55,997 nucleotides of DNA from an uncultured Clostridia bacterium (lineage in GTDB: Bacteria > Bacillota > Clostridia > Oscillospirales > Ruminococcaceae). Within the stretch, counting starts at the first letter, position 1; each line of letters begins with the position of its first letter. The stretch covers positions 1 through 55,997 of the forward strand of contig CAMCFA010000010.1 of the NCBI GenBank assembly GCA_945873955.1. The letters are read 5' to 3'. The notes below the pieces were generated by a model, which worked only from the letters and a program-made list of their open reading frames with translations, ran no database searches and was not told the DNA's origin. Made by a program: the position numbers and the translations under genes. Of the stretch, positions 1-55,997 are shown piece by piece.

Positions 1-77
1 ACAGCCGCGGCTTAAAAAGCGAGGACTACACTATCGAACAGCTGAAGTTCATGATGATTGTGTTGCACTTGTATTGA
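1..77 (+). CDS. possible 3' end of an upstream gene
   Basis: An open frame enters from the left edge and closes at a TGA at 75-77, giving about 24 codons ending in FMMIVLHLY. It is too short to assign to a family. It could be the tail of a real gene or chance; the promoter directly after it fits a gene boundary here. Confidence 0.25.
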   Translation, partial: SRGLKSEDYTIEQLKFMMIVLHLY

Positions 78-96
78 CAATCTATCATACAAAATA

Positions 97-125
97 TTGA
101 CAAATTATTAGGAAAGTGATATAAT
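97..125 (+). promoter_or_regulatory. sigma-A promoter for the LuxR-type gene
   Basis: TTGACA (97-102) and TATAAT (120-125) are separated by exactly 17 bases, a full consensus match. The predicted start lies near 132, giving a leader of about 47 bases before the ATG at 179, with AGAGGT (165-170) as ribosome-binding site. Confidence 0.75.
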
Positions 126-178
126 ATATAAATCAAATTACTTGAATAAGGATGTTTCAAATTTAGAGGTTAGCAGAA

Positions 179-1575
179 ATGATTAGGAACAGGTTTTCAA
201 AAACAATGGCAATACAGGGATTATGTTTTGCTCTTTGCTTTTTTGCTTTTCAGCTGACTGAATTTACTGTAAATGACCGAGCAGAAGTTTTGCTTGGTGC
301 GGAATGGGCAAATGCTGTTTATTCTGCAGGAATTGCCTGTACAGCGCTGGGTTTTCTATCTTTTTCCGTTCTGCGCCGGATTTTTGCGGGAGAACGAAAA
401 CGAAAAGCGGTTATGTGTACCGTAGGTTTGATTTCAGTGTTAACATCATTTGCTCTGCTGACCACTTCCTCTAAAGAATTATTCTTAGTAAGTTCTTTTT
501 TTGCACTGCTTACCTATGGACATATTGGCAGCAATATTTATTACAGCTTTTCAATGATGTTTTCCGGGAGTGCATATACAGGCCGTGTCATCGGAATAAG
601 CATGGGCTGCGCGGTATTGCTGCAGTTTGCGGTTCAGAACCTTCTAGTGACAGACGCTGCATTTATTGCAAGCATAATAATAAGCGTTGCCGTAATGGTA
701 TTTTTTGTAGTAAAGCCTCCTAAGGATTGGATGTTTGAAAACCCGCTGCCTTACTCGTCAGAAAACAAGACATATAAAAAAGAGGCTTATATATTGATTG
801 CGGCGACATTGTTTATGTCGCTGGTTATCGGGTTTATCGACGGAATTGTTGTCACAAAGCATGCCGAGGGAAGCCTGAGCGTTTCTTCATACGCACGGCT
901 GTTTTATGCTTTCAGTCTGCCTGCTGCGGGCTTTACGGCTGATTTGAAAAACAGAAAATACTTGTCAATCGCAACATATTATTTATTTCAACCATTTCAA
1001 CAGCGCTTATTTCAGACGCAAACACATTTTTCTGGGGAACCGCGCTGATGTATACTTACAGCGGTTTTTATGTGGTTTTCTTTACTGTTTCATTCATTGA
1101 TTTGGCGCCTCGAACCAAATCTCCCGAACTTTGGGCGGGAATGGGCAGAATTATAAGAAGCATTACCGCTGCACTTACCGCAATCCCTGTGGTGGTGGTG
1201 TTTGAGCAGTTCGGAAGCGTAGTGCTTATTGCGGGAAGCTGTATCTTCTCGGTTATGACCTTGCTTGTGCTGTTTAAGAACATCAGCGTCTCTCTTTTTT
1301 CGCAGCAAGCTTCCGCAGAGAAAGCCTCCGAAGAAAACGAACCTCTGTCTCAGGAGCAAATAATGAAGAACTATTCCGAGCATTACGGTTTTACGCCCCG
1401 TGAAACCGAGGTATTTGAAAAGCTTATTACTACTGAAGATGGAGTTCAGGAAATAGCCGACAGCCTCTATGTGTCGCGCAGAGTTCTTCAGAGATATATT
1501 GCTGCCATTTATGAAAAGACAAATACAAAATCACGAATAGGATTGTTTCAGAGTTTTTCAAAGTTTGGGAAATAG
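179..1575 (+). pseudogene. frameshifted multi-TM protein with C-terminal LuxR-type HTH
   Basis: Two frames together make one protein of about 465 residues. The first frame (179-1048) encodes hydrophobic, MFS-like membrane segments. The second, open from before 961 and running to 1575, continues them (reading ISTALISDANTFFWGTAL just before the internal ATG at 1048) and ends in a LuxR/GerE helix-turn-helix, with GFTPRETEVFEKL and ADSLYVSRRVLQRYI. The frames must swap at about 961-985, where the first falls into nonsense such as FQPFQQRLFQTQ. Membrane-sensor LuxR proteins of this layout are common in gut Firmicutes and Actinobacteria. As written, the DNA-binding domain is detached from the membrane part. 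A sequencing error in the AT-rich stretch is the main alternative. Confidence 0.75.
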
Positions 1576-1607
1576 ATTTATTGTCAAGAGATAATTTGTG
1601 TAAATTT

Positions 1608-1638
1608 AGCACTGCCTTATTTAGGCGGTGCTTTTTTG
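1608..1638 (+). terminator. Rho-independent terminator after the LuxR-type gene
   Basis: AGCACTGCCT (1608-1617) and AGGCGGTGCT (1623-1632) pair around a 5-base loop, followed by a run of T. It lies 33 bases after the stop codon. Confidence 0.8.
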
Positions 1639-1646
1639 TTGGTTGG

Positions 1647-1730
1647 CACACTTGTGACCTACTACATATTGTGGGCTTGCAATGTTGACACACTTGTGAC
1701 CTGTTTTTCATGCGTTGAGTATACTATAAT
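1647..1730 (+). promoter_or_regulatory. candidate promoter with paired 14-bp direct repeats
   Basis: CACACTTGTGACCT occurs at 1647-1660 and again, identically, at 1689-1702, 42 bases apart (four helical turns). Candidate -10 boxes are TATACT (1720-1725) and TATAAT (1725-1730). The second repeat covers the -35 position, which has no good match to consensus, so an activator or repressor site is likely. The interrupted LuxR-type protein encoded just upstream is a possible binder, but this is only inferred from proximity. Confidence 0.45.
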
Positions 1731-1832
1731 TACCATAAATTCAGCGAAAAATATCCGACAGGGTTAATGAGTTTCGCTGTAACCGAATACTATTCGGGAT
1801 ATAAAAATTTGTTTACCGAAAGGAGAATGATG

Positions 1833-4800
1833 ATGAAATTATCGTTCAGGCGCATTGTATCATTGCTGCTGATTGTTTGTATTACAGCAGGTTTATTGCC
1901 TACCGTTTCTTTTGCGGCAGATGCCAAAAAGGGACCTAACCCGGGAGCAATATACGATTATGACACGGCGCATATCTACTTGTGCAGCACAACTACCTCT
2001 TCCCCTGAAAATGCACTGTATTCTCAGGTCGGCGGTACGCCTTCTGTTGACAAATCGGTATTGGGAATCTCATACGATACAGCTTCCAATACCCTTAATC
2101 TGTCAAATTTCAACGGATTGGGAAAGTATCTTCAGATAAACGAAATGGGAAGTGATTTTTCCATAAACCTTGACGGAGACAGCGTCATTGACGCAATAGT
2201 ATCATGGGGATTCGGATATGAGGCTTCTGTTTGCTTCAAGGGTTCCGGAACACTCACTGTAAATCCCAATGCAGATGTAATGGTTCAGGGATATTATCAG
2301 GGAATTGACATAGAGGCTGAGGAAGCTCCCGCTGTTCTTCGTGTGTCTCCCGAAACCACCGTTAATGTATTCGGTGCAAACGGCGGACAGGCTGTCACAA
2401 TTTATTACACATTAACAAGTTCCGACGCAATAATAGCCGAAGGAAAGCTGTCGAAAGGACAGCCTGCTCAAAAAAGGCTTCAGAAGACCGTTTCGGACAT
2501 TTATATGACCCAATATCCGCTATATACTTACGGCGGAGCTTATTACGGCAGCAGGATTACTGCTGTCGGCGGCAATCCGACATACACGATGTATCTGCTG
2601 ACAGGCGGAACCGAAAGCTATGGTTACACTGCCACTGAAGTAGAAGGAGAAAGCGGATTAAGTGAAGTGCCTTCAAAATACGAGGCTGTGTATTCGGATT
2701 ATTACGCTTATACCGTATCTTCCGACAGCAACTATTTCAATGCAATGTCTGAAGTTCATTTTGTTCCCGAAAACACCGTCGTTATCGAAAAACCCGTAAT
2801 AACCACCAAAACTCTTCCCGAAGGCGTTGTAAATACGGCGTACCGTGCTGTTCTTGAAGCTTCGCCTTATAAAGAGGGAAATGCAATTTCGTGGTCGGTA
2901 ATTGAAGGTAAGCTTCCCGACGGTCTTTCCCTTGACGGCAAAACAGGCGTCATATCAGGCACTCCGACAACTGTTGGAACAAGCACGTTTACGGTAAAAG
3001 CGTCCGAAGCAGGCGCTCAGGACGCAGCTGCTTCTTTTTCAATCAAAATAAACAACGCCGCAATTTCTTTTGAGGACGGCTGCGATTTGTATTTGTCCGC
3101 GACAGATAAAGGTGCAATTATACCCGAAAGTTATTTCAGCGCTTTTGTTAATCTTTCCAGAGAGCTGACAGCCGCAGAAGCCGCAGATGCTGCTGCCGAA
3201 CTCTATTACAACGGCAATCCTGCGGGAGAAATACTGCCTGTTTACGCAAAGGGTAAGATAATCTACACAAACAGCGTTTTCCCGAGCGAAATGAAAACCG
3301 CCGAAAAAATCGTTTTCAGACTCGGAAAACTTACAAAAGAAATCAATATAAGCAAACCTGCTGCGCCAAGCATTGAAATAACGGCTGAAACTCATGCAAA
3401 GCAGTATTCCACTCTTGTGATTAAAAACGAAGACGGAGCTGTTGTCTGCGAAAAGGCAGGATTTGGTTATCCCGGAATAACCATCACAAATCTGGATGCA
3501 GGAAAATACACCGTTGATGTTGTGTGCAGCATTGACGGAAGAGGAACGCAGAGTCTGCTTCCTGCTCCGATAGTTTTTACCGCAGTGAACGGCGAAAAAG
3601 TTACAAAGCAGGTTGATATTTCAAAACAACTGAGCTTTTATCACCTTGCAGATGCGTATTCCGATAATTTCAGCTTACTTCTGCATAAGGACTATGATGT
3701 TTTCTGGTATTCTGATTCAACGGGAACAAATCTTTTAAGCGAGAAATCCGGCATAAATCGCCTTTCGGGCGAAACGCTCTATGTAAAGGCCGTCCCCGTC
3801 GGAATTGCAGCAACCCGCCTGACTGAATCAGCAATAACACCCGTAACCGACGGAGATTCCCAATGGATAGACTTATATCTTCCTGAAAAAAGCACAATTT
3901 CATTAACAGGAACCGTTAAGTACATAAAAGCAGACGGCTCCGTTGGCTTATGCGAAGACGCTTTTGTTACTGCGTCCTGCGGAGAGGGCGGCTTTGCCAA
4001 TATCAGAACCGTTTATTCCGAAGAGTCAGGCAGTTTCTCGCTGGAAAAAATAGCAGCAGGAACGGTTATTACTGCAGGTTCAGTAAACAAAGATGGCAAT
4101 CTGACAGATTATTTTACATATACCGTCACCGAATCCGATATATCAAACGGAAGTCTTCCGCTTAACATAACTCTTTCTCCTGCAGAGGGATTCGTTGCGC
4201 TTGACGGATATTGGAAGAAAGAGATGAACAGCGATTCATTCTGGCATGAGGAGCACGCATATCTCGATCCGAGACATGTTACTATTACAGACAGCCGCGG
4301 AAAGGAACTCGAATTCACCTCCTGTTATAACGGCTTCCTGCTCTCAGATCCGTCCGCTGTGTCTGCCGGTGAAATACTTTATCTTGATTTTGACAGCGGA
4401 AGACAATACGGCTCCTGTGAGATTGCGGTTTTATCCGAAAACGGAAAGATATACGGCATTGCAAATCCGCTTTATATCAGGACAAAATGCATAGCAAGGA
4501 TTGAAGTTTCACGTCAGGAGAAGCTGAGTTACAGCGTTCTTCTGTATGGCGCAGACGGAAAGCTTATCGAAACAAGAAGAAACGAAGTTGACGATAAGAC
4601 ATCCTCGGCTACCGTTTACTTCATCACCCTTAAAGAAGGAAATTATACGGCTGTTTTTGTTCAGACAAGCTATCTTGATTCTCTTGAACCAAGTTCCTAT
4701 GATACTCTTGCAAAAGCAAAAAATCTGAAATCCGAATATACTGCCTCAGTTTCTTTTGAGGCGGAAGACTTTGCAAATGTTGACAAGAGCATTTATCTTC

Positions 4801-7800
4801 CATCTGTATCCTATGACGATAAGGACATCTTTGTTACGTCCGCAACAGGCGTTTCAATGAAGCAGACATACCCTGAAACTGTTGACATTGATTTTGTCTG
4901 CACACCTTCCACTCAGTTTGATATGAAAGAAGGCACAGGAGTAACCTTTACTATTATAACAAGCCAAACGGGTCAGAATACATCGGGAAAGGTCGCAACA
5001 CGTTCTATAACAATCAACGGAAAATCCGTTGACATAAACCGTTGGAGTGCGGAAAAGAATGGTTATATAGACGCTAACGGAAGAATTGTTCTGTCGCTTT
5101 CAGCTTCGGAGCTTTCGGAATACGGCGGTTTTCCGTTAAGATTTTCTTCTACTGTGGAAATGACAAATCCCGCCAAATTCTGCGCAGACTCCTATATTTC
5201 ATATTATGATAACAAAGGAACAAAACAGACAAAATACTTTGGAGCGTATAACGAGGAAAGAAGCCCTCTGTCAATTTCAGCTCCCGCTGTTACAGCAGAC
5301 GGAAGCTTCACCGTTTACGGAGTTGGTCCTGCCTCTTATGTTTCAAAACCGTATTATGTCACAATCTATGCAGACGGCATACCTGTTGCCAAAGTACAGA
5401 CTGACAGCAGAAAGGGATATTACAAAGCATCTGTAACCTTCGACGAAAGCAGAATGGACGAATATCAGACAATATCGTTCAGCGCCAAAGGCTCATTTGC
5501 TGACGGCAGCCGAGCGTATTCTTCTCCCGTTTGCGAAACAGTGTATTCTTCAAGCATGGGTGCTTTAACAAAGAACGAGATGTTCTGGTATGATGCAAGC
5601 GAAAGAGAAAAATCTATTGTAATATGGGACGACGGAGATCCTGTAAACGCTGATAAAAGTTATTACATCAGCGGAAACGGATATGATACCTCTTATAAAT
5701 GGCAGCTTACTTTTGATAATCCCGATAATGTATATAATGTAAATATCAACTGCATTGACAACGGTATAATCAAACAGATACCGGCAGAACGAATAGGTTC
5801 GTCCAATATTTTTGAAACAGGAAAGATTTGTTTGTACGGAAAAACTCCTGACGGCGCATGGGTAACTTACAATCGGCTTGACACCATGTATATGGGTAAT
5901 GCTGATGATGTAACTGACAGTGAGATTTCTGAAGTTCTGGACTATATGAATAGCCTCGCAGGATTCAGCGAAGTCAGCGGTACGGCAGACAATTTCTCTT
6001 TCCTTCTGGGAAGCGGTACTCAGAAGTTCAGGATTTATTCCAAGAGAGAAAATATTTCATGGGACAGCTCAAAGATTTCCGAATTTGAGAGCATGGAACC
6101 TTTTCACAAAGATATTCCCTATTGCATTGGTTATGAGGAAGGAAATCTTTCTCAGGCAGGCGGGATATTTGCAATCCACAGAGTGATGAAATATTCAAAT
6201 TCTGATATCGACGGAGAGTATTTCTTTGTTGATGAGCTTTATACGCTTGCATCAAGAATCATCACCGTATGGGATACTTCATCTTCAAAAGCATACAGAA
6301 CCATCACTCAGATAGGCGATGACCCGACTCTTCAGCCTTTGGAATACTCGGAACTCGACGCTGAATTGGCGGCGATAAACCGTGTTGAAGATATTCTCAG
6401 AGTATGGTATGACTACGACAAGCTTGTCGAAAGCGGATTTATGGAGATATACACTAATACTGCAAGAGTTTCGGCAAACTATATGAGCGATGATTTCGGC
6501 ACCGTTGACGACTATATCCCCGATATGTTCGACCTTGCGCTTAATGCACAGGGCGGAGTACCGATATCTGCACAGGATATATACAAGCTTCAGCGTTTTT
6601 ATAAAGACAATGAGTATTGCTTCACCAATCTTTTTAAGATATATAACAGCGATAATGACCCTGCGTTTGACGCTATGAGAAGACGCCTGAAGAGAGTGAA
6701 CGAAATCCGTGTCCTTTTTGGCTGCATAATGCTTGACGAACTGAGAAGCAATCTCCCGCAGAGTCTTGAAGATGTGACGGGAATAACTCTGGCGGGAAAG
6801 GCGCTTGAATTTGTTCAAAATCAGGTTAAGGACGCCATTACAGACAAAATAAACGGACAGCTTGAGAAAATCTACGGTTCTCAGGCAAAGTCATTGGCGT
6901 TTGATGTTTATTATGCGGCAAAATATTTTGAGAGAAAGGAATCGTTCTTCTGCTCCAAGCTTGATTGGAAGAACTTCCCGTTCGATCTGTATGACCCTAA
7001 CGAGATGACAGGCGGCGAAAGCCAGACAATGCCTTCTGGTCCCAGCGGAATGCTGGATCCTTCGGGCGTTATTTTTGAGGCGGTTGAAAGCAATGTGATT
7101 GAAGGCGCAGACGCAACTCTGTACTATTTCAACGGCACTAACGGAGTGATTGCGGATTCCACTTACTTTGGAATTGAGCCTAACCCGCAGACAGTCGGCA
7201 AAGACGGTTTTTATCAATGGTTTGTTCCGATGGGAGACTGGCGAGTTGTTGCCTCTAAGGATGGTTATACAACTGTTGACACTGGCTCAAGCGCGGACTA
7301 TGGACTGAATGCGGCACAGAAGACAGACGGATACTACTATATGCCGGTTCTTCCTGTTCAGCTTGACGTCAACATAGGTCTTGTAAGCTATGAGGCTCCC
7401 GCAGTTGAATCCATAAAAGCAACAACAGACGGAGTATTCATCACCTTCAGCAAGTATATGTCAGAGGGCGAACTCACCGCTGCAAATATCGGTTTGTATA
7501 TAAACGACGTTCTTGTGCCTCTGGACGGCAGCAACGTAATCCTTGCAGACAGCGAAAAGGTGAACGCAGACAGCACAATCTCCTACACAAAGACAGTGTT
7601 GCTTGCTTATCCGGGGCTGAAAACAAGCGATAAGGTACAGGTTGTTATCGGCAACGAAGTAAAAAGTTATGCGGACGTCCGAATGGCAGAACGCTATGAC
7701 AGCGGCAGTATTGATGTAACCGAACCTGTAAAGCTTGCGGCACCAGTTGCTTCCGTAAGTTCGGGAGAGGTTGAGAAAAACACGGTTGTAACACTTTCTG

Positions 7801-9002
7801 CAGAAGACGGCGCAGTGATTTATTACACGACCGACGGTACTACACCTTCAAAAACAAGCAAAATATATAAAACAGGGCTCTTTATCAGCGAAAATATTAC
7901 AATAAAAGCGATTGCAGTAAAAACGGGAATGAAGGACAGCGATGTTCTTTCCGTTTCATACACAGTAAAAGATGAAGATCCTGATGAAGACCCCCGACCC
8001 GCAAAAGTCACAGCAACCATGAACGGAATGGTAATTACCGATAACAGCATTGTTTCGGCGGGTTATCTGAAGTTCACAACAGCTACATTCGGAGCACAGA
8101 TTTATTACACAACCAACGGCAACTGTCCCATGACAGATGAAAATAACCGTATCCTTTATAAAGGTCCGATCTATCTTGAAGCAGGAAAAACCTATTATTT
8201 CAGAGTGCGTGCATATCTTGACGGACGCTGGTCTGATGGACTTCCTTTGCATATCACAGTAAAATCTTCCAACGGCGGAAGCAGTGGAAGCGGCGGCAGA
8301 CCTCATACAGCATCCGAACCTATGCCCTATATCAAAGGACAGTCTCCCATGCCGTGGAAAGAGATTGCTGAATATCTCAATAAGCTTGACGAAAACAGTA
8401 ATGTTGAGATTGTCCTTAATGGCTGTACTACTGTTCCGATGAATGTAATAGCAACAATTTCGGACAAGAAACTCAAAGCGGCTTTTGATATCTACAGCTC
8501 GTTCTCCTGGGAAGTTGACGGTGCAAAGATAACAGCGCCTGCGGCAGCCGATCTGACTTTCGTAAAAAATGCGGAAGTAAAGACGGATAATCTGCGCGGC
8601 GAGGTCGGAACCGGCTTTACAATCAATAATACTTGTATTCCTTCCAATCTGAAAATAGCATTTATTAAGTCACACGCAGGAAAGTTTGCAAATCTGTATA
8701 GGTTCGTTGATAGAAAACCTGTATTTGTATCATGTGCAAAAATCAGCGAAAACGGAACAGCATACATTGACAGAGTTTCCGAGAATGGCGAATATACCGT
8801 AATGATCTGCGAGTTCAGCGACAGACCCGGCGATATGAACAATGACGGCGTAATGGACGCTATGGATGCAAGCGCAATACTCAAGGACATCGTAGGTCTT
8901 GAACCGGGCAAAAACCCGCTTGTTGCTGACTTTAACGGTGACGGAAAAGTTAATGCTATGGATGCATCGGCAATTCTGAAAAGAATAGTAGGTATAGCGT
9001 AA
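1833..9002 (+). CDS. giant secreted multidomain protein with C-terminal dockerin
   Basis: 2389 residues from an ATG at 1833. AAAGGAG (1819-1825) sits 7 bases before it and decides among three ATGs in a row; an open extension to 1767 has no such site. An N-terminal signal peptide (positive MKLSFRRI, hydrophobic core, cleavage near VSFAAD) marks export. Around residues 320-400 is a putative Ig (He_PIG-type) fold with GLSLDGKTGVISGTPT. Several Ig-like or carboxypeptidase-regulatory-like stretches follow. Two chitobiase C-terminal-type repeats lie near 1970-2045 and 2057-2145 (IYYTTDGTTPS, IYYTTNGNCP), then a Gly/Ser linker. Residues 2334-2389 are a type I dockerin with two calcium loops (DMNNDGVMDAMDAS and DFNGDGKVNAMDAS). 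I recognise no catalytic domain. By family knowledge the dockerin should anchor it to a cohesin scaffold at the cell surface. An adhesin or matrix role is inference. Confidence 0.85.
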   Translation: MKLSFRRIVSLLLIVCITAGLLPTVSFAADAKKGPNPGAIYDYDTAHIYLCSTTTSSPENALYSQVGGTPSVDKSVLGISYDTASNTLNLSNFNGLGKYLQINEMGSDFSINLDGDSVIDAIVSWGFGYEASVCFKGSGTLTVNPNADVMVQGYYQGIDIEAEEAPAVLRVSPETTVNVFGANGGQAVTIYYTLTSSDAIIAEGKLSKGQPAQKRLQKTVSDIYMTQYPLYTYGGAYYGSRITAVGGNPTYTMYLLTGGTESYGYTATEVEGESGLSEVPSKYEAVYSDYYAYTVSSDSNYFNAMSEVHFVPENTVVIEKPVITTKTLPEGVVNTAYRAVLEASPYKEGNAISWSVIEGKLPDGLSLDGKTGVISGTPTTVGTSTFTVKASEAGAQDAAASFSIKINNAAISFEDGCDLYLSATDKGAIIPESYFSAFVNLSRELTAAEAADAAAELYYNGNPAGEILPVYAKGKIIYTNSVFPSEMKTAEKIVFRLGKLTKEINISKPAAPSIEITAETHAKQYSTLVIKNEDGAVVCEKAGFGYPGITITNLDAGKYTVDVVCSIDGRGTQSLLPAPIVFTAVNGEKVTKQVDISKQLSFYHLADAYSDNFSLLLHKDYDVFWYSDSTGTNLLSEKSGINRLSGETLYVKAVPVGIAATRLTESAITPVTDGDSQWIDLYLPEKSTISLTGTVKYIKADGSVGLCEDAFVTASCGEGGFANIRTVYSEESGSFSLEKIAAGTVITAGSVNKDGNLTDYFTYTVTESDISNGSLPLNITLSPAEGFVALDGYWKKEMNSDSFWHEEHAYLDPRHVTITDSRGKELEFTSCYNGFLLSDPSAVSAGEILYLDFDSGRQYGSCEIAVLSENGKIYGIANPLYIRTKCIARIEVSRQEKLSYSVLLYGADGKLIETRRNEVDDKTSSATVYFITLKEGNYTAVFVQTSYLDSLEPSSYDTLAKAKNLKSEYTASVSFEAEDFANVDKSIYLPSVSYDDKDIFVTSATGVSMKQTYPETVDIDFVCTPSTQFDMKEGTGVTFTIITSQTGQNTSGKVATRSITINGKSVDINRWSAEKNGYIDANGRIVLSLSASELSEYGGFPLRFSSTVEMTNPAKFCADSYISYYDNKGTKQTKYFGAYNEERSPLSISAPAVTADGSFTVYGVGPASYVSKPYYVTIYADGIPVAKVQTDSRKGYYKASVTFDESRMDEYQTISFSAKGSFADGSRAYSSPVCETVYSSSMGALTKNEMFWYDASEREKSIVIWDDGDPVNADKSYYISGNGYDTSYKWQLTFDNPDNVYNVNINCIDNGIIKQIPAERIGSSNIFETGKICLYGKTPDGAWVTYNRLDTMYMGNADDVTDSEISEVLDYMNSLAGFSEVSGTADNFSFLLGSGTQKFRIYSKRENISWDSSKISEFESMEPFHKDIPYCIGYEEGNLSQAGGIFAIHRVMKYSNSDIDGEYFFVDELYTLASRIITVWDTSSSKAYRTITQIGDDPTLQPLEYSELDAELAAINRVEDILRVWYDYDKLVESGFMEIYTNTARVSANYMSDDFGTVDDYIPDMFDLALNAQGGVPISAQDIYKLQRFYKDNEYCFTNLFKIYNSDNDPAFDAMRRRLKRVNEIRVLFGCIMLDELRSNLPQSLEDVTGITLAGKALEFVQNQVKDAITDKINGQLEKIYGSQAKSLAFDVYYAAKYFERKESFFCSKLDWKNFPFDLYDPNEMTGGESQTMPSGPSGMLDPSGVIFEAVESNVIEGADATLYYFNGTNGVIADSTYFGIEPNPQTVGKDGFYQWFVPMGDWRVVASKDGYTTVDTGSSADYGLNAAQKTDGYYYMPVLPVQLDVNIGLVSYEAPAVESIKATTDGVFITFSKYMSEGELTAANIGLYINDVLVPLDGSNVILADSEKVNADSTISYTKTVLLAYPGLKTSDKVQVVIGNEVKSYADVRMAERYDSGSIDVTEPVKLAAPVASVSSGEVEKNTVVTLSAEDGAVIYYTTDGTTPSKTSKIYKTGLFISENITIKAIAVKTGMKDSDVLSVSYTVKDEDPDEDPRPAKVTATMNGMVITDNSIVSAGYLKFTTATFGAQIYYTTNGNCPMTDENNRILYKGPIYLEAGKTYYFRVRAYLDGRWSDGLPLHITVKSSNGGSSGSGGRPHTASEPMPYIKGQSPMPWKEIAEYLNKLDENSNVEIVLNGCTTVPMNVIATISDKKLKAAFDIYSSFSWEVDGAKITAPAAADLTFVKNAEVKTDNLRGEVGTGFTINNTCIPSNLKIAFIKSHAGKFANLYRFVDRKPVFVSCAKISENGTAYIDRVSENGEYTVMICEFSDRPGDMNNDGVMDAMDASAILKDIVGLEPGKNPLVADFNGDGKVNAMDASAILKRIVGIA

Positions 9003-9035
9003 TCATAACTGTATTTTCGGAATAATTTAACACTA

Positions 9036-9070
9036 ATTATCCTCCCTTACCAAACACAAGGGAGGATAAT
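9036..9070 (+). terminator. strong hairpin after the dockerin gene
   Basis: ATTATCCTCCCTT (9036-9048) and AAGGGAGGATAAT (9058-9070) are perfect complements with a 9-base loop. There is no T-run, so it is an intrinsic terminator of doubtful strength or an RNA-stability element at the 3' end of the 7-kb message. Confidence 0.5.
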
Positions 9071-9102
9071 CAGCAAAATAGAATTGTTAAAAGGGGTATT
9101 AT

Positions 9103-9432
9103 TTGAAAAAACAAATTATAGGTGTCACCGCAGCATTGTTGACAGCGGCGGCATCCACTGTTTCAGCAAGTGCTGAGTATATTATATCAGTACAAAACAG
9201 GTCGGAAACACGGTAACAGCAGAGGTTATTGCTGATAGTGCAACGCTTCCGGCGATAGAGTTTACTGTTAAGCTGACCGATGATATTGAGATAGAGGATT
9301 TCTATACAATCAGCGGTTCAGTATTCAACGAAAGCAACGGGCATTTCGCTTGGGCAGATGTCAATGCTCCCGAAGATGGCACAGTAATGTATTCGGTCAC
9401 CTTTACGGTTAAGAACGGAGATAAGGGCAAAG
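9103..9432 (+). pseudogene. remnant of a secreted cohesin-like protein
   Basis: AAGGGG (9091-9096) precedes a TTG at 9103 and a clear signal peptide ([22 protein letters not shown]). That frame stops at 9214. The next frame carries on the same protein ([20 protein letters not shown], then [15 protein letters not shown]). This pattern, an opening strand pairing with a late S-V-T-F-x-V-K strand, resembles cohesin modules. After about 9432 the frame continues without a break as KdpB. The gene is therefore broken twice: an indel near 9178-9190 and loss of its 3' part. The cohesin call is by pattern and is moderate; its position next to a dockerin gene supports it. Confidence 0.5.
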
Positions 9433-11405
9433 ATAACCCGGTAATGCTTATGGTTTACATCTCTGCGATACTCACCACCGGGCTGTGGGTAGTTTCCCTG
9501 TTCGGGATAAAGGATGCGCCCTCCGGATTTACGCTTGCAATAGCAATAATTCTGTGGTTCACGGTGTTGTTCGCGAATTTCGCAGAAGCTATTGCCGAGG
9601 GCAGAGGCAAGGCGCAGGCAGACTCGCTGAGGGCCTCCAAGCACGACGTTGAAGCGCACAAGATTCCCTCTGCGGATAAAAAGGACAGCGTTACCTCAGT
9701 TCCCTCCGCAACGCTTCGCAAGGGTGATATTGTTATCGTCAAAGCGGGCGAGCAGATACCCGCAGACGGCGAGGTAATTGAGGGTGCGGCTTCCGTGGAC
9801 GAAAGTGCTATCACCGGCGAATCTGCCCCGGTAATTCGCGAGAGCGGCGGCGACAGAAGCGCCGTCACCGGCGGCACAACGGTGCTTTCCGACTGGATAG
9901 TAGTCAGAGTGACGAACGACCCCGGCGAGAGCTTCCTCGACAAAATGATAGCAATGGTAGAGGGCGCGGCTCGAAAAAAGACCCCGAACGAGATAGCACT
10001 CCAGATATTCCTTGTGGCGCTGTCGATAATCTTCATTCTTGTAACAGTTTCGCTTTATACCTACTCCATTTTCTCCGCAAAGCAGGCGGGTATTGAGAAT
10101 CCCACCTCGATAACCACGCTGGTGGCGCTGCTGGTCTGCCTTGCGCCGACCACGATAGGCGCTCTGCTTTCGGCAATCGGTATCGCGGGTATGAGCCGTC
10201 TTAATCAGGCGAACGTCCTCGCCATGAGCGGACGCGCAATCGAAGCCGCCGGCGACGTGGATATACTCATGCTGGACAAGACCGGCACCATCACCCTCGG
10301 CAACCGTCAGGCAAGCGACTTCATTCCCGTGGACGGCGCGTCAAAGGAGGAGCTTGCGGACGCTGCGCAGCTTTCCTCCCTTGCGGACGAAACTCCCGAG
10401 GGCAGAAGCGTTGTCGTGCTTGCAAAGGAGCTTTTCGGCATAAGGGAGCGTAACCTCACCGACAGCAACGCAGAATTCATACCGTTCACCGCAAAAACGA
10501 GAATGAGCGGTGTGAACTTTGGCGGCAGCGAAATTCGCAAGGGCGCTGCGGATTCCGTAAAGGAGTACGTTCTTGCAAACGGCGGTGTTTACAGCAAGGA
10601 ATGTGAGAAAGTTGTACTGGACGTTTCCAACAAGGGCGGCACACCGCTGGTCGTTGCAAAAGGCCATAAAATTTTCGGCGTAATCTACCTCAAGGACATC
10701 ATAAAGCACGGAGTTAAGGAGAAGTTCGCCGACCTGCGCAAAATGGGCATAAAAACCATTATGATTACGGGCGATAATCCGGTAACCGCCGCCGCTATCG
10801 CTGCAGAAGCAGGTGTTGACGATTTTCTTGCAGAAGCAACTCCCGAAGGCAAGCTGAACATGATACGGGACTATCAGTCCAAAGGACACCTTGTTGCAAT
10901 GACAGGCGACGGTACAAACGACGCTCCCGCATTGGCACAGGCGGACGTTGCGGTTGCTATGAACAGCGGCACTCAGGCGGCTAAGGAAGCAGGAAATATG
11001 GTTGACCTGGATTCCTCTCCGACAAAGCTTATTGATATTGTGCGTATCGGCAAGCAGCTTCTTATGACCCGTGGCAGCCTTACCACATTTTCTATTGCAA
11101 ATGATGTGGCAAAGTATTTTGCAATAATCCCGGCGCTTTTCATGGGGCTTTACCCTGGACTTTCCGCACTGAATATCATGGGGCTTACCTCGCCTCAGAG
11201 CGCAGTTCTGTCCGCAATAATCTACAATGCGCTGATAATCGTTGCGCTTATCCCGCTGGCGCTCCGTGGCGTCAAGTACCGTGAGGTTTCCGCAGGAAAG
11301 CTGCTGTCACGCAATCTGCTGATATACGGTCTGGGCGGACTTGCAGCGCCATTTGTTTTCGTCAAGCTCATTGATATGATAATCACTGCACTTGGTCTTG
11401 CTTAA
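9387..11405 (+). CDS. kdpB: potassium-transporting ATPase subunit B, N-terminally replaced
   Basis: P-type ATPase subunit that hydrolyses ATP for high-affinity K+ uptake by KdpFABC. Visible are [13 protein letters not shown] (near residue 143), the phosphorylation site DKTGTIT (near 296), [13 protein letters not shown] and [12 protein letters not shown] (near 507), plus the C-terminal membrane segments. Homology begins at [16 protein letters not shown]. KdpB proteins normally have about 30-35 residues before this point, and these are missing. In their place the frame runs in from the cohesin-like remnant, so the first Met (9387) belongs to that other gene. No kdpA lies upstream. The subunit is unlikely to work as encoded here. 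A deletion, an inversion or an assembly join could each produce this. Confidence 0.88.
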
Positions 11406-11420
11406 AAAGGAGTGACTGAA

Positions 11421-12014
11421 ATGAAAGTTCTGAAAAATGCACTTATAATATTTGTGATATTCACGCTGCTGTGCGGCGTGGTCTATACGGCGGTAGTCAC
11501 CGGGATAGCGCAGCTATTCTTCCCGAATCAGGCGAACGGCAGCATTATTGATGTGAACGGCGTGAAATATGGAAGTTCGCTTTTGGCTCAGCAGTACACC
11601 GATGACAGCCACATGTGGGGCAGAATAATGAATCTTGATGTTGTAACGTTCAAGGACAAGGACGGTAAGACGCTTGTCTATTCCGCGCCGTCTAACCTAA
11701 GCCCTGAAAGCGAGGAATATGCGCAGCTTGTGGAACAGCGGGTAGAGCGCATAAAGTCCGCAAATCCGGAAATGGGCGACACGCCTATCCCGGAGGATTT
11801 GGTGACCTGCTCCGGCAGCGGACTTGACCCGCACATTTCCCCCGCGGCTGCGGAATATCAGGTGAAGCGCCTTGCAAGGGCAAACGACATGACCGAGGAC
11901 GTTGTAAGAGCCGTTATCGAAAAATGCACCGACGGCAGATTCCTTGGAATATTCGGCGAGGAAACGGTGAACGTGCTTGAGGTAAATCTCATGCTGGACG
12001 GAATCCTTGAATAA
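11421..12014 (+). CDS. kdpC: potassium-transporting ATPase subunit C
   Basis: 197 residues. AAAAGGAG (11405-11412) lies 8 bases before the ATG at 11421, which I prefer over the upstream GTG at 11412. An N-terminal membrane anchor (ALIIFVIFTLLCGVVYTAVV) is followed by the KdpC extracytoplasmic domain, with the family signatures GSGLDPHISPAAAEYQVKRL and LARANDM. In the family KdpC stabilises the KdpA-KdpB complex. It is translationally close to kdpB (15-base gap). Confidence 0.92.
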   Translation: MKVLKNALIIFVIFTLLCGVVYTAVVTGIAQLFFPNQANGSIIDVNGVKYGSSLLAQQYTDDSHMWGRIMNLDVVTFKDKDGKTLVYSAPSNLSPESEEYAQLVEQRVERIKSANPEMGDTPIPEDLVTCSGSGLDPHISPAAAEYQVKRLARANDMTEDVVRAVIEKCTDGRFLGIFGEETVNVLEVNLMLDGILE

Positions 12015-12027
12015 ATAGGAGGCAATC

Positions 12028-12885
12028 ATGCAGAAAAAAGCAGCTGCGTGGAGCGGCGAAATTTCCTGTGAAAAAATGGACATTCCTCACCCGCTGGTTT
12101 CGGCGGTAAATCTGGTGTATCTGCTGACAAGCTCTCTGGACTGCGCGCCTGTAATCTACCCCTCTGCGGATAACGAGCTGTGGGCGTACTACCCGAACTC
12201 CTGCTTTGTATGCGAGGAGTTTCTGGCAAGCTACGGCTGGTTCATGGCGGCTGCGGGAATCACGGTTTACGGCGGCGCGGACGGTTTCGAGAGCGGTAAG
12301 CTTACCGCAGAACTAAACGCAAACGGCAATTCGCTGCACTGCACAAAGCTGAATGTTTCCGCCACAGACTACGAAACGATACGTGATATTGCGCTGAAAA
12401 TCCCCGTGCAGGCTGCGTCTGACCTGCCGGAATATCAGCGGCTCTTATCCGCAATTTCCCCGAAATGCAGCTATATCGCCGCGGAACGCACCTAGCTTAT
12501 CGAGAAGGTGTTCCGTGATATTCCGCAGCAGAGCGAGGACTCCTATTTCAGATACATAGTGCTTACCGGATACGACTGCTGGCTTAATTCTCTGTCGATA
12601 CAGCAGCGGAAAAAGCTGTGGCTGATGTATTTTGGCGACGGGTTAAGCCCGCTGGAATTTGAGGATGCATATTCCGCGATAGAGCGCGGCGAAATATCCG
12701 CGTTCCCGTGGGAGCTTGCGTTAAGGCTGGCGCTGGAGGATGCGGGAATAACGGTAAGCTACGAAAACGGCTACTGCGTCAACGACCGCAGCGGAAAGCG
12801 CATTTCTCCGGATTTCTCATCGGAGCTTGCGGCGGAGAGATTGTTCGCGAAGCTCATCTTCCCGAAGAAGCCGCCAAAGGTCTAA
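12028..12885 (+). pseudogene. unknown kdp-locus gene interrupted by in-frame TAG
   Basis: A frame of 285 codons starts at the ATG at 12028 (AGGAGG at 12017-12022) and is cut by one TAG at 12493-12495. It reopens in the same frame to a stop at 12883-12885, and the downstream half keeps protein-like composition (WLNSLSIQQRKKLWLMYFG, AFPWELALRLALEDAGI). No signal peptide or membrane segment is evident, and I do not recognise the family. The uniform frame on both sides argues for a recent nonsense mutation or a sequencing error rather than two genes. It follows kdpC by 13 bases, so it was probably part of the kdp operon. Confidence 0.65.
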
Positions 12886-12896
12886 TCTTTATGCAA

Positions 12897-12951
12897 TCTT
12901 AATGTCAGCGCACATTTCTTAATATCATCTTAGTGCGGATCATGCTATAAT
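12897..12951 (+). promoter_or_regulatory. trkH promoter with tandem response-regulator-like repeats
   Basis: An extended -10, TGCTATAAT, ends at 12951, with no consensus -35. TCTTAATGTCA (12897-12907) and TCTTAATATCA (12917-12927) are direct repeats 20 bases apart, reaching into the -35 region. Two direct repeats at about two helical turns are typical of OmpR/KdpE-family sites. KdpE is encoded 5 kb downstream and is the obvious candidate, by inference. A nearly inverted copy lies at 12972-12982. Confidence 0.5.
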
Positions 12952-12990
12952 GAATCTATAAATACACGAAATCATATTAAGAAAATAATA

Positions 12991-13024
12991 CACAGGAAAG
13001 TCCGCAAAACCGGGCTTTTCTGTG
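12991..13024 (+). other. 14-bp hairpin in the trkH leader
   Basis: CACAGGAAAGTCCG (12991-13004) pairs with CGGGCTTTTCTGTG (13011-13024), including two G-U pairs, around a 6-base loop. It ends 16 bases before the likely ATG of trkH, and no good ribosome-binding site lies between hairpin and ATG. The only AGGAAAG is inside the stem. The layout suggests translational control, but a static structure cannot be excluded. Confidence 0.5.
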
Positions 13025-13040
13025 CGTTTTGGTGTGCGTA

Positions 13041-14375
13041 ATGTTTTCAAAACTAAACAGAATTTCTCCCTTTCAGCTTATCCTGCTGAGCTTTGCGGCA
13101 ATAATACTTTTAGGCAGCGCTCTGCTGTCCCTGCCCATTTCCTCTGCCGGAGGTCAGGCAACGGGCTTCTCGGACGCGCTGTTCACCTCGGTGTCGGCAG
13201 TGTGCGTTACAGGGCTTGTGGTGCATGATACGGCGACCTACTGGTCGGGGTTCGGACAGGCGGTTATACTGCTTCTTATACAGATAGGCGGATTGGGAGT
13301 AGTCACGGCTGCGGCGGCGGTGTCACTCATTTCCGGCAAGCGAATTCACCTCAGCCAGCGCAGCACCATGCAGGAGGCTGTTTCAGCTCCGCAGATAGGC
13401 GGCGTTGTGCGGTTCACCGGGTTCATCTTCAAATTCACTTTTGCGGCGGAGCTTGTCGGATTTTCTCTTATGGCTCCGGTGTTCTGCATGAAGCTGGATT
13501 TCTGGAAAGGGCTGTGGTATGCGCTGTTTCATGCAGTGTCGGCGTTCTGCAATGCCGGGTTTGACCTCATGGGGATAAATCAGCCCTATTCCTCGCTGAC
13601 TTCGTTTGTCGGAGATCCGCTCATAAATATCGTTGTTATGCTGCTGATAATCTCCGGCGGTCTGGGCTTTTCCGTCTGGGAGGACATAAAAACCAACCGT
13701 TTCCACCTCAAGAAATACCGTCTGCAAAGCAAAGCAGTGCTGCTGGTGACGTTAGTTCTGATAATCGCCCCGGCGCTGTATTTCTACATATTCGAGTTTT
13801 CCGACTGGGACATGACCGGCGGGGAACGTGTGCTTGCGTCGCTGTTTCAGTCGATTACGCCGAGAACAGCGGGCTTCAACACGGTTGATCTCACAGCCAT
13901 GAGATCAAGCAGCCTTGCGCTGATAACAGTTATCATGCTGATAGGCGGCTCGACAGGCTCCACCGCAGGCGGTATGAAAACCACCACTCTGGCGGTGCTG
14001 ATATCCTCGGCGGTCGGAGTGTTCCGCTCCAAAAAGGACACGCGAATGTTCGGGCGGCGTATCGAAAACGAAACCGTCAGCAAGGCTTCTGCGCTGCTGC
14101 TGATGTACCTGACGTTGTTTCTGACAGGCGGCTTCGCGATAAGCCTGTTCGAGGGGCTGCCGATTTCGGACTGTCTGTTTGAGGCGGCTTCCGCGATAGG
14201 CACGGTGGGGCTTTCCACGGGGATAACTCCCGCACTTGGGACGGCTTCGCGGGCGGTGCTGATGTGCCTGATGTTTTTCGGCAGGGTCGGCGGGCTGACC
14301 TTTGTGTTCGCTGCGTTCACGCCGAAGCACGAGGATTTGTCAAGGATGCCGCCCGAAAAAATCAACATAGGATAA
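13041..14375 (+). CDS. TrkH/KtrB-type potassium channel subunit
   Basis: 444 residues from the ATG at 13041; in-frame TTG and GTG codons at 13029-13034 are alternatives. Multi-pass protein of the superfamily of K+ transporters with four pore loops. Filter-like segments are visible, including SVSAVCVTGLVV in the first repeat, NAGFDLMG in the second, TPRTAGFNT in the third and GTVGLSTGITP in the fourth. Each contains the conserved glycine. It pairs with the RCK protein encoded next to give low-affinity, gated K+ uptake. It stands between kdpC and kdpD, with its own promoter, and may be the working K+ route where kdpA is missing. Confidence 0.9.
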   Translation: MFSKLNRISPFQLILLSFAAIILLGSALLSLPISSAGGQATGFSDALFTSVSAVCVTGLVVHDTATYWSGFGQAVILLLIQIGGLGVVTAAAAVSLISGKRIHLSQRSTMQEAVSAPQIGGVVRFTGFIFKFTFAAELVGFSLMAPVFCMKLDFWKGLWYALFHAVSAFCNAGFDLMGINQPYSSLTSFVGDPLINIVVMLLIISGGLGFSVWEDIKTNRFHLKKYRLQSKAVLLVTLVLIIAPALYFYIFEFSDWDMTGGERVLASLFQSITPRTAGFNTVDLTAMRSSSLALITVIMLIGGSTGSTAGGMKTTTLAVLISSAVGVFRSKKDTRMFGRRIENETVSKASALLLMYLTLFLTGGFAISLFEGLPISDCLFEAASAIGTVGLSTGITPALGTASRAVLMCLMFFGRVGGLTFVFAAFTPKHEDLSRMPPEKINIG

Positions 14376-14393
14376 TTGAAAGGGGCGGTAAAA

Positions 14394-15041
14394 ATGAAAT
14401 CTGTACTTCTGATAGGGCTGGGGCGATTCGGGCTTAACATAGCAAAAAAGCTGAAAGAAATGAAGCACGACGTGCTTGCGGTTGACTGTAACGAGGAACG
14501 TGTTACGGAGGCTATGCACTTCGTTACAAAAGCGCTTATAGGCGACACCACCAAGAAGGATTTTCTGTTGTCTCTCGGTGTTCGTAATTTCGACGTGTGC
14601 ATTGTCACCATCGGAGAGAACTTTCGCAACTCGCTGGAAACCACCGCGCTTTTGCGGGAGCTTGGCGCACAGAAGGTAATATCCCGCGCTTCAAGCGACT
14701 TCCATGCAAAATTCCTGCTTAAAAACGGCGCGGACGAAGTTGTATATCCCGAGGAACAGCTCGCCTCATGGACGGCGATACGCTACACCTCGGACAACGT
14801 TTTCGACTATATCGCGCTGGACGGAGATTATGCGATTTATGAGCTTTCCGTGCCGAAAATCTGGGCAGGAAAAACCGTGGGAGAAATCAATATTCGCAAA
14901 AAATTTGAAATAAATATCCTTGCCGTTCGTAAAAACGGCGAGCTTTGTCCCGACATCTCCACCGAAACCCTGCTGGAGGATAACGACATTCTGCTTGTGC
15001 TCGGAAGCAACGCTTCCGTAAGGAAATGCTTTCACATCTGA
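14394..15041 (+). CDS. TrkA/KtrA-type RCK regulatory subunit
   Basis: 215 residues from the ATG at 14394, preceded by AAAGGGG; the open upstream extension to 14376 is not needed. The N-terminal Rossmann nucleotide-binding fold has LLIGLGRFGLNIAKKL, an acidic residue at the end of strand 2 (AVDCNEERV) and IGDTTKKDFL. A TrkA-C domain follows (EINILAVRKNGE, DNDILLVLGSNASVRK). It forms the cytoplasmic gating ring of the TrkH/KtrB channel and binds nucleotides; KtrA-type proteins also bind c-di-AMP. The gap from trkH is 18 bases, so both are one operon. Confidence 0.92.
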   Translation: MKSVLLIGLGRFGLNIAKKLKEMKHDVLAVDCNEERVTEAMHFVTKALIGDTTKKDFLLSLGVRNFDVCIVTIGENFRNSLETTALLRELGAQKVISRASSDFHAKFLLKNGADEVVYPEEQLASWTAIRYTSDNVFDYIALDGDYAIYELSVPKIWAGKTVGEINIRKKFEINILAVRKNGELCPDISTETLLEDNDILLVLGSNASVRKCFHI

Positions 15042-15061
15042 TATGACAGCCGGTGAGATTT

Positions 15062-15523
15062 ATGGAGATTTTCATTCTGATAGCTTTTCTTGCAGTGGCG
15101 GCATTATGTGCTGTCTTTATTGCAAGGCTGGATAAATCAGAAATATTTGATAACAGCAAAACAGAAGTGCGTATCGCTGCCCAAGATATATACGCTGCTT
15201 CGTGGATCTATGCGGTATCAGAGGAATTTCAGCAGGTTAAGATTACGCCGCTTTTCGGTACCGCGGAGGAAATATTTTCCGCCATTTGCGAGGGTAGAGC
15301 GGATATGGGTATTGTGAGGGAAAAGCACGATAATATCTTGCTTGCCGCCGAAAGGACGGAAATAAAGCCCTGTGAAATAGCTTTTGGTGAGGCGGGATTA
15401 TCGGCTCAGCCTCTTTCAGACAAGCCGCAGGAATATTTTCTTGTCTATCCCTCGGAAACAATTGACGCCGAAATTTCTGAAATAGTTTCGCTGCTAAAGG
15501 GAAGGAGTATTGCAAAGCCTTGA
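15062..15523 (+). CDS. unknown membrane-anchored protein, binding-protein-like
   Basis: 153 residues from the ATG at 15062, with GGTGAG just upstream; the GTG at 15053 is an alternative. One N-terminal hydrophobic segment (IFILIAFLAVAALCAVFIA) is followed by a soluble part. That part reads like half of a periplasmic-binding-protein lobe (TEVRIAAQDIYAASWIYAVS, ICEGRADMGIVREKH). A free C-terminal lobe is not evident, so it may be a reduced or sensor-type binding domain. It sits between trkA and kdpD, 20 and 32 bases from them. A link to potassium or osmotic sensing is inferred only from place. Confidence 0.6.
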   Translation: MEIFILIAFLAVAALCAVFIARLDKSEIFDNSKTEVRIAAQDIYAASWIYAVSEEFQQVKITPLFGTAEEIFSAICEGRADMGIVREKHDNILLAAERTEIKPCEIAFGEAGLSAQPLSDKPQEYFLVYPSETIDAEISEIVSLLKGRSIAKP

Positions 15524-15555
15524 GAAATCGGTTATAATTAGAACAGGTGAACTGT

Positions 15556-18249
15556 ATGGAAAAAACAAAATCATCTCCCGATGAGATACTTCAAGCAATA
15601 AACCGAGAGGAACGCTCCGCGCACCGAGGGAAACTGAAAATATTCTTCGGATATGCGGCAGGAGTAGGCAAGACCTACGCCATGCTGGAAGCGGCTCACA
15701 CCGCTCTGGCGGACGGCGCGGACATAGTTGCCGGCTATATTGAGCCGCACCCTCGCCCCCAGACCGCCGCTCTTCTTGACGGGCTGGAAGTCCTGCAATA
15801 CAAGACGGTAGACCATGGCGGCATAACGCTGAACGAGTTCGACCTTGACGCGGCAATAAAGCGCTGTCCGCAGGTAATCCTCGTGGACGAGCTTGCCCAC
15901 ACCAACTCCGACGGCTGCCGACATGCAAAGCGCTATCAGGACGTGGAGGAGCTGCTTAACGCGGGGATAGACGTCTGGACAACGGTGAACGTCCAGCACA
16001 TCGAGAGCCTTAACGACATGGTGGCTTCCATAACCGGCGTGACGGTTCGTGAGCGTATCCCGGACAAGGTTTTCGACACCGCCGACAAGGTGGAGCTGGT
16101 GGACATCGAGCCGCAGGATCTCATCGCGCGTCTTGGCGAGGGCAGAATATACCGCGAAGCGCAGGCGCAAAAGGCTCTGGACGCGTTCTTCACCGTGGAA
16201 AATCTCACCGCATTGCGCGAGATAGCGCTTCGCCGTTGTGCCGACCGAGTGAACAAGTTCTCCGAGGACGCGCGGATAAAGAACAACACCGACTACTACA
16301 CCGACGAGCATATTCTGGTCTGCCTGTCCTCCTCGCCGTCAAACCCGAAAATAATCCGCACAGCGGCGCGAATGGCGAAAGCGTTTAGCGGCTCGTTCAC
16401 CGCACTTTTTGTTGAAACTCCGGATTTTCCCGCAATGAGCACCGAGGACAAAAAGCGCCTGCGTGACAATGTCCACCTTGCACAGCAGCTTGGCGCGAAT
16501 ATCGAAACCACCTACGGCGCAGATATCGCATATCAGATATCCGAGTACGCAAGGCTTTCCGGGATTTCAAAGATTGTGCTTGGGCGAAGCAATTCAATGC
16601 GGAAGCTGCCGTTCGGAAAGTCCGCGCTTACCGAACAGATAATCGAGTTTTCGCCAAATCTCGACATATACATAATCCCCGACGCTGCACCGGCGGGAGC
16701 ATACCGCGCTCACAAAGCGGTTTCCGGCTCGCAGAAGCATATCGCCGCAGACTTCATCAAGGCTGCCGCAGTTATAGTCGCCGCGACAGGGATAGGCTAT
16801 CTGTTCGAGATGTTCGGGATTGATGTGGCGAACATTATCACGGTTTATATTTTGGGGGTTCTGGTTATCTCGGTGCTTACCTCAAACCGTTGGTTCAGCC
16901 TTATTTCCTCGCTGGCGAGTGTTGTCGTGTTCAACTTTTTCTTTACCGACCCCCGCTACACGCTGAACGCCTACGACCCCTCATATCCGATAACCTTTAT
17001 TGTAATGTTTATTGCCGCGTTCATCACGAGTAACCTTGCGGCAAAGATAAAGCAAAGCGCAAAGCAGTCTGCTCTTACAGCTTACCGTACAAGGGTGCTT
17101 TTCGACACCGATAAGCTGCTGCAAAAAGCGGAAACCAAGTCCGACGCGGCAGCAGCGGCGGCAAATCAGCTTGTGAAGCTGCTCAACCGCAGCGTGATAT
17201 TCTACGGCGAAAACAACGGCGAGCTTGCCGAACCGCAGATATTCCCGGCGGCAGATAAGACCGTCCCGGAGGACTGCGTTTCCGCAAACGAGAAAGCAAC
17301 CGCTGCGTGGACGTACCGCAACAACAAGCGTTCCGGAGCGACTACGAATACGCTCTCTGCTTCAAATTGCCTTTACCTTGCTGTGCGTGTGAACGACAGC
17401 GTTTACGGAGTTTTCGGTATAGTTATCGACAAAACCCCGCTTGATTCCTTTGAAAACAGCGTGGTTCTGTCCATAATCGGCGAGCTGGCGCTGGCGCTGG
17501 AGAACCTGCGCAACATCAAGGAAAAGGAGGACGCGGCGGTGCTTGCGAAAAACGAGCAGCTACGGGCGAACCTGCTGCGCTCAATCTCCCACGACCTGCG
17601 CACGCCGCTCACCTCAATTTCGGGAAATGCGGGTATCCTTGTGGCTGAATCGGACGGCATAGACCCGGATAAGCGGACGAAGATATACAAGAGCATTTAC
17701 GACGATTCGCTGTGGCTGATAAATCTGGTGGAGAACCTGCTCTCCGTTACCCGTATCGAGGACGGTACTATGAAGCTGCGCCGCCGTTCCGAGCTTATGG
17801 AGGAGGTCATCGGCGAAGCAGTATCCCGTATCTGCAAAACAAGCGGCAGAAAGATAACCGTTCACCAAGATGACGAGCTGCTTATGGTGAAGATAGACGC
17901 ACGGCTGATGGTTCAAGTGGTGATAAATATTCTGGACAATGCCGTGAAATATTCACCTGCGGACACCGAAATAACCGTGAATGTGTTCCGACAGGGCGGC
18001 AATGCGGTGACGGAAATATCCGACCTCGGGCACGGAATACCCGACGCGGACAAGCCACGGATATTCGATATGTTCTACACCGCCGAAACCAAGATTGCAG
18101 ACAGCCGCCGTAGCATGGGGCTGGGTCTGGCGCTGTGCAAGTCCATACTTGCCGCCCACGGCGGAGAAATAACCGTAAGGGACAACGAACCCAAGGGAAC
18201 TGTTTTCAGTTTCACCCTGCCGGCAGAGGAGGTAACTATTCATGAATAA
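15556..18249 (+). CDS. kdpD: sensor histidine kinase KdpD
   Basis: 897 residues from the ATG at 15556 (AGGTGA upstream); the GTG at 15547 is an alternative. The N-terminal KdpD domain has the Walker A motif GYAAGVGKT (residues 32-40) and VDELAHTNSDG. A universal-stress-protein-like domain (ILVCLSSSPSNPKIIRTAAR, KIVLGRS) follows. Four membrane segments span about 400-495, then a GAF-like region. A HisKA domain has its histidine in SISHDLRTPLTS (about residue 678), and a HATPase domain has NILDNAVKYSP and SMGLGLALCKSI. It senses low K+ or osmotic stress and phosphorylates KdpE. It overlaps kdpE by 8 bases. The pair appears intact although kdpA is lost and kdpB damaged here. Confidence 0.95.
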   Translation: MEKTKSSPDEILQAINREERSAHRGKLKIFFGYAAGVGKTYAMLEAAHTALADGADIVAGYIEPHPRPQTAALLDGLEVLQYKTVDHGGITLNEFDLDAAIKRCPQVILVDELAHTNSDGCRHAKRYQDVEELLNAGIDVWTTVNVQHIESLNDMVASITGVTVRERIPDKVFDTADKVELVDIEPQDLIARLGEGRIYREAQAQKALDAFFTVENLTALREIALRRCADRVNKFSEDARIKNNTDYYTDEHILVCLSSSPSNPKIIRTAARMAKAFSGSFTALFVETPDFPAMSTEDKKRLRDNVHLAQQLGANIETTYGADIAYQISEYARLSGISKIVLGRSNSMRKLPFGKSALTEQIIEFSPNLDIYIIPDAAPAGAYRAHKAVSGSQKHIAADFIKAAAVIVAATGIGYLFEMFGIDVANIITVYILGVLVISVLTSNRWFSLISSLASVVVFNFFFTDPRYTLNAYDPSYPITFIVMFIAAFITSNLAAKIKQSAKQSALTAYRTRVLFDTDKLLQKAETKSDAAAAAANQLVKLLNRSVIFYGENNGELAEPQIFPAADKTVPEDCVSANEKATAAWTYRNNKRSGATTNTLSASNCLYLAVRVNDSVYGVFGIVIDKTPLDSFENSVVLSIIGELALALENLRNIKEKEDAAVLAKNEQLRANLLRSISHDLRTPLTSISGNAGILVAESDGIDPDKRTKIYKSIYDDSLWLINLVENLLSVTRIEDGTMKLRRRSELMEEVIGEAVSRICKTSGRKITVHQDDELLMVKIDARLMVQVVINILDNAVKYSPADTEITVNVFRQGGNAVTEISDLGHGIPDADKPRIFDMFYTAETKIADSRRSMGLGLALCKSILAAHGGEITVRDNEPKGTVFSFTLPAEEVTIHE

Positions 18250-18946
18250 TAAGGTGAATATCCTTGTGGTGGAGGACGACAGCGCGGTGCGTAATCTCAT
18301 CACCACCACCCTTGAAACCCACGACTACAAATACATAAAAGCCGCCAACGGACAGACCGCGCTGATGGAAGCCTCCACCCACAACCCGGACATAATCCTG
18401 CTTGACTTAGGGCTGCCCGACATTGACGGTATCGAGGTCATAAAGCGCATACGCACATGGTCGGAGGTTCCGATAATCGTGATAAGCGCACGAAGCGAGG
18501 ACACCGACAAGATAGACGCGCTGGATTCAGGCGCGGACGATTACCTCACAAAGCCGTTTTCGGTGGAGGAGCTTCTGGCACGGCTGCGGGTAACACAGCG
18601 GCGGCTTGCCGGAACGAAAAGCGCCGAGCAGCAGGAGGAAAAGGAATTCACAAACGGCGAGCTGCGGATAGATTATGCCGCAGGCAGCGTGTTCATGAAC
18701 GGCGAGGAGATTCATCTTACCCCGATAGAGTACAAGCTGCTCTGCCTGCTGGCAAAGAATAACGGCAAGGTACTGACCCACACCTTCATCACCAACAAAA
18801 TATGGGGCAGCTCATTTGACAGCGACATAGCTTCGCTGCGGGTGTTCATGGCGACCCTTCGAAAGAAGCTGGACAAAAGCTCCAAGACGGGGCAGCAGTA
18901 CATTCAGACACATATCGGAATCGGATACAGAATGAACAAGCTATAA
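18242..18946 (+). CDS. kdpE: response regulator KdpE
   Basis: 234 residues. The receiver domain has acidic pocket D12/D13, phospho-acceptor D55 (ILLDLGLPDIDG), the switch Thr/Ser region ISAR and the lysine in LTKPF. An OmpR-type winged helix covers about 135-230 (IHLTPIEYKLLCLLAKNNGK, IGIGYRMNKL). The start overlaps kdpD, indicating coupled translation. Expected to bind direct repeats upstream of kdp-type promoters; the repeats at 12897-12927 are the best local candidate. Confidence 0.95.
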   Translation: MNNKVNILVVEDDSAVRNLITTTLETHDYKYIKAANGQTALMEASTHNPDIILLDLGLPDIDGIEVIKRIRTWSEVPIIVISARSEDTDKIDALDSGADDYLTKPFSVEELLARLRVTQRRLAGTKSAEQQEEKEFTNGELRIDYAAGSVFMNGEEIHLTPIEYKLLCLLAKNNGKVLTHTFITNKIWGSSFDSDIASLRVFMATLRKKLDKSSKTGQQYIQTHIGIGYRMNKL

Positions 18947-18964
18947 ACGCACCCCGCAAGCAAT

Positions 18965-20005
18965 TTATCGGATACGTCCCAAGTGAGTTGTTTCTCGATT
19001 TATAAGAATAGGCGTGATTACCTTATGTACCGGCTCATGAATTTGAGTCGGTTTTCTTTTTCTGCGCTCGTTTATCTGCATAACAAGCAGCTCCATAGCA
19101 GAGTCTGCCATAACGCTTACCTGCTGACCTATCGTGCTGATAGGAATAATCGCCTCGCGGGAAATCGGGGAGTTATCAAAACCGATTATACAGTATTTCT
19201 CGGGCAGTCTGCCGTATTGCCTGAAAATTATGTTCAGCAGAATATTCGCGTGAGTATCGTTGGGCATAAATACGCCAACGTTCTTATCGGGATACGTTTC
19301 CTCAAGCTCGTTGTAAAGGCGCAGTATCCTGTCGTGGTTCTCCTCGAAATTTTTGCCGAGGTCGGTGAGGATCACCCGATGTTCAATGCCGCTGCTTTCG
19401 CAGAATTCACGAAAGCCCTTTATTCTGCCAAACGCGGGAACCTCCTCGGACAGGTCGCCGTTGACGTGCACAATAATATCGCAGCCGCTTTTCACAAGCA
19501 GGCTTGCCGCCTGCACTCCGCCCATGTAGTTATCGGTGTTCACGCTGCACACAAATTTGTCCTCGCGCTCGATAGTCACCACGGGAATGTTGTAGGACTT
19601 CAGCTCCTCCGAGGGAATGGTGTGGCTGAGCATGATAAGCCCCTCGATATTGTATGCAAGCAGCTCCGCTATGCATTTCCGCTCTGCGTCGGGATTTTCG
19701 TTGCCTGTAAAAACAATAAACTTGTATCCGTATTTCTCGTAAGTAGAGATAAGCTGATTAAGTATATCAGAGTAGTAGTGCATATAAAGGTTAGGAATAA
19801 CCACGCCGACAATCTCGGTTTTCCCGTTGGCAAGAACCTTCGCAAGCTTGTTTTCCTTGTAATCCAGCGCTTCAAGCGCCTCTGCGATTTTGCTCTGATT
19901 TTCTAAAGTCAGCGAGTCGGGATTGTTGAAATAACGTGATATTGTTGTTTTTGAAAAGCCTGTGTACTCGGCTATATCCGCAAATGTTACTTTACTCTTT
20001 TTCAT
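18965..20005 (-). CDS. LacI-family transcriptional regulator
   Basis: 346 residues from the ATG at 20005, whose AGAGGTG site is about 7 bases upstream; an open extension to 20056 lacks one. The N-terminal LacI helix-turn-helix is VTFADIAEYTGFSKTTISRY, followed by a hinge (IAEALEALDYKENKLAKVLA) and a periplasmic-binding-protein-like effector domain (VVGVVIPNLYMHYYSDILNQ, GFDNSPISREAI). It is divergent from the sugar ABC operon and lies convergent to kdpE. The flanking ACCGGT operators suggest it represses both itself and the transporter in the absence of a sugar. The ligand cannot be told from sequence. Confidence 0.92.
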   Translation of the reverse strand: MKKSKVTFADIAEYTGFSKTTISRYFNNPDSLTLENQSKIAEALEALDYKENKLAKVLANGKTEIVGVVIPNLYMHYYSDILNQLISTYEKYGYKFIVFTGNENPDAERKCIAELLAYNIEGLIMLSHTIPSEELKSYNIPVVTIEREDKFVCSVNTDNYMGGVQAASLLVKSGCDIIVHVNGDLSEEVPAFGRIKGFREFCESSGIEHRVILTDLGKNFEENHDRILRLYNELEETYPDKNVGVFMPNDTHANILLNIIFRQYGRLPEKYCIIGFDNSPISREAIIPISTIGQQVSVMADSAMELLVMQINERRKRKPTQIHEPVHKVITPILINRETTHLGRIR

Positions 20006-20062
20006 AAAAACACCTCTTTTATGATTTATTATAGTACATTGTTTCGTTTTTTTCAATAGGAT

Positions 20063-20208
20063 AACCGGTAAAGTAACCGGTTTTGTTTAATCTCTCCAAA
20101 AAAAGATTTGGATTTTGTGACTTTCTATAAACTTATGTTTATGCTATTGACAAAATATGCGTAATGGTGTATTATAAAATCACAAAGTAACCGGTTACTT
20201 TACCGGTT
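20063..20208. promoter_or_regulatory. mirror-image LacI-type operators in the divergent promoter region
   Basis: AACCGGTAAAGTAACCGGTT (20063-20082) has an exact reverse complement at 20189-20208. Each 20-base block holds two ACCGGT cores, and the right block also contains an 18-bp perfect palindrome (20184-20201). CG-centred palindromes are typical LacI-family operators. One block faces the lacI-type gene, the other overlaps the transporter start site, so one repressor could loop across the 106 bases between them. Confidence 0.8.
20147..20175 (+). promoter_or_regulatory. promoter of the sugar ABC operon
   Basis: TTGACA (20147-20152) and TATTAT (20170-20175) are 17 bases apart. The predicted start near 20182 abuts the right operator (20184-20208), as expected for steric repression. 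Confidence 0.7.
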
Positions 20209-20246
20209 ACGGAAAACGCAAATCATATAAGGAAAGGGTGGTTGCA

Positions 20247-21566
20247 ATGAAAAAAGCCGTGAGCATTCTGGCGGCAGCGGCGGTCTGTATGACAATGCTG
20301 TCCGGGTGCAGCCGAACAGTCAGCCCCGGTGATATAGAGGGCTATGACGAGGGAGAACAGTACATCAGCCTGTGGGTACATATTATCGAAGAAACTCCCG
20401 AGGGTCAGGCTTATCTCAAATCGGTCAACAGCTTCAACGAGCATTACAACGGCAAGTATTTCGCCGATGTGGAGTTTATCCCCCGAAACGACAGCGGCGG
20501 CGGATATTCCGACAAGGTTAATGCTTCGGTATTGTCGGGAAATCTTCCCGATGTTCTTACGGTGGACGGTCCTAACGTTGCGGCGTATGCGGCAAACGGC
20601 ATTATACAGCCGCTTGCGGAGCTTACCGAGGAGGAAAAGGGAATCTACCTCGACTCCATAATCGAACAAGGCACGATTAACGACAAGCTGTACGCACTCG
20701 GGGCTATGGAGTCCAGCGTGGGGCTCTACTACAACAAGGCAATTCTCCGCGAGGCAGGAATTGAAGTCCCCGAAGCGGGTAATCCGTGGACATTCTCCGA
20801 GTTCCTGGATATTCTTGAACAGCTTAAACCGATAATGAAGGAGAAAAACGGCTACGCGTTGGATATGACCTTCCCTGTCGGCGAAGCGACAATTTACTAC
20901 TACGCTCCGTTTATCTGGGCAAACGGTGGCGAGCTTGTCAGCGAGGACGGTCTTACAACCGACGGATATTTCAATTCCGACGCCAATGTTGAAACAATGA
21001 AGTATTTCAGAGGTCTGGTTGACAACGGATATATGTCCTCGGTGCCTATCCAAAATCTCTTTGAAAGCGGACGCGCCGCATTCAAGTTTGACGGCGCATG
21101 GGAGGTAAACACAATCTACACAAGCTACCACGATATTGAGCTTGGAGTTGCCCCCTACATTGTGGGCGATGAGTGGGACGGCGGACGTTATACTCCAACC
21201 GGCTCATGGGCTTATGCGGTTTCTTCCGGGGCAAAGGACGTTGAGGGAGCAACCGAGCTTGTTAAGTGGATGAGCGGCGTGGAAAGCGGACTTGAACTAT
21301 ATGAGCAGACAAAATCAATGCCCTCAACCTACGCGGCTTACGAGCAGATTTCCGCATTCACAGAAGATGAGAATTACAAGGCGCTATACGAGCAGTTAAG
21401 GGATTACGGTCACCCAAGACCGAAAACTCCCGCATACCCGCAGCTGAGTTCGTCCTTCCAGCAGTCGCTTGAGAATATCGCAATCAGCGGCATGGACGCA
21501 CAAGAACAGCTGAACAAATCTGAAGAAAGGATAAGCGCAAAGCTGGAGCGCTACACAAGGTCATGA
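20247..21566 (+). CDS. sugar ABC transporter substrate-binding lipoprotein
   Basis: 439 residues from the ATG at 20247 (GAAAGGG upstream). The lipoprotein signal has lipobox LSGC (MTMLSGCSR). The mature part is a family 1 extracellular solute-binding protein: an early VEFIPRNDSGGG, DVLTVDGPNVAAYAANG, LYYNKAILREAGIEVPE and FDGAWEVNTI. It captures an oligosaccharide or polyol-type sugar at the cell surface for the two permeases that follow. It overlaps permease 1 by 4 bases (ATGA). Confidence 0.93.
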   Translation: MKKAVSILAAAAVCMTMLSGCSRTVSPGDIEGYDEGEQYISLWVHIIEETPEGQAYLKSVNSFNEHYNGKYFADVEFIPRNDSGGGYSDKVNASVLSGNLPDVLTVDGPNVAAYAANGIIQPLAELTEEEKGIYLDSIIEQGTINDKLYALGAMESSVGLYYNKAILREAGIEVPEAGNPWTFSEFLDILEQLKPIMKEKNGYALDMTFPVGEATIYYYAPFIWANGGELVSEDGLTTDGYFNSDANVETMKYFRGLVDNGYMSSVPIQNLFESGRAAFKFDGAWEVNTIYTSYHDIELGVAPYIVGDEWDGGRYTPTGSWAYAVSSGAKDVEGATELVKWMSGVESGLELYEQTKSMPSTYAAYEQISAFTEDENYKALYEQLRDYGHPRPKTPAYPQLSSSFQQSLENIAISGMDAQEQLNKSEERISAKLERYTRS

Positions 21567-22558
21567 ACAAAAAGAACAAACGAAACTCAATAATGGGTAT
21601 GGCTTTCTTTGGTCCTGCTTTAGTGCTGCTTACGGTTTTCCTGTTCATACCCATGATACTTACGGTGGTTTACAGCTTCACCGATTACTTCGCGCTAAGC
21701 CCGAATACGACCCATTTTGTCGGGTTTGAGAATTTCCAAAAAATCTTCGGCGACGATTTATTTGTGCAGTCATTTCTGAACACGGTAAAATTCGTGCTGA
21801 TAATCGTACCGCTTCAGTGCCTTGGCGCATTAGGACTGGCGCTGCTGATAAACAAGGTAAGCTACTGCAAGAAATATTTCAAGGTAGCCTTCTTTGTACC
21901 GGTGGTCATGTCCCTTGCGGTTGTTTCCACCCTCTGGATGCAGATATACAGCCCCGAGGGCATCATCAACACTTTCCTGACGAATATGGGATTTGATCCG
22001 CAGCCCTTTATCCACAGCGCAGACCAGGCGCTCCCCTCTATTGCGATAATGAGCGCTTGGCAGGGCATGGGCTATCAGATGATAATATTCCTCGGCGGTT
22101 TGCAGGCAATAAATCCCGCACTTTACGAGGCGGCGGAAATGGACCACGCAAGCGCCTGGAAGAAATTCAAGGACATCACGCTTCCCGAGCTAAAGCCCCT
22201 TTGCGTATTCGTATTCATTACGGTGACGATAGGCGCATTCAGAATGATCGTTCAGCCTATGGTAATGACAGGCGGCGGTCCGTCCAACTCTACCTACACT
22301 ATAGTTTACGATATTTACGAAACAGGCACGGTAAACTGGGAAATCGGACTTGCTTCGGCAATGGCGGTCGTATTCGTAATATTTGTTGTGGTTCTTACGA
22401 TAATTCAGAATGTTCTCACAAAGGATAAGGAGGGTGTGGTCTGCCACGCAAAACGCAAAAAATTGACAAGCAAATTGCAAAAAAATAGCCGCCGAAACTT
22501 TAAGAATCGGCGGCTTAAATATTTGTTTAAATGGCTTTATAGAGCCGTTTTTGCGTGA
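21563..22558 (+). CDS. sugar ABC permease 1, 3' end replaced by prophage
   Basis: CUT1/MalF-UgpA-type inner-membrane permease with six hydrophobic segments and the EAA loop (YEAAEMDHASAWKKFKDITLP) that docks the ATPase. The native gene is intact up to 22434. From 22435 the frame reads about 41 codons of phage DNA and ends at 22558. The missing tail is at 55761-55782 beyond the prophage. Joining 21563-22434 to 55761-55782 gives 894 bases, an open 297-aa protein ending KDKEGKNENKK. The chimeric C-terminus lies after the last membrane segment, so function could survive, but the downstream gene is cut off from this promoter. Confidence 0.92.
   Translation: MNKKNKRNSIMGMAFFGPALVLLTVFLFIPMILTVVYSFTDYFALSPNTTHFVGFENFQKIFGDDLFVQSFLNTVKFVLIIVPLQCLGALGLALLINKVSYCKKYFKVAFFVPVVMSLAVVSTLWMQIYSPEGIINTFLTNMGFDPQPFIHSADQALPSIAIMSAWQGMGYQMIIFLGGLQAINPALYEAAEMDHASAWKKFKDITLPELKPLCVFVFITVTIGAFRMIVQPMVMTGGGPSNSTYTIVYDIYETGTVNWEIGLASAMAVVFVIFVVVLTIIQNVLTKDKEGVVCHAKRKKLTSKLQKNSRRNFKNRRLKYLFKWLYRAVFA
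22430..22434. repeat. target-site duplication, left copy
   Basis: GAGGG directly abuts the left prophage end (TGTGGT...). It matches the copy at 55756-55760. MuA-type transposition makes 5-bp duplications. Confidence 0.75.
22477..22515 (-). terminator. late-operon terminator
   Basis: On the minus strand AGCCGCCGA and TCGGCGGCT form a 9-bp stem with an 11-base loop, followed by ATTTTTTT. It lies about 215 bases beyond the holin gene and 40 bases inside the phage end, so it should stop late transcription from entering the host operon. Confidence 0.85.
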
Positions 22559-22624
22559 ATTGCCCGAAAAAACGACAGATTTCAACCAAAATCTCTGCCC
22601 CTGTTGAAAAACAGTTGCTGATTT

Positions 22625-22675
22625 GTGAGATTTGCACAATTTTATGCGTTTTACTCAACCTGTCTGAAATCTCAC
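22625..22675. repeat. inverted repeat between holin and late terminator
   Basis: GTGAGATTT (22625-22633) and AAATCTCAC (22667-22675) are perfect complements 33 bases apart, in about 300 bases near the left end that hold no gene. It may be part of the transposase-binding end or an RNA fold. Confidence 0.4.
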
Positions 22676-22731
22676 TTAAATCACATTTTTACACGGGTAA
22701 AATCCGGTTTAAATGAGCTTATATGTACCAA

Positions 22732-22926
22732 TCAATCAGACTTGGTAGCATTAGCCTCAGCCTTACCGGACTGCGTACCGAAGTAGAATATCAGAATGAT
22801 CTGGAACATATCCACGAAATTGTCCACTGCGATCCGCCCGGCAATTGCCAGATATGCGAATACGCTTGTAAGTATCAGAGTAACGATTGACTTCACGTTG
22901 ATCAGCTTTGACAGCTTGTTAAGCAT
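22732..22926 (-). CDS. phage holin
   Basis: 64 residues with a strongly hydrophobic stretch (IVTLILTSVFAYLAIAG) and a second one (MFQIILIFYFGTQ) before a short charged tail. Size, topology and the FYFGTQ ending match a common Firmicutes phage holin family. It would form the membrane lesions that release the amidase. It overlaps the endolysin gene by 8 bases and is the last gene of the late operon. Confidence 0.85.
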   Translation of the reverse strand: MLNKLSKLINVKSIVTLILTSVFAYLAIAGRIAVDNFVDMFQIILIFYFGTQSGKAEANATKSD

Positions 22927-23542
22927 TGTTTTTCACCTCCACTATAAACGCGCCAAATCCCGCAGCCTTGACTTTAGCCATGTAAGCCTCTGCATTGGAC
23001 TTGCTGCTGAACGCTCCGACTTGCACCCTGTAAAGCGTTCTGGGATTTACCTCTGGTGCAGTGATATACTCATGCAGAGCCGCCCAGCGGGTTTCATCAA
23101 CATAATAAGCTGGGCAGCGTTTCCCGGTAAGATCGTAGTGCCGCAGCACCTTATCTGCGGGTATGCTGTACTTTTTCATGAGATACTGAACAAGCTCCCG
23201 CAGTGCTGTCTTGCTTGCCTGTTCAAACTCGCCGCTGTTCTGCTTGTAGCAGACCTCAATGTGCAGCGTACCGTCATTGTGTCCGGAAGCTGCATAAGAG
23301 ATCTCATTGTCCGGAACAATGCGAATGATCTCGCCGTTCAGCCCGACTATGTACTGCGTACTCGTCCAACTGTTAGGTTTATCCGGGAACATTCCCGCCG
23401 CAACATTAGCATAATAGAGCGCCAGTCTGTCTACGCCTGTTCCCGCCTGCCCGGTGTAATGCACGCAGATCCGCTTCGGAGCGCTTGCAAGTCCTATCCG
23501 GTTATACCGGTTCTTGGATATGATTTTGTCTATGATCTTCAA
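22919..23542 (-). CDS. endolysin: N-acetylmuramoyl-L-alanine amidase with SPOR-like tail
   Basis: 207 residues. The amidase_2 fold is visible: first zinc histidine in CVHYTGQAG, then TSTQYIVGLNGEI, the second in DKVLRHYDLTGKRCPAYYV. The last 40 residues (YRVQVGAFSSKSNAEAYMA, AAGFGAFIV) form a SPOR-type peptidoglycan-binding motif. It cleaves the amide bond between muramic acid and the stem peptide. There is no signal peptide, so release needs the holin. Confidence 0.93.
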   Translation of the reverse strand: MKIIDKIISKNRYNRIGLASAPKRICVHYTGQAGTGVDRLALYYANVAAGMFPDKPNSWTSTQYIVGLNGEIIRIVPDNEISYAASGHNDGTLHIEVCYKQNSGEFEQASKTALRELVQYLMKKYSIPADKVLRHYDLTGKRCPAYYVDETRWAALHEYITAPEVNPRTLYRVQVGAFSSKSNAEAYMAKVKAAGFGAFIVEVKNNA

Positions 23543-23943
23543 TTATTTCCCTCCTGTTCATAGAGTGATTCAAGTATATTAAGGGCTGATGATCGAAGCA
23601 GATATACCCGCCGCTCGCTCATAAATGTTTCGGCGGCGATTTTCTGCCAGTTCTCGCCCTTGATGTAGTATCTGTAAATAACGGCATATTCCTCGCCAGT
23701 AAGCTTCTCAAGGTATTTCAGAGCAGTTTCCCGGTAATCTACCAGACGGTCGATATGCCTGTTGAGCTGATCTTCAGCTTTCCGAAGCTTATCCAGCGTT
23801 TCGGTCATGACTTCACGGTTGCTGCCTTGGCATGAAGTCAATCGCTCAATAATACGCTGAAGCCGGGAAATATGACTGATACAAGCCTGAGCTGCCAGTT
23901 CCTGTTCTCTTGCCGGTTGAAGGATATTATCCACTATTTTCAT
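23539..23943 (-). CDS. ArpU/DUF1492-type sigma-like regulator
   Basis: 134 residues. The N-terminus is coiled-coil-like, and the C-terminus has a sigma-70 region 4-like helix-turn-helix (EEYAVIYRYYIKGENWQKIA, FMSERRVYLLRSSALNIL). Such proteins control late transcription in several Firmicutes phages and usually lie at the end of the early region. Here it lies between tail and lysis genes, overlapping the endolysin gene by 4 bases. A role in lysis timing is inference. Confidence 0.75.
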   Translation of the reverse strand: MKIVDNILQPAREQELAAQACISHISRLQRIIERLTSCQGSNREVMTETLDKLRKAEDQLNRHIDRLVDYRETALKYLEKLTGEEYAVIYRYYIKGENWQKIAAETFMSERRVYLLRSSALNILESLYEQEGNN

Positions 23944-23965
23944 ACATTCCGGTCACCTCCTATAA

Positions 23966-25837
23966 TTATTTTAAGTTCATTATTGCCAGCGCCATAAATG
24001 CCGCATTGTGCGTCTGTGTATTACCCAGCCCCGCCGGGATATTCGCCGCCATTGTTTTCCCGGTCGAGGTGGTAACGCCTGTGTATTCGCCGGTTTCGGC
24101 GGCGGTAAAGGTGTAAGTCACTCCGCCGAACTCAACAACATTTTCGCTCTGGGCGGTATAGGTCGGGGGTTCGGCGGTATCGTCGGACAGTGCTGCGACG
24201 GCTGCCTCTGATGTCTGATTTACTCCGGCACAGGTGATAGTGCCGCTGATGTTCAGATTGCCCATCCAGTCAAGTGTGAATATATTGTGATTGCCGGCAA
24301 TGCTTGACCCGACCGTAATAGCATACTTGTTAGATGATTCCGCAGGAACATTGCCAGCCCCAAGAATCATTTGCGGTAAGCCGTCGTTGGGATTTGTTGT
24401 CAAATTATTGCCAAACGCGAATACCCTGCTTGCGGATATATCGTTACCATATCCGATGACAAAACAATCGGTTCCTCCCACCGTATTTCTATTGCCGAAA
24501 ACAGTATTATCCATGTTACTTGATACAGTATTGTTATTACCGATAACTGTATTCAAATATCCATTCACATTGTTTGACTGCCCGCCGACGATATTTGTTG
24601 ACCCGTTTACCGTGTTGCCATATCCGAACACATCGTTATATGGTCCTCCTATTGCCGTATTCTTATAGCCGCGAACGCTTGTATAGCATTTCTGTCCGCT
24701 GGTTCCGGCAACGTTACTGCCGTCATAGCAGTTAAAAATCTCGCTGGTGGGGTCTAGCGGGGACTTCATGCCGACACCTTCACTGGTAGCTTTTTGCACA
24801 GCCTCTGTTTTAGACTGAGCGACCTGACTATATGAGGTTGGAGTGAAGTTGCTGGAACTGGAGACGTTCTCAAATCCACCGCAGGTCACCTTCATAGAGC
24901 AGTTCCCGCTGATCTCTATCTTGGAAACATTCCCAGTGATGGTGACCTGTTCCTCCTCGTCATACACCTGAATTCTGTCGCCCACATGAAGCTGAAAATC
25001 CGGTTCTGCGAGCGTAAATGACATCGGTGTTAGGCTGAATCCGTTATAGTAATCGTAGATCAGTGTAAGGTACGTTTCAAACGCCTCGTCGTCCAGACCG
25101 TAGCTGATGTACTGATTATTGATAACCAGAGTATAACCGCTGTCATCGCCTTTCTCATACGTTTTGTTCTTTTGGGATGTCTTTACCTTTGTGAATATTA
25201 CAGTATCATCGCTGTAATCAAACTCAAAAAGGTCGCCGGAGTTGTATTCTCGGCTGACTGTCTTTGAGAATTTATCGACTTGCAGCTTACCGTCGCTGTT
25301 TATATGAGCAAATCCGCCGTTCCACTCTGCCATTCCGGAAACCAGATTGCGGCAGGAGTTCGCATAGATATAATCGTTGTATTCGTAGGTGATCACGCCA
25401 TTGTCCCATACTCCGTTCAATACTACGTTATCATATGAGAATTCCTGAGCAAGCCCGGCAGCAATGGCACAATACGCATAAGCCTCCTTGAACAGCGCGG
25501 GGAAAAGCACGTCCGAGGGGAATGCCACGTCCAGTTTGACCATATCGTCATAAGCGTTAAGCTCGATCACACCGTTTCTGCGTTTAGGAAGCTCGGCATT
25601 GAAATAACCATAGAAATTCCCGTCGATTTCAAGTTTTATGCGGGTGTTGGCAAATGTTCCACGAGAGAAGCGCTGGGCGTTGTTGTCGATCATCATATAG
25701 ATCGACTTTGCGCACACACTGCCCAGCTCAAAAGTTTCGCCAGAGTATGCGTTTTCCTCGTAATCAAAATCAAACAGGTCGTCCTCGGTCAATATGATAT
25801 CCTCCTGTCCGGTTTTGGAAAAGGTAAGTAAAAGCAC
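23966..25837 (-). CDS. tail tip/receptor-binding protein with YadA-like repeats
   Basis: 623 residues from a GTG at 25837. The AAAGGAGGT site 6 bases upstream decides this start over an open extension to 25900. Residues 1-360 are a baseplate-hub-like region (LLTFSKTGQEDIILTEDD, GDRIQVYDEEEQVTITGN). Residues about 380-510 are short repeats such as GYGNTVNGSTNIVGG and VIGNNNTVSSN. This is a beta-roll of the YadA-head type, in which each turn has a small residue and Asn. A C-terminal part (GVTYTFTAAETGEYTGV) may be a trimer tip. It likely forms the host-contact fibre at the tail end. Confidence 0.8.
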   Translation of the reverse strand: MLLLTFSKTGQEDIILTEDDLFDFDYEENAYSGETFELGSVCAKSIYMMIDNNAQRFSRGTFANTRIKLEIDGNFYGYFNAELPKRRNGVIELNAYDDMVKLDVAFPSDVLFPALFKEAYAYCAIAAGLAQEFSYDNVVLNGVWDNGVITYEYNDYIYANSCRNLVSGMAEWNGGFAHINSDGKLQVDKFSKTVSREYNSGDLFEFDYSDDTVIFTKVKTSQKNKTYEKGDDSGYTLVINNQYISYGLDDEAFETYLTLIYDYYNGFSLTPMSFTLAEPDFQLHVGDRIQVYDEEEQVTITGNVSKIEISGNCSMKVTCGGFENVSSSSNFTPTSYSQVAQSKTEAVQKATSEGVGMKSPLDPTSEIFNCYDGSNVAGTSGQKCYTSVRGYKNTAIGGPYNDVFGYGNTVNGSTNIVGGQSNNVNGYLNTVIGNNNTVSSNMDNTVFGNRNTVGGTDCFVIGYGNDISASRVFAFGNNLTTNPNDGLPQMILGAGNVPAESSNKYAITVGSSIAGNHNIFTLDWMGNLNISGTITCAGVNQTSEAAVAALSDDTAEPPTYTAQSENVVEFGGVTYTFTAAETGEYTGVTTSTGKTMAANIPAGLGNTQTHNAAFMALAIMNLK

Positions 25838-25850
25838 TATAAAACCTCCT

Positions 25851-26213
25851 TTAACGCTGCCGGAACTGAACAGTCGCATTGAACGTGCCGCCCAAAGCAC
25901 CCATGTTCAGATCCGCTGAATATATCTCGTCCGTGTGGTTCTCAATGTGCATAGTTCTTGATACGAACTTCCCGGCAGCGGGACTGTAATAAGTCAGCGT
26001 GCCGTATGTAGCCTTGTTGATCTCGCCGATGACGGCGCATTCCTGCTCGGAAATGCCCTCCCATGTCACAAGCAGATCCTCCTTGCGGGCAATGATCTTC
26101 TTGGAATACATTCCTCCGAGGGTTTCGCCGCTGTTCGTCCCCTCAATGTTCCGGTACTCATAATGTATCGGCGGGGACGGTATAGGAAGCGGTTTTCCGT
26201 TCCACCACATCAT
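25851..26213 (-). CDS. distal tail-like protein
   Basis: 120 residues from the ATG at 26213 (the ATG at 26210 is equally possible), with AAGGGGTGAG just upstream. It lies between tape measure and tail tip, the place of the Dit protein in siphoviruses, but is shorter than the usual 200-plus residues. Content such as GKFVSRTMHIENHTDEIY and NATVQFRQR suits a beta-rich tail component. A related small tail-hub family is possible. Confidence 0.6.
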   Translation of the reverse strand: MMWWNGKPLPIPSPPIHYEYRNIEGTNSGETLGGMYSKKIIARKEDLLVTWEGISEQECAVIGEINKATYGTLTYYSPAAGKFVSRTMHIENHTDEIYSADLNMGALGGTFNATVQFRQR

Positions 26214-26225
26214 AATTCTCACCCC

Positions 26226-29200
26226 TTATGTAAGCAGCACATTCTTTCCGTTCTTGATTATTTTCCCGTTGGCAGCGTCAATGATGATATCCGCCAGCTT
26301 ATTGCTGCCGAAATAAATCGGCAGGTTCACTACACCCAAAGCGGCGCTGGCAACAGATGATGAAGCTGCCGCAGCCTCTTTTGAGGTAAGCTGCTGCGCC
26401 GCTCGCGGAGCAGTGTCCAGCGTACCGCCGCTCACGGCTCTCATCAGCTCACCCACGGTAAGATCTTTCGTTCCCAGAGCCTCGTTCCAGCCGGAAACGA
26501 ATTCCTTTGCGACATCAGCACCGATCTGGTACATTTCGGTATTCAGACCGCTCAGTTCGTTGCGGAGCTTATCTACAAAGTTCTCTTTGAGATTATCCAC
26601 CTCGGACTGATAGTACTTTGCGGAGATATCTGCCGCCGTCTGTCGTAGCTTCTCCATGCTGTCAAAGTAGCTGTTCCATTCATTGTTGGACATCTTCAGC
26701 AGCTTAGAGCCGAATTCCATGCCTTCCTCGATATCCATAGCAAGAATATCGTTGAGGGTGTTTTCGCCAGCTCCACGGGATTTGAGAGCGTCCAGCATTT
26801 CGCCGTACTGCTCCAGCACCCGAATATTGTCCTCAATGCTGTCTGCTCCCATTTTGTAGGTTTCCACCTCGTGTTCGGCGGTGGTTATGGTGAAATTACC
26901 CTTGACAGCGACCGTTTCCGGTACTGTTTCGGTGATCTTTTCAAAGGTCTTGTTGAAGTCAATCAGCTTGGATGTCAGACTGTCCCGCGCCGCCGTGATG
27001 TTCTGGAGCGCGGAAAGCGTGCTGTCAGATGTATCGGAAAGGAGCTGGTTCAGAGCGTCCTTGTTCGCCTGAAGGATCTTCTGGTTGTATTCGTAGGTTT
27101 CAAGATAAGCGCTGCGCCATTCATCGGAATTCTTATCAAGGTACTTATCCCGGAGCTTGGCGATCTCCTCGTAATACTTCTTTTCGCTGATTTTCTTGGT
27201 TTTAAGCTGGAATTCAAGTTGAGATCTCTCGGAATTGTAGGCTTCTTTCCGGGCGGCTTCTGCTTCTTCGGCGGCTTTCTTCCGGGCGGTTTCGGCTTCC
27301 TCGGCGGCTTTTTCCTGCTCCTCAAGCATCTTTTCATAGGCTTTTTTCTGCTCCTCGGAAAGATTGTCGTAGTACTTCTTTATTTCAAGAGATACACTTC
27401 GGTACTCGTCAGAATCAATGTTATAGCTCAGATATTTATCACGAATGCTTTGCAGTGTGCTGTAATACTTCTCTGCGCTGATCTCACCCATATCGTATTC
27501 GTATTTGAGCCATTTCTGCTGTTCTTTGAATTTCTGAAGCTGTTCATCGTTGTTGATGAAATCGCCGCTTGAGGTGGATGTGCTAGTTGAGGAAGATTTG
27601 TAAGAAAGATCTGAGCTGTATTCATCAATAAGGCTCTCTTTCAAAAGACTTTGATAGGTGTCAATCGTGCTTTGAGCAGTTTTAATATCGTTGAGCGCCT
27701 TTTCCCATGCTCTTGTGGCATTTACAAGCTCATTTGAAGCATCTTCAGAAGAACCTGATCCAGACCCGAAAAGATTCCGAAAATCATTGTAGGCTCCATA
27801 TGCATCATTCATTTTCTCTCTAGCATCTTCCATTCCATTTAGGTATTGAAGATATGCTTCAAGATAATCTTTGCCATATTGTGCTTCTAAATCATCAACT
27901 ATTTGCTGCGCTTCATCTAAAACCACATAAGCATTTGTAGCCGCACTTTCATAGGCAGAAAGCTTAACCACTGCACTTTGTTTCTTGATATAATTGTCAA
28001 CAGCCGTTGTGAGATCGTTATATTCTCCTGTCAGAGAATTGATTACAGACACATTATCTCCTAGTGCATCTTGTAAATCCAATGCCAAGCCCTTAAGTTC
28101 AGCTTCCTCATCAGCAGTCAGGTCAACCGCTGTTCGGAGTTCATCATATCGGTCAGCCTTGCTTTTCAGCATGGACATTTCAGCTTCATTTTTGGAAATG
28201 GAGTCTTCGATACTGTCATTGATGGATTTAATAGAATCAGTCAGTTGGTTTGCTTTTTCAGTCAACTCTGATGTTTGTTCCGCTGCACTGGAAGTAGCAA
28301 GAGAATATCCGGTGAGAGCAGTAGCAAGCAGTCCTACAGCCGCCGCAATTGCTCCAGCGGGATTTAGGCTCATAGCTGTGTTCAGCGCACAAGTCTTTAC
28401 AGTAGCTATATCCAGCTTTCCGCTTAATGCTGCGTAAATAGCCTCCTGTAAGGTCAGAGTGCCATTTGCCGCAGCAGTTTTGACCGCTGCATATTCCTGA
28501 GCGCTTCCAAGAAGCTTAACCTGAAGCGCTGCGTTCTGCCAGCTGCTGATAACACCAGTCAGCATATTTGCTGTTTTAAAAGCAATGACCGCTGCTGTAA
28601 TGCCTGTTACCGTTGACAGAATAAGGTCGAGGTTCTTCAGGAGAAGTGCAAGCGTTCCGGAAACAAATCCCGCCACAGAGGTTGCGATCTCCTTTAAGTC
28701 ACCCTTTTCAGCGACTTCGGCAATAGTGTCCGCAGCCTCGTCAAGAATAGGAATAAGGCTCTCGCCGATAGGCTGTATCAACAGATCTATCTGACGTTTT
28801 ACATTATCAAACGAATTGGAGAGGTCGTTATAATTTACATCCTTGATGCTGTCCATTGCGCCGGCGCAATCGTAAGCGCTGTCAGAGATATTACCCAGCG
28901 CCAGTACAGCTTCTGCGCCCATGTCTTCCCACATAGTGCCGAGAAGGTTTACTCCGGCAATGTTCTGAGCGACCGGATCGTCCATGCCAGCCAGTGCAGA
29001 GATCACTTCCTGAAAAGCTGCTCTGGCGGTTTCTCCGCCTGAGGCGAATTTTTCAGCCATACTATCCGCTTTAAATCCGAGGGCTTCAAATCCCTCCTTG
29101 CTGGTGTTTGAACCGTCAATAACGCGAATTGCAAGTTCCTTAACTGAGTCACCAATCTTGTCGAGATTCCAAGCTCCGCTTTCCGCACCGTTTTCAAAAA

Positions 29201-29921
29201 TAGTGAACATATCGCTTGCGGACAGACCCATCTTCTTGAACTGCACGGAATATTCGCTGATATTGTCCAGCAACTCACCGGAATAATCAAGACCGTTCTG
29301 AGCACCACGGGCAATATAGTCATAAGCTTCAGCAGCAGAAATATTGAAGTTTTCCATCATTGCCTTTACGGCTCTGGAGCTTTCGTCCACTCCGTAGTCG
29401 AATACGTCCTGCAAAGCATAGGCGCTTTCAGTGACATTGACAAGCTCCTTATCGTCCAGCTCACCGAGGTTCTGCTTGATCTTTGAAATGCTGTCAGCAA
29501 TATCTTCAAAACTTTCGCCGAAATTGTCACCATAGATCTGTTGAATAATGGATTTGAGCTTTGTCATTTCTTCGGCGCTGGCGTTAGTAGCTGCAACAAT
29601 CTTATTGGTTGAGCTATTCAGCCCATCGGCGACTTCTATTGTGTGAGAAGCTGCGTTTTTCAGCGCATCGCCGAGCTGTTGAACGCCTTGTGTGACTGCT
29701 TCGGATACAAGATTAGCCTTGATGAGATCTCCTGTTTTGAGAGCAGCTTCGCCGGTATCATTAATACCGTCCTGCAAGCCGCCGACCGAATTATTCATAT
29801 TATCTACCGGAGTAGTATCCATTGAATCCCGGATAGTATCACCGAGCTGCTCCGTTGAGCGCTGCGCTTCGGTGGTGTCGTTCTGCGTGACTATACGAAC
29901 ATATCCATCAGCCTGTGACAT
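26226..29921 (-). CDS. tail tape measure protein
   Basis: 1231 residues, by far the longest phage gene. The N-terminal part resembles TP901-type tape measures (ASAEEMTKLKSIIQQIYGDN, AAEAYDYIARGAQNGLDYSG). A hydrophobic central stretch (MSLNPAGAIAAAVGLLATAL) is followed by long coiled coils rich in Glu, Lys and Ala around residues 840-960. It sets tail length and is threaded through the tube. The length is in keeping with a non-contractile tail. It ends 13 bases from the next tail gene. Confidence 0.95.
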   Translation of the reverse strand: MSQADGYVRIVTQNDTTEAQRSTEQLGDTIRDSMDTTPVDNMNNSVGGLQDGINDTGEAALKTGDLIKANLVSEAVTQGVQQLGDALKNAASHTIEVADGLNSSTNKIVAATNASAEEMTKLKSIIQQIYGDNFGESFEDIADSISKIKQNLGELDDKELVNVTESAYALQDVFDYGVDESSRAVKAMMENFNISAAEAYDYIARGAQNGLDYSGELLDNISEYSVQFKKMGLSASDMFTIFENGAESGAWNLDKIGDSVKELAIRVIDGSNTSKEGFEALGFKADSMAEKFASGGETARAAFQEVISALAGMDDPVAQNIAGVNLLGTMWEDMGAEAVLALGNISDSAYDCAGAMDSIKDVNYNDLSNSFDNVKRQIDLLIQPIGESLIPILDEAADTIAEVAEKGDLKEIATSVAGFVSGTLALLLKNLDLILSTVTGITAAVIAFKTANMLTGVISSWQNAALQVKLLGSAQEYAAVKTAAANGTLTLQEAIYAALSGKLDIATVKTCALNTAMSLNPAGAIAAAVGLLATALTGYSLATSSAAEQTSELTEKANQLTDSIKSINDSIEDSISKNEAEMSMLKSKADRYDELRTAVDLTADEEAELKGLALDLQDALGDNVSVINSLTGEYNDLTTAVDNYIKKQSAVVKLSAYESAATNAYVVLDEAQQIVDDLEAQYGKDYLEAYLQYLNGMEDAREKMNDAYGAYNDFRNLFGSGSGSSEDASNELVNATRAWEKALNDIKTAQSTIDTYQSLLKESLIDEYSSDLSYKSSSTSTSTSSGDFINNDEQLQKFKEQQKWLKYEYDMGEISAEKYYSTLQSIRDKYLSYNIDSDEYRSVSLEIKKYYDNLSEEQKKAYEKMLEEQEKAAEEAETARKKAAEEAEAARKEAYNSERSQLEFQLKTKKISEKKYYEEIAKLRDKYLDKNSDEWRSAYLETYEYNQKILQANKDALNQLLSDTSDSTLSALQNITAARDSLTSKLIDFNKTFEKITETVPETVAVKGNFTITTAEHEVETYKMGADSIEDNIRVLEQYGEMLDALKSRGAGENTLNDILAMDIEEGMEFGSKLLKMSNNEWNSYFDSMEKLRQTAADISAKYYQSEVDNLKENFVDKLRNELSGLNTEMYQIGADVAKEFVSGWNEALGTKDLTVGELMRAVSGGTLDTAPRAAQQLTSKEAAAASSSVASAALGVVNLPIYFGSNKLADIIIDAANGKIIKNGKNVLLT

Positions 29922-29922
29922 A

Positions 29923-30483
29923 TTAACTCCTCCTTCCTATTTTCGAGATAAAGTCCTGTACGGCGCTGTTCTGCCGATTCTCGGTCAGTGAGATCAGATC
30001 CGGATTGCGGCGCACAAAGTCCTTTTCGCTGTCAGTGAGCTTACCGGACTGCTGCCGGGAACGCAGGCTGACTAATATATTAAAAAAGCAGTCCTTGCCG
30101 AGGTCGGCAAAAAGACTGCGGAATTTCCACCAGTGAAGATATTCAATATCATTTAAATCAATATTGAAGCTGCTTTTAAAGGCTGTAAAAATGTAGCCCG
30201 AGTCTTTTTCAAGGCTGTAAACCAGCGGCTGATTCAGCTTGGCTGCGTCTGTTTCCTTGCCGAGATTTAAAAATTTCAGCCCCTGCGATAATGCAAGGGC
30301 TGTGTTTTCAGGTGGTTCGGGATAGAGCAGAACCATGAGAACCGTCAGCTTCTCATGTTCCATGAGGTTATCGTCCTCCAGCGCCTGAATTATCTTCAGG
30401 CATATCCGGAAGTCTGTATTTATAGTTACCGCCGTGCCGTCTATCATGACAGCCTGCGGAAGCTGTTCAAGAATAATGTTCAC
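29923..30483 (-). CDS. Gp15-family tail protein
   Basis: 186 residues matching the phage Gp15 family (A118 group): VLMVLLYPEPPENTALALSQ, FNIDLNDIEYLHWWKFRSLF, and a C-terminal DFVRRNPDLISL. It overlaps the chaperone gene upstream by 4 bases. In this phage group the gene precedes the tape measure and is thought to act in tail assembly. I see no slippery sequence that would make it a frameshift extension. Confidence 0.8.
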   Translation of the reverse strand: MNIILEQLPQAVMIDGTAVTINTDFRICLKIIQALEDDNLMEHEKLTVLMVLLYPEPPENTALALSQGLKFLNLGKETDAAKLNQPLVYSLEKDSGYIFTAFKSSFNIDLNDIEYLHWWKFRSLFADLGKDCFFNILVSLRSRQQSGKLTDSEKDFVRRNPDLISLTENRQNSAVQDFISKIGRRS

Positions 30484-30893
30484 TTCATTACACCGCCCTT
30501 AATGGCATCGGTGTAGTGCTTGATAAGTTTGTCAGAGGTCTGAGTGAAGAAGTGCGCCGTTTCGCAGATAAAACGTATAAGCTCCGAGGGATCGCACCTG
30601 CCGCCGGTAAGCAGCGTCGCCGTTCCAGCGCCGTAGATCCCGTCCACCTGTTCACACAGAAAGTCGGTGAACCGCTTAAGCTCTCTGGTGTTTTCAAGCT
30701 CGGCATTGGAAACGCCGTTTTCATCAACCACCGGAACAATTTCCTTCGGCTTGTAGTTCTTCAGGTTCTCGTATGTTTCGTAGAATTTCTGCCGGGTCGA
30801 AAGATCAGTCGGATAGAAATTTATCGTGCTGATTTTTCCATCGACATCAAATTCTATGGCAATAGGTTTTTCGGTGTTTACTGTATACTTCAT
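30480..30893 (-). CDS. tail assembly chaperone-like protein
   Basis: 137 residues (FYPTDLSTRQKFYETYENLK, LCEQVDGIYGAGTATLLTGG). Position directly before the Gp15-type gene and tape measure, plus the mostly helical acidic character, match the gp14-type tail assembly proteins of A118-like phages. Coupled to the next gene by ATGA. Confidence 0.75.
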   Translation of the reverse strand: MKYTVNTEKPIAIEFDVDGKISTINFYPTDLSTRQKFYETYENLKNYKPKEIVPVVDENGVSNAELENTRELKRFTDFLCEQVDGIYGAGTATLLTGGRCDPSELIRFICETAHFFTQTSDKLIKHYTDAIKGGVMK

Positions 30894-30915
30894 GTTAATT
30901 CCTCCATATAAATAT

Positions 30916-30944
30916 AAAGAGCACCATGTTCAATGGCGCTCTTT
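30916..30944 (-). terminator. hairpin between the lipoprotein gene and tail chaperone
   Basis: AAAGAGCACCAT (30916-30927) and ATGGCGCTCTTT (30933-30944) form a 12-bp stem with one mismatch and a 5-base loop. On the minus strand it is followed by a T-rich tract. It closes the lipoprotein transcription unit, yet late mRNA must also cross it. Confidence 0.65.
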
Positions 30945-30949
30945 ATAGA

Positions 30950-31438
30950 TTAAGCAATATCGTCAGCAGCAGAAAGCAGTTCCTTCAGTTTCGCGTAATT
31001 ATCCACCGTTGCTTGGTCGCTTTTTGTTTCAGCACCACGGTAAACATACTTAACGGTCTTGAATGCTTGCCAACCTATTTTCTCAAAATCATTACCGGTT
31101 TTCTTGTACCTGTATTCCAGCAGCTCACCATTGTACATGGTAAGTTCCATATTTTCCTGACTAGAGAAAATATTTTCAACATTCTCTTTAAGCCAGTCAA
31201 GAGCCGCCTGAAGTTCTTCATCGGTTGCATCTTCTGCATCAGTTTTTGCCTTGTAGCAGATGTAATCCACATAAGCAGATGTCCCATGTTCGGACGGCTC
31301 GGTAAGTTTTGACGAAGTAGAAGCGATTGTGGTAACACTGTTTTCCACACTTTGCGTTGGCTGTTCTATTTTAGCGCACGCGCTTAAAGATACACAGACA
31401 CCAATAACACTGATGATTGCTATTACTTTTCTTTTCAT
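30950..31438 (-). CDS. small phage lipoprotein (moron)
   Basis: 162 residues. A lipoprotein signal with lipobox LSAC (VSLSACAKIEQ) is followed by a Ser/Thr linker and a compact domain (WLKENVENIFSSQENMELTM, GWQAFKTVKYVYRGAETKS). It interrupts the tail genes and has its own promoter and terminator, so it is probably made in the lysogen. Surface lipoproteins in this position can block superinfection, but nothing in the sequence proves that here. Confidence 0.75.
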   Translation of the reverse strand: MKRKVIAIISVIGVCVSLSACAKIEQPTQSVENSVTTIASTSSKLTEPSEHGTSAYVDYICYKAKTDAEDATDEELQAALDWLKENVENIFSSQENMELTMYNGELLEYRYKKTGNDFEKIGWQAFKTVKYVYRGAETKSDQATVDNYAKLKELLSAADDIA

Positions 31439-31469
31439 GACATTGCCCTCCAGTTGTAATTTTTCTTAT

Positions 31470-31498
31470 ATTATATCACAGCCGGAGAAAAAAATCAA
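31470..31498 (-). promoter_or_regulatory. promoter of the lipoprotein gene
   Basis: On the minus strand TTGATT (31498-31493), a 17-base spacer and TATAAT (31475-31470) preceded by TGA form a near-consensus extended promoter. It lies in the gap between the spoIIID-like gene and the lipoprotein ATG, with CTGGAGGGCA as ribosome-binding site before the ATG. Confidence 0.8.
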
Positions 31499-31526
31499 GC
31501 TTTTTGTGTCAAGATTTACAATGCAC

Positions 31527-31793
31527 TTATTTGAGAGCTGCATATTTTCTCTGCGTTGCAAGACCGCCGCGCACATTTCGCTCTTGCTTGTTTCTATCAA
31601 GGATTTGCCGAACCTTTTCGCAGAGAAAAGGGTTCACATTCGCCAGATTCACAGTAACATCTTGATGAACTGTGCTTTTGCTTATGCCGAATTTTTTCGC
31701 TGCGGAACGTACCGTTGCTCCGCTTTCCAGTATATATTGACCTATCAATACACACCGTTCCTGAGCTGGCTTACTGATCGAGTATTCTCTCAT
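31527..31793 (-). CDS. spoIIID: SpoIIID-like sporulation transcription factor
   Basis: 88 residues from the ATG at 31793; GAGGAGG lies 7 bases upstream. It aligns over its full length with SpoIIID: RCVLIGQYILESGATVRSAA, KFGISKSTVHQDVTVNL, NPFLCEKVRQILDRNKQERN, VRGGLATQRKYAA. The helix-turn-helix and the basic C-terminal helix are both present. SpoIIID acts in the mother cell after sigma-E and activates or represses many sporulation genes. Here it lies 26 bases after the tail tube gene, inside the late operon. That it acts on host sporulation genes is inference; a phage promoter is the alternative target. Confidence 0.88.
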   Translation of the reverse strand: MREYSISKPAQERCVLIGQYILESGATVRSAAKKFGISKSTVHQDVTVNLANVNPFLCEKVRQILDRNKQERNVRGGLATQRKYAALK

Positions 31794-31819
31794 CAAATGC
31801 CTCCTCGATTTACTCTGAC

Positions 31820-32590
31820 TTATGTAGAGCTGCCATAAACCGCCGTCACGCTGCCAGCCTTGACCGCCTTGTTCGCGGCGTCAGCCTCGACAACAGTAAT
31901 GATCGCCGGAGAACCGGACACGCTTACGGCGGTACCCGGCGACAGGTTAGTCCAAGAGGAAACGTCCTGTCCCTCGGTTACGTTCTGCGCACTTGCGCCG
32001 CCCTTGTAAACGTAGTGATTGCCGGTTTCAAGCTGCGGGGAAACGAACAGCACCGTGCTGGTCGCCGTTGTTCCGGCAGTGGAAACTACCGTCAGAGCGC
32101 CGATGCCGTCCTCGGAGGTAAAGGTGTTCGCGGAACGGTCATATACGCCGTAGGTGCGCTCGCCCTCCCAGACGATATCAAAAGGAGCGGTAACACCGTC
32201 GGCAGCAGCGCCGCCCCAGCTCTTGAGGTCGATCTTAGCTTCCTGCGTCCATGCCGCGAACTGCTCCTCGCCAACCTTATCAAAGATGGAAACCTCCATA
32301 AATCTGTACTTTACCTCGTCAAGCTGCTTATCCAGCCTGTCGATCTCATACAGTTCCTTGCCCAGCGCGGAATCCCGGGCGATAAGGAACGGAGAAACAG
32401 AAGTCACCTGATTGCCCTTAGTGACCTTGCTCTTGGTTGCACCGAGGACGTTCTTGGTCTGGGTCACCGTATTGTTGCGGGTGCGCTCCAGCGACTCGTT
32501 GTCCTCGCCGATGGGATACCAGATGCCGTTGATCTGTATGAATAAAATACTCTGTTCGCGCTCGATTGCGCCTGTTCCTGTGATAGCCAT
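31820..32590 (-). CDS. major tail tube protein
   Basis: 256 residues from the ATG at 32590 (GAAAGGA upstream), preferred over an open extension to 32623. Features: GTGAIEREQSILFIQINGIW, LERTRNNTVTQTKNVLGATK, QLDEVKYRFMEVSIFD. The C-terminal 80 residues (HYVYKGGASAQNVTEGQDVS, GSPAIITVVEADAANKAV) look like an added Ig-type surface domain. Position between connectors and tape measure supports the call. Confidence 0.85.
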   Translation of the reverse strand: MAITGTGAIEREQSILFIQINGIWYPIGEDNESLERTRNNTVTQTKNVLGATKSKVTKGNQVTSVSPFLIARDSALGKELYEIDRLDKQLDEVKYRFMEVSIFDKVGEEQFAAWTQEAKIDLKSWGGAAADGVTAPFDIVWEGERTYGVYDRSANTFTSEDGIGALTVVSTAGTTATSTVLFVSPQLETGNHYVYKGGASAQNVTEGQDVSSWTNLSPGTAVSVSGSPAIITVVEADAANKAVKAGSVTAVYGSST

Positions 32591-32594
32591 AATA

Positions 32595-33017
32595 TCAAAT
32601 CCTTTCTTTATATACGAATTCAAGCTGCGTTACATATACGCCCGTGATCCTGTCCTCCGCGACCTCATCAAGGCAGCCGGACTCAACCACTCTGATACTT
32701 TTTCCTGTCTGCTTATCGCCCAGAGCAGGGAAGCTGCGCCTATCGTTCTGATCGTCTATCCAGCGGCAGAACTTCTCCAGAAATTCAATATTCTTGCCGC
32801 GCTCCATGTCGCTGCCTATCGCGGTGCGGTATGCAAACTGAAACGTTACCGTGTAGATCCGGTTTCCGAGAATGTCCTTGCGGTAAGGAACATTCGGAAC
32901 GGTCGAAACGCAGTAGCAGTCTTTGTCGTCCACATAATCAAGATAGAACGGCAGCTCCGGCTTCAGCAGCGGACACCCGGAAAGGTATTCGCAAACGCTG
33001 TCCATTACTGATTTCAC
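32595..33017 (-). CDS. minor capsid/tail completion protein
   Basis: 140 residues (RKDILGNRIYTVTFQFAYRT, FLEKFCRWIDDQNDRRSFPA). It matches the A118-group minor capsid 3-type protein by order and size: third of three small genes after the head connector. Overlaps its upstream neighbour by 4 bases. Confidence 0.75.
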   Translation of the reverse strand: MKSVMDSVCEYLSGCPLLKPELPFYLDYVDDKDCYCVSTVPNVPYRKDILGNRIYTVTFQFAYRTAIGSDMERGKNIEFLEKFCRWIDDQNDRRSFPALGDKQTGKSIRVVESGCLDEVAEDRITGVYVTQLEFVYKERI

Positions 33018-33394
33018 GGCATCAGCCTCCTTGCGTAATTCTTAACTTCACGGATAATGGTATCTTTTCTCGCCGCCCACATACGGTGAAACCATTTTGA
33101 ACCGCGCTTGCCGTTCAATCTGCTGTTGCTGCTGTAATACCGCTTATGAGCATACGGCGCGATATACACCAGCTCGCCGCTGCCCATTCGTGAACCGAGA
33201 ACGACCGACTTTTTCAGAATACCGGTTCTCATGGGAACGTAAGCGTCCATGTGCCGGACTACGGTGTTGTCGATGAACACCTGAAGCCGGTCGAAGTTCT
33301 CGTTCATCTGCCGAGCGCCCCTGTTCCAGCGGATAACCGCCTGACCGTTTGCATTGGCGAAAAGCTGTCCACGGTCTGTTACGATCCTCATCAT
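33014..33394 (-). CDS. minor capsid protein 2-type (gp10-like)
   Basis: 126 residues with the typical VPMRTGILKKSVVLGSRMGS and VYIAPYAHKRYYSS segments of small head-tail joining proteins that contact the tail terminator. It begins in an ATGATG overlapping the preceding stop. In A118-like phages it follows the minor capsid 1-type gene, as here. Confidence 0.8.
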   Translation of the reverse strand: MMRIVTDRGQLFANANGQAVIRWNRGARQMNENFDRLQVFIDNTVVRHMDAYVPMRTGILKKSVVLGSRMGSGELVYIAPYAHKRYYSSNSRLNGKRGSKWFHRMWAARKDTIIREVKNYARRLMP

Positions 33395-33789
33395 TTACCG
33401 CTCACCTCCCAGTGCCATAGTGATTTAGATCCGAAGCGGCAGTCACGAACCGCCGTAATTATCATTTTTTCGGTGTGCTGCCGTTCCAGATCAGCGGCGC
33501 TGGTAATGTCGCCGCATTCGCCCCTTGCGATTATGTCACCGGGTGAAAGCGTAAACTTATCCTCCTCCGGACAGCTCTGTGCAAACCATTGCGCCGCCGG
33601 AATACACGAAGCCATGTCGGGTATCATCACGGTAATGTTATCGCCGCTTTCCTTGCCGGTCTTGCTGAACGCCACTCCACAGGTGCTGTCCCAGAATACT
33701 CCGTGAACCACTGTCCGGCGAATTGTAGGAGAATTGCGCCCCTGCTGTGGGATCATGTTGTAGACGGTAATTGTTTCGGTGAACCTCAT
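33391..33789 (-). CDS. minor capsid protein 1-type
   Basis: 132 residues from the ATG at 33789, which overlaps the preceding stop as ATGA; the longer open frame to 33831 runs into that gene. Contains FTETITVYNMIPQQGRNSPT, GDNITVMIP and KFTLSPGDIIARGECG. Head-completion component by family and order. Confidence 0.78.
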   Translation of the reverse strand: MRFTETITVYNMIPQQGRNSPTIRRTVVHGVFWDSTCGVAFSKTGKESGDNITVMIPDMASCIPAAQWFAQSCPEEDKFTLSPGDIIARGECGDITSAADLERQHTEKMIITAVRDCRFGSKSLWHWEVSGK

Positions 33790-34139
33790 TCCCGTCCCAC
33801 CCCTCTGTAAAGCCACTCCGCCGGAAGCCACGTCCGGCAGGCAGCCCTTGCCATGACCGTTTCTGAAGCGCTCTCCGAGCCTGCCAGAGAATAACTCCAG
33901 CTCCCGACGCTCTCAGACTGCTTCACCATGCCGCCGTTGCCGTCGGTGAGAAGCAGGCTCTCACACAGCTCGCAGCAGCACCTTTTCAGCCGCTCGTCAT
34001 CAGCGTTCTCGGCGGCACGTCCGAAAGTAAGCTGGTCGATATAGGCGGAGGCTTTGGCGGCAATCCGAGGGAAATCCTCCTCGCTTACCGCTTTGCCGCC
34101 GTAGGTGCCGGTGTAGTAGGTGTAATCTGCGTAGATCAT
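33786..34139 (-). CDS. head-tail connector protein
   Basis: 117 residues. The N-terminal helix ends in DFPRIAAKASAYIDQLTFGR, followed by RLKRCCCELCESLL: the helical-bundle type seen in gp6/gp15 connectors that line the portal exit. It ends in a basic tail and overlaps the capsid gene's stop by 4 bases. Confidence 0.8.
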   Translation of the reverse strand: MIYADYTYYTGTYGGKAVSEEDFPRIAAKASAYIDQLTFGRAAENADDERLKRCCCELCESLLLTDGNGGMVKQSESVGSWSYSLAGSESASETVMARAACRTWLPAEWLYRGVGRE

Positions 34140-35038
34140 GCGCTTACAGATGCACGCATAGCGTCAAGCGCCTTGTCCATTACCCAAAGGTCGTGGAACT
34201 TGCGGTACTCGATTTTCCATGCGTCAGCGCCCTGCGTCTGGGACGGGTCGAAGATCTTCACGCCGTCGGTCTTGGACACCGCGATCGGCGCTGACTTCGG
34301 GCAGATGATCCAGTTGATGTCTTTAGCGTCAGAGGCAGCGGTGAAGCCGAAAGCGGACGCGCCGCTGTTGAAGGTGTACGCCGATTTCATTCTCGCAGAG
34401 GGAACACGGATTATCGGGATACCGTTCAGAGTCATGATCTCGGTGGAGATCTCGCCCTGCTTGAATGCAGTGAGGTTGATGTAACGCTGGAACTCTTCGC
34501 CGTAGGAGAGTTTCTCCGCGATCGGAATGCTCATGATGATCACCAGATCGGTATTAGAGCCGCACTTGTCGCGAACCTCGCCGATATCTGCCTTTAGGGA
34601 ACTGATAATGGTGGACTTATCCGGTGTGTAAGTTTCCACATTACCCTTGGCGTTGATGAGCTTATAGAGCGTGCTGTAACGGTATGCGTCGATCTCCGGG
34701 ATAACGTTCTCGGACTGAAATACGCGCATTGTTTCCGCAGCGGTTGCGATAAAACCGCTCTCGTCAACGTCGATACGGTCAAGCAGGAACTCGATACCTC
34801 TGTCCTGCGTCATGGTTTTGGTCTGGTAGGTCAGCGCAACCTTGCCCCTCGGGTACCCGGAATTGCGGTCGTAGTTGCCCAGACCGTCAGTTGCAATGGT
34901 GGGGATCTTTATCTCCCTGCCGCCGGAGTACTTTACGTTCCCGGCGTTCGCTTCCATCCAGCCGGAAGTTGCGCCCTCAATGATCTGCTGGTCGCAAGCC
35001 TTTTGGAAAAGCGCTGCTGTTTCAATGCTGTTTGCCAT
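34136..35038 (-). CDS. major capsid protein
   Basis: 300 residues, HK97-fold type by content: GREIKIPTIATDGLGNYDRN early, RGIEFLLDRIDVDESGFIAT, IPEIDAYRYSTLYKLIN for the spine, and IIMSIPIAEKLSYGEEFQRY and NGIPIIRVPSARMKSAYTF in the A domain. It follows the scaffold gene, and the strong AGGAGGTAAC site before the ATG fits high expression. Confidence 0.92.
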   Translation of the reverse strand: MANSIETAALFQKACDQQIIEGATSGWMEANAGNVKYSGGREIKIPTIATDGLGNYDRNSGYPRGKVALTYQTKTMTQDRGIEFLLDRIDVDESGFIATAAETMRVFQSENVIPEIDAYRYSTLYKLINAKGNVETYTPDKSTIISSLKADIGEVRDKCGSNTDLVIIMSIPIAEKLSYGEEFQRYINLTAFKQGEISTEIMTLNGIPIIRVPSARMKSAYTFNSGASAFGFTAASDAKDINWIICPKSAPIAVSKTDGVKIFDPSQTQGADAWKIEYRKFHDLWVMDKALDAMRASVSA

Positions 35039-35057
35039 ATAGTGTTACCTCCTGTAA

Positions 35058-35630
35058 TTACTTAGAATTCAGCCCGAAACCGCTGAAGATCTGCGATTCG
35101 AGGTTGTTTGCGTCAAGGGACTCGCTGCTCTGGGTGCTGCCCATGAAAAGACCGGGCTTCTCATCGGCGGCGAACACGGACGGTTCAGACTGCTTCAGTC
35201 CCTCAAGGTACTCCTTGCCGCCGAGGAACTCGCCGTTCTCCAGCTTAAAGCCCTTGCCCTTGAACTCGTCCAGCACGGACTTACGCACCCTGTCGCTGGC
35301 GAACTTGTACCCGCTGAACAGCTTCTCGGCGGCGAAATCAGACTCCTGTGCTGTGAGCTTGGCGGTGAGATCCTCGGTTTCCTGCTTGTACTTGGCGTTC
35401 AGCTCGTCAAGCTGCTTCTGAAGCTCCTCGGACTTATTGTCCGCCTTGAGCTTCTCCAGATCCTTGTCCCGGGCGGCGAGCTGCTTAGTAAGCTCCTCCA
35501 GCTTGGTCTTGTCGGCGGCGGCAGCTTCGGCGGGAACGAATTCCTTGCCAACGACCTCCTTGATCTGCTTGGTCTGATCTGCGGTCAGCTCAATGCCGAG
35601 CTTCTGAATGAGTTTTAAAAGTTTTTCCAT
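35058..35630 (-). CDS. capsid scaffolding protein (GP20-type)
   Basis: 190 residues, almost wholly charged coiled coil in the middle (LEELTKQLAARDKDLEKLKA, KSEELQKQLDELNAKYKQET). A small C-terminal region ends at NLESQIFSGFGLNSK. This is the phage minor structural GP20/scaffold family that precedes the capsid gene. Confidence 0.9.
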   Translation of the reverse strand: MEKLLKLIQKLGIELTADQTKQIKEVVGKEFVPAEAAAADKTKLEELTKQLAARDKDLEKLKADNKSEELQKQLDELNAKYKQETEDLTAKLTAQESDFAAEKLFSGYKFASDRVRKSVLDEFKGKGFKLENGEFLGGKEYLEGLKQSEPSVFAADEKPGLFMGSTQSSESLDANNLESQIFSGFGLNSK

Positions 35631-35662
35631 GTGTAAAACCTCCTGTAAAATATGAATTAAGG

Positions 35663-35691
35663 TATATAAAAAGCACCCCGTTCGGAGTGCT
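35663..35691 (-). terminator. terminator-like hairpin inside the late operon (1)
   Basis: On the minus strand AGCACTCCG and GGGGTGCT pair (8 bp, one G-U) and are followed by TTTTTATATA. It lies directly after the 56-aa gene and 30 bases before the scaffold gene. Confidence 0.7.
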
Positions 35692-35693
35692 GA

Positions 35694-35864
35694 TTATCTG
35701 TGCTTACGCCGCTGGATCGCGGCGACGTATGTCTTGAAGCCGCTGTCCGGAGGATCAAGCGCGTGGAACGGCAGGTTTGCATAAGCGTTTATCGCTATTG
35801 TAGCCGCCGTTGTGACTGCGAAAACCGCCGCAAAGCGGTTTCTGAGGTGTCTGTCCTGCATCAT
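35694..35864 (-). CDS. small membrane-type phage protein
   Basis: 56 residues from an ATG ATG at 35864, with AGAAAGGAG upstream. A basic start (MMQDRHLRNR) leads into one hydrophobic segment (FAAVFAVTTAATIAINAY), then a soluble end with IQRRKHR. It is short but has a perfect ribosome-binding site and its own hairpin behind. Function unknown. Confidence 0.65.
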   Translation of the reverse strand: MMQDRHLRNRFAAVFAVTTAATIAINAYANLPFHALDPPDSGFKTYVAAIQRRKHR

Positions 35865-35891
35865 GGGTTTGCTCCTTTCTGGTTTTGAGTA

Positions 35892-35918
35892 TAAAAATGC
35901 GCCCCTCGTCTAGGAGCG
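35892..35918 (-). terminator. terminator-like hairpin inside the late operon (2)
   Basis: CGCTCCT and AGGGGCG on the minus strand form a 7-bp stem with a 5-base loop, followed by CATTTTTA. It begins right after the stop codon of the 47-aa gene. Confidence 0.65.
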
Positions 35919-35919
35919 T

Positions 35920-36063
35920 TTAATCCTGTTCGCTGTCGGTCACCTCAAGCTCAATATCCTTGAGTAGGTCGAGAGTGTCGGCAAGCTCTTTAGCCTTGAC
36001 CGCGATCACGTTCAGAGCGTCCTTGAGCTTATCGGCGTTTTCAGGGGATATGTTGATGTCCAT
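35920..36063 (-). CDS. small acidic phage protein
   Basis: 47 residues from the ATG at 36063 (GAAAGGAGGT upstream). The longer open frame to 36174 lacks a site and has unlike composition. Sequence is one amphipathic helix (NADKLKDALNVIAVKAKELA) with an acidic end. Unknown function. Confidence 0.65.
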   Translation of the reverse strand: MDINISPENADKLKDALNVIAVKAKELADTLDLLKDIELEVTDSEQD

Positions 36064-36093
36064 GGGGTTTACCTCCTTTCGGGGTAAAGAATT

Positions 36094-36115
36094 GCACCCC
36101 CATTGCTGGGAGTGC
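36094..36115 (-). terminator. hairpin inside the late operon (3)
   Basis: GCACTCCC and GGGGGTGC on the minus strand form an 8-bp stem (one G-U) with a 6-base loop. Its stem resembles the hairpin at 35663-35691 closely. The T tract is weak (AATTCTTTA). Confidence 0.5.
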
Positions 36116-36136
36116 GAAATAATAATGCAACTGCGA

Positions 36137-36349
36137 TCACAGTAGCTCGACATTTGATATTTCATCTTCGGCAAAGATGAGGTCTAAACCATCGTCACAA
36201 AGAAAACAGATTCCATCGCCCTCTTCGCCGTCCTTATAAGTAGCGATACAAGGCTGATAGCCTTTGCCAACATACACATTACCGTCTGTATCGGTAACTC
36301 TGGCTCTTTTTCCGTCCAGTATGTCAATGTTTCTCTGACAAATGTTCAT
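36137..36349 (-). CDS. small acidic beta-barrel-like phage protein
   Basis: 70 residues (RVTDTDGNVYVGKGYQPCIA, DGLDLIFAEDEISNVELL). The pattern of a basic strand, D-G-x-x-Y-x-G turn and an acidic last strand resembles small LSM-like phage proteins. It follows the minor capsid/toxin-like gene by 2 bases, so an immunity role is conceivable but unproven. Confidence 0.65.
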   Translation of the reverse strand: MNICQRNIDILDGKRARVTDTDGNVYVGKGYQPCIATYKDGEEGDGICFLCDDGLDLIFAEDEISNVELL

Positions 36350-36351
36350 AA

Positions 36352-37989
36352 CTAATCATCTTCTTTCTCTGAAACCGGGAATAAGTGATACCCGCCATCT
36401 TGATATCTGATTTGAAATCTTCGTGTCCTGACGTATTTTTGCAGTTTTCGGTCAAATGTAATGCCAACCGGGTAATCCGCAGTAACAAATTCATCGACAG
36501 TTGAGCTGTTCTTTTGCAATCTGAGCGTTCCCTTTCCAGAATACTCCTTGAATAGCTTTTCTGGAGTCACATCTTTGAAAAGTCTGCTCTTTGGAGAAGC
36601 GGCTTTGGTATCACCATCATACAGCCTATTCATTTGCTGCTTTACATTGTTTTTCCATTCAGGTGAAATGATATGCTTTTTCTGATTTTTCACATCAAGC
36701 GAGGTGTTGATTTTGCCGCTTTTTAGGTCGGAACGGAATTGTTCTTTCTGTTCCTCTTGCTCAATTATAGCACGATTCTTTTCTTCTGTCAAGCGAATCT
36801 GCGCCTCATCAAACGCCCGCTGCTTCCGTGTGACCGCCCCGGTCTTACCGGCGAGCCTGCGGTTATACCCCGCCACGAACGTCCGCTCATACTCGGTGTA
36901 CGTCCCCGCGGCATTGCAGAAATCCTCGTAGATATCCTTCTGCCGCCGCAACTTAATGCTGGCAGCGGTGAAATTCTCCTCGTCCCCGGCAGCGTCGGCG
37001 ACAATGCAGCGGTCTTTCTGCCTGCGCATAGCGCGTTCCATTTTCCGCATTTGCTGCTGAGCCTCGTATGCGGTGTACTTCCGCCCCTCATAAGTAAACG
37101 GCGGCGGGTCAATGTTCCGAAGCTCCTCCTCGGTGTAGGTCGGCTCGGATATACCTATTATAATAGGATAAGCCGAGTGACGGCAGTTGTAGTCCTCAAT
37201 CAGCGGCTTAACTATGCTGTCATACTGACTGTTCGGGAACTGGCGCCCCTGATACACCGCATGGGACGGACGTGCGCCGGAATGCGCCGAGATCTCCCAC
37301 CCGTCCGCGCCGAAGTCCTCCGCATTCTGCTCGGATATACGCTGCGTGATATGGGAAACGCTGGTCATAAGCGCCCGGCGAACAGCTACCTCCACCCGGT
37401 CGGAATGTCCGGATTCATAGTCAATCGTCCGCACGCCGCTTGCCGCCAGCTTGTTGCAAGCCTGCCGGATCGCGGTCATGTAGTCCGTAGCTCCGGTCAC
37501 GACCTTCATGTGCGCCGAATCAAGCTCCCTGCGGTACATATCCGTCATGGACAGGTAATACACCCGCCCGAAGAAGTCATGGTCGGCGAAGCCCAGCGTT
37601 CCGGTGAGGTTCTCGCACGCCCCGGCGGTTTCCTTTATCTGCGCCGCCATGAGCTTCTGAAGCTGCTCGTTATCCTTGAGCGGAACAGCCGCTCCGTCAT
37701 CAGCGCCTAGCATCTGCCGGTCAAACTCGTCGGACTGCGCCGCAGCGTCCCGGATCAGCTTGTCGATAACATCAGTGGAATCTCCGTTTATCTCGGCGAT
37801 CTTGGCGGCGATCTCCTTTTCGGACAGACCCAAAGACCGCGCCCTGTACAGCTGGTACTCAGCCGTGTCGGTGATTTTCGCGCCCTTTGCTATGCGCCGG
37901 GCAATGTCCCGCAGGATAAAGTCGGACAGATCAGAGTAGAGGTCGGTAAGCTCCTTTGGCAGGTTCTGGAGTTGTTGAGGTGTGAGCAT
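36352..37989 (-). CDS. phage minor capsid protein with toxin-50-like C-terminus
   Basis: 545 residues. The first 370 are the minor capsid 2 family of portal-associated proteins (LPKELTDLYSDLSDFILRDI, TRRVEVA-type helix, HSGARPSHAVYQGRQFPNSQ, YNCRHSAYPIIIG). A basic coiled linker follows. The last 105 residues (HIISPEWKNNVKQQMNRLYD, DEFVTADYPVGITFDRKLQK, FQIRYQDGGYHLFPV) match the pattern of the polymorphic toxin type 50 domain. That domain is known at the end of this phage family. Whether it is an active nuclease is unknown. It may be injected or act in DNA ejection. Confidence 0.82.
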   Translation of the reverse strand: MLTPQQLQNLPKELTDLYSDLSDFILRDIARRIAKGAKITDTAEYQLYRARSLGLSEKEIAAKIAEINGDSTDVIDKLIRDAAAQSDEFDRQMLGADDGAAVPLKDNEQLQKLMAAQIKETAGACENLTGTLGFADHDFFGRVYYLSMTDMYRRELDSAHMKVVTGATDYMTAIRQACNKLAASGVRTIDYESGHSDRVEVAVRRALMTSVSHITQRISEQNAEDFGADGWEISAHSGARPSHAVYQGRQFPNSQYDSIVKPLIEDYNCRHSAYPIIIGISEPTYTEEELRNIDPPPFTYEGRKYTAYEAQQQMRKMERAMRRQKDRCIVADAAGDEENFTAASIKLRRQKDIYEDFCNAAGTYTEYERTFVAGYNRRLAGKTGAVTRKQRAFDEAQIRLTEEKNRAIIEQEEQKEQFRSDLKSGKINTSLDVKNQKKHIISPEWKNNVKQQMNRLYDGDTKAASPKSRLFKDVTPEKLFKEYSGKGTLRLQKNSSTVDEFVTADYPVGITFDRKLQKYVRTRRFQIRYQDGGYHLFPVSEKEDD

Positions 37990-37991
37990 GG

Positions 37992-39353
37992 TTACTGCTC
38001 ACCCCCGAAAGCCTCCGTCATCGGCGGTAACATCTCCCGCGCCTTATCCAGCGGAACGCCGAAGTACCACGCAATGAACTCCTCCGCTTTGAGCATTCCC
38101 GCCTGCACCATTTGAAAGCGGCGGTTGAACTCCGTCCCGGTGTCCTCGAAAACGCTGTCGCCGAACTCTATCGCGCACTCGCCGTCCTCGCATTCAATGC
38201 CGTAGAACCTCGCCAGCGTGACGGTTATCTTGTTCAGAGCCTCCAGCACCGGGCGGAGCTGCCGCTGTATCTGGCAGACGGTGTTGTAGGTGGTCTTATC
38301 CTCGGACAGCACCTGCGTTGCCGTAACCAGCCCCTTTGACGAATCAAAGGTGAACGTTCCGGAGCTGACTCCAATCTGAACCTCATACAGCCGAAGTTCG
38401 GTGTTTATCTGCGCCCGGTGCGCTTCTTCACGGATAGCCGGGGCGTAGGTCATTATTTGCTGCTCCATGGTGCGTTGTCCGTCGCCGTCCACGTTCACAA
38501 AATAATCATCGGTGATTTTCCCGTTCTTGTCGAAGATACCGTTATCACCAAAAACTTTAGCTGACATCTTCCGGAACTCAGCCAGATATTCCGAATGTGC
38601 CGAATCTATCTCATGCAGCGTTCCCACCGAATTAGCGAACAACGAAACCGGCAGCTCGCTGTCGAGGTCTATGTTGTTGGCATACGGTGTGCGGAACGTA
38701 GCTATCATGGGAATGTCGGAGGGTATCCTGCCCTCTGGAAGGAGGACAGCCCAGCGCGGCACCTCCGTCAGCTCCACACGGTGGCGGGTGCCGTAAAGGT
38801 ACGCTGAATTCCGCACGGTGTGAACTCCGTCCGCGAATATGTGATGTTCCCGCCGTTCATAGACCTTGCCCTTGTACCGGATACGCTCAAAGAAAATGCC
38901 CTCGGTGATGTGTCCGTTCTCGTCCAGCGCGATTGGACGGAAGTCCCGGCTTGTTCCCACATCGAAGAAAATTTCGCCGCTGCTGACTATGTACGGCTTG
39001 ATGACCGTGTACCCGCCCACTAACGTCAGCTGCGTAATGCGGTCGAGGTTCGGGACAAGGTTCTTCTGAACGAATCCGTTCAGCTGCTCATCGGCGACCT
39101 CGAACTTGATTTCAGCGGTGACAAGCTGCGCAAGATATGCTGTCGAGGTGTAGGCAATCGGCAGCGGACGGAAATTCTTGTGTGTCTTTTCCATCGGCAG
39201 AGAGTTCTGGAACACGTTCCACCAGACGTTGGTTACTGATTTCATAGTAGGGCTTACCGCCGATTCCACCTTATTTAAATCTGCTTCTTCCATTGTTTCA
39301 CCGCCTTGTTTAAAGCCGTTTAAAAGGCTTTTTATTCTGTCTAAAACGTTCAT
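37992..39353 (-). CDS. portal protein (SPP1 gp6-type)
   Basis: 453 residues. The SPP1-type portal pattern shows VWWNVFQNSLPMEK early, then YTSTAYLAQLVTAEIKFEVA, VGGYTVIKPYIVSSGEIFFD and EVQIGVSSGTFTFDSSKGLV near the end. It forms the dodecameric DNA gate at one capsid vertex. Overlaps the terminase gene by 4 bases and is 2 bases from the minor capsid gene. Confidence 0.93.
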   Translation of the reverse strand: MNVLDRIKSLLNGFKQGGETMEEADLNKVESAVSPTMKSVTNVWWNVFQNSLPMEKTHKNFRPLPIAYTSTAYLAQLVTAEIKFEVADEQLNGFVQKNLVPNLDRITQLTLVGGYTVIKPYIVSSGEIFFDVGTSRDFRPIALDENGHITEGIFFERIRYKGKVYERREHHIFADGVHTVRNSAYLYGTRHRVELTEVPRWAVLLPEGRIPSDIPMIATFRTPYANNIDLDSELPVSLFANSVGTLHEIDSAHSEYLAEFRKMSAKVFGDNGIFDKNGKITDDYFVNVDGDGQRTMEQQIMTYAPAIREEAHRAQINTELRLYEVQIGVSSGTFTFDSSKGLVTATQVLSEDKTTYNTVCQIQRQLRPVLEALNKITVTLARFYGIECEDGECAIEFGDSVFEDTGTEFNRRFQMVQAGMLKAEEFIAWYFGVPLDKAREMLPPMTEAFGGEQ

Positions 39354-40606
39354 TGTTCTAACCTCACTAACCTCGGAATGTACCGCTCGAAGCTGTACTC
39401 GAAAGCGTCCAGCGTATCAATGTCGGAAGTACCGTCGTCAAGCCGAACCTCCGCGCCGATGACCTTATCGTCCCAGACAGCGCCCTGAAATGCGTCAATC
39501 AGGCTGCCGCATTCCTCGGAGATCAGGTTGAACCGCCCGCCAGCCATGAGCATGGTGGTCGCCCGGATACGGTCGTTAATTTCGCGCTTCAGCGCGTTTT
39601 TAACGATGATCCCCAGTGGTTTCAGCGCCAGCCGAAGCCCGGCAATAAGGGTCTGCTCAGCGCTGTCGCCGTACAGCGTCGGGACTATGCCGTACCGCTG
39701 CATGATGTCGGCACAGAAATCATACACCCTTTTGTAAAGCCCCTGCGGGGTCATTCCCGCCGCCGGGATATGCTCGGATCTCAGCGCGAACAGCCGCCGG
39801 TAGTCCTGCGTTATTCCACACGCTACAAGCGCATGAGCCGATTCGTTTCCGCCGAAGTCCAGACCGACATTGATCTGGTCGAGGTGAGGAAGCTCCGCAG
39901 CGCTGACGTTGTAGGAACTCGGATCGTCCGAAAAGACCTTGTATATCGCGCCCTGTGCAACCACCCACTTACCCAGAATAAAGCGGTCGTAAAACACGCC
40001 GGTGTACTCCTTTTTCAGACTTTCAACGTAATCCGCCGGAAGCGTTGTGTTGTCGTCAATGCTGAAAAATACCGACAGTAGATCGTCCACGAGCTTCTTG
40101 TTGTCGAGGTACTCCTTTTTAAGCCAGTGTGTCGGAACGTCCGGGTTGGTGGTGGCGAGCAGCTTCGCCCCCGGCGCTGAAAGACGTGACAGCAGCATGG
40201 TGAAGAAGTCCTTCGGGAACAGCGTCAGCTCATCGCAGTAAGCGCCGCCAAGCGTGATACCTCGAATCTTGCCCTCGGAACGTGCGTCATTTGCGCCCTC
40301 CAGCATGATCTTTCGCCCAAACAAAACGCCCTCCTTAGTGGAGAGCGAAAATGTGAAATGCTTCTCGCCGATAAGCTCCTGCAAAGGGAACAGGCAGTTG
40401 CGTTTGAGTGTCTGGAGCGACTTCGCGCACATCATATAAAGGTAGTCCTTCGGACGGCTTGCCACCCAGAACGCCCACAAAATCAGAGATATCCACGTCT
40501 TGCCGGAACGGACAGAGCCTTGCAGGATATTCAGACGTTTCAGCCTGTCCTGCTTGAACAGCCGCATAAGCTCGTTCTGCTTTGCGGTGAAGCCTAGTTC
40601 ACGCAT
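39350..40606 (-). CDS. terL: terminase large subunit
   Basis: 418 residues (PBSX/SPP1-type). ATPase: GSVRSGKT (30-37) as Walker A, GAYCDELTLFPKDFFTMLLS with the Walker B acid, and the coupling motif ATTNPD. Nuclease: INVGLDFGG provides the first acid and TLYGDSAEQ the next. It drives headful-type DNA packaging with the small subunit encoded upstream, which it overlaps by 8 bases. Confidence 0.95.
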   Translation of the reverse strand: MRELGFTAKQNELMRLFKQDRLKRLNILQGSVRSGKTWISLILWAFWVASRPKDYLYMMCAKSLQTLKRNCLFPLQELIGEKHFTFSLSTKEGVLFGRKIMLEGANDARSEGKIRGITLGGAYCDELTLFPKDFFTMLLSRLSAPGAKLLATTNPDVPTHWLKKEYLDNKKLVDDLLSVFFSIDDNTTLPADYVESLKKEYTGVFYDRFILGKWVVAQGAIYKVFSDDPSSYNVSAAELPHLDQINVGLDFGGNESAHALVACGITQDYRRLFALRSEHIPAAGMTPQGLYKRVYDFCADIMQRYGIVPTLYGDSAEQTLIAGLRLALKPLGIIVKNALKREINDRIRATTMLMAGGRFNLISEECGSLIDAFQGAVWDDKVIGAEVRLDDGTSDIDTLDAFEYSFERYIPRLVRLEQ

Positions 40607-41057
40607 TTTTCACCGCCTCCAGTATCTCGGCAAGAGCGCCCTCGGAATTGCCGGAAGCGCCGCCGGTCTTGCTGAACTCCTCGCCCTTTTTATTGATGAG
40701 GTAGAACTCAATAGCCGCCTGTGACGGAGCAATGTGCCGCTCACGGGTTTCCACGGTTTTCACACCGTTGACTATCTTGGTGGACTGCTCGGTGACGGTG
40801 TAGCCGGTCGCCGCTCTGATCAGCGCCTGTTCCACCTCGGCAGTGAGCAGCTCGCTGTTCTGGGACAGCAGCTCGTTCACTCCCTCGCAGCGGGACTTGA
40901 TCTCAGCTATCCGTTTTGCCCGCTTAGCCTCGTTGTTGGTAGATAAAAAAGCCTCGACAAGCTGCTGGACAGCAGATGCCGGAGCGGCGGAATTGATCTT
41001 CTCATGTTCAGCGATAGCCGCTCCAAGGGCTGCTATGCTCTTTTTCTTTTTGCTCAC
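40599..41057 (-). CDS. terS: terminase small subunit
   Basis: 152 residues (AEHEKINSAAPASAVQQLVE, RCEGVNELLSQNSELLTAEV, GASGNSEGALAEILEAVKNA). It follows the terminase_2-like plan in which an N-terminal helical DNA-binding part precedes a C-terminal segment. First gene of the late operon, behind a leader of about 290 bases with no gene. Confidence 0.82.
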   Translation of the reverse strand: MSKKKKSIAALGAAIAEHEKINSAAPASAVQQLVEAFLSTNNEAKRAKRIAEIKSRCEGVNELLSQNSELLTAEVEQALIRAATGYTVTEQSTKIVNGVKTVETRERHIAPSQAAIEFYLINKKGEEFSKTGGASGNSEGALAEILEAVKNA

Positions 41058-41144
41058 ACGGTCACTCCTTTCTCTGTTGCCGTTTAAATTCGTTTTAAAG
41101 CCGTTTAAATGCCCGATTTCCCGGTTGGTGGTAAAACTACCCCA

Positions 41145-41184
41145 GAAAAAAATACCCCCGCTTCTGCGTGATTTTGGTGGGTAT
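41145..41184 (-). terminator. T-tract terminator in the late leader, before terS
   Basis: On the minus strand ATACCC (41184-41179) pairs with GGGTAT (41157-41152), with two more G-C pairs inside, and is followed by a run of seven T. It lies between the putative late promoter (41257-41262) and the terS start (41057). Late transcription therefore needs help to pass. Confidence 0.65.
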
Positions 41185-41302
41185 ATTTCTTTTGCCGGGA
41201 AAATACCCGTTCAAATGCATTCAAAGGGGCTTCAAAAACGCCGAATACACTTTGGTAGTATAAAATCCCTGCCTAAGAACACCCCTGCTTCTGCGCGATT
41301 TT
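41155..41302. repeat. 21-bp direct repeat in the late leader
   Basis: Positions 41155-41175 and 41282-41302 share 19 of 21 bases with core GCTTCTGCG. On the minus strand each begins AAAATC and ends in a G-rich tract; one copy sits over the -35 region of the putative late promoter, the other in the loop and arm of the terminator. Confidence 0.7.
41257..41285 (-). promoter_or_regulatory. putative late promoter
   Basis: A TATACT -10 box (41262-41257, minus strand) preceded by TTT has GGGGTG at the -35 position, far from consensus. Such promoters need an activator. One copy of the 21-bp repeat begins right at this -35 position. Confidence 0.4.
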
Positions 41303-41304
41303 AG

Positions 41305-41321
41305 AGGGCGTGCTTCGCCCT
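41305..41321 (-). terminator. hairpin after the NusG-like gene
   Basis: AGGGCG and CGCCCT form a 6-bp stem with a 5-base loop about 30 bases beyond the stop of the NusG paralogue. It is followed by CTAAAATCGC, so termination would be weak. It separates middle and late units. Confidence 0.45.
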
Positions 41322-41350
41322 ATCCGTTCGGACATAAAATCCGCAGATGA

Positions 41351-41872
41351 TCAGAGGATATATTTCGCCGCTCCGGAGCTTATCAACGGAGTAGCTGGCG
41401 GAACATCAAATTCGCAGCCGAGCGTTACCTCGTAATGCCTGCCGTATATCGTGATGTCCGCCGTTGCGCGCTTGCCGCGCCTGTTGTACTTGATTATCCT
41501 GTGTTCCAGCCGTTTGAGATAACCGTCCGTGATGTGCAGCACACCCCCGGAAACATATCCCCGGCTTATTCCCAGTCCATGCCCGTTATTGCAAAGGAAT
41601 CTGATGTACTCCTCCTCGGTAGGACTGAGCTGTGAGCTGCTCAATATCCGCAGCGTTCCGTAGCAGGACTTGACCGTCTGCCAGACCTCCGGGGTGAGTT
41701 CCGTCAGGTCGAGGAACACATACCCGCTGAATAGCAGGATCTCCCGCTGCACCCATGCACGGTGTCTGCGTTCCAGAACGATCCGGCGGGGCGCGTATGC
41801 TGTGATACCCTTGTCGGCAAGCTGCCGGACTATCGCCATTTCCTTGCCGGACTGACAATATATAACGTACAC
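41351..41872 (-). CDS. loaP: NusG paralogue, LoaP-type transcription antiterminator
   Basis: 173 residues from a GTG at 41872. AGGAGGGA precedes it and the previous stop TAG is 1 base away; the open extension to 41986 lies inside that gene. The N-terminal NGN domain has VYVIYCQSGKEMAIVRQLAD, ERRHRAWVQREILLFSGYVF and LRILSSSQLSPTEEEYIRFL. The C-terminal KOW domain has GGVLHITDGYLKRLEHRIIK and NRRGKRATADITIYGRHYEV. The long insert-free NGN and the KOW ending match Firmicutes LoaP, which binds an RNA hairpin in a leader and lets RNA polymerase ignore terminators. It is the last gene before the late leader, where Mu has its late activator. Confidence 0.88.
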   Translation of the reverse strand: MYVIYCQSGKEMAIVRQLADKGITAYAPRRIVLERRHRAWVQREILLFSGYVFLDLTELTPEVWQTVKSCYGTLRILSSSQLSPTEEEYIRFLCNNGHGLGISRGYVSGGVLHITDGYLKRLEHRIIKYNRRGKRATADITIYGRHYEVTLGCEFDVPPATPLISSGAAKYIL

Positions 41873-41873
41873 G

Positions 41874-42422
41874 CTATCCCTCCTGCTCCTGCGCCGCTTT
41901 GCTGTTGATGAACTGAACCAGCTGCCTGTAAAGCTCCGGGTTCTCCTTTGACATAGCGTCAAAAATTTCTTCCTTGAAGCTCTCAAAAGCCACGTTCTTG
42001 AGGTTCGCCGTCTTAATATCGGTGGAATTTTTCAGGCTGACCGCGCGGATCAGCGCCGTTGCCTTGTCGATCAGCTTCAGCGGATCGGACTCTTTCAGCG
42101 AAGTATCGTCCATTTCCCGGACTGCCTGCAGCACCTTGTGTGCGATCAGCCGGGCAATGCCCTCGGTGGTGTCAAGCTGCGGGAACTTCTGCATTTCCTC
42201 TGTGAGCGCTCTCATGTTCTCGCTGGCAAGCCGAATATCCTGTATGCTGGCATTTAGTCCCTGTGCGTATCGGCACACCGCCGCTTCGGAAAGTGTGACG
42301 TTCGCGGTGTCCCGGACGAAATTGCACACATCACGGTAGGTGTAATCGCCGAGGATCATCTGCTCCACTGCTTCCTTGATGTCCGACGGCAGCGCGTCTA
42401 TCTTACTGTGCTTACGTTTCAT
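41874..42422 (-). CDS. Mu gp27-like protein (DUF3486)
   Basis: 182 residues. The N-terminus is KIDALPSDIKEAVEQMILGD with AAVCRYAQGLN, a helix-turn-helix-like pattern typical of DUF3486. A long helical part with IDKATALIRAVSLKNSTDIK follows. In Mu-like phages this family lies between regulators and the terminase genes, as here; a small-terminase-like role has been proposed for some. Gap to the NusG paralogue is 1 base. Confidence 0.8.
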   Translation of the reverse strand: MKRKHSKIDALPSDIKEAVEQMILGDYTYRDVCNFVRDTANVTLSEAAVCRYAQGLNASIQDIRLASENMRALTEEMQKFPQLDTTEGIARLIAHKVLQAVREMDDTSLKESDPLKLIDKATALIRAVSLKNSTDIKTANLKNVAFESFKEEIFDAMSKENPELYRQLVQFINSKAAQEQEG

Positions 42423-42426
42423 AGGC

Positions 42427-42747
42427 TCACCGCCTTATGCAGGGATCTGAGATCTTGCCGTTGAGGAACGCTATGCCCTTTGCGGACAATTTAGCTTCAA
42501 GGAGATGAAGATCCGCGTCGGCAAGGTCTGCGACCTCTTTGTGGAATTCCACGTCCCGGAGCTTGATATAGCCGCCCTCGTTGAGGTAGTTCACGCTGTC
42601 GGCGATCTCCGACGGGGTGATTTCCGCTCCCAGAGCGTATTCCAGCTCACGGATCTTGACGTACTGTATTCTCAGTGTATTTATAGCCCGCAGGACGCGG
42701 GAATTGTTATCCAGAAATTTCTCTCGTCTGACTCGTTCCATATCCAT
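42427..42747 (-). CDS. winged-helix-like phage protein
   Basis: 106 residues from the ATG at 42747 (GGGAG upstream); the GTG at 42756 overlaps the previous stop. RVLRAINTLRIQYVKIRELE and VNYLNEGGYIKLRDV read as a winged-helix DNA-binding fold. Found at the place of the small Mu-like genes before gp27. Partner unknown. Confidence 0.65.
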   Translation of the reverse strand: MDMERVRREKFLDNNSRVLRAINTLRIQYVKIRELEYALGAEITPSEIADSVNYLNEGGYIKLRDVEFHKEVADLADADLHLLEAKLSAKGIAFLNGKISDPCIRR

Positions 42748-42752
42748 CTGTA

Positions 42753-43061
42753 TCACTCCCTTTTCAGATTATCTATCTTCGATTCAAGCCGGGTCATCAG
42801 GCGAACAAAGTCGTTGCTGCGCACCGTGTTTTCTTTTAGGAAATCTATGGTGCTTTCGATCTTCTCGATCGACTTTTTTAGTTCCCGCAGCTCCGCCTTG
42901 CTGGCGTATTTCTCGTCGGCGTGTTCTATTTTCTCCTTCAGCTCGTCAACATCAGACTTGCTCGCACGGCTGTCCAGCTTATCAAAGCTGCGCTTCAGGA
43001 AGAACGAGATTATGCCTATGCCAGCAGTAAGTATAAGATTATAAATCATGTCGAAATCCAC
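42753..43061 (-). CDS. Mu gp26-like membrane coiled-coil protein
   Basis: 102 residues from a GTG at 43061, chosen because AAAGGCGGTGA lies 5 bases before it. The ATG at 43079 has no such site. One membrane segment (MIYNLILTAGIGIISFFL) is followed by a coiled coil of about 75 residues (SDVDELKEKIEHADEKYASK, MTRLESKIDNLKRE). The design matches DUF2730-like Mu gp26 proteins. First gene after the middle promoter. Confidence 0.7.
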   Translation of the reverse strand: MDFDMIYNLILTAGIGIISFFLKRSFDKLDSRASKSDVDELKEKIEHADEKYASKAELRELKKSIEKIESTIDFLKENTVRSNDFVRLMTRLESKIDNLKRE

Positions 43062-43110
43062 AAAGTCACCGCCTTTCATTTAATGTTAGATTAAGTATCT
43101 TTGCAGGAAT

Positions 43111-43151
43111 ATTATACTATTGAAATGTATTTTTGTAAAATGTGATATCAC
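43111..43151 (-). promoter_or_regulatory. middle promoter with Mor-type palindrome
   Basis: On the minus strand TTTACA (43139-43134) and TATAAT (43116-43111) are 17 bases apart, so +1 is near 43104. A perfect palindrome GTGATATCAC (43142-43151) is centred about 42.5 bases upstream. In phage Mu, Mor binds a dyad centred at -43.5 of Pm. The mor-like gene ends 50 bases farther upstream, as in Mu. Confidence 0.65.
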
Positions 43152-43164
43152 CATGTGAAACAAC

Positions 43165-43194
43165 AAAAAAAGCGGCGCACCAGAGCGGTGCGCC
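43165..43194 (-). terminator. Rho-independent terminator after mor
   Basis: GGCGCACC and GGTGCGCC are perfect complements with a 5-base loop; on the minus strand they are followed by GCTTTTTTTGTT. It begins 7 bases after the mor stop and ends the early operon. Confidence 0.9.
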
Positions 43195-43200
43195 ATGAGA

Positions 43201-43464
43201 TTATTTACTTAACCTGCGTACTTCCGATACCGGGATCTCCAGCTCTCTTGCTATCTGTTCCGGAGTATCGCCCTGCTGCCGCCGGCTGCGGATATGGCTG
43301 GAGATCTCCTGCGTAGATACCAGTGACCGGGCTTTAGGGATCCATATCGGCGATCCCCCGAACGTATCCACCAGCGCCCGGTAGTTATCCAGCCCGATCA
43401 CGTCCGCCACCTCCTGCTGGTCGGGATTAAGGTGGCTCTTTTTTACCAGTTGTGCCAGTCCCAT
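43201..43464 (-). CDS. mor: Mor-family middle transcription activator
   Basis: 87 residues from the ATG at 43464 (AGAGGTGAT upstream). QQEVADVIGLDNYRALVDTF, GGSPIWIPK and the C-terminal helix-turn-helix IARELEIPVSEVRRLSK match the Mor/C family of Mu, in which a dimerisation strand Gly-Gly-x-x-Ile/Tyr-Ile-Pro precedes the DNA-binding domain. It directly follows gemA, as in Mu, and is followed by a terminator and then a promoter with a dyad. Confidence 0.85.
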   Translation of the reverse strand: MGLAQLVKKSHLNPDQQEVADVIGLDNYRALVDTFGGSPIWIPKARSLVSTQEISSHIRSRRQQGDTPEQIARELEIPVSEVRRLSK

Positions 43465-43924
43465 GCTTATCACCTCTTTTCAGCTTGGCTTCTTCCGAGC
43501 GGAGAATGCGCTTCAGCAGCTCGATTATCGCCGAACCCTCTTGCCGGGACACATTATAAAAGATATCCCTATCGGTCGGGATATCCCGGTGAAGTTCTTT
43601 GGAAACCACGCCCCGCAGCCGTTCTCGCGGCTCGGCTTCGGACGGAGAAGCCGCCGCAATGCGGTACATCAGCTTGAAGCAGAAGCTGATCTGCTCCTTT
43701 GTTATCTTCTCCGGAACGATCTCCGGGACGGCGTGCTTCTTGTAGTCCTCCAGCCGGGTGATAATGAACGCCGCCTGCTTCTCCGTCAGCTCCGAAATAT
43801 GCTCTTTTAGGGAAAACTGCCGCACCCAGAGGTGAAGATTATCCTCTGTCCCCAGACTGCTGTCCAGAAGTCCCGTTGCAGCTCCCAGCGCATATATCCG
43901 CTTTATCTGCTCCTTAGTAGCCAT
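43427..43924 (-). CDS. GemA-like protein (DUF1018)
   Basis: 165 residues. ATKEQIKRIYALGAATGLLD and ISELTEKQAAFIITRLEDYK are the DUF1018/GemA signature. The start ATG overlaps the previous stop (TGATG). In Mu the GemA-Mor pair is encoded together; the overlap of gemA with mor is 38 bases here. GemA is reported to alter host gene expression and DNA topology. Confidence 0.85.
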   Translation of the reverse strand: MATKEQIKRIYALGAATGLLDSSLGTEDNLHLWVRQFSLKEHISELTEKQAAFIITRLEDYKKHAVPEIVPEKITKEQISFCFKLMYRIAAASPSEAEPRERLRGVVSKELHRDIPTDRDIFYNVSRQEGSAIIELLKRILRSEEAKLKRGDKHGTGTTGKKEPP

Positions 43925-44565
43925 CACGTCACCGTCAGCTTGGTGGAGCTGTCCACTGCAACACCGAGATTAATGCAGCGGAGCAGCCGGGCGTCGTCCG
44001 CGCCGGACATCTCGGATATGCGCCGGAACGTCTGCCAGACCACTGCTTCAGCGTAAAGGTAGGCATAATCGCTTGCGTCCTGCTCGGATAAGCCGCCGAT
44101 CTTAACAAGGTTGTCCCGGTCGGTCTCAAACTTCGCGCCCTTGAGTTTTTTCGCCAGTGCCGCCTTTGCCTTACCATCGCAGGGGAGCTGATCAATCACC
44201 TCTGCCGGGGTCGCTTTCGTGAAATTCCCGGTGAACATACCGATAAGCATACGCTCTATGTCCTTGTTCTTGGGCTTGACCTCGGTCTTGACCACTTCCT
44301 CGAACACGTCCGGGAATATCTCGCCAAGCTCCTTTTTGAGGTAGTGCGGCGAATGTATCGTCAGGCTCTCAGCTTCGGTGTAGGTGACAGCAGCATGACT
44401 GCAAGGATCGGAGTATGTAGCGGATTTGTACTTGGTGTCGGTAACATCAACGCCGCCTCGCTCCAGAAAGTACGCTTCCAGCGCCTTTTTGCGGTCGTTA
44501 AGCTGCTCGATCTGCGCCTTGACCTCGCTCAGCTCCCGAACCTTTGCAACGATATCCTCGCTCAT
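43924..44565 (-). CDS. unknown early phage protein
   Basis: 213 residues from the ATG at 44565; GGAGGT lies 9 bases upstream. A coiled-coil start (AKVRELSEVKAQIEQLNDRK) is followed by two compact regions with LTIHSPHYLKKELGEIFPDV and DASDYAYLYAEAVVWQTFRR. The coiled-coil beginning and the place between MuB and GemA recall the nuclease inhibitor Gam, but I do not see Gam's core motif. Unassigned. Confidence 0.7.
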   Translation of the reverse strand: MSEDIVAKVRELSEVKAQIEQLNDRKKALEAYFLERGGVDVTDTKYKSATYSDPCSHAAVTYTEAESLTIHSPHYLKKELGEIFPDVFEEVVKTEVKPKNKDIERMLIGMFTGNFTKATPAEVIDQLPCDGKAKAALAKKLKGAKFETDRDNLVKIGGLSEQDASDYAYLYAEAVVWQTFRRISEMSGADDARLLRCINLGVAVDSSTKLTVT

Positions 44566-44813
44566 CAGCTGCACACCTCCTCATACAGTGCAGTGGCGCA
44601 GTGAGGACAGCAGAATATTCCGCTGAAATACTTGATCCTCTCCGTTCCGCCGCAGAACCGGCAGGTATCGGCGTGCTTTGAAATAATGAGCCTGCCATCT
44701 CCTGTCGCGGTAAGATCCACCGCAGTTCCGGCTTCCATTCCGAGGTATGCTGCCATGTCGCGCGGAATAGTCACGCCACGCCCCTTGGACAGCCGTTTGT
44801 GTTTTCTGTTCAT
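44565..44813 (-). CDS. AbrB/SpoVT-type DNA-binding protein with zinc ribbon
   Basis: 82 residues, with AGGAGGAC upstream. The first 45 are a swapped-hairpin AbrB-type domain (GRGVTIPRDMAAYLGMEAGT, GDGRLIISKH). The remainder has CRFCGG and CCPHC, two knuckles of a small zinc ribbon. The fusion suggests a phage transcription regulator that may also touch RNA polymerase. Overlaps its neighbour as TGATG. Confidence 0.75.
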   Translation of the reverse strand: MNRKHKRLSKGRGVTIPRDMAAYLGMEAGTAVDLTATGDGRLIISKHADTCRFCGGTERIKYFSGIFCCPHCATALYEEVCS

Positions 44814-44822
44814 AAGTCCTCC

Positions 44823-45152
44823 TTAATCCTGTTTTAAATGCTTTTTAATGTCCATTTCAGCGATATCGTTCAGAATACGAGACATCTCAGCTGACCGCAT
44901 ATCATCGCTCATGTATGGCAGCCGTTCTATCCTTCTTTTCCATTCCATGACGCATTCAAGAAGCCACTCCTGAGAGCGCCTGATGTTCTGAATCTCAACA
45001 GCTCCCTCCAGAAGCTCCACCATATTCTCGGATTTTTTCGCCGCAGAATGGTATCTTCCATTGCCGGTACAGTTAAAGTTCTGCTCGGCTATCACCATCT
45101 TCTGGCGCTCCTTGTCTGTCATAGCACGAATCTGCTCCTCTGTGAATGCCAT
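44823..45152 (-). CDS. unknown helical phage protein
   Basis: 109 residues from the ATG at 45152 (AAGGAGGT upstream); the frame is open to 45170 but without a site. FTEEQIRAMTDKERQKMVIA and WLLECVMEWKRRIERLPYMS are helical. No domain recognised. Confidence 0.6.
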   Translation of the reverse strand: MAFTEEQIRAMTDKERQKMVIAEQNFNCTGNGRYHSAAKKSENMVELLEGAVEIQNIRRSQEWLLECVMEWKRRIERLPYMSDDMRSAEMSRILNDIAEMDIKKHLKQD

Positions 45153-45187
45153 GATCACACCTCCTTCCATGAGTACCTTGAATTTGT

Positions 45188-45685
45188 TTACTGCTGCCTT
45201 TCAAAGATAATTTCGTATATTACATCGTTGTGATACCTGCCAGATCTATCTTTGATTACATCAGTCAGAACAAATTTCTTGCCGCCGTATCGCCTGCAAA
45301 ACCTATCGTAATGCCGTTCCACCGGATTACCGCCGATCATTCTCCACTCAATGCGATGGATATGATAATCGTATATCAGTCTACGCAGTTCACGATATAC
45401 CGCAATTCCAACTGCCCGGTTATGTTCGAACGAGACCAGCCCGAAGCAATGTGCGCACGAAGAATACCAATCTACCTTGTAATCGAAATATCCGACCAGT
45501 CTCTCACCGTCAACGATAGCATACTGATATGTACTTGCATCAGTTTCGGTTAAGATGTTCGGGGAGTAGCAATCAAGGCAGCCGGTATAATTAAGCATAT
45601 CGTCCGAGTAGTTGCGCTCAGCCATTCGGCGGATTATTTCATCTTGATATAGTATCGCTGGCTTCAATTTGATATCGCTGTTCAT
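45188..45685 (-). CDS. GNAT-like acetyltransferase
   Basis: 165 residues from the ATG at 45685; AAGGAGGA is 6 bases upstream. GERLVGYFDYKVDWYSSCAH, the central AVGIAVYRELRRLIYDYHI and NPVERHYDRFCRRYGGKKFV follow the GNAT order of strand, acetyl-CoA loop and late helix. Substrate unknown; phage GNATs sometimes modify host proteins or defence factors. Confidence 0.65.
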   Translation of the reverse strand: MNSDIKLKPAILYQDEIIRRMAERNYSDDMLNYTGCLDCYSPNILTETDASTYQYAIVDGERLVGYFDYKVDWYSSCAHCFGLVSFEHNRAVGIAVYRELRRLIYDYHIHRIEWRMIGGNPVERHYDRFCRRYGGKKFVLTDVIKDRSGRYHNDVIYEIIFERQQ

Positions 45686-45800
45686 TGACATCCTCCTTTA
45701 ATACGTGTTCCACGGCATTTTCCGCCGTAATATAGCAGAGCAGATCGCAGCGATCTTTGCCATGATTGTAGAAAACGCACTCAGTCTTAGCCACCTTCAT
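45639..45800 (-). CDS. possible small cysteine-containing protein
   Basis: 53 codons from an ATG at 45800 (or the GTG at 45794, better spaced from GGAGGT), with KTECVFYNHGKDRCDLLCYI. The Cys pattern suggests a small metal-binding protein. It overlaps the helicase loader by 14 bases and the GNAT gene by 47, which makes it uncertain. Confidence 0.4.
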   Translation of the reverse strand: MKVAKTECVFYNHGKDRCDLLCYITAENAVEHVLKEDVNEQRYQIEASDTISR

Positions 45801-46635
45801 CACCTCCAAGCAGCGCTTTCATCTCTTCAAACCCCTGCCGGGCTGCGGTTTTTCTGTGAGAAACGCCCCGGAACTCCACCGGAAAGCACCGTTCCAGCAC
45901 CCGGTCATATATCCTTGCCAAACGGATATCCGCGGGGTGTTTCAGTTCTTCCAGCGTCAGATTGGTGGTATAGATCACCGGAAGTCCTGCCCGATAGCGG
46001 CTGTCAACCACGTTATACACCTTTTCGAGGGCGTAATCGGTGGAGCGTTCCGCGCCGAGGTCGTCGAGGATAAGCAGGTCGATAGCGGACATTCGGCTGC
46101 AAAGCTCATCAGATCCGCCGTCGATCAGCTTAACAAGCGAGGTCATAACCACCGGAACACCCTGCTCCAGCAGAGCGTTGGCGATACAAGCGGCGGTGAA
46201 CGTCTTACCCGTCCCCACGCTGCCAAACAGCAGCAGCCCCCGGTTTTCCCGCATCATCTGCGGGAACAGGTCGGAGTACCTCCTGCACATGCCTATGCTG
46301 GCGGAGTTCTCGCGCTCATCGGCGGAGCTGAACCGCACCTCGGACAGCGCCGAGTCCATAAGCGACAGCTTACGCAGCTCCCACTGTCTTGAAGCGGCAA
46401 GAGCGGCGGCGGTCTGCTTTTTCTCGGCGTCAGCGGCTTTCTTGCGGCATTCGCACCACACCGGGACGATTATCTCCTCGCCGCTGACTTCAATTCGGCT
46501 GCGTTTCGGCTGGCGGCATGTTCCGCAGCGGAGCAGTCCGTCCTCGTCGAAATAGTCGCCCTCAAGCTGCGGGTTGTTTTCAGTATGGACGGCTGCCAGC
46601 GATTTTACAAATTCCGCTCCGCTAATCCTTTCCAT
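45787..46635 (-). CDS. DnaC-like helicase loader ATPase
   Basis: 282 residues from the ATG at 46635. An N-terminal zinc-binding region (LLRCGTCRQPKRSRIEVSGE, WCECRKKA) precedes the AAA+ core: Walker A GSVGTGKTFTAA (about residue 139), Walker B IDLLILDDLGAE, and sensor I IYTTNLTLEE. It should load a host helicase for replicative transposition. It overlaps the upstream replication gene by 14 bases. Confidence 0.9.
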   Translation of the reverse strand: MERISGAEFVKSLAAVHTENNPQLEGDYFDEDGLLRCGTCRQPKRSRIEVSGEEIIVPVWCECRKKAADAEKKQTAAALAASRQWELRKLSLMDSALSEVRFSSADERENSASIGMCRRYSDLFPQMMRENRGLLLFGSVGTGKTFTAACIANALLEQGVPVVMTSLVKLIDGGSDELCSRMSAIDLLILDDLGAERSTDYALEKVYNVVDSRYRAGLPVIYTTNLTLEELKHPADIRLARIYDRVLERCFPVEFRGVSHRKTAARQGFEEMKALLGGDEGG

Positions 46636-47056
46636 ACTCGTCAAACGGATTGCCTGTCATGGGAGCGGCGGGCTGAACCGGAGCGCCGTCCGAGAATTGC
46701 CCCTCGGACACTTTGAGAAGATTCGACGGCTGCATGAGCCAATCGAAATTAGCCCGCCACTTGCGGCTGTTCTTGCCGTTTAGGAACGGACTCGCGGCTA
46801 CCTTTCGGAATACCTGCTCAAAATCGTAGCCGTCCTTCTGCGCCCGGACTATTGCCCGGCGGCGCTTGTCAGTCAGTCTGGTCGCCGGAGGAAGTCCGGT
46901 GCAGATACTGTTGTAGCAGTCCAGCACCGATTTATAGTCCTGCGGCGGCGGGTTCTTCAGCTCCTTGAGAAATACCTGAAGCTCTTTCCACTGGCTGGCG
47001 GTTAGCTCCAGATCAACCGAGCGGTCGTTCTCGTAATCGTAGATCCTGAATTTCAT
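46622..47056 (-). CDS. phage replication protein (replisome organiser C-terminal type)
   Basis: 144 residues from the ATG at 47056, with GGAGAG upstream. The C-terminal pattern RRAIVRAQKDGYDFEQVFRK, ASPFLNGKNSRKWRANFDWL is the conserved ending of many Firmicutes phage replisome organisers, where it contacts the DnaC-like loader. The N-terminal initiator domain of those proteins is missing, consistent with replication starting by transposition. Confidence 0.7.
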   Translation of the reverse strand: MKFRIYDYENDRSVDLELTASQWKELQVFLKELKNPPPQDYKSVLDCYNSICTGLPPATRLTDKRRRAIVRAQKDGYDFEQVFRKVAASPFLNGKNSRKWRANFDWLMQPSNLLKVSEGQFSDGAPVQPAAPMTGNPFDEYGKD

Positions 47057-47080
47057 GCAATCACTCTCCTTTCTTCGATA

Positions 47081-47160
47081 GTCCTTGCTCTGCGTTTCCA
47101 CGGGCTGGCAACCGTTTCCAAAACCGGAAGCCGCATTAAGGCGGGGGACTATGCCCCCGG
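47081..47160 (-). repeat. 80-bp leader element, copy 1
   Basis: Matches 48863-48942 at about 90 percent over 80 bases. It lies upstream of the replication gene. On the minus strand it starts with a small hairpin (GGGGG-loop-CCCCC) and contains the core GGAAACGGTTG and CCCGTGGAAACGC. See copy 2. Confidence 0.85.
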
Positions 47161-47162
47161 TT

Positions 47163-47555
47163 TTAATTGCATTTAATTAGCCTTATTGATTGATTATTGC
47201 GTATGAAATGGGCTTTCATTCGTGAAAAGCTGCCCCAGTACGGCAGGTACGCTGTGTATGAATACATTTGCGTAATGCTTTCTCTCCTAGCTTTTGAAGC
47301 CCTTTTCAGCTTTTGTTTGTCAGCCGCATTAAGGTGTGAACGTTTTGACGGATAGTAAAATCTCCTACGGATATCGCAGTCGTTAGCGCAGGTGTATACT
47401 GCGATTCTTTTGTTTACATACACTGCCAGCTTGAATTTGAGTGCCCCTATGGGCTGAACGATAACGTCAACGGTGTATCCGTCAATCATGAATTCCGCAT
47501 ATCCAAATGTGCTGGACAGAGATTTCTCGACTTTTTCCCATTCTTCGTCAGTCAT
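47163..47555 (-). CDS. unknown phage protein
   Basis: 130 residues. FMIDGYTVDVIVQPIGALKF and KLAVYVNKRIAVYTC suggest a beta-rich N-terminal half; the C-terminal half is very basic (KRSHLNAADKQKLKRASKAR). Possibly nucleic-acid binding. Overlaps its upstream neighbour by 4 bases. Confidence 0.65.
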   Translation of the reverse strand: MTDEEWEKVEKSLSSTFGYAEFMIDGYTVDVIVQPIGALKFKLAVYVNKRIAVYTCANDCDIRRRFYYPSKRSHLNAADKQKLKRASKARRESITQMYSYTAYLPYWGSFSRMKAHFIRNNQSIRLIKCN

Positions 47556-48262
47556 TCCCGTCCCTCCCGTTCCACTATAAACATCACCCGTTCAAACGAA
47601 ACAGTCCACACCCACGGATTAGCCGCCCAGCAGTAGGCTTCAATACCGGATTTTCTTACAGTCCCATTCCAGAGGGCGGCAAAGCTATGGACAAGCCTGC
47701 ACGTCTGATCCCGGATAAAATCCTTACAGTCGCCGTTCGGGTGAGTACAACGTGTACACGGCTCGTAAATACCCTCTTTGTTGATATTGCCAGGCGTGCG
47801 GTAGTCTCCTGTGATAATATCCTGCAACCGCTCCACCCGGACATCAGTCACCCGCAGGAATATCCGCGCTGCTTCCTTCGGCATGTGGATTGAAGGGTGC
47901 CATTTATATCCGAGTTCTTTTCTGGATTCTTCGCTGTTTGGCGTTGCGTTTGCTTTATAAGCGTATTTCGCGCCGTCAACAACATGGTCTGAATCGTATT
48001 CACACCATGCTTCCCGCACATAGAGAATATCGCCGGGCTTGAATGGCATACGATTATATAGGCTGTGATAGGGGACAGGAGTGATGGTCGATATACTTTC
48101 AGACCAGCCTGCGCCGCCCAATTCCCAGAATCCATTATTTAATACCGGCTGCGGCTTTATGACACGCCTTGTCACCGTTTTCCGACCGTCCAGAATAGCC
48201 TTCACCATCTCCGTATTGAACAGGAGAGGCTTGGCGTTCTGTAATAATTCAGACTTTTTCAT
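47552..48262 (-). CDS. ASCH/PUA-like phage protein
   Basis: 236 residues from the ATG at 48262. PLLFNTEMVKAILDGRKTVT followed by RRVIKPQP and later FKPGDILYVREAWCEY is a recurrent phage family with a PUA/ASCH-like fold, thought to bind RNA or modified bases. A CTRCTHPNGDC segment may bind metal. Overlaps the HD gene by 14 bases. Confidence 0.72.
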   Translation of the reverse strand: MKKSELLQNAKPLLFNTEMVKAILDGRKTVTRRVIKPQPVLNNGFWELGGAGWSESISTITPVPYHSLYNRMPFKPGDILYVREAWCEYDSDHVVDGAKYAYKANATPNSEESRKELGYKWHPSIHMPKEAARIFLRVTDVRVERLQDIITGDYRTPGNINKEGIYEPCTRCTHPNGDCKDFIRDQTCRLVHSFAALWNGTVRKSGIEAYCWAANPWVWTVSFERVMFIVEREGRE

Positions 48263-48842
48263 TCCCGTCCCTCCGTTCCACAATATAAGTAGCCTTCATA
48301 TCCGCCAAATGCAGCAGAACCGCCAGAGGGTACTTCTCAAACGCGATATTCAGCCCCCGGTCGCCACCCCGGAACGCGCTGTCGAAACCGCCCATGTGCC
48401 AGCGGATCGCCGCAGCCTCCTCATCGGTGAGCTTGATGTACTTACTTATAATATAGAGCGACTTTTCGCCATGACCGAGCGGCAGATCGTCCTGATAGGT
48501 GTAAACCTGTTTTTCCACCCACGCACCGTTTTCCTTGACGTTCCGGGTTTCCTTGCCGTAGCAGTTCGCCTTGCAGAGGTCGTGCAGCAGAGCCACAATA
48601 AGGATACTGTCGTAATCATAGCCTGCTTCTCTTGCTTCTTTATCAAGGCATCTCAACACATTCATACTGTGCTGGAGCAGACCACCCTCGTAAGCACCGT
48701 GGTACTTAGTGCTTGCCGGAGCGGTAAAAAAGTCGGTTTCCTCCTGCATATAGCGGGTAAGATCTACAATGCCATGTCTTCCCGTTAATAGGAGCATTTC
48801 CACAAAATTCTTTGAAATAAGTTCCAGTTTTTCTTTGTCCAT
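48249..48842 (-). CDS. HD-domain hydrolase
   Basis: 197 residues from the ATG at 48842 (GGAGG 7 bases upstream). The HD metal site is visible: YHGAYEGGLLQHSMNVLRCL with the first His pair, and IVALLHDLCKANCY with His-Asp; HGEKS and RWHMGG add later ligands. Phage HD proteins act on nucleotides; the exact substrate cannot be read here. Its leader carries copy 2 of the 80-bp element. Confidence 0.82.
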   Translation of the reverse strand: MDKEKLELISKNFVEMLLLTGRHGIVDLTRYMQEETDFFTAPASTKYHGAYEGGLLQHSMNVLRCLDKEAREAGYDYDSILIVALLHDLCKANCYGKETRNVKENGAWVEKQVYTYQDDLPLGHGEKSLYIISKYIKLTDEEAAAIRWHMGGFDSAFRGGDRGLNIAFEKYPLAVLLHLADMKATYIVERRDGNEKV

Positions 48843-48862
48843 AAATATCCTCCATGTAAAGT

Positions 48863-48942
48863 GTCCCTGCTCTGCGTTTCCACGGGCTTGCAACCGTTTC
48901 CGAAACCGGAAGCCGCATTAAGGACGGGGGACAATGCCCCCG
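48863..48942 (-). repeat. 80-bp leader element, copy 2
   Basis: About 90 percent identical to 47081-47160. It fills the gap between the 90-aa membrane gene and the HD gene. In both copies it ends 20-25 bases before the next ribosome-binding site. Differences lie partly at paired or loop positions, which suggests a conserved RNA or DNA function. Confidence 0.85.
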
Positions 48943-48946
48943 AATA

Positions 48947-49219
48947 TTAGTCCTCCAGAAACCTCTGCACCTCAGACTGCCGTTCCGCTCGTCCGATCGT
49001 GATTCCCTTGCGGATACCTTCTGTAAACGAGCGGCGCTCTACTGCATTCCGGCAGCTCCTGCGCCCCAGCAGGAACGCCCCCGCCGCGATCGCCGCCAGA
49101 GATACCACGAAGAATATAACCGCCACCGTCCGACAGGGCAGAAGCCCCAGAGAAAGCGCGTTTGCGATAGCCATGAGTACTATCCCGCAAATAAATGACA
49201 GTAAGTAGTCGAATTTCAT
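48947..49219 (-). CDS. small membrane protein
   Basis: 90 residues with two hydrophobic segments (FICGIVLMAIANALSLGLLP and VIFFVVSLAAIAAGAFLLG) and a basic cytoplasmic tail. Coupled to the previous small gene by ATGA. Unknown role. Confidence 0.7.
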   Translation of the reverse strand: MKFDYLLSFICGIVLMAIANALSLGLLPCRTVAVIFFVVSLAAIAAGAFLLGRRSCRNAVERRSFTEGIRKGITIGRAERQSEVQRFLED

Positions 49220-49380
49220 CTTAAAAGCTCCTTTCTGATCACCTTGATTTTGCCGCTTATCTTATGTTCAAGTACAAGCTCTGCCGGAGTGTCCTTGCAG
49301 ACCAGCCAGTTGCTGGGATTCAGCCTTACCGAAGCTATGTCCTGCTTCTGGCGGCGGGTAGGATTCTTGCCGTGCTTCAT
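49216..49380 (-). CDS. small DUF6906-like phage protein
   Basis: 54 residues from the ATG at 49380, overlapping muB by 4 bases and its downstream neighbour by 4. KHGKNPTRRQKQDIASVRLN, PSNWLVCKDTPAELVLEHKI match a small family (KHGK...RKQK...LNP.NWLV.KDT) frequent in Firmicutes phages. Function unknown. Confidence 0.8.
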   Translation of the reverse strand: MKHGKNPTRRQKQDIASVRLNPSNWLVCKDTPAELVLEHKISGKIKVIRKELLR

Positions 49381-50357
49381 GCCCGCACCACCTTTTCTGC
49401 GCCCTCAATATTAGCGCCAGTGATTTTAGCCGTTTCAACAAGCCCCTTAAAGTCATACTTATTAATAGAATATGCCTTTGTAAACAGCCTTACAGCGCCC
49501 CTTAGCCCCAGCTTGCTGTTAGAAACGGCTTTCAGGAACTCCAGCTCCTTTATCTGACCTTCAAGCACCGGGAAAATCATCTTTATATCATTAAGCGAAA
49601 TATCCGTGGTTTTAAGCTCCTGAAGTTGCCAGCGGCGGTTTACGGTCTGCTTGTAGTCCTTGCCGGTCTTACCGCCCTCCATTCGCTCAATAATGCCATG
49701 ATTTCCGACCAGAACCACACCGCAGGTCTGATCGCGCTCATCGAAATCATCAGATATCTGCCGGAGCGCTTCGATTGCATTGAACGATAAGTGCTGCGCT
49801 TCGTCAACGACGATCAGCATTCCGTCGTGCAGCTTCGCTTCAATGCTCATGTACATATCGTCGATTGACTGGTTGACCGGAACATTGAGCTTTAGTGCGA
49901 CCTGCTTCAGCACCGCTCTTGTACCCCTTGTGCAAGCTCCGGCTTTAACAGCTATGCAGCTTTCGGGATTATCCTCGGCATATTTCAGAACAGCCTTTGT
50001 CTTTCCTACGCCCGGATCGCCGACCACGATTCCGAAACCACCCATGATCTGAATGTTCCGGATCGTCTGATAGGCAAGATTGGACGTGCTTATCGGAGCA
50101 TATTTCACCGGCTTGTAATTCTTGACAGCCTCTTCCTTTACCTTGAAATAATCCGCGATTATGCCGAACTGCCTGTCAAGATCGCCGGCATAATTGCCCT
50201 TTCTGAGAGCCGATAACACAGGCTGCTTGATTCCGATCAGCCTGCCAACCTCCGCAGCGGAGTTCTTTTCGGCTATCAGATCTTCAAGCTTCTGAAGAAG
50301 AGCCTCCTGCTGGGGCGTGTATTCTCTGGTCTGGTTCAGTGTTTTTTCGTTCTCCAT
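49377..50357 (-). CDS. MuB-like transposition ATPase
   Basis: 326 residues. An N-terminal helix-turn-helix (AAEVGRLIGIKQPVLSALRK) and AAA+ core with Walker A GDPGVGKT (near residue 114), Walker B MLIVVDEAQHLS (near 181) and the arginine-bearing MEGGKTGKDYKQTVNRRWQL. It binds target DNA, activates the transposase and gives target immunity. Two bases from the transposase gene. Confidence 0.92.
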   Translation of the reverse strand: MENEKTLNQTREYTPQQEALLQKLEDLIAEKNSAAEVGRLIGIKQPVLSALRKGNYAGDLDRQFGIIADYFKVKEEAVKNYKPVKYAPISTSNLAYQTIRNIQIMGGFGIVVGDPGVGKTKAVLKYAEDNPESCIAVKAGACTRGTRAVLKQVALKLNVPVNQSIDDMYMSIEAKLHDGMLIVVDEAQHLSFNAIEALRQISDDFDERDQTCGVVLVGNHGIIERMEGGKTGKDYKQTVNRRWQLQELKTTDISLNDIKMIFPVLEGQIKELEFLKAVSNSKLGLRGAVRLFTKAYSINKYDFKGLVETAKITGANIEGAEKVVRA

Positions 50358-50359
50358 GA

Positions 50360-52360
50360 TTATCCGTCCTTTCTGTTTGCTATCGCGCTTGCGGACAGCA
50401 ATTCAACAAATGATGTAACAGCAGTGATATCCCGGAGATTCGGGTGTTCCTCGATCTCCTCTTCCGCAAATACCGGAATATAGGTGCTTGGCTGTACTAT
50501 GCCGCCGCTGTCCTTGCTCTTCTGAACGAGCCGTTCAACGGCGATCGCCAGCTCATCAATGCGCTTATCAGGGTCAACAGAATTGATGATACCGTTTTTG
50601 ACCGCCAGAATAGCTTTCCTGATGGCAGAATTGCGTTTACCGAGATCCTCGAAATCCTTAATGGAGGCATTGATGTAATCCATCATCAGCTCATCTGCGA
50701 GCTTCCATGTCCACAGGTATTTGTCTGTTTCCATGTCGTACAGCCTGACCTCACGGGGATCAGACGGGTCATATCTGACATATACCCACTCATTGAGGTG
50801 CATAAGCGCTTCATCGCCGTAGTACCACAGCTTGTCACCGCACATTGTGATGAATACACCGTTGCGCTTGATCTTTTGCGCCCGGCTCATGCGCTTGAGC
50901 AGCAGATCTAGCGTATGCTCCGAGGCGGGGCGGCGGAATTCATCAGCCCTCTTCTTGATATCCTCGTTCCAGACTTCCATGCGGGTCATTCCGGCAAACC
51001 CCTTTGCTTTGCCACCGTAGGGGTCTTGGTTGTACTCGCCGTCGATCCATGCGTCGATCAGCGCCGCTATCTGCTGATCCTCCGGGATTATGCCGTGCTT
51101 TATTTTGTACTTGTAGCTTTCGGGGCGCTCCAGCACATTGCCGCCGCAGTATGTAGGTATATCCCGCGAAAAATGCTCCTTGAACGTGCGGAACATACGT
51201 TCTACCGCTTTTGCGTCTGCGTTCTTGGGTATCGCAAAGGTGGTTTTCACGCCGAGGCGCTCCAGTATTGTCGGCGGCTGTTCGTCCTTGTTCCACAGCT
51301 TCTTGGATCTGTGACCGCGCCCGCCAAAGTCGTGCGTTGTGAACTCCGAACCGTTATCTGCGTACACCCGTTTCGGGAATCCGCACCTCAGAACTCCATT
51401 ACGGAATGCCAGCAGCGTATCCGCCATAGACGGGTCTTCCGTGACGTGCCAGCCGACCGCCATTCCCGAAAGCGCGTCCATAAACATTGTGATATACAGC
51501 CGGTGCAGCCTGCCGTTCTCGCCCTTTGTTGTGAAATCGCAGGTGTGGTTATCTGCTATCCAGATGTCATTTGCATGGAGATCGTCATAAATGCGGTCAA
51601 CGTATGGCATACAGTGGTCATCGAAGAACTTCTGTCCCTCACGCATGAGCGCCGTTTCGCAGTACGGGATCTTTTCCGCCGCCCGCCGGAACGTCCGCTC
51701 CGAGGGGACATCGGCATACTCTTCGGGATAGTTTTCCCTCATGAATTTCAGCGTTTTGGTGTATGAGCGGCTCACAGTCCTGCGGCTCTCATTCAGATAT
51801 TCATACTGAAAATAATCCCATGCGTGCTTTGGAATGCTGGACTGCCCCTTGTTGTGTCCGCCCCGGTGGTCGATAAGGGCTTCCAGATCGCCGGACTTGT
51901 ATGCCCGGTACTTCCTGTACAGGATATCCACACTTATGTTGAGATCCGGGTATTTCAGCTTCTGCGCCCCGATGAACATCTCATCGACCTTGCATTTCCC
52001 GTATTTAGCGCCGCTGCGTTCGCGTTCTGTCAGCCATTCCTGCAAAAGTCTACTCCAGAATGCTATCTCATCCCGCTGTTCAAGTGACAGCTCCGATAAT
52101 GTGATTTGATGGGGCTTTTCAACCGGTTTTAATTCCTGCTTAACAGCGGGTTCAAGACCCAACTTACGGCGCTGCTGCTCTTCCCATTTGAGCTGTTCAC
52201 GCTCGGTAAGCGCGGACAGCGGCACACGGTACTCGATTCGGTTGTTGGCGGCATTATCTTTAGTTACAGCAGTAATCTTACCGTCCTTAACACATTTCTG
52301 GACATATTGTAAGCTGCACCCCTTGACTTCCGCGACCTCTGCCGTTGATAAATACGTCAA
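50360..52360 (-). CDS. MuA-type DDE transposase
   Basis: 666 residues from a TTG at 52360 (AAGGAGAG upstream). An N-terminal Mu-type winged helix (LSTAEVAEVKGCSLQYVQKC) precedes further end-binding helices. The catalytic core has the DDE residues in IADNHTCDF (near 267), VYADNGSEF (near 337) and KAVERMFRTF (near 386). A C-terminal Mu-type beta-barrel with LWYYGDEALMHLNEWVYVRY and the MuB-contact tail follow. It pairs phage ends and integrates and replicates the phage with 5-bp target duplication. Confidence 0.95.
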   Translation of the reverse strand: MTYLSTAEVAEVKGCSLQYVQKCVKDGKITAVTKDNAANNRIEYRVPLSALTEREQLKWEEQQRRKLGLEPAVKQELKPVEKPHQITLSELSLEQRDEIAFWSRLLQEWLTERERSGAKYGKCKVDEMFIGAQKLKYPDLNISVDILYRKYRAYKSGDLEALIDHRGGHNKGQSSIPKHAWDYFQYEYLNESRRTVSRSYTKTLKFMRENYPEEYADVPSERTFRRAAEKIPYCETALMREGQKFFDDHCMPYVDRIYDDLHANDIWIADNHTCDFTTKGENGRLHRLYITMFMDALSGMAVGWHVTEDPSMADTLLAFRNGVLRCGFPKRVYADNGSEFTTHDFGGRGHRSKKLWNKDEQPPTILERLGVKTTFAIPKNADAKAVERMFRTFKEHFSRDIPTYCGGNVLERPESYKYKIKHGIIPEDQQIAALIDAWIDGEYNQDPYGGKAKGFAGMTRMEVWNEDIKKRADEFRRPASEHTLDLLLKRMSRAQKIKRNGVFITMCGDKLWYYGDEALMHLNEWVYVRYDPSDPREVRLYDMETDKYLWTWKLADELMMDYINASIKDFEDLGKRNSAIRKAILAVKNGIINSVDPDKRIDELAIAVERLVQKSKDSGGIVQPSTYIPVFAEEEIEEHPNLRDITAVTSFVELLSASAIANRKDG

Positions 52361-52390
52361 AAGTATCTCTCCTTTCTGTAAGATATTTCC

Positions 52391-52419
52391 TTGACAAAAG
52401 CGCTAGGCTCTGATATACT
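52391..52419 (+). promoter_or_regulatory. strong rightward promoter beside the transposase gene
   Basis: TTGACA (52391-52396), 17-base spacer, and TATACT (52414-52419) preceded by TGA, an extended -10. It points away from the transposase and has no start codon with a ribosome-binding site within 180 bases, so it should make a non-coding RNA or long leader. Confidence 0.78.
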
Positions 52420-52425
52420 GAAGAC

Positions 52426-52494
52426 GGAGCCTTGGGTCACAGCAGAAGCGATACTCCGTGCAAAGTGTAGTCGCTGCTGCCGAGGCTCTGTTTT
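52426..52494 (+). ncRNA. candidate small hairpin RNA
   Basis: From the predicted start, bases 52427-52435 pair with 52480-52488 (9 bp). Inside, 4 and 5 further pairs, separated by a small bulge, and a 3-bp tip lead to an 8-base loop (52456-52463). The stem is followed by TGTTTT. The 3' end thus looks like an intrinsic terminator, giving an RNA of about 68 bases. A further hairpin follows at 52519-52540. The RNA is antisense to the 5' leader of the leftward early mRNA just before the transposase, so a control of transposase expression is possible. Confidence 0.55.
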
Positions 52495-52518
52495 CATGCT
52501 CCGACCTGCCATCATCAG

Positions 52519-52540
52519 CGCAGGGCGGTCATTCCCTGCG
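52519..52540 (+). other. second hairpin in the same gap
   Basis: CGCAGGG (52519-52525) and CCCTGCG (52534-52540) are perfect complements with an 8-base loop. It lies between the ncRNA candidate and the second promoter; on the minus strand it would be in the leader of the transposase mRNA. Confidence 0.5.
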
Positions 52541-52562
52541 GACAAGCAAGCACTGAATGTAC

Positions 52563-52591
52563 TTGCCTGTTTCGGCTGTTCGTGGTATACT
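52563..52591 (+). promoter_or_regulatory. promoter of the 69-aa gene
   Basis: TTGCCT (52563-52568) and TATACT (52586-52591) are 17 bases apart, and the start codon at 52625 follows after a 27-base leader. Confidence 0.6.
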
Positions 52592-52624
52592 ATTCCATGG
52601 AGGAAAGATAGGGGGTGAAATAAC

Positions 52625-52834
52625 ATGAAGTACACATTATTGTTAGATATAGACGAAGAGTGTTCAAAGTTATCCAATGAACAAATAGAGAATATTGCCC
52701 AGAATCAAACTATGCCCGGCTGGAAATTCAGCCACCTTATTTATAATGAAGAAAACCGCCCAATCAAAGTTTGCGTTGATTGGTGCAAAGAGGGAGAACC
52801 GGATACTCAGCCTTACGAAGCTCATTTTCTTTGA
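52625..52834 (+). CDS. small unknown protein on the opposite strand
   Basis: 69 residues with GGGGGTG 7 bases before the ATG. LLLDIDEECSKLSNEQIENI, IKVCVDWCKEGEPDTQPYE suggest an acidic alpha/beta protein. It is the only gene besides the repressor that runs rightward in the phage. Its last 71 bases overlap antisense to the end of the 275-aa gene. Unknown function; perhaps made in the lysogen. Confidence 0.55.
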   Translation: MKYTLLLDIDEECSKLSNEQIENIAQNQTMPGWKFSHLIYNEENRPIKVCVDWCKEGEPDTQPYEAHFL

Positions 52835-53591
52835 TTTTTTGGGCTTCAGGTAACTCTTCATCTGGGATAATACGTTGTAGGGCAGCGTATACACCCGGAT
52901 AATACTGATCCAAAGATCCACCATTTCCGAGGATAGGCTTTAAATCAAAATTCGCAGATGATATGTTTTTCAATTCTTCTGCCGTCTGAAAGAAATATAG
53001 ATATCCATATTGGTTAAGGCTATAACCATTGATCAAAGCTCCTCTTTTATTGTCGTCCTGCTCCGTACTCTCTGATCGGTTTTTAGAAAGCAGGTCAGAC
53101 ACAGACGACTGAATTTTAGCGGACTCTTCAAAATCAAAGCCAGAAATATAGTCTATCACAGGCTCCGTACTTTCCTCCTGCGGAGCTTCTTTCTTGCTGA
53201 CCAGCTTTTCGTGTTCTGCGACCATATTCTCCACCAGAGCGGCGGCATTGTCAATTGCCTGCTGTATTTCATCCAGAACACTTCTGCATGATTCTACACG
53301 TTCCTTGGCTTCATCAAGGTGCCAGTTAAAGCTATCTATGCGTTCGGCTGCCCTGTCTTCGATAACATTTATCGGAGCATTGTCCTCGAACCACGGGAAC
53401 GCCTTGCAGCAGAAGTCCCACTCAGCGTCCTCCTTGGTCTGCTGGTATCTTCCGTTGCGAACTCCGCAGCCGTCCTCGTCAATGAGCCATACCACATAGT
53501 GGTCTGGAGCGGTTTCAGAATGTGCCAGAGCCATTCCGTTGGCTGTTGCCAGTATTGTGTAGCCCTCGATTATATCGCCGTTTCTTATCAT
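52764..53591 (-). CDS. unknown early phage protein
   Basis: 275 residues with GGAGG before the ATG. The N-terminus (NGDIIEGYTILATANGMALA, HSETAPDHYVVWLIDEDGCG) is a recurrent phage family that presents a G-x-x-L-x-H-S strand motif. A coiled coil (HLDEAKERVESCRSVLDEIQ) and a separate C-terminal region (FFQTAEELKNISSANFDLKP) follow. Function unknown. Confidence 0.7.
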   Translation of the reverse strand: MIRNGDIIEGYTILATANGMALAHSETAPDHYVVWLIDEDGCGVRNGRYQQTKEDAEWDFCCKAFPWFEDNAPINVIEDRAAERIDSFNWHLDEAKERVESCRSVLDEIQQAIDNAAALVENMVAEHEKLVSKKEAPQEESTEPVIDYISGFDFEESAKIQSSVSDLLSKNRSESTEQDDNKRGALINGYSLNQYGYLYFFQTAEELKNISSANFDLKPILGNGGSLDQYYPGVYAALQRIIPDEELPEAQKIKENELRKAEYPVLPLCTNQRKL

Positions 53592-53608
53592 TGTGATATC
53601 CTCCTTAA

Positions 53609-53779
53609 TCAGTCCACAAAAGTATTGCGAGCAAAGTCGAACACGCCGAAATACTCGCCATTCAGGTAAACGTTCGCCCTGCTCTGGGCGGGGCAGGTGA
53701 TCTGAAGCTCCCGGATCTTATAGTATCCCAGCTTCTCCAGTGCCGCTTCTACGGCGGCGGTCTTTTCTCTCATGCTCAT
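53609..53779 (-). CDS. small unknown early protein
   Basis: 56 residues from the ATG at 53779 (AAAGGAG upstream). EKTAAVEAALEKLGYYKIRE and the beta part ANVYLNGEYFGVFDFARNTF form a compact fold. Tight spacing to both neighbours supports a real gene. Confidence 0.7.
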   Translation of the reverse strand: MSMREKTAAVEAALEKLGYYKIRELQITCPAQSRANVYLNGEYFGVFDFARNTFVD

Positions 53780-53794
53780 GGTGAACTCCTTTCA

Positions 53795-54127
53795 TCAAAT
53801 CCTCTGCACTCTGGCAGTATTCGTATATATCATTTTGGCGGCAGCCAGACCACTTGCGTTCGCAGAAACTCTTATGCTTCCGGCAACATCGGTCATTCTC
53901 CAACCATCATGTCTGGCACCATGCATTGTTTTTCCGTTGTAAACGCGTACTTTATACTGCTTTGTGTAGGCTTTGAGCCGTTCTCCGGAAAAATCCTCAT
54001 AGCCGTAGCCAGCAACTGTACCATCCGGATAAAAGTCTTTGTACTTAGCCTCAAAGTAATTGTCACCGATTTTCTTGACGCTGAGGTAAACGCGAGTAAT
54101 CTTCGGAACAGGTGTGATCTTCTTCAC
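53795..54127 (-). CDS. unknown early protein
   Basis: 110 residues. KITRVYLSVKKIGDNYFEAK, SGERLKAYTKQYKVRVYNGK are rich in Lys and Tyr. Start overlaps the cro-like stop by 4 bases. No family recognised. Confidence 0.65.
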   Translation of the reverse strand: MKKITPVPKITRVYLSVKKIGDNYFEAKYKDFYPDGTVAGYGYEDFSGERLKAYTKQYKVRVYNGKTMHGARHDGWRMTDVAGSIRVSANASGLAAAKMIYTNTARVQRI

Positions 54128-54327
54128 GATATCTCCCTCCCTAAAAGCATATCCGTAGAGCAGCGAAGCGTATCGGCGATAGCGACCAGCTTCTCCACTG
54201 ACGGCACTTTGATTCCGCGCTCATAGGCGCTTACGTTCTGCTTCTGCAAGCCGATTTTCTCAGCAAGCTCTGACTGCGACAGCCCACGGCGTTCGCGCAT
54301 AAGCCTGATATTTTCTGAAAGTGGCAT
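54124..54327 (-). CDS. Cro/Ner-like XRE regulator
   Basis: 67 residues made of one XRE helix-turn-helix (NIRLMRERRGLSQSELAEKI, KQNVSAYERGIKVPS). First gene of the leftward early operon, divergent from the repressor. By analogy with Mu Ner it should turn down repressor and early transcription in lytic growth. Confidence 0.88.
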   Translation of the reverse strand: MPLSENIRLMRERRGLSQSELAEKIGLQKQNVSAYERGIKVPSVEKLVAIADTLRCSTDMLLGREIS

Positions 54328-54378
54328 TTTTCAAACTCCTTTCTGTTGATTTTTCCGTGGATTTATGTTACAATGTAG

Positions 54379-54408
54379 GTGGATTACTATGCCTTGTGGG
54401 TAATCCAC
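54379..54408. promoter_or_regulatory. inverted repeat in the early leader
   Basis: GTGGATTAC (54379-54387) and GTAATCCAC (54400-54408) are perfect complements 12 bases apart. It may be an operator for the repressor or Cro-like protein, or a leader hairpin, since it lies just downstream of the early promoter. Confidence 0.6.
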
Positions 54409-54421
54409 GGGTTACATATAT

Positions 54422-54450
54422 ATTATAGCGCTATTCTGTTCCGCAGTCAA
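54422..54450 (-). promoter_or_regulatory. early leftward promoter
   Basis: On the minus strand TTGACT (54450-54445), a 17-base spacer and TATAAT (54427-54422). The palindrome ATAGCGCTAT (54425-54434) covers the -10, ideal for repression. Another CGCTAT half-site is at 54460-54465. Confidence 0.75.
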
Positions 54451-54468
54451 TACAAATAACGCTATAAT
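54439..54468 (+). promoter_or_regulatory. repressor promoter
   Basis: TATAAT (54463-54468) has only a weak -35 (TTCCGC, 54439-54444). It overlaps the early promoter face to face, so both cannot be used at once. The CGCTAT half-site covers its -10, allowing autoregulation. Confidence 0.55.
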
Positions 54469-54495
54469 GTTCTATAAACTTAAAGGGGTGTTTTT

Positions 54496-55311
54496 ATGGA
54501 ATTTGCACAAGTATTATGTGAATTAATGGATAAGAACGGATTATCAGCTTATAAATTAAGCAAAGATACCGGTATATCTGATAGACTAATAGGTTATTGG
54601 AAAAGTGGGGATAGGTTGCCCAATGCAGAAAACCTGTTGATTATCGCTAAATATTTCGGTATTTCAGTTGATTTTCTATTAACAGGAAAGGCAATTGAAA
54701 ATGATTCAGCATATTTACCTACTCTATCAATACAAGAACAAGATCTTCTAAATTACTTTAATCAATTATCAGATATTGATAAAACTAGAGTATCAGAAAG
54801 AGCCGAAACCCTCGCTGAACTCGCTGCCGAACGAGCGGCGGAACAGGCTAAGAAAGCAGAGGAAACAATCCAGTCATCAACGAAGAAATATGAAAAGCCA
54901 ATACAGTTTCTCTATCCTGCAGATCATGTAATCGACATTAACTATTATGATATGCCGTCTAGTGCAGGAACTGGCTCTTTTCTCGATCACACACATTATG
55001 AGAAAGTTCAAATAAAACGAACTCCTGAAGCTGAGCAGGCTGATTTTGCTATACCCATTGTTGGCAACAGCATGGAACCAGATTTTCATAGTGGTGATGT
55101 AGTTCTAGTTAAGTCCTGTCCTTATGTAAACATAGGAGAAATAGGTATTTTTGTATTAGATGGTGATGCGTTTATAAAGCAATATGATGGGGATAAACTT
55201 GTGTCACTTAATGAAGAATATCCCCCGTTAATGCTGTCTAAATTTGAAACTGCTGTTTGTCTTGGACGTGTTATCGGTATCGCGGAATTAGTTGAAAAAA
55301 ATCTACCGTAA
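54496..55311 (+). CDS. LexA-like phage repressor
   Basis: 271 residues, with AAAGGGGTG upstream. An N-terminal XRE domain (LCELMDKNGLSAYKLSKDTG, ISDRLIGYWKSGDRLPNAEN) and an alanine-rich linker precede an S24 peptidase domain: cleavage-type Ala-Gly in SSAGTGSF, catalytic Ser in IVGNSMEPDF (near 191) and Lys in DAFIKQYDG (near 227). It keeps the early promoter off and should self-cleave on RecA activation, so the phage is probably SOS-inducible. It is more AT-rich at its start than its neighbours. Confidence 0.92.
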   Translation: MEFAQVLCELMDKNGLSAYKLSKDTGISDRLIGYWKSGDRLPNAENLLIIAKYFGISVDFLLTGKAIENDSAYLPTLSIQEQDLLNYFNQLSDIDKTRVSERAETLAELAAERAAEQAKKAEETIQSSTKKYEKPIQFLYPADHVIDINYYDMPSSAGTGSFLDHTHYEKVQIKRTPEAEQADFAIPIVGNSMEPDFHSGDVVLVKSCPYVNIGEIGIFVLDGDAFIKQYDGDKLVSLNEEYPPLMLSKFETAVCLGRVIGIAELVEKNLP

Positions 55312-55342
55312 AATTCATTTTTAATAGTATAAAAAAATGAAC

Positions 55343-55379
55343 AAAAAAAGGCGCGGAATGAGTGTTTCTGCGCTTTTTT
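55343..55379 (+). terminator. terminator after the repressor gene
   Basis: A short GCGC/GCGC stem extended by A-T pairs (AAAAAAG before, CTTTTTT after) lies 30 bases beyond the stop. The T-run follows the stem. Confidence 0.6.
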
Positions 55380-55380
55380 C

Positions 55381-55434
55381 TTGTCAACCAACTTGTTGGT
55401 TGACAAAGTCTATTTTGTTGGTTGAGTTGGTTGC
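55381..55434. repeat. GTTGGTTG repeat cluster with perfect palindrome
   Basis: TTGTCAACCAAC (55381-55392) and GTTGGTTGACAA (55395-55406) are perfect complements around TT. GTTGGTTG then recurs directly at 55417 and 55426. The 440 bases from 55312 to the phage end hold no gene. The cluster may be a transposase or accessory-protein site, like the Mu enhancer, or part of repressor termination. Confidence 0.6.
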
Positions 55435-55595
55435 TAAAATATACATAATATGGGTGTTTGTGCCTATAATCTTCCAACCCCTTTAATGCTATTTTAACGC
55501 GCCACAAAGCCATTTGAAGATTTTTTTAATCCATTTTAACACTTCTTTGAAAGCTCTCTACAAAATGCTCATTCGCGCATTAAAATAGCAAAAAT

Positions 55596-55625
55596 GCCCG
55601 AAAAGTTTTTGACAACCTTTCGGGC
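55596..55625. terminator. bidirectional terminator near the right phage end
   Basis: GCCCGAAA and TTTCGGGC form an 8-bp stem. It is followed by TTTAATTT rightward and by ATTTTTGC leftward, so it can stop polymerases from both sides. Confidence 0.65.
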
Positions 55626-55641
55626 TTTAATTTCAATAACG

Positions 55642-55728
55642 TTCATTTTCTTGCACGCGCAAACGGCTTGGTTAAGCCATTTTCACAGGTTCTTTACATT
55701 AATTCCGGCTTTTTTCGCTTTCTTGCAC
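55642..55728. repeat. direct repeats at the right phage end
   Basis: TTCATTTTCTTGCAC (55642-55656) and TTCGCTTTCTTGCAC (55714-55728) match at 13 of 15 bases, 72 apart, the inner one 100 bases and the outer 27 bases from the phage end. Their placement suits MuA end-binding sites. No clear copy was found at the left end by eye. Confidence 0.5.
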
Positions 55729-55755
55729 TTTTTGTATTTCCCTTGTCAAGTTATA

Positions 55756-55760
55756 GAGGG
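55756..55760. repeat. target-site duplication, right copy
   Basis: GAGGG, the same as at 22430-22434. Followed by the lost tail of permease 1 (GKNENKK, stop at 55780-55782) and serving also as the ribosome-binding site of permease 2. Confidence 0.75.
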
Positions 55761-55765
55761 CAAAA

Positions 55766-55997
55766 ATGAAAACAAGAAATAAGGTTCTCAAAATAGTTCT
55801 TGTGGTGGTAATGATACTGCTTTCGCTGTTCTTCCTTTTCCCGGTGGTATGGATGATAGCAAACTCCTTTAAGCCGGACGCAGAAATTACAGCGGATATG
55901 AACTCGGTTCAGGCGTTTATACCTCCTGCCCCGGGAGGAAATTTCTTCGACAATTACGTTTCGGTCATAACCGACACAAACTTTCTTATCTATATGG
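55766..55997 (+). CDS. sugar ABC permease 2, partial
   Basis: 77 codons to the window edge. KTRNKVLKIVLVVVMILLSL then FFLFPVVWMIANSFKPDAEI is the typical MalG-type first membrane segment and following loop. It overlaps the native end of permease 1 by 17 bases. With the prophage in place it is separated by 33 kb from the operon promoter and would need another one to be expressed. Confidence 0.9.
   Translation, partial: MKTRNKVLKIVLVVVMILLSLFFLFPVVWMIANSFKPDAEITADMNSVQAFIPPAPGGNFFDNYVSVITDTNFLIYM

What the first reader, a model, noticed from the sequence alone, without database searches (positions are those of the whole stretch)
41058..41872. Phage-encoded LoaP-type antiterminator placed at the gate of the late operon
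The middle operon ends in a NusG paralogue with NGN and KOW domains of LoaP type. The next thing downstream is a 290-base gene-free leader with an activator-type promoter, a direct repeat and a T-tract terminator in front of terS. LoaP proteins known from Firmicutes act on biosynthetic operons through a leader hairpin. Here the same logic seems to replace the Mu late activator, so late expression would be switched by antitermination. The domain reading is from sequence; the function is inference.
Basis: partly seen in the sequence, partly recalled or inferred. Interest (0 to 1): 0.85.

Follow-up and report, generated by a model that had tools for sequence, protein, structure and literature searches.

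The report
Phage antiterminator gene with its RNA
A group of Mu-like phages carries a gene for a protein that probably lets RNA polymerase run through stop signals, directly followed by a conserved RNA of previously unknown function, and the pair sits right in front of the genes that build the virus particle.

Summary
The protein at 41351-41872 (-) is a NusG paralogue nearest to LoaP but below the curated LoaP cut-off; with its phage relatives it forms its own branch. In the Mu-like relatives examined, the gene keeps one slot: gp27-like gene, loaP, leader, then terminase. The leader just 3' of loaP is the orphan Rfam RNA RAGATH-28 (RF03052): a covarying hairpin with a UNCG loop, then a second hairpin ending in AUGGCGAAGC-NYR-CC. 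Searches by RNA alone led back to a LoaP-like gene in 9 of 9 family genomes, 4 of 4 class genomes and 20 of 21 viral contigs. The window has a diverged copy (41304-41396), with hairpin 1 inside the end of loaP and a UNAG loop; Rfam's model misses it. The second motif also lies beside 3 of 8 curated LoaP genes. Best reading: a cis-placed LoaP loading site that lets RNA polymerase read through into the late operon, which gives an orphan RNA a testable function. Antitermination itself is inferred, not shown.

The parts
41351..41872 (-). loaP-like gene, 173 aa, NGN + KOW-like C-terminal domain
   Evidence: NF033641 2.2e-26, 92.9 bits; phrog_6386 transcription antiterminator 8.8e-24; profile of 26 sequences hits PDB 8f5g at 1.3e-32, best core NusG at 4.5e-20, best RfaH at 5.5e-10; AlphaFold2 model
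41304..41396 (-). diverged RAGATH-28-like RNA element, whole
   Evidence: Covariance model R1 built without the window group: best hit in the window, 16.9 bits, E=4.3e-4 over both strands; genome-wide E=0.027, third after two places read by eye as chance
41371..41391 (-). hairpin 1, CUCCG-UU-GA-UAAG-C-UC-CGGAG, inside the last codons of loaP (low-confidence tail)
   Evidence: only match of the bulged-hairpin descriptor in the window (the UNAG loop was allowed after seeing it); all pairs kept in 4 window-group members, outer pair CG/CG/UA/UG
41306..41348 (-). hairpin 2 (AUCUG-CGGAU..GUCCG-AA-CGGAU) followed by AGGGCGAAGC-ACG-CCC, candidate hairpin-stabilised pause
   Evidence: motif in all 4 window-group members; outer stem UCUG/CGGA pairs in 4 of 4, ends 13-14 nt before the pyrimidine; in 35 relatives N-Y(35/35)-R(34/35) follows GGCGAAGC or GGCGGAGC
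41208..41236 (-). phased boxes, copy 1 (three TTTGAA, 10-11 bp apart)
41146..41189 (-). terminator-like hairpin with T tract
   Evidence: -9.0 kcal/mol; not found in L005, L001, L002
41160..41174 (-). direct repeat copy 2 (AAATCACGCAGAAGC)
41287..41301 (-). direct repeat copy 1 (AAATCGCGCAGAAGC)
41081..41109 (-). phased boxes, copy 2 (three TTTAAA)
40599..41057 (-). terS-like gene, first gene after the leader
   Evidence: phrog_309 9.6e-09
39350..40606 (-). terL
   Evidence: Terminase_6N 6.2e-16
41874..42422 (-). Mu gp27-like gene directly before loaP
   Evidence: Phage_Mu_Gp27 1.1e-13
43201..43473 (-). Mor/C-type late activator gene
   Evidence: phrog_836 4e-10; Pfam Mor 0.0013, below its cut-off
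43111..43139 (-). sigma-70-like promoter TTTACA-17-TATAAT upstream of the gene run that ends in loaP, after a terminator-like site at 43195-43173
   Evidence: consensus scan only

Best explanation
A phage-encoded LoaP-like antiterminator works with an RNA loading site (RAGATH-28) placed directly 3' of its own gene. Transcription starting upstream, probably under the Mor/C-type activator, reads the genes up to loaP and the leader. New LoaP binds hairpin 1 (bulged stem, GA-UNCG-UC; UNAG in the window). Hairpin 2 with GGCGAAGC-NYR-CC pauses RNA polymerase so that the LoaP-RNA complex can join it. The modified polymerase then reads through terminators in front of terS and on into the late genes. 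Shown here: protein kind, fixed gene slot, RNA identity, covariation, tight association, and terminator enrichment over the set of leaders. Inferred: binding, pause, read-through, and the order of expression.
For: RAGATH-28 at gathering score directly after loaP (L041) and near a loaP (L037). In the same 197 genomes RF03052 is in 9, all of them loaP genomes (hypergeometric about 1e-14 if genomes were independent). RNA-only class search: 4 of 4 hits have a LoaP gene upstream. RNA pattern in viral contigs: 20 of 21 have loaP and gp27 upstream. Covariation 0.376 against 0.196 shuffled, 0 of 500. Terminator-like sites in 30 of 45 leaders against 5.6 by shuffling. Three of eight curated LoaP genes have the second motif within about 110 nt (R1 3.8e-7, 2.7e-5 and 0.11), one in a capsule operon. 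The cassette stays while the packaging module differs: L109, L111 and L121 carry a phrog_38-type TerL. Published LoaP needs a UNCG leader hairpin, is helped by a pause between hairpin and terminator, and antagonises NusA (PMC12691694).
Against: No binding or transcription data. The window leader fails RF03052 (no hit at E up to 10), its R1 score is weak genome-wide, L002 gives no R1 hit and L005 only E=2, and the loop is UNAG, not UNCG. L005, L001 and L002 lack a T-tract terminator. In the late region terminator-like sites are not enriched (21 against 17.0, sd 4.3) while promoter-like sites are (23 against 12.3, sd 4.2; both strands), which would allow internal promoters. Five of eight curated LoaP loci lack the motif nearby. 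Phased DNA boxes in the leader hint at another regulator.
Confidence: 0.77

Rival explanations
1. The leader is a late promoter region: the Mor/C-type or another DNA-binding protein sits on the helically phased boxes and late transcription starts in the leader; LoaP only helps elongation.
For: Boxes spaced 10/11, 21 and 31/32 bp, far above shuffles; in the window the only two arrays of three are in this leader. A Mor/C-type gene is present. Promoter-like sites are enriched in the late region.
Against: No sigma-70 promoter found in the window leader; boxes end about 24 nt before the terS start in the window, leaving little room for a promoter; arrays also occur elsewhere in L038 and L042; would not explain the LoaP-RNA coupling or the terminators.
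Confidence: 0.12
2. The RNA element serves autoregulation: LoaP acts on its own mRNA end (stability or premature termination) rather than switching late genes.
For: The RNA lies directly 3' of loaP, and in L033 and the window group it overlaps the end of the gene.
Against: The curated LoaP in L163/L133 has the element before loaP, as a leader; terminators follow the element in 30 of 45 leaders.
Confidence: 0.08
3. The RNA works without LoaP (for example as a ligand sensor) and merely travels with the same phage module.
For: RAGATH-28 has no assigned function in what I saw; phage modules travel together.
Against: The second motif lies beside chromosomal LoaP genes, in one case clearly a capsule operon; two gp27 loci without a detected loaP (L183, L187) show only about 160-170 nt between gp27 and the next head gene match.
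Confidence: 0.08

Closest known systems
LoaP with the dfn/mln leaders of Bacillus velezensis
   Same: NusG paralogue; UNCG leader hairpin; pause between hairpin and terminator in dfn; terminator before a long operon (PMC12691694: passages, sections 11 and 13)
   Different: encoded by a phage, below the LoaP cut-off, separate branch in the tree; lies before terminase and head genes; second hairpin with GGCGAAGC is conserved; the window loop is UNAG. The dfn hairpin letters were not available, so no base-by-base comparison
RAGATH-28 RNA (Rfam RF03052)
   Same: hairpin 1 plus hairpin 2 plus AUGGCGAAGC, matched in relatives
   Different: no function known to me or found in the searches; the window copy is too diverged for the Rfam model; the link with LoaP is made here
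Phage lambda N and Q antitermination
   Same: phage protein plus nucleic-acid site lets polymerase reach later genes (recalled; passages, abstract)
   Different: N and Q are not NusG-fold proteins (recalled); no site resemblance was tested
Mu middle/late activators Mor and C
   Same: a Mor/C-type gene is present
   Different: act at promoters (recalled), not by antitermination

Membership tests
LoaP (NF033641) | score over the curated cut-off of 125 bits | tested here: not met
   92.9 bits; 8 phage relatives 87.9-112 bits. Many other genomes' NusG-domain genes also reach 91-112 bits (listed part), so the score alone does not separate
LoaP (NF033641) | NGN + KOW, closer to LoaP than to core NusG | tested here: met
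   LoaP 92.9, UpxY 37.4, NusG 28.5, RfaH 25.2 bits; 8f5g best in PDB; fold
LoaP (NF033641) | groups with curated LoaP in a tree | tested here: not met
   45 of 46 phage rows form their own group, 98/92; L106 falls with curated LoaP; the 6 curated rows are themselves not one group
LoaP (NF033641) | UNCG hairpin in the target leader | tested here: inconclusive
   UNCG in all 35 aligned relatives; UNAG in the window group
LoaP (NF033641) | promotes read-through | not testable with these tools
   needs transcription assays
RAGATH-28 (RF03052) | gathering score of 45.3 bits | tested here: not met
   window: no hit at E up to 10. Relatives over it: 5 of 197 genomes, 2 of 391
RAGATH-28 (RF03052) | structural homology at the same place | tested here: met
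   R1 hit 41304-41396, E=4.3e-4 in the window, but 0.027 genome-wide; 48 of 48 pair cells kept in the window group
Core NusG (TIGR00922) | score over 135.7 bits | tested here: not met
   28.5 bits; the host has one other NusG-domain gene, which falls in the NusG group of the tree
RfaH (TIGR01955) | score over 144.5 bits | tested here: not met
   25.2 bits; the modelled C-terminal domain is mostly beta
UpxY (NF033644) | score over 100 bits | tested here: not met
   37.4 bits
Mu-like transposable phage | Mu-type transposase, transposition protein, gp27 and Mor/C genes | tested here: met
   phrog_310 1.5e-99, phrog_296 1.3e-46; gp27; Mor/C

The most novel reading that the evidence does not exclude
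RAGATH-28 is the nucleic-acid site of a phage branch of LoaP, made of a binding hairpin plus a built-in hairpin pause, and this cassette is the late-gene switch of a broad group of Mu-like phages. The same second hairpin marks LoaP target leaders in chromosomal operons, so RAGATH-28 defines a general class of LoaP-response RNAs.
Probability: 0.65. Interest if true: 0.87.

Novelty: new variant of a known kind. Interest (0 to 1): 0.8.

Why it matters
It offers a concrete, testable function for an orphan RNA family, moves LoaP-type antitermination from antibiotic and capsule operons into phage late control, and gives a searchable signature (hairpin plus GGCGAAGC-NYR-CC) for finding LoaP-controlled operons. 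It also suggests what the conserved pause element of a LoaP leader may look like.

Tried and rejected
Exact core GAACGGAYAGGGCGAAGC of the window group (up to 1 mismatch): 5 of 396 genomes including the own one, with 5 matches of the reversed control pattern, so chance outside the group. ATGGCGAAGCATACC alone in viral contigs: 49 loci, only 7 with loaP, too unspecific. A leader-peptide reading of AUGGCGAAGC was set aside: the window group has no AUG there and in 35 relatives the last bases of GCG and of the next codon do not vary. A pairing of hairpin 1 with GGCGAAGCAUACC, proposed by RNAalifold, was not followed: loop variants are not matched by changes in the motif (by eye). The bulged UNCG/UNAG hairpin was not found within up to 20 kb around seven curated LoaP genes; only the second motif recurs. 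GCGAAGUAUACCC hits in L128 and L129 look coding by eye and were read as chance. Likewise the two higher-scoring R1 places in the own genome. A search for comparison structures did not run.

Full report
What is there. The gene at 41351-41872 (-) codes for 173 aa. It matches LoaP (NF033641, 92.9 bits, cut-off 125), and far less well UpxY (37.4), NusG (28.5) and RfaH (25.2); PHROG 6386 calls it a transcription antiterminator. The LoaP score alone is not decisive: many other genomes' NusG-domain genes reach 91-112 bits on that model (listed part). A profile of 26 sequences finds PDB 8f5g best (1.3e-32), core NusG next (4.5e-20), RfaH last (5.5e-10). 8f5g is nearly the same sequence as L130, which passes the LoaP cut-off (187.3 bits; comparison by eye). 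AlphaFold2 gives two confident parts, the C-terminal one mostly beta strands, and a low-confidence tail. The host genome has one other gene with this domain. In a tree of 68 proteins, 45 of 46 phage rows form one group (98/92), apart from NusG and curated LoaP rows; the exception, L106, is a chromosomal LoaP. The six curated LoaP rows are not one group themselves. Rows were called NusG from their match and their place in the tree.

A fixed slot. Window genes were compared with 19 loci. In 17, a gp27-like gene lies directly before loaP; in L037 the loaP was found by another search; in L044, a megaphage, no other window gene was found. L103-L105, L165 and L166 and 20 viral contigs show the same order. 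Terminase genes were recognised downstream in 15 of the 18 Mu-like loci (13 there, L036 and L039; not shown for L038, L040, L043). In L109, L111 and L121 the TerL is of a different kind (phrog_38), with a phrog_64 portal in L111, so the cassette stays while the operon it precedes is exchanged. Two gp27 loci without a detected loaP (L183, L187) have only about 160-170 nt before the next head gene match. Hosts are mostly unnamed; L005 is from an Oscillospiraceae assembly and three phage records from human faeces.

The RNA. Leaders of distant relatives share GGUUGAUUCGUCCC in a hairpin and, further on, a second hairpin followed by AUGGCGAAGCAUACC. Rfam names this RAGATH-28, RF03052 (alignments). 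The association was tested three ways. (i) In the same 197 genomes, matches to the window protein are in 11 (own included) and RF03052 in 9; all 9 are loaP genomes and each RNA starts within about 300 nt of the end of the loaP match (p about 1e-14). The tenth other loaP genome, G153, has a chromosomal LoaP beside what looks like a sugar transferase (by eye), without the RNA. The own genome is not found by RF03052. (ii) Of 391 genomes of the class, 4 have RF03052; 4 of 4 have a LoaP gene directly upstream, 3 in Mu-like context and 1 (L106) in a capsule operon. (iii) A pattern of both motifs found 21 viral contigs in a collection of 2.9 million (tool description); 20 of 21 have loaP and gp27 upstream, and the other (L117) lacks hairpin 1 by eye. 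Some contigs are near copies: 42 extracted elements gave 38 distinct, and 3 of the 45 loci tried gave none with that script.

Structure. Model R1 was built from 35 of those 38, without the window group. It matched 42 of 43 sources given (not L017). On the 43 matches the covariation score is 0.376 against 0.196 shuffled (0 of 500) and at most 0.190 for slid partners; hairpin 1 has changes on both sides at 8 of 9 pairs and 80.8% of cells paired, hairpin 2 60.9%; the number of further pair types does not exceed shuffles (40 against 38.5). The alignment was fitted to the model and includes its 35 sequences and 2 weak chance-like matches, so these counts lean towards the structure. After GGCGAAGC (GGCGGAGC in L031) the next-but-one base is a pyrimidine in 35 of 35 and the following one a purine in 34 of 35. 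With a G ten positions before that pyrimidine and a hairpin 12-13 nt upstream this resembles a hairpin-stabilised pause; that consensus is recalled, so the pause is inference.

The window copy. RF03052 does not find it. R1 does: 41304-41396, 16.9 bits, E=4.3e-4 over the window; genome-wide E=0.027 and third, behind two places read by eye as chance. Of its close relatives, L001 gives only the GGCGAAGCAUACCC part (E=0.0027), L005 the right place at E=2, L002 nothing. By alignment all four keep hairpin 1 as G-UY-GA-UNAG-C-UC-C and hairpin 2, with 48 of 48 pair cells intact and two pairs changed on both sides (only 4 sequences, 49 of 500 shuffles as high). Hairpin 2 here has an extra outer stem UCUG/CGGA, paired in 4 of 4, which ends 13-14 nt before the pyrimidine; three of the four segments fold this way alone, L005 does not. 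Hairpin 1 lies inside the last codons of loaP, in the low-confidence tail.

Terminators. A hairpin with T tract of at most -7 kcal/mol lies between the RNA and the next start in 30 of 45 leaders, 5.6 expected from mononucleotide shuffles (some leaders are near copies). The window has one (-9.0); L005, L001 and L002 have none. In the late region 26000-41350 terminator-like sites are 21 against 17.0 (sd 4.3) and promoter-like sites 23 against 12.3 (sd 4.2).

Chromosomal LoaP. L106 is over the LoaP cut-off (176.8 bits), beside CpsB/CapC and sugar transferase genes, with the second hairpin and motif (R1 3.8e-7). L133 (2.7e-5) and, weakly, L132 (0.11) show the element beside loaP. In the neighbourhoods of eight curated LoaP genes, the pattern GGCGAAG[CT]-N0-2-YR-CC occurs three times, each within about 110 nt of loaP; five lack it.

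Mechanism and literature. In B. velezensis LoaP needs a UNCG leader hairpin, is helped by a pause between hairpin and terminator, and antagonises NusA (PMC12691694: passages; sections 11 and 13 whole). The phage leader has the same order: hairpin, pause-like element, terminator. PMC11061315 (passages) states that, ribozymes aside, the functions of the RAGATH RNAs were unknown, and gives one for RAGATH-18. Searches for RAGATH-28, and for LoaP with phage terms, listed no paper making this link (listings, partly capped; the original RAGATH papers and two LoaP papers are not held). Statements on Mu Mor/C are recalled.

Also in the leader: boxes of the type CGTTTAAAA spaced 10/11, 21 and 31/32 bp; 30 of 41 leaders have two or more, 4.1 expected from mononucleotide shuffles. 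In the window the only two arrays of three are in this leader; among 17 other loci scanned, arrays of three or more were in the leader of L031 and L035 and elsewhere in L038 and L042. Helical phasing points to a DNA-binding protein; its identity is open.

Noticed in passing
window 41081-41109 and 41208-41236: Helically phased TT-NN-AA boxes, found in many leaders (30 of 41 with two or more); a DNA-level operator of unknown protein.
   Followed up: partly
window 52500-52577 (-): Type II hammerhead ribozyme just upstream of the transposase gene; also found in relatives L029, L030, L034, L041 and L042 of the 8 loci scanned.
   Followed up: no
window 36764-36792 (-): A perfect TTGACA-17-TATAAT promoter-like site with TG, inside the late region.
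   Followed up: no
window 41371-41391 against L033: The end of loaP overlaps hairpin 1: in L033 the UGA stop is part of the hairpin, in the window group the frame reads through it. Translation might unfold the RNA.
   Followed up: partly
relatives, alignment A3: GGCGAAGCAUACC could pair with the hairpin 1 strand GGUUGAUUCGUC; no compensatory changes seen by eye, meaning unclear.
   Followed up: partly
L044 (LR756501): A distant LoaP-like gene (25% identity) in a 735-kb phage record; no other window gene found near it.
   Followed up: no
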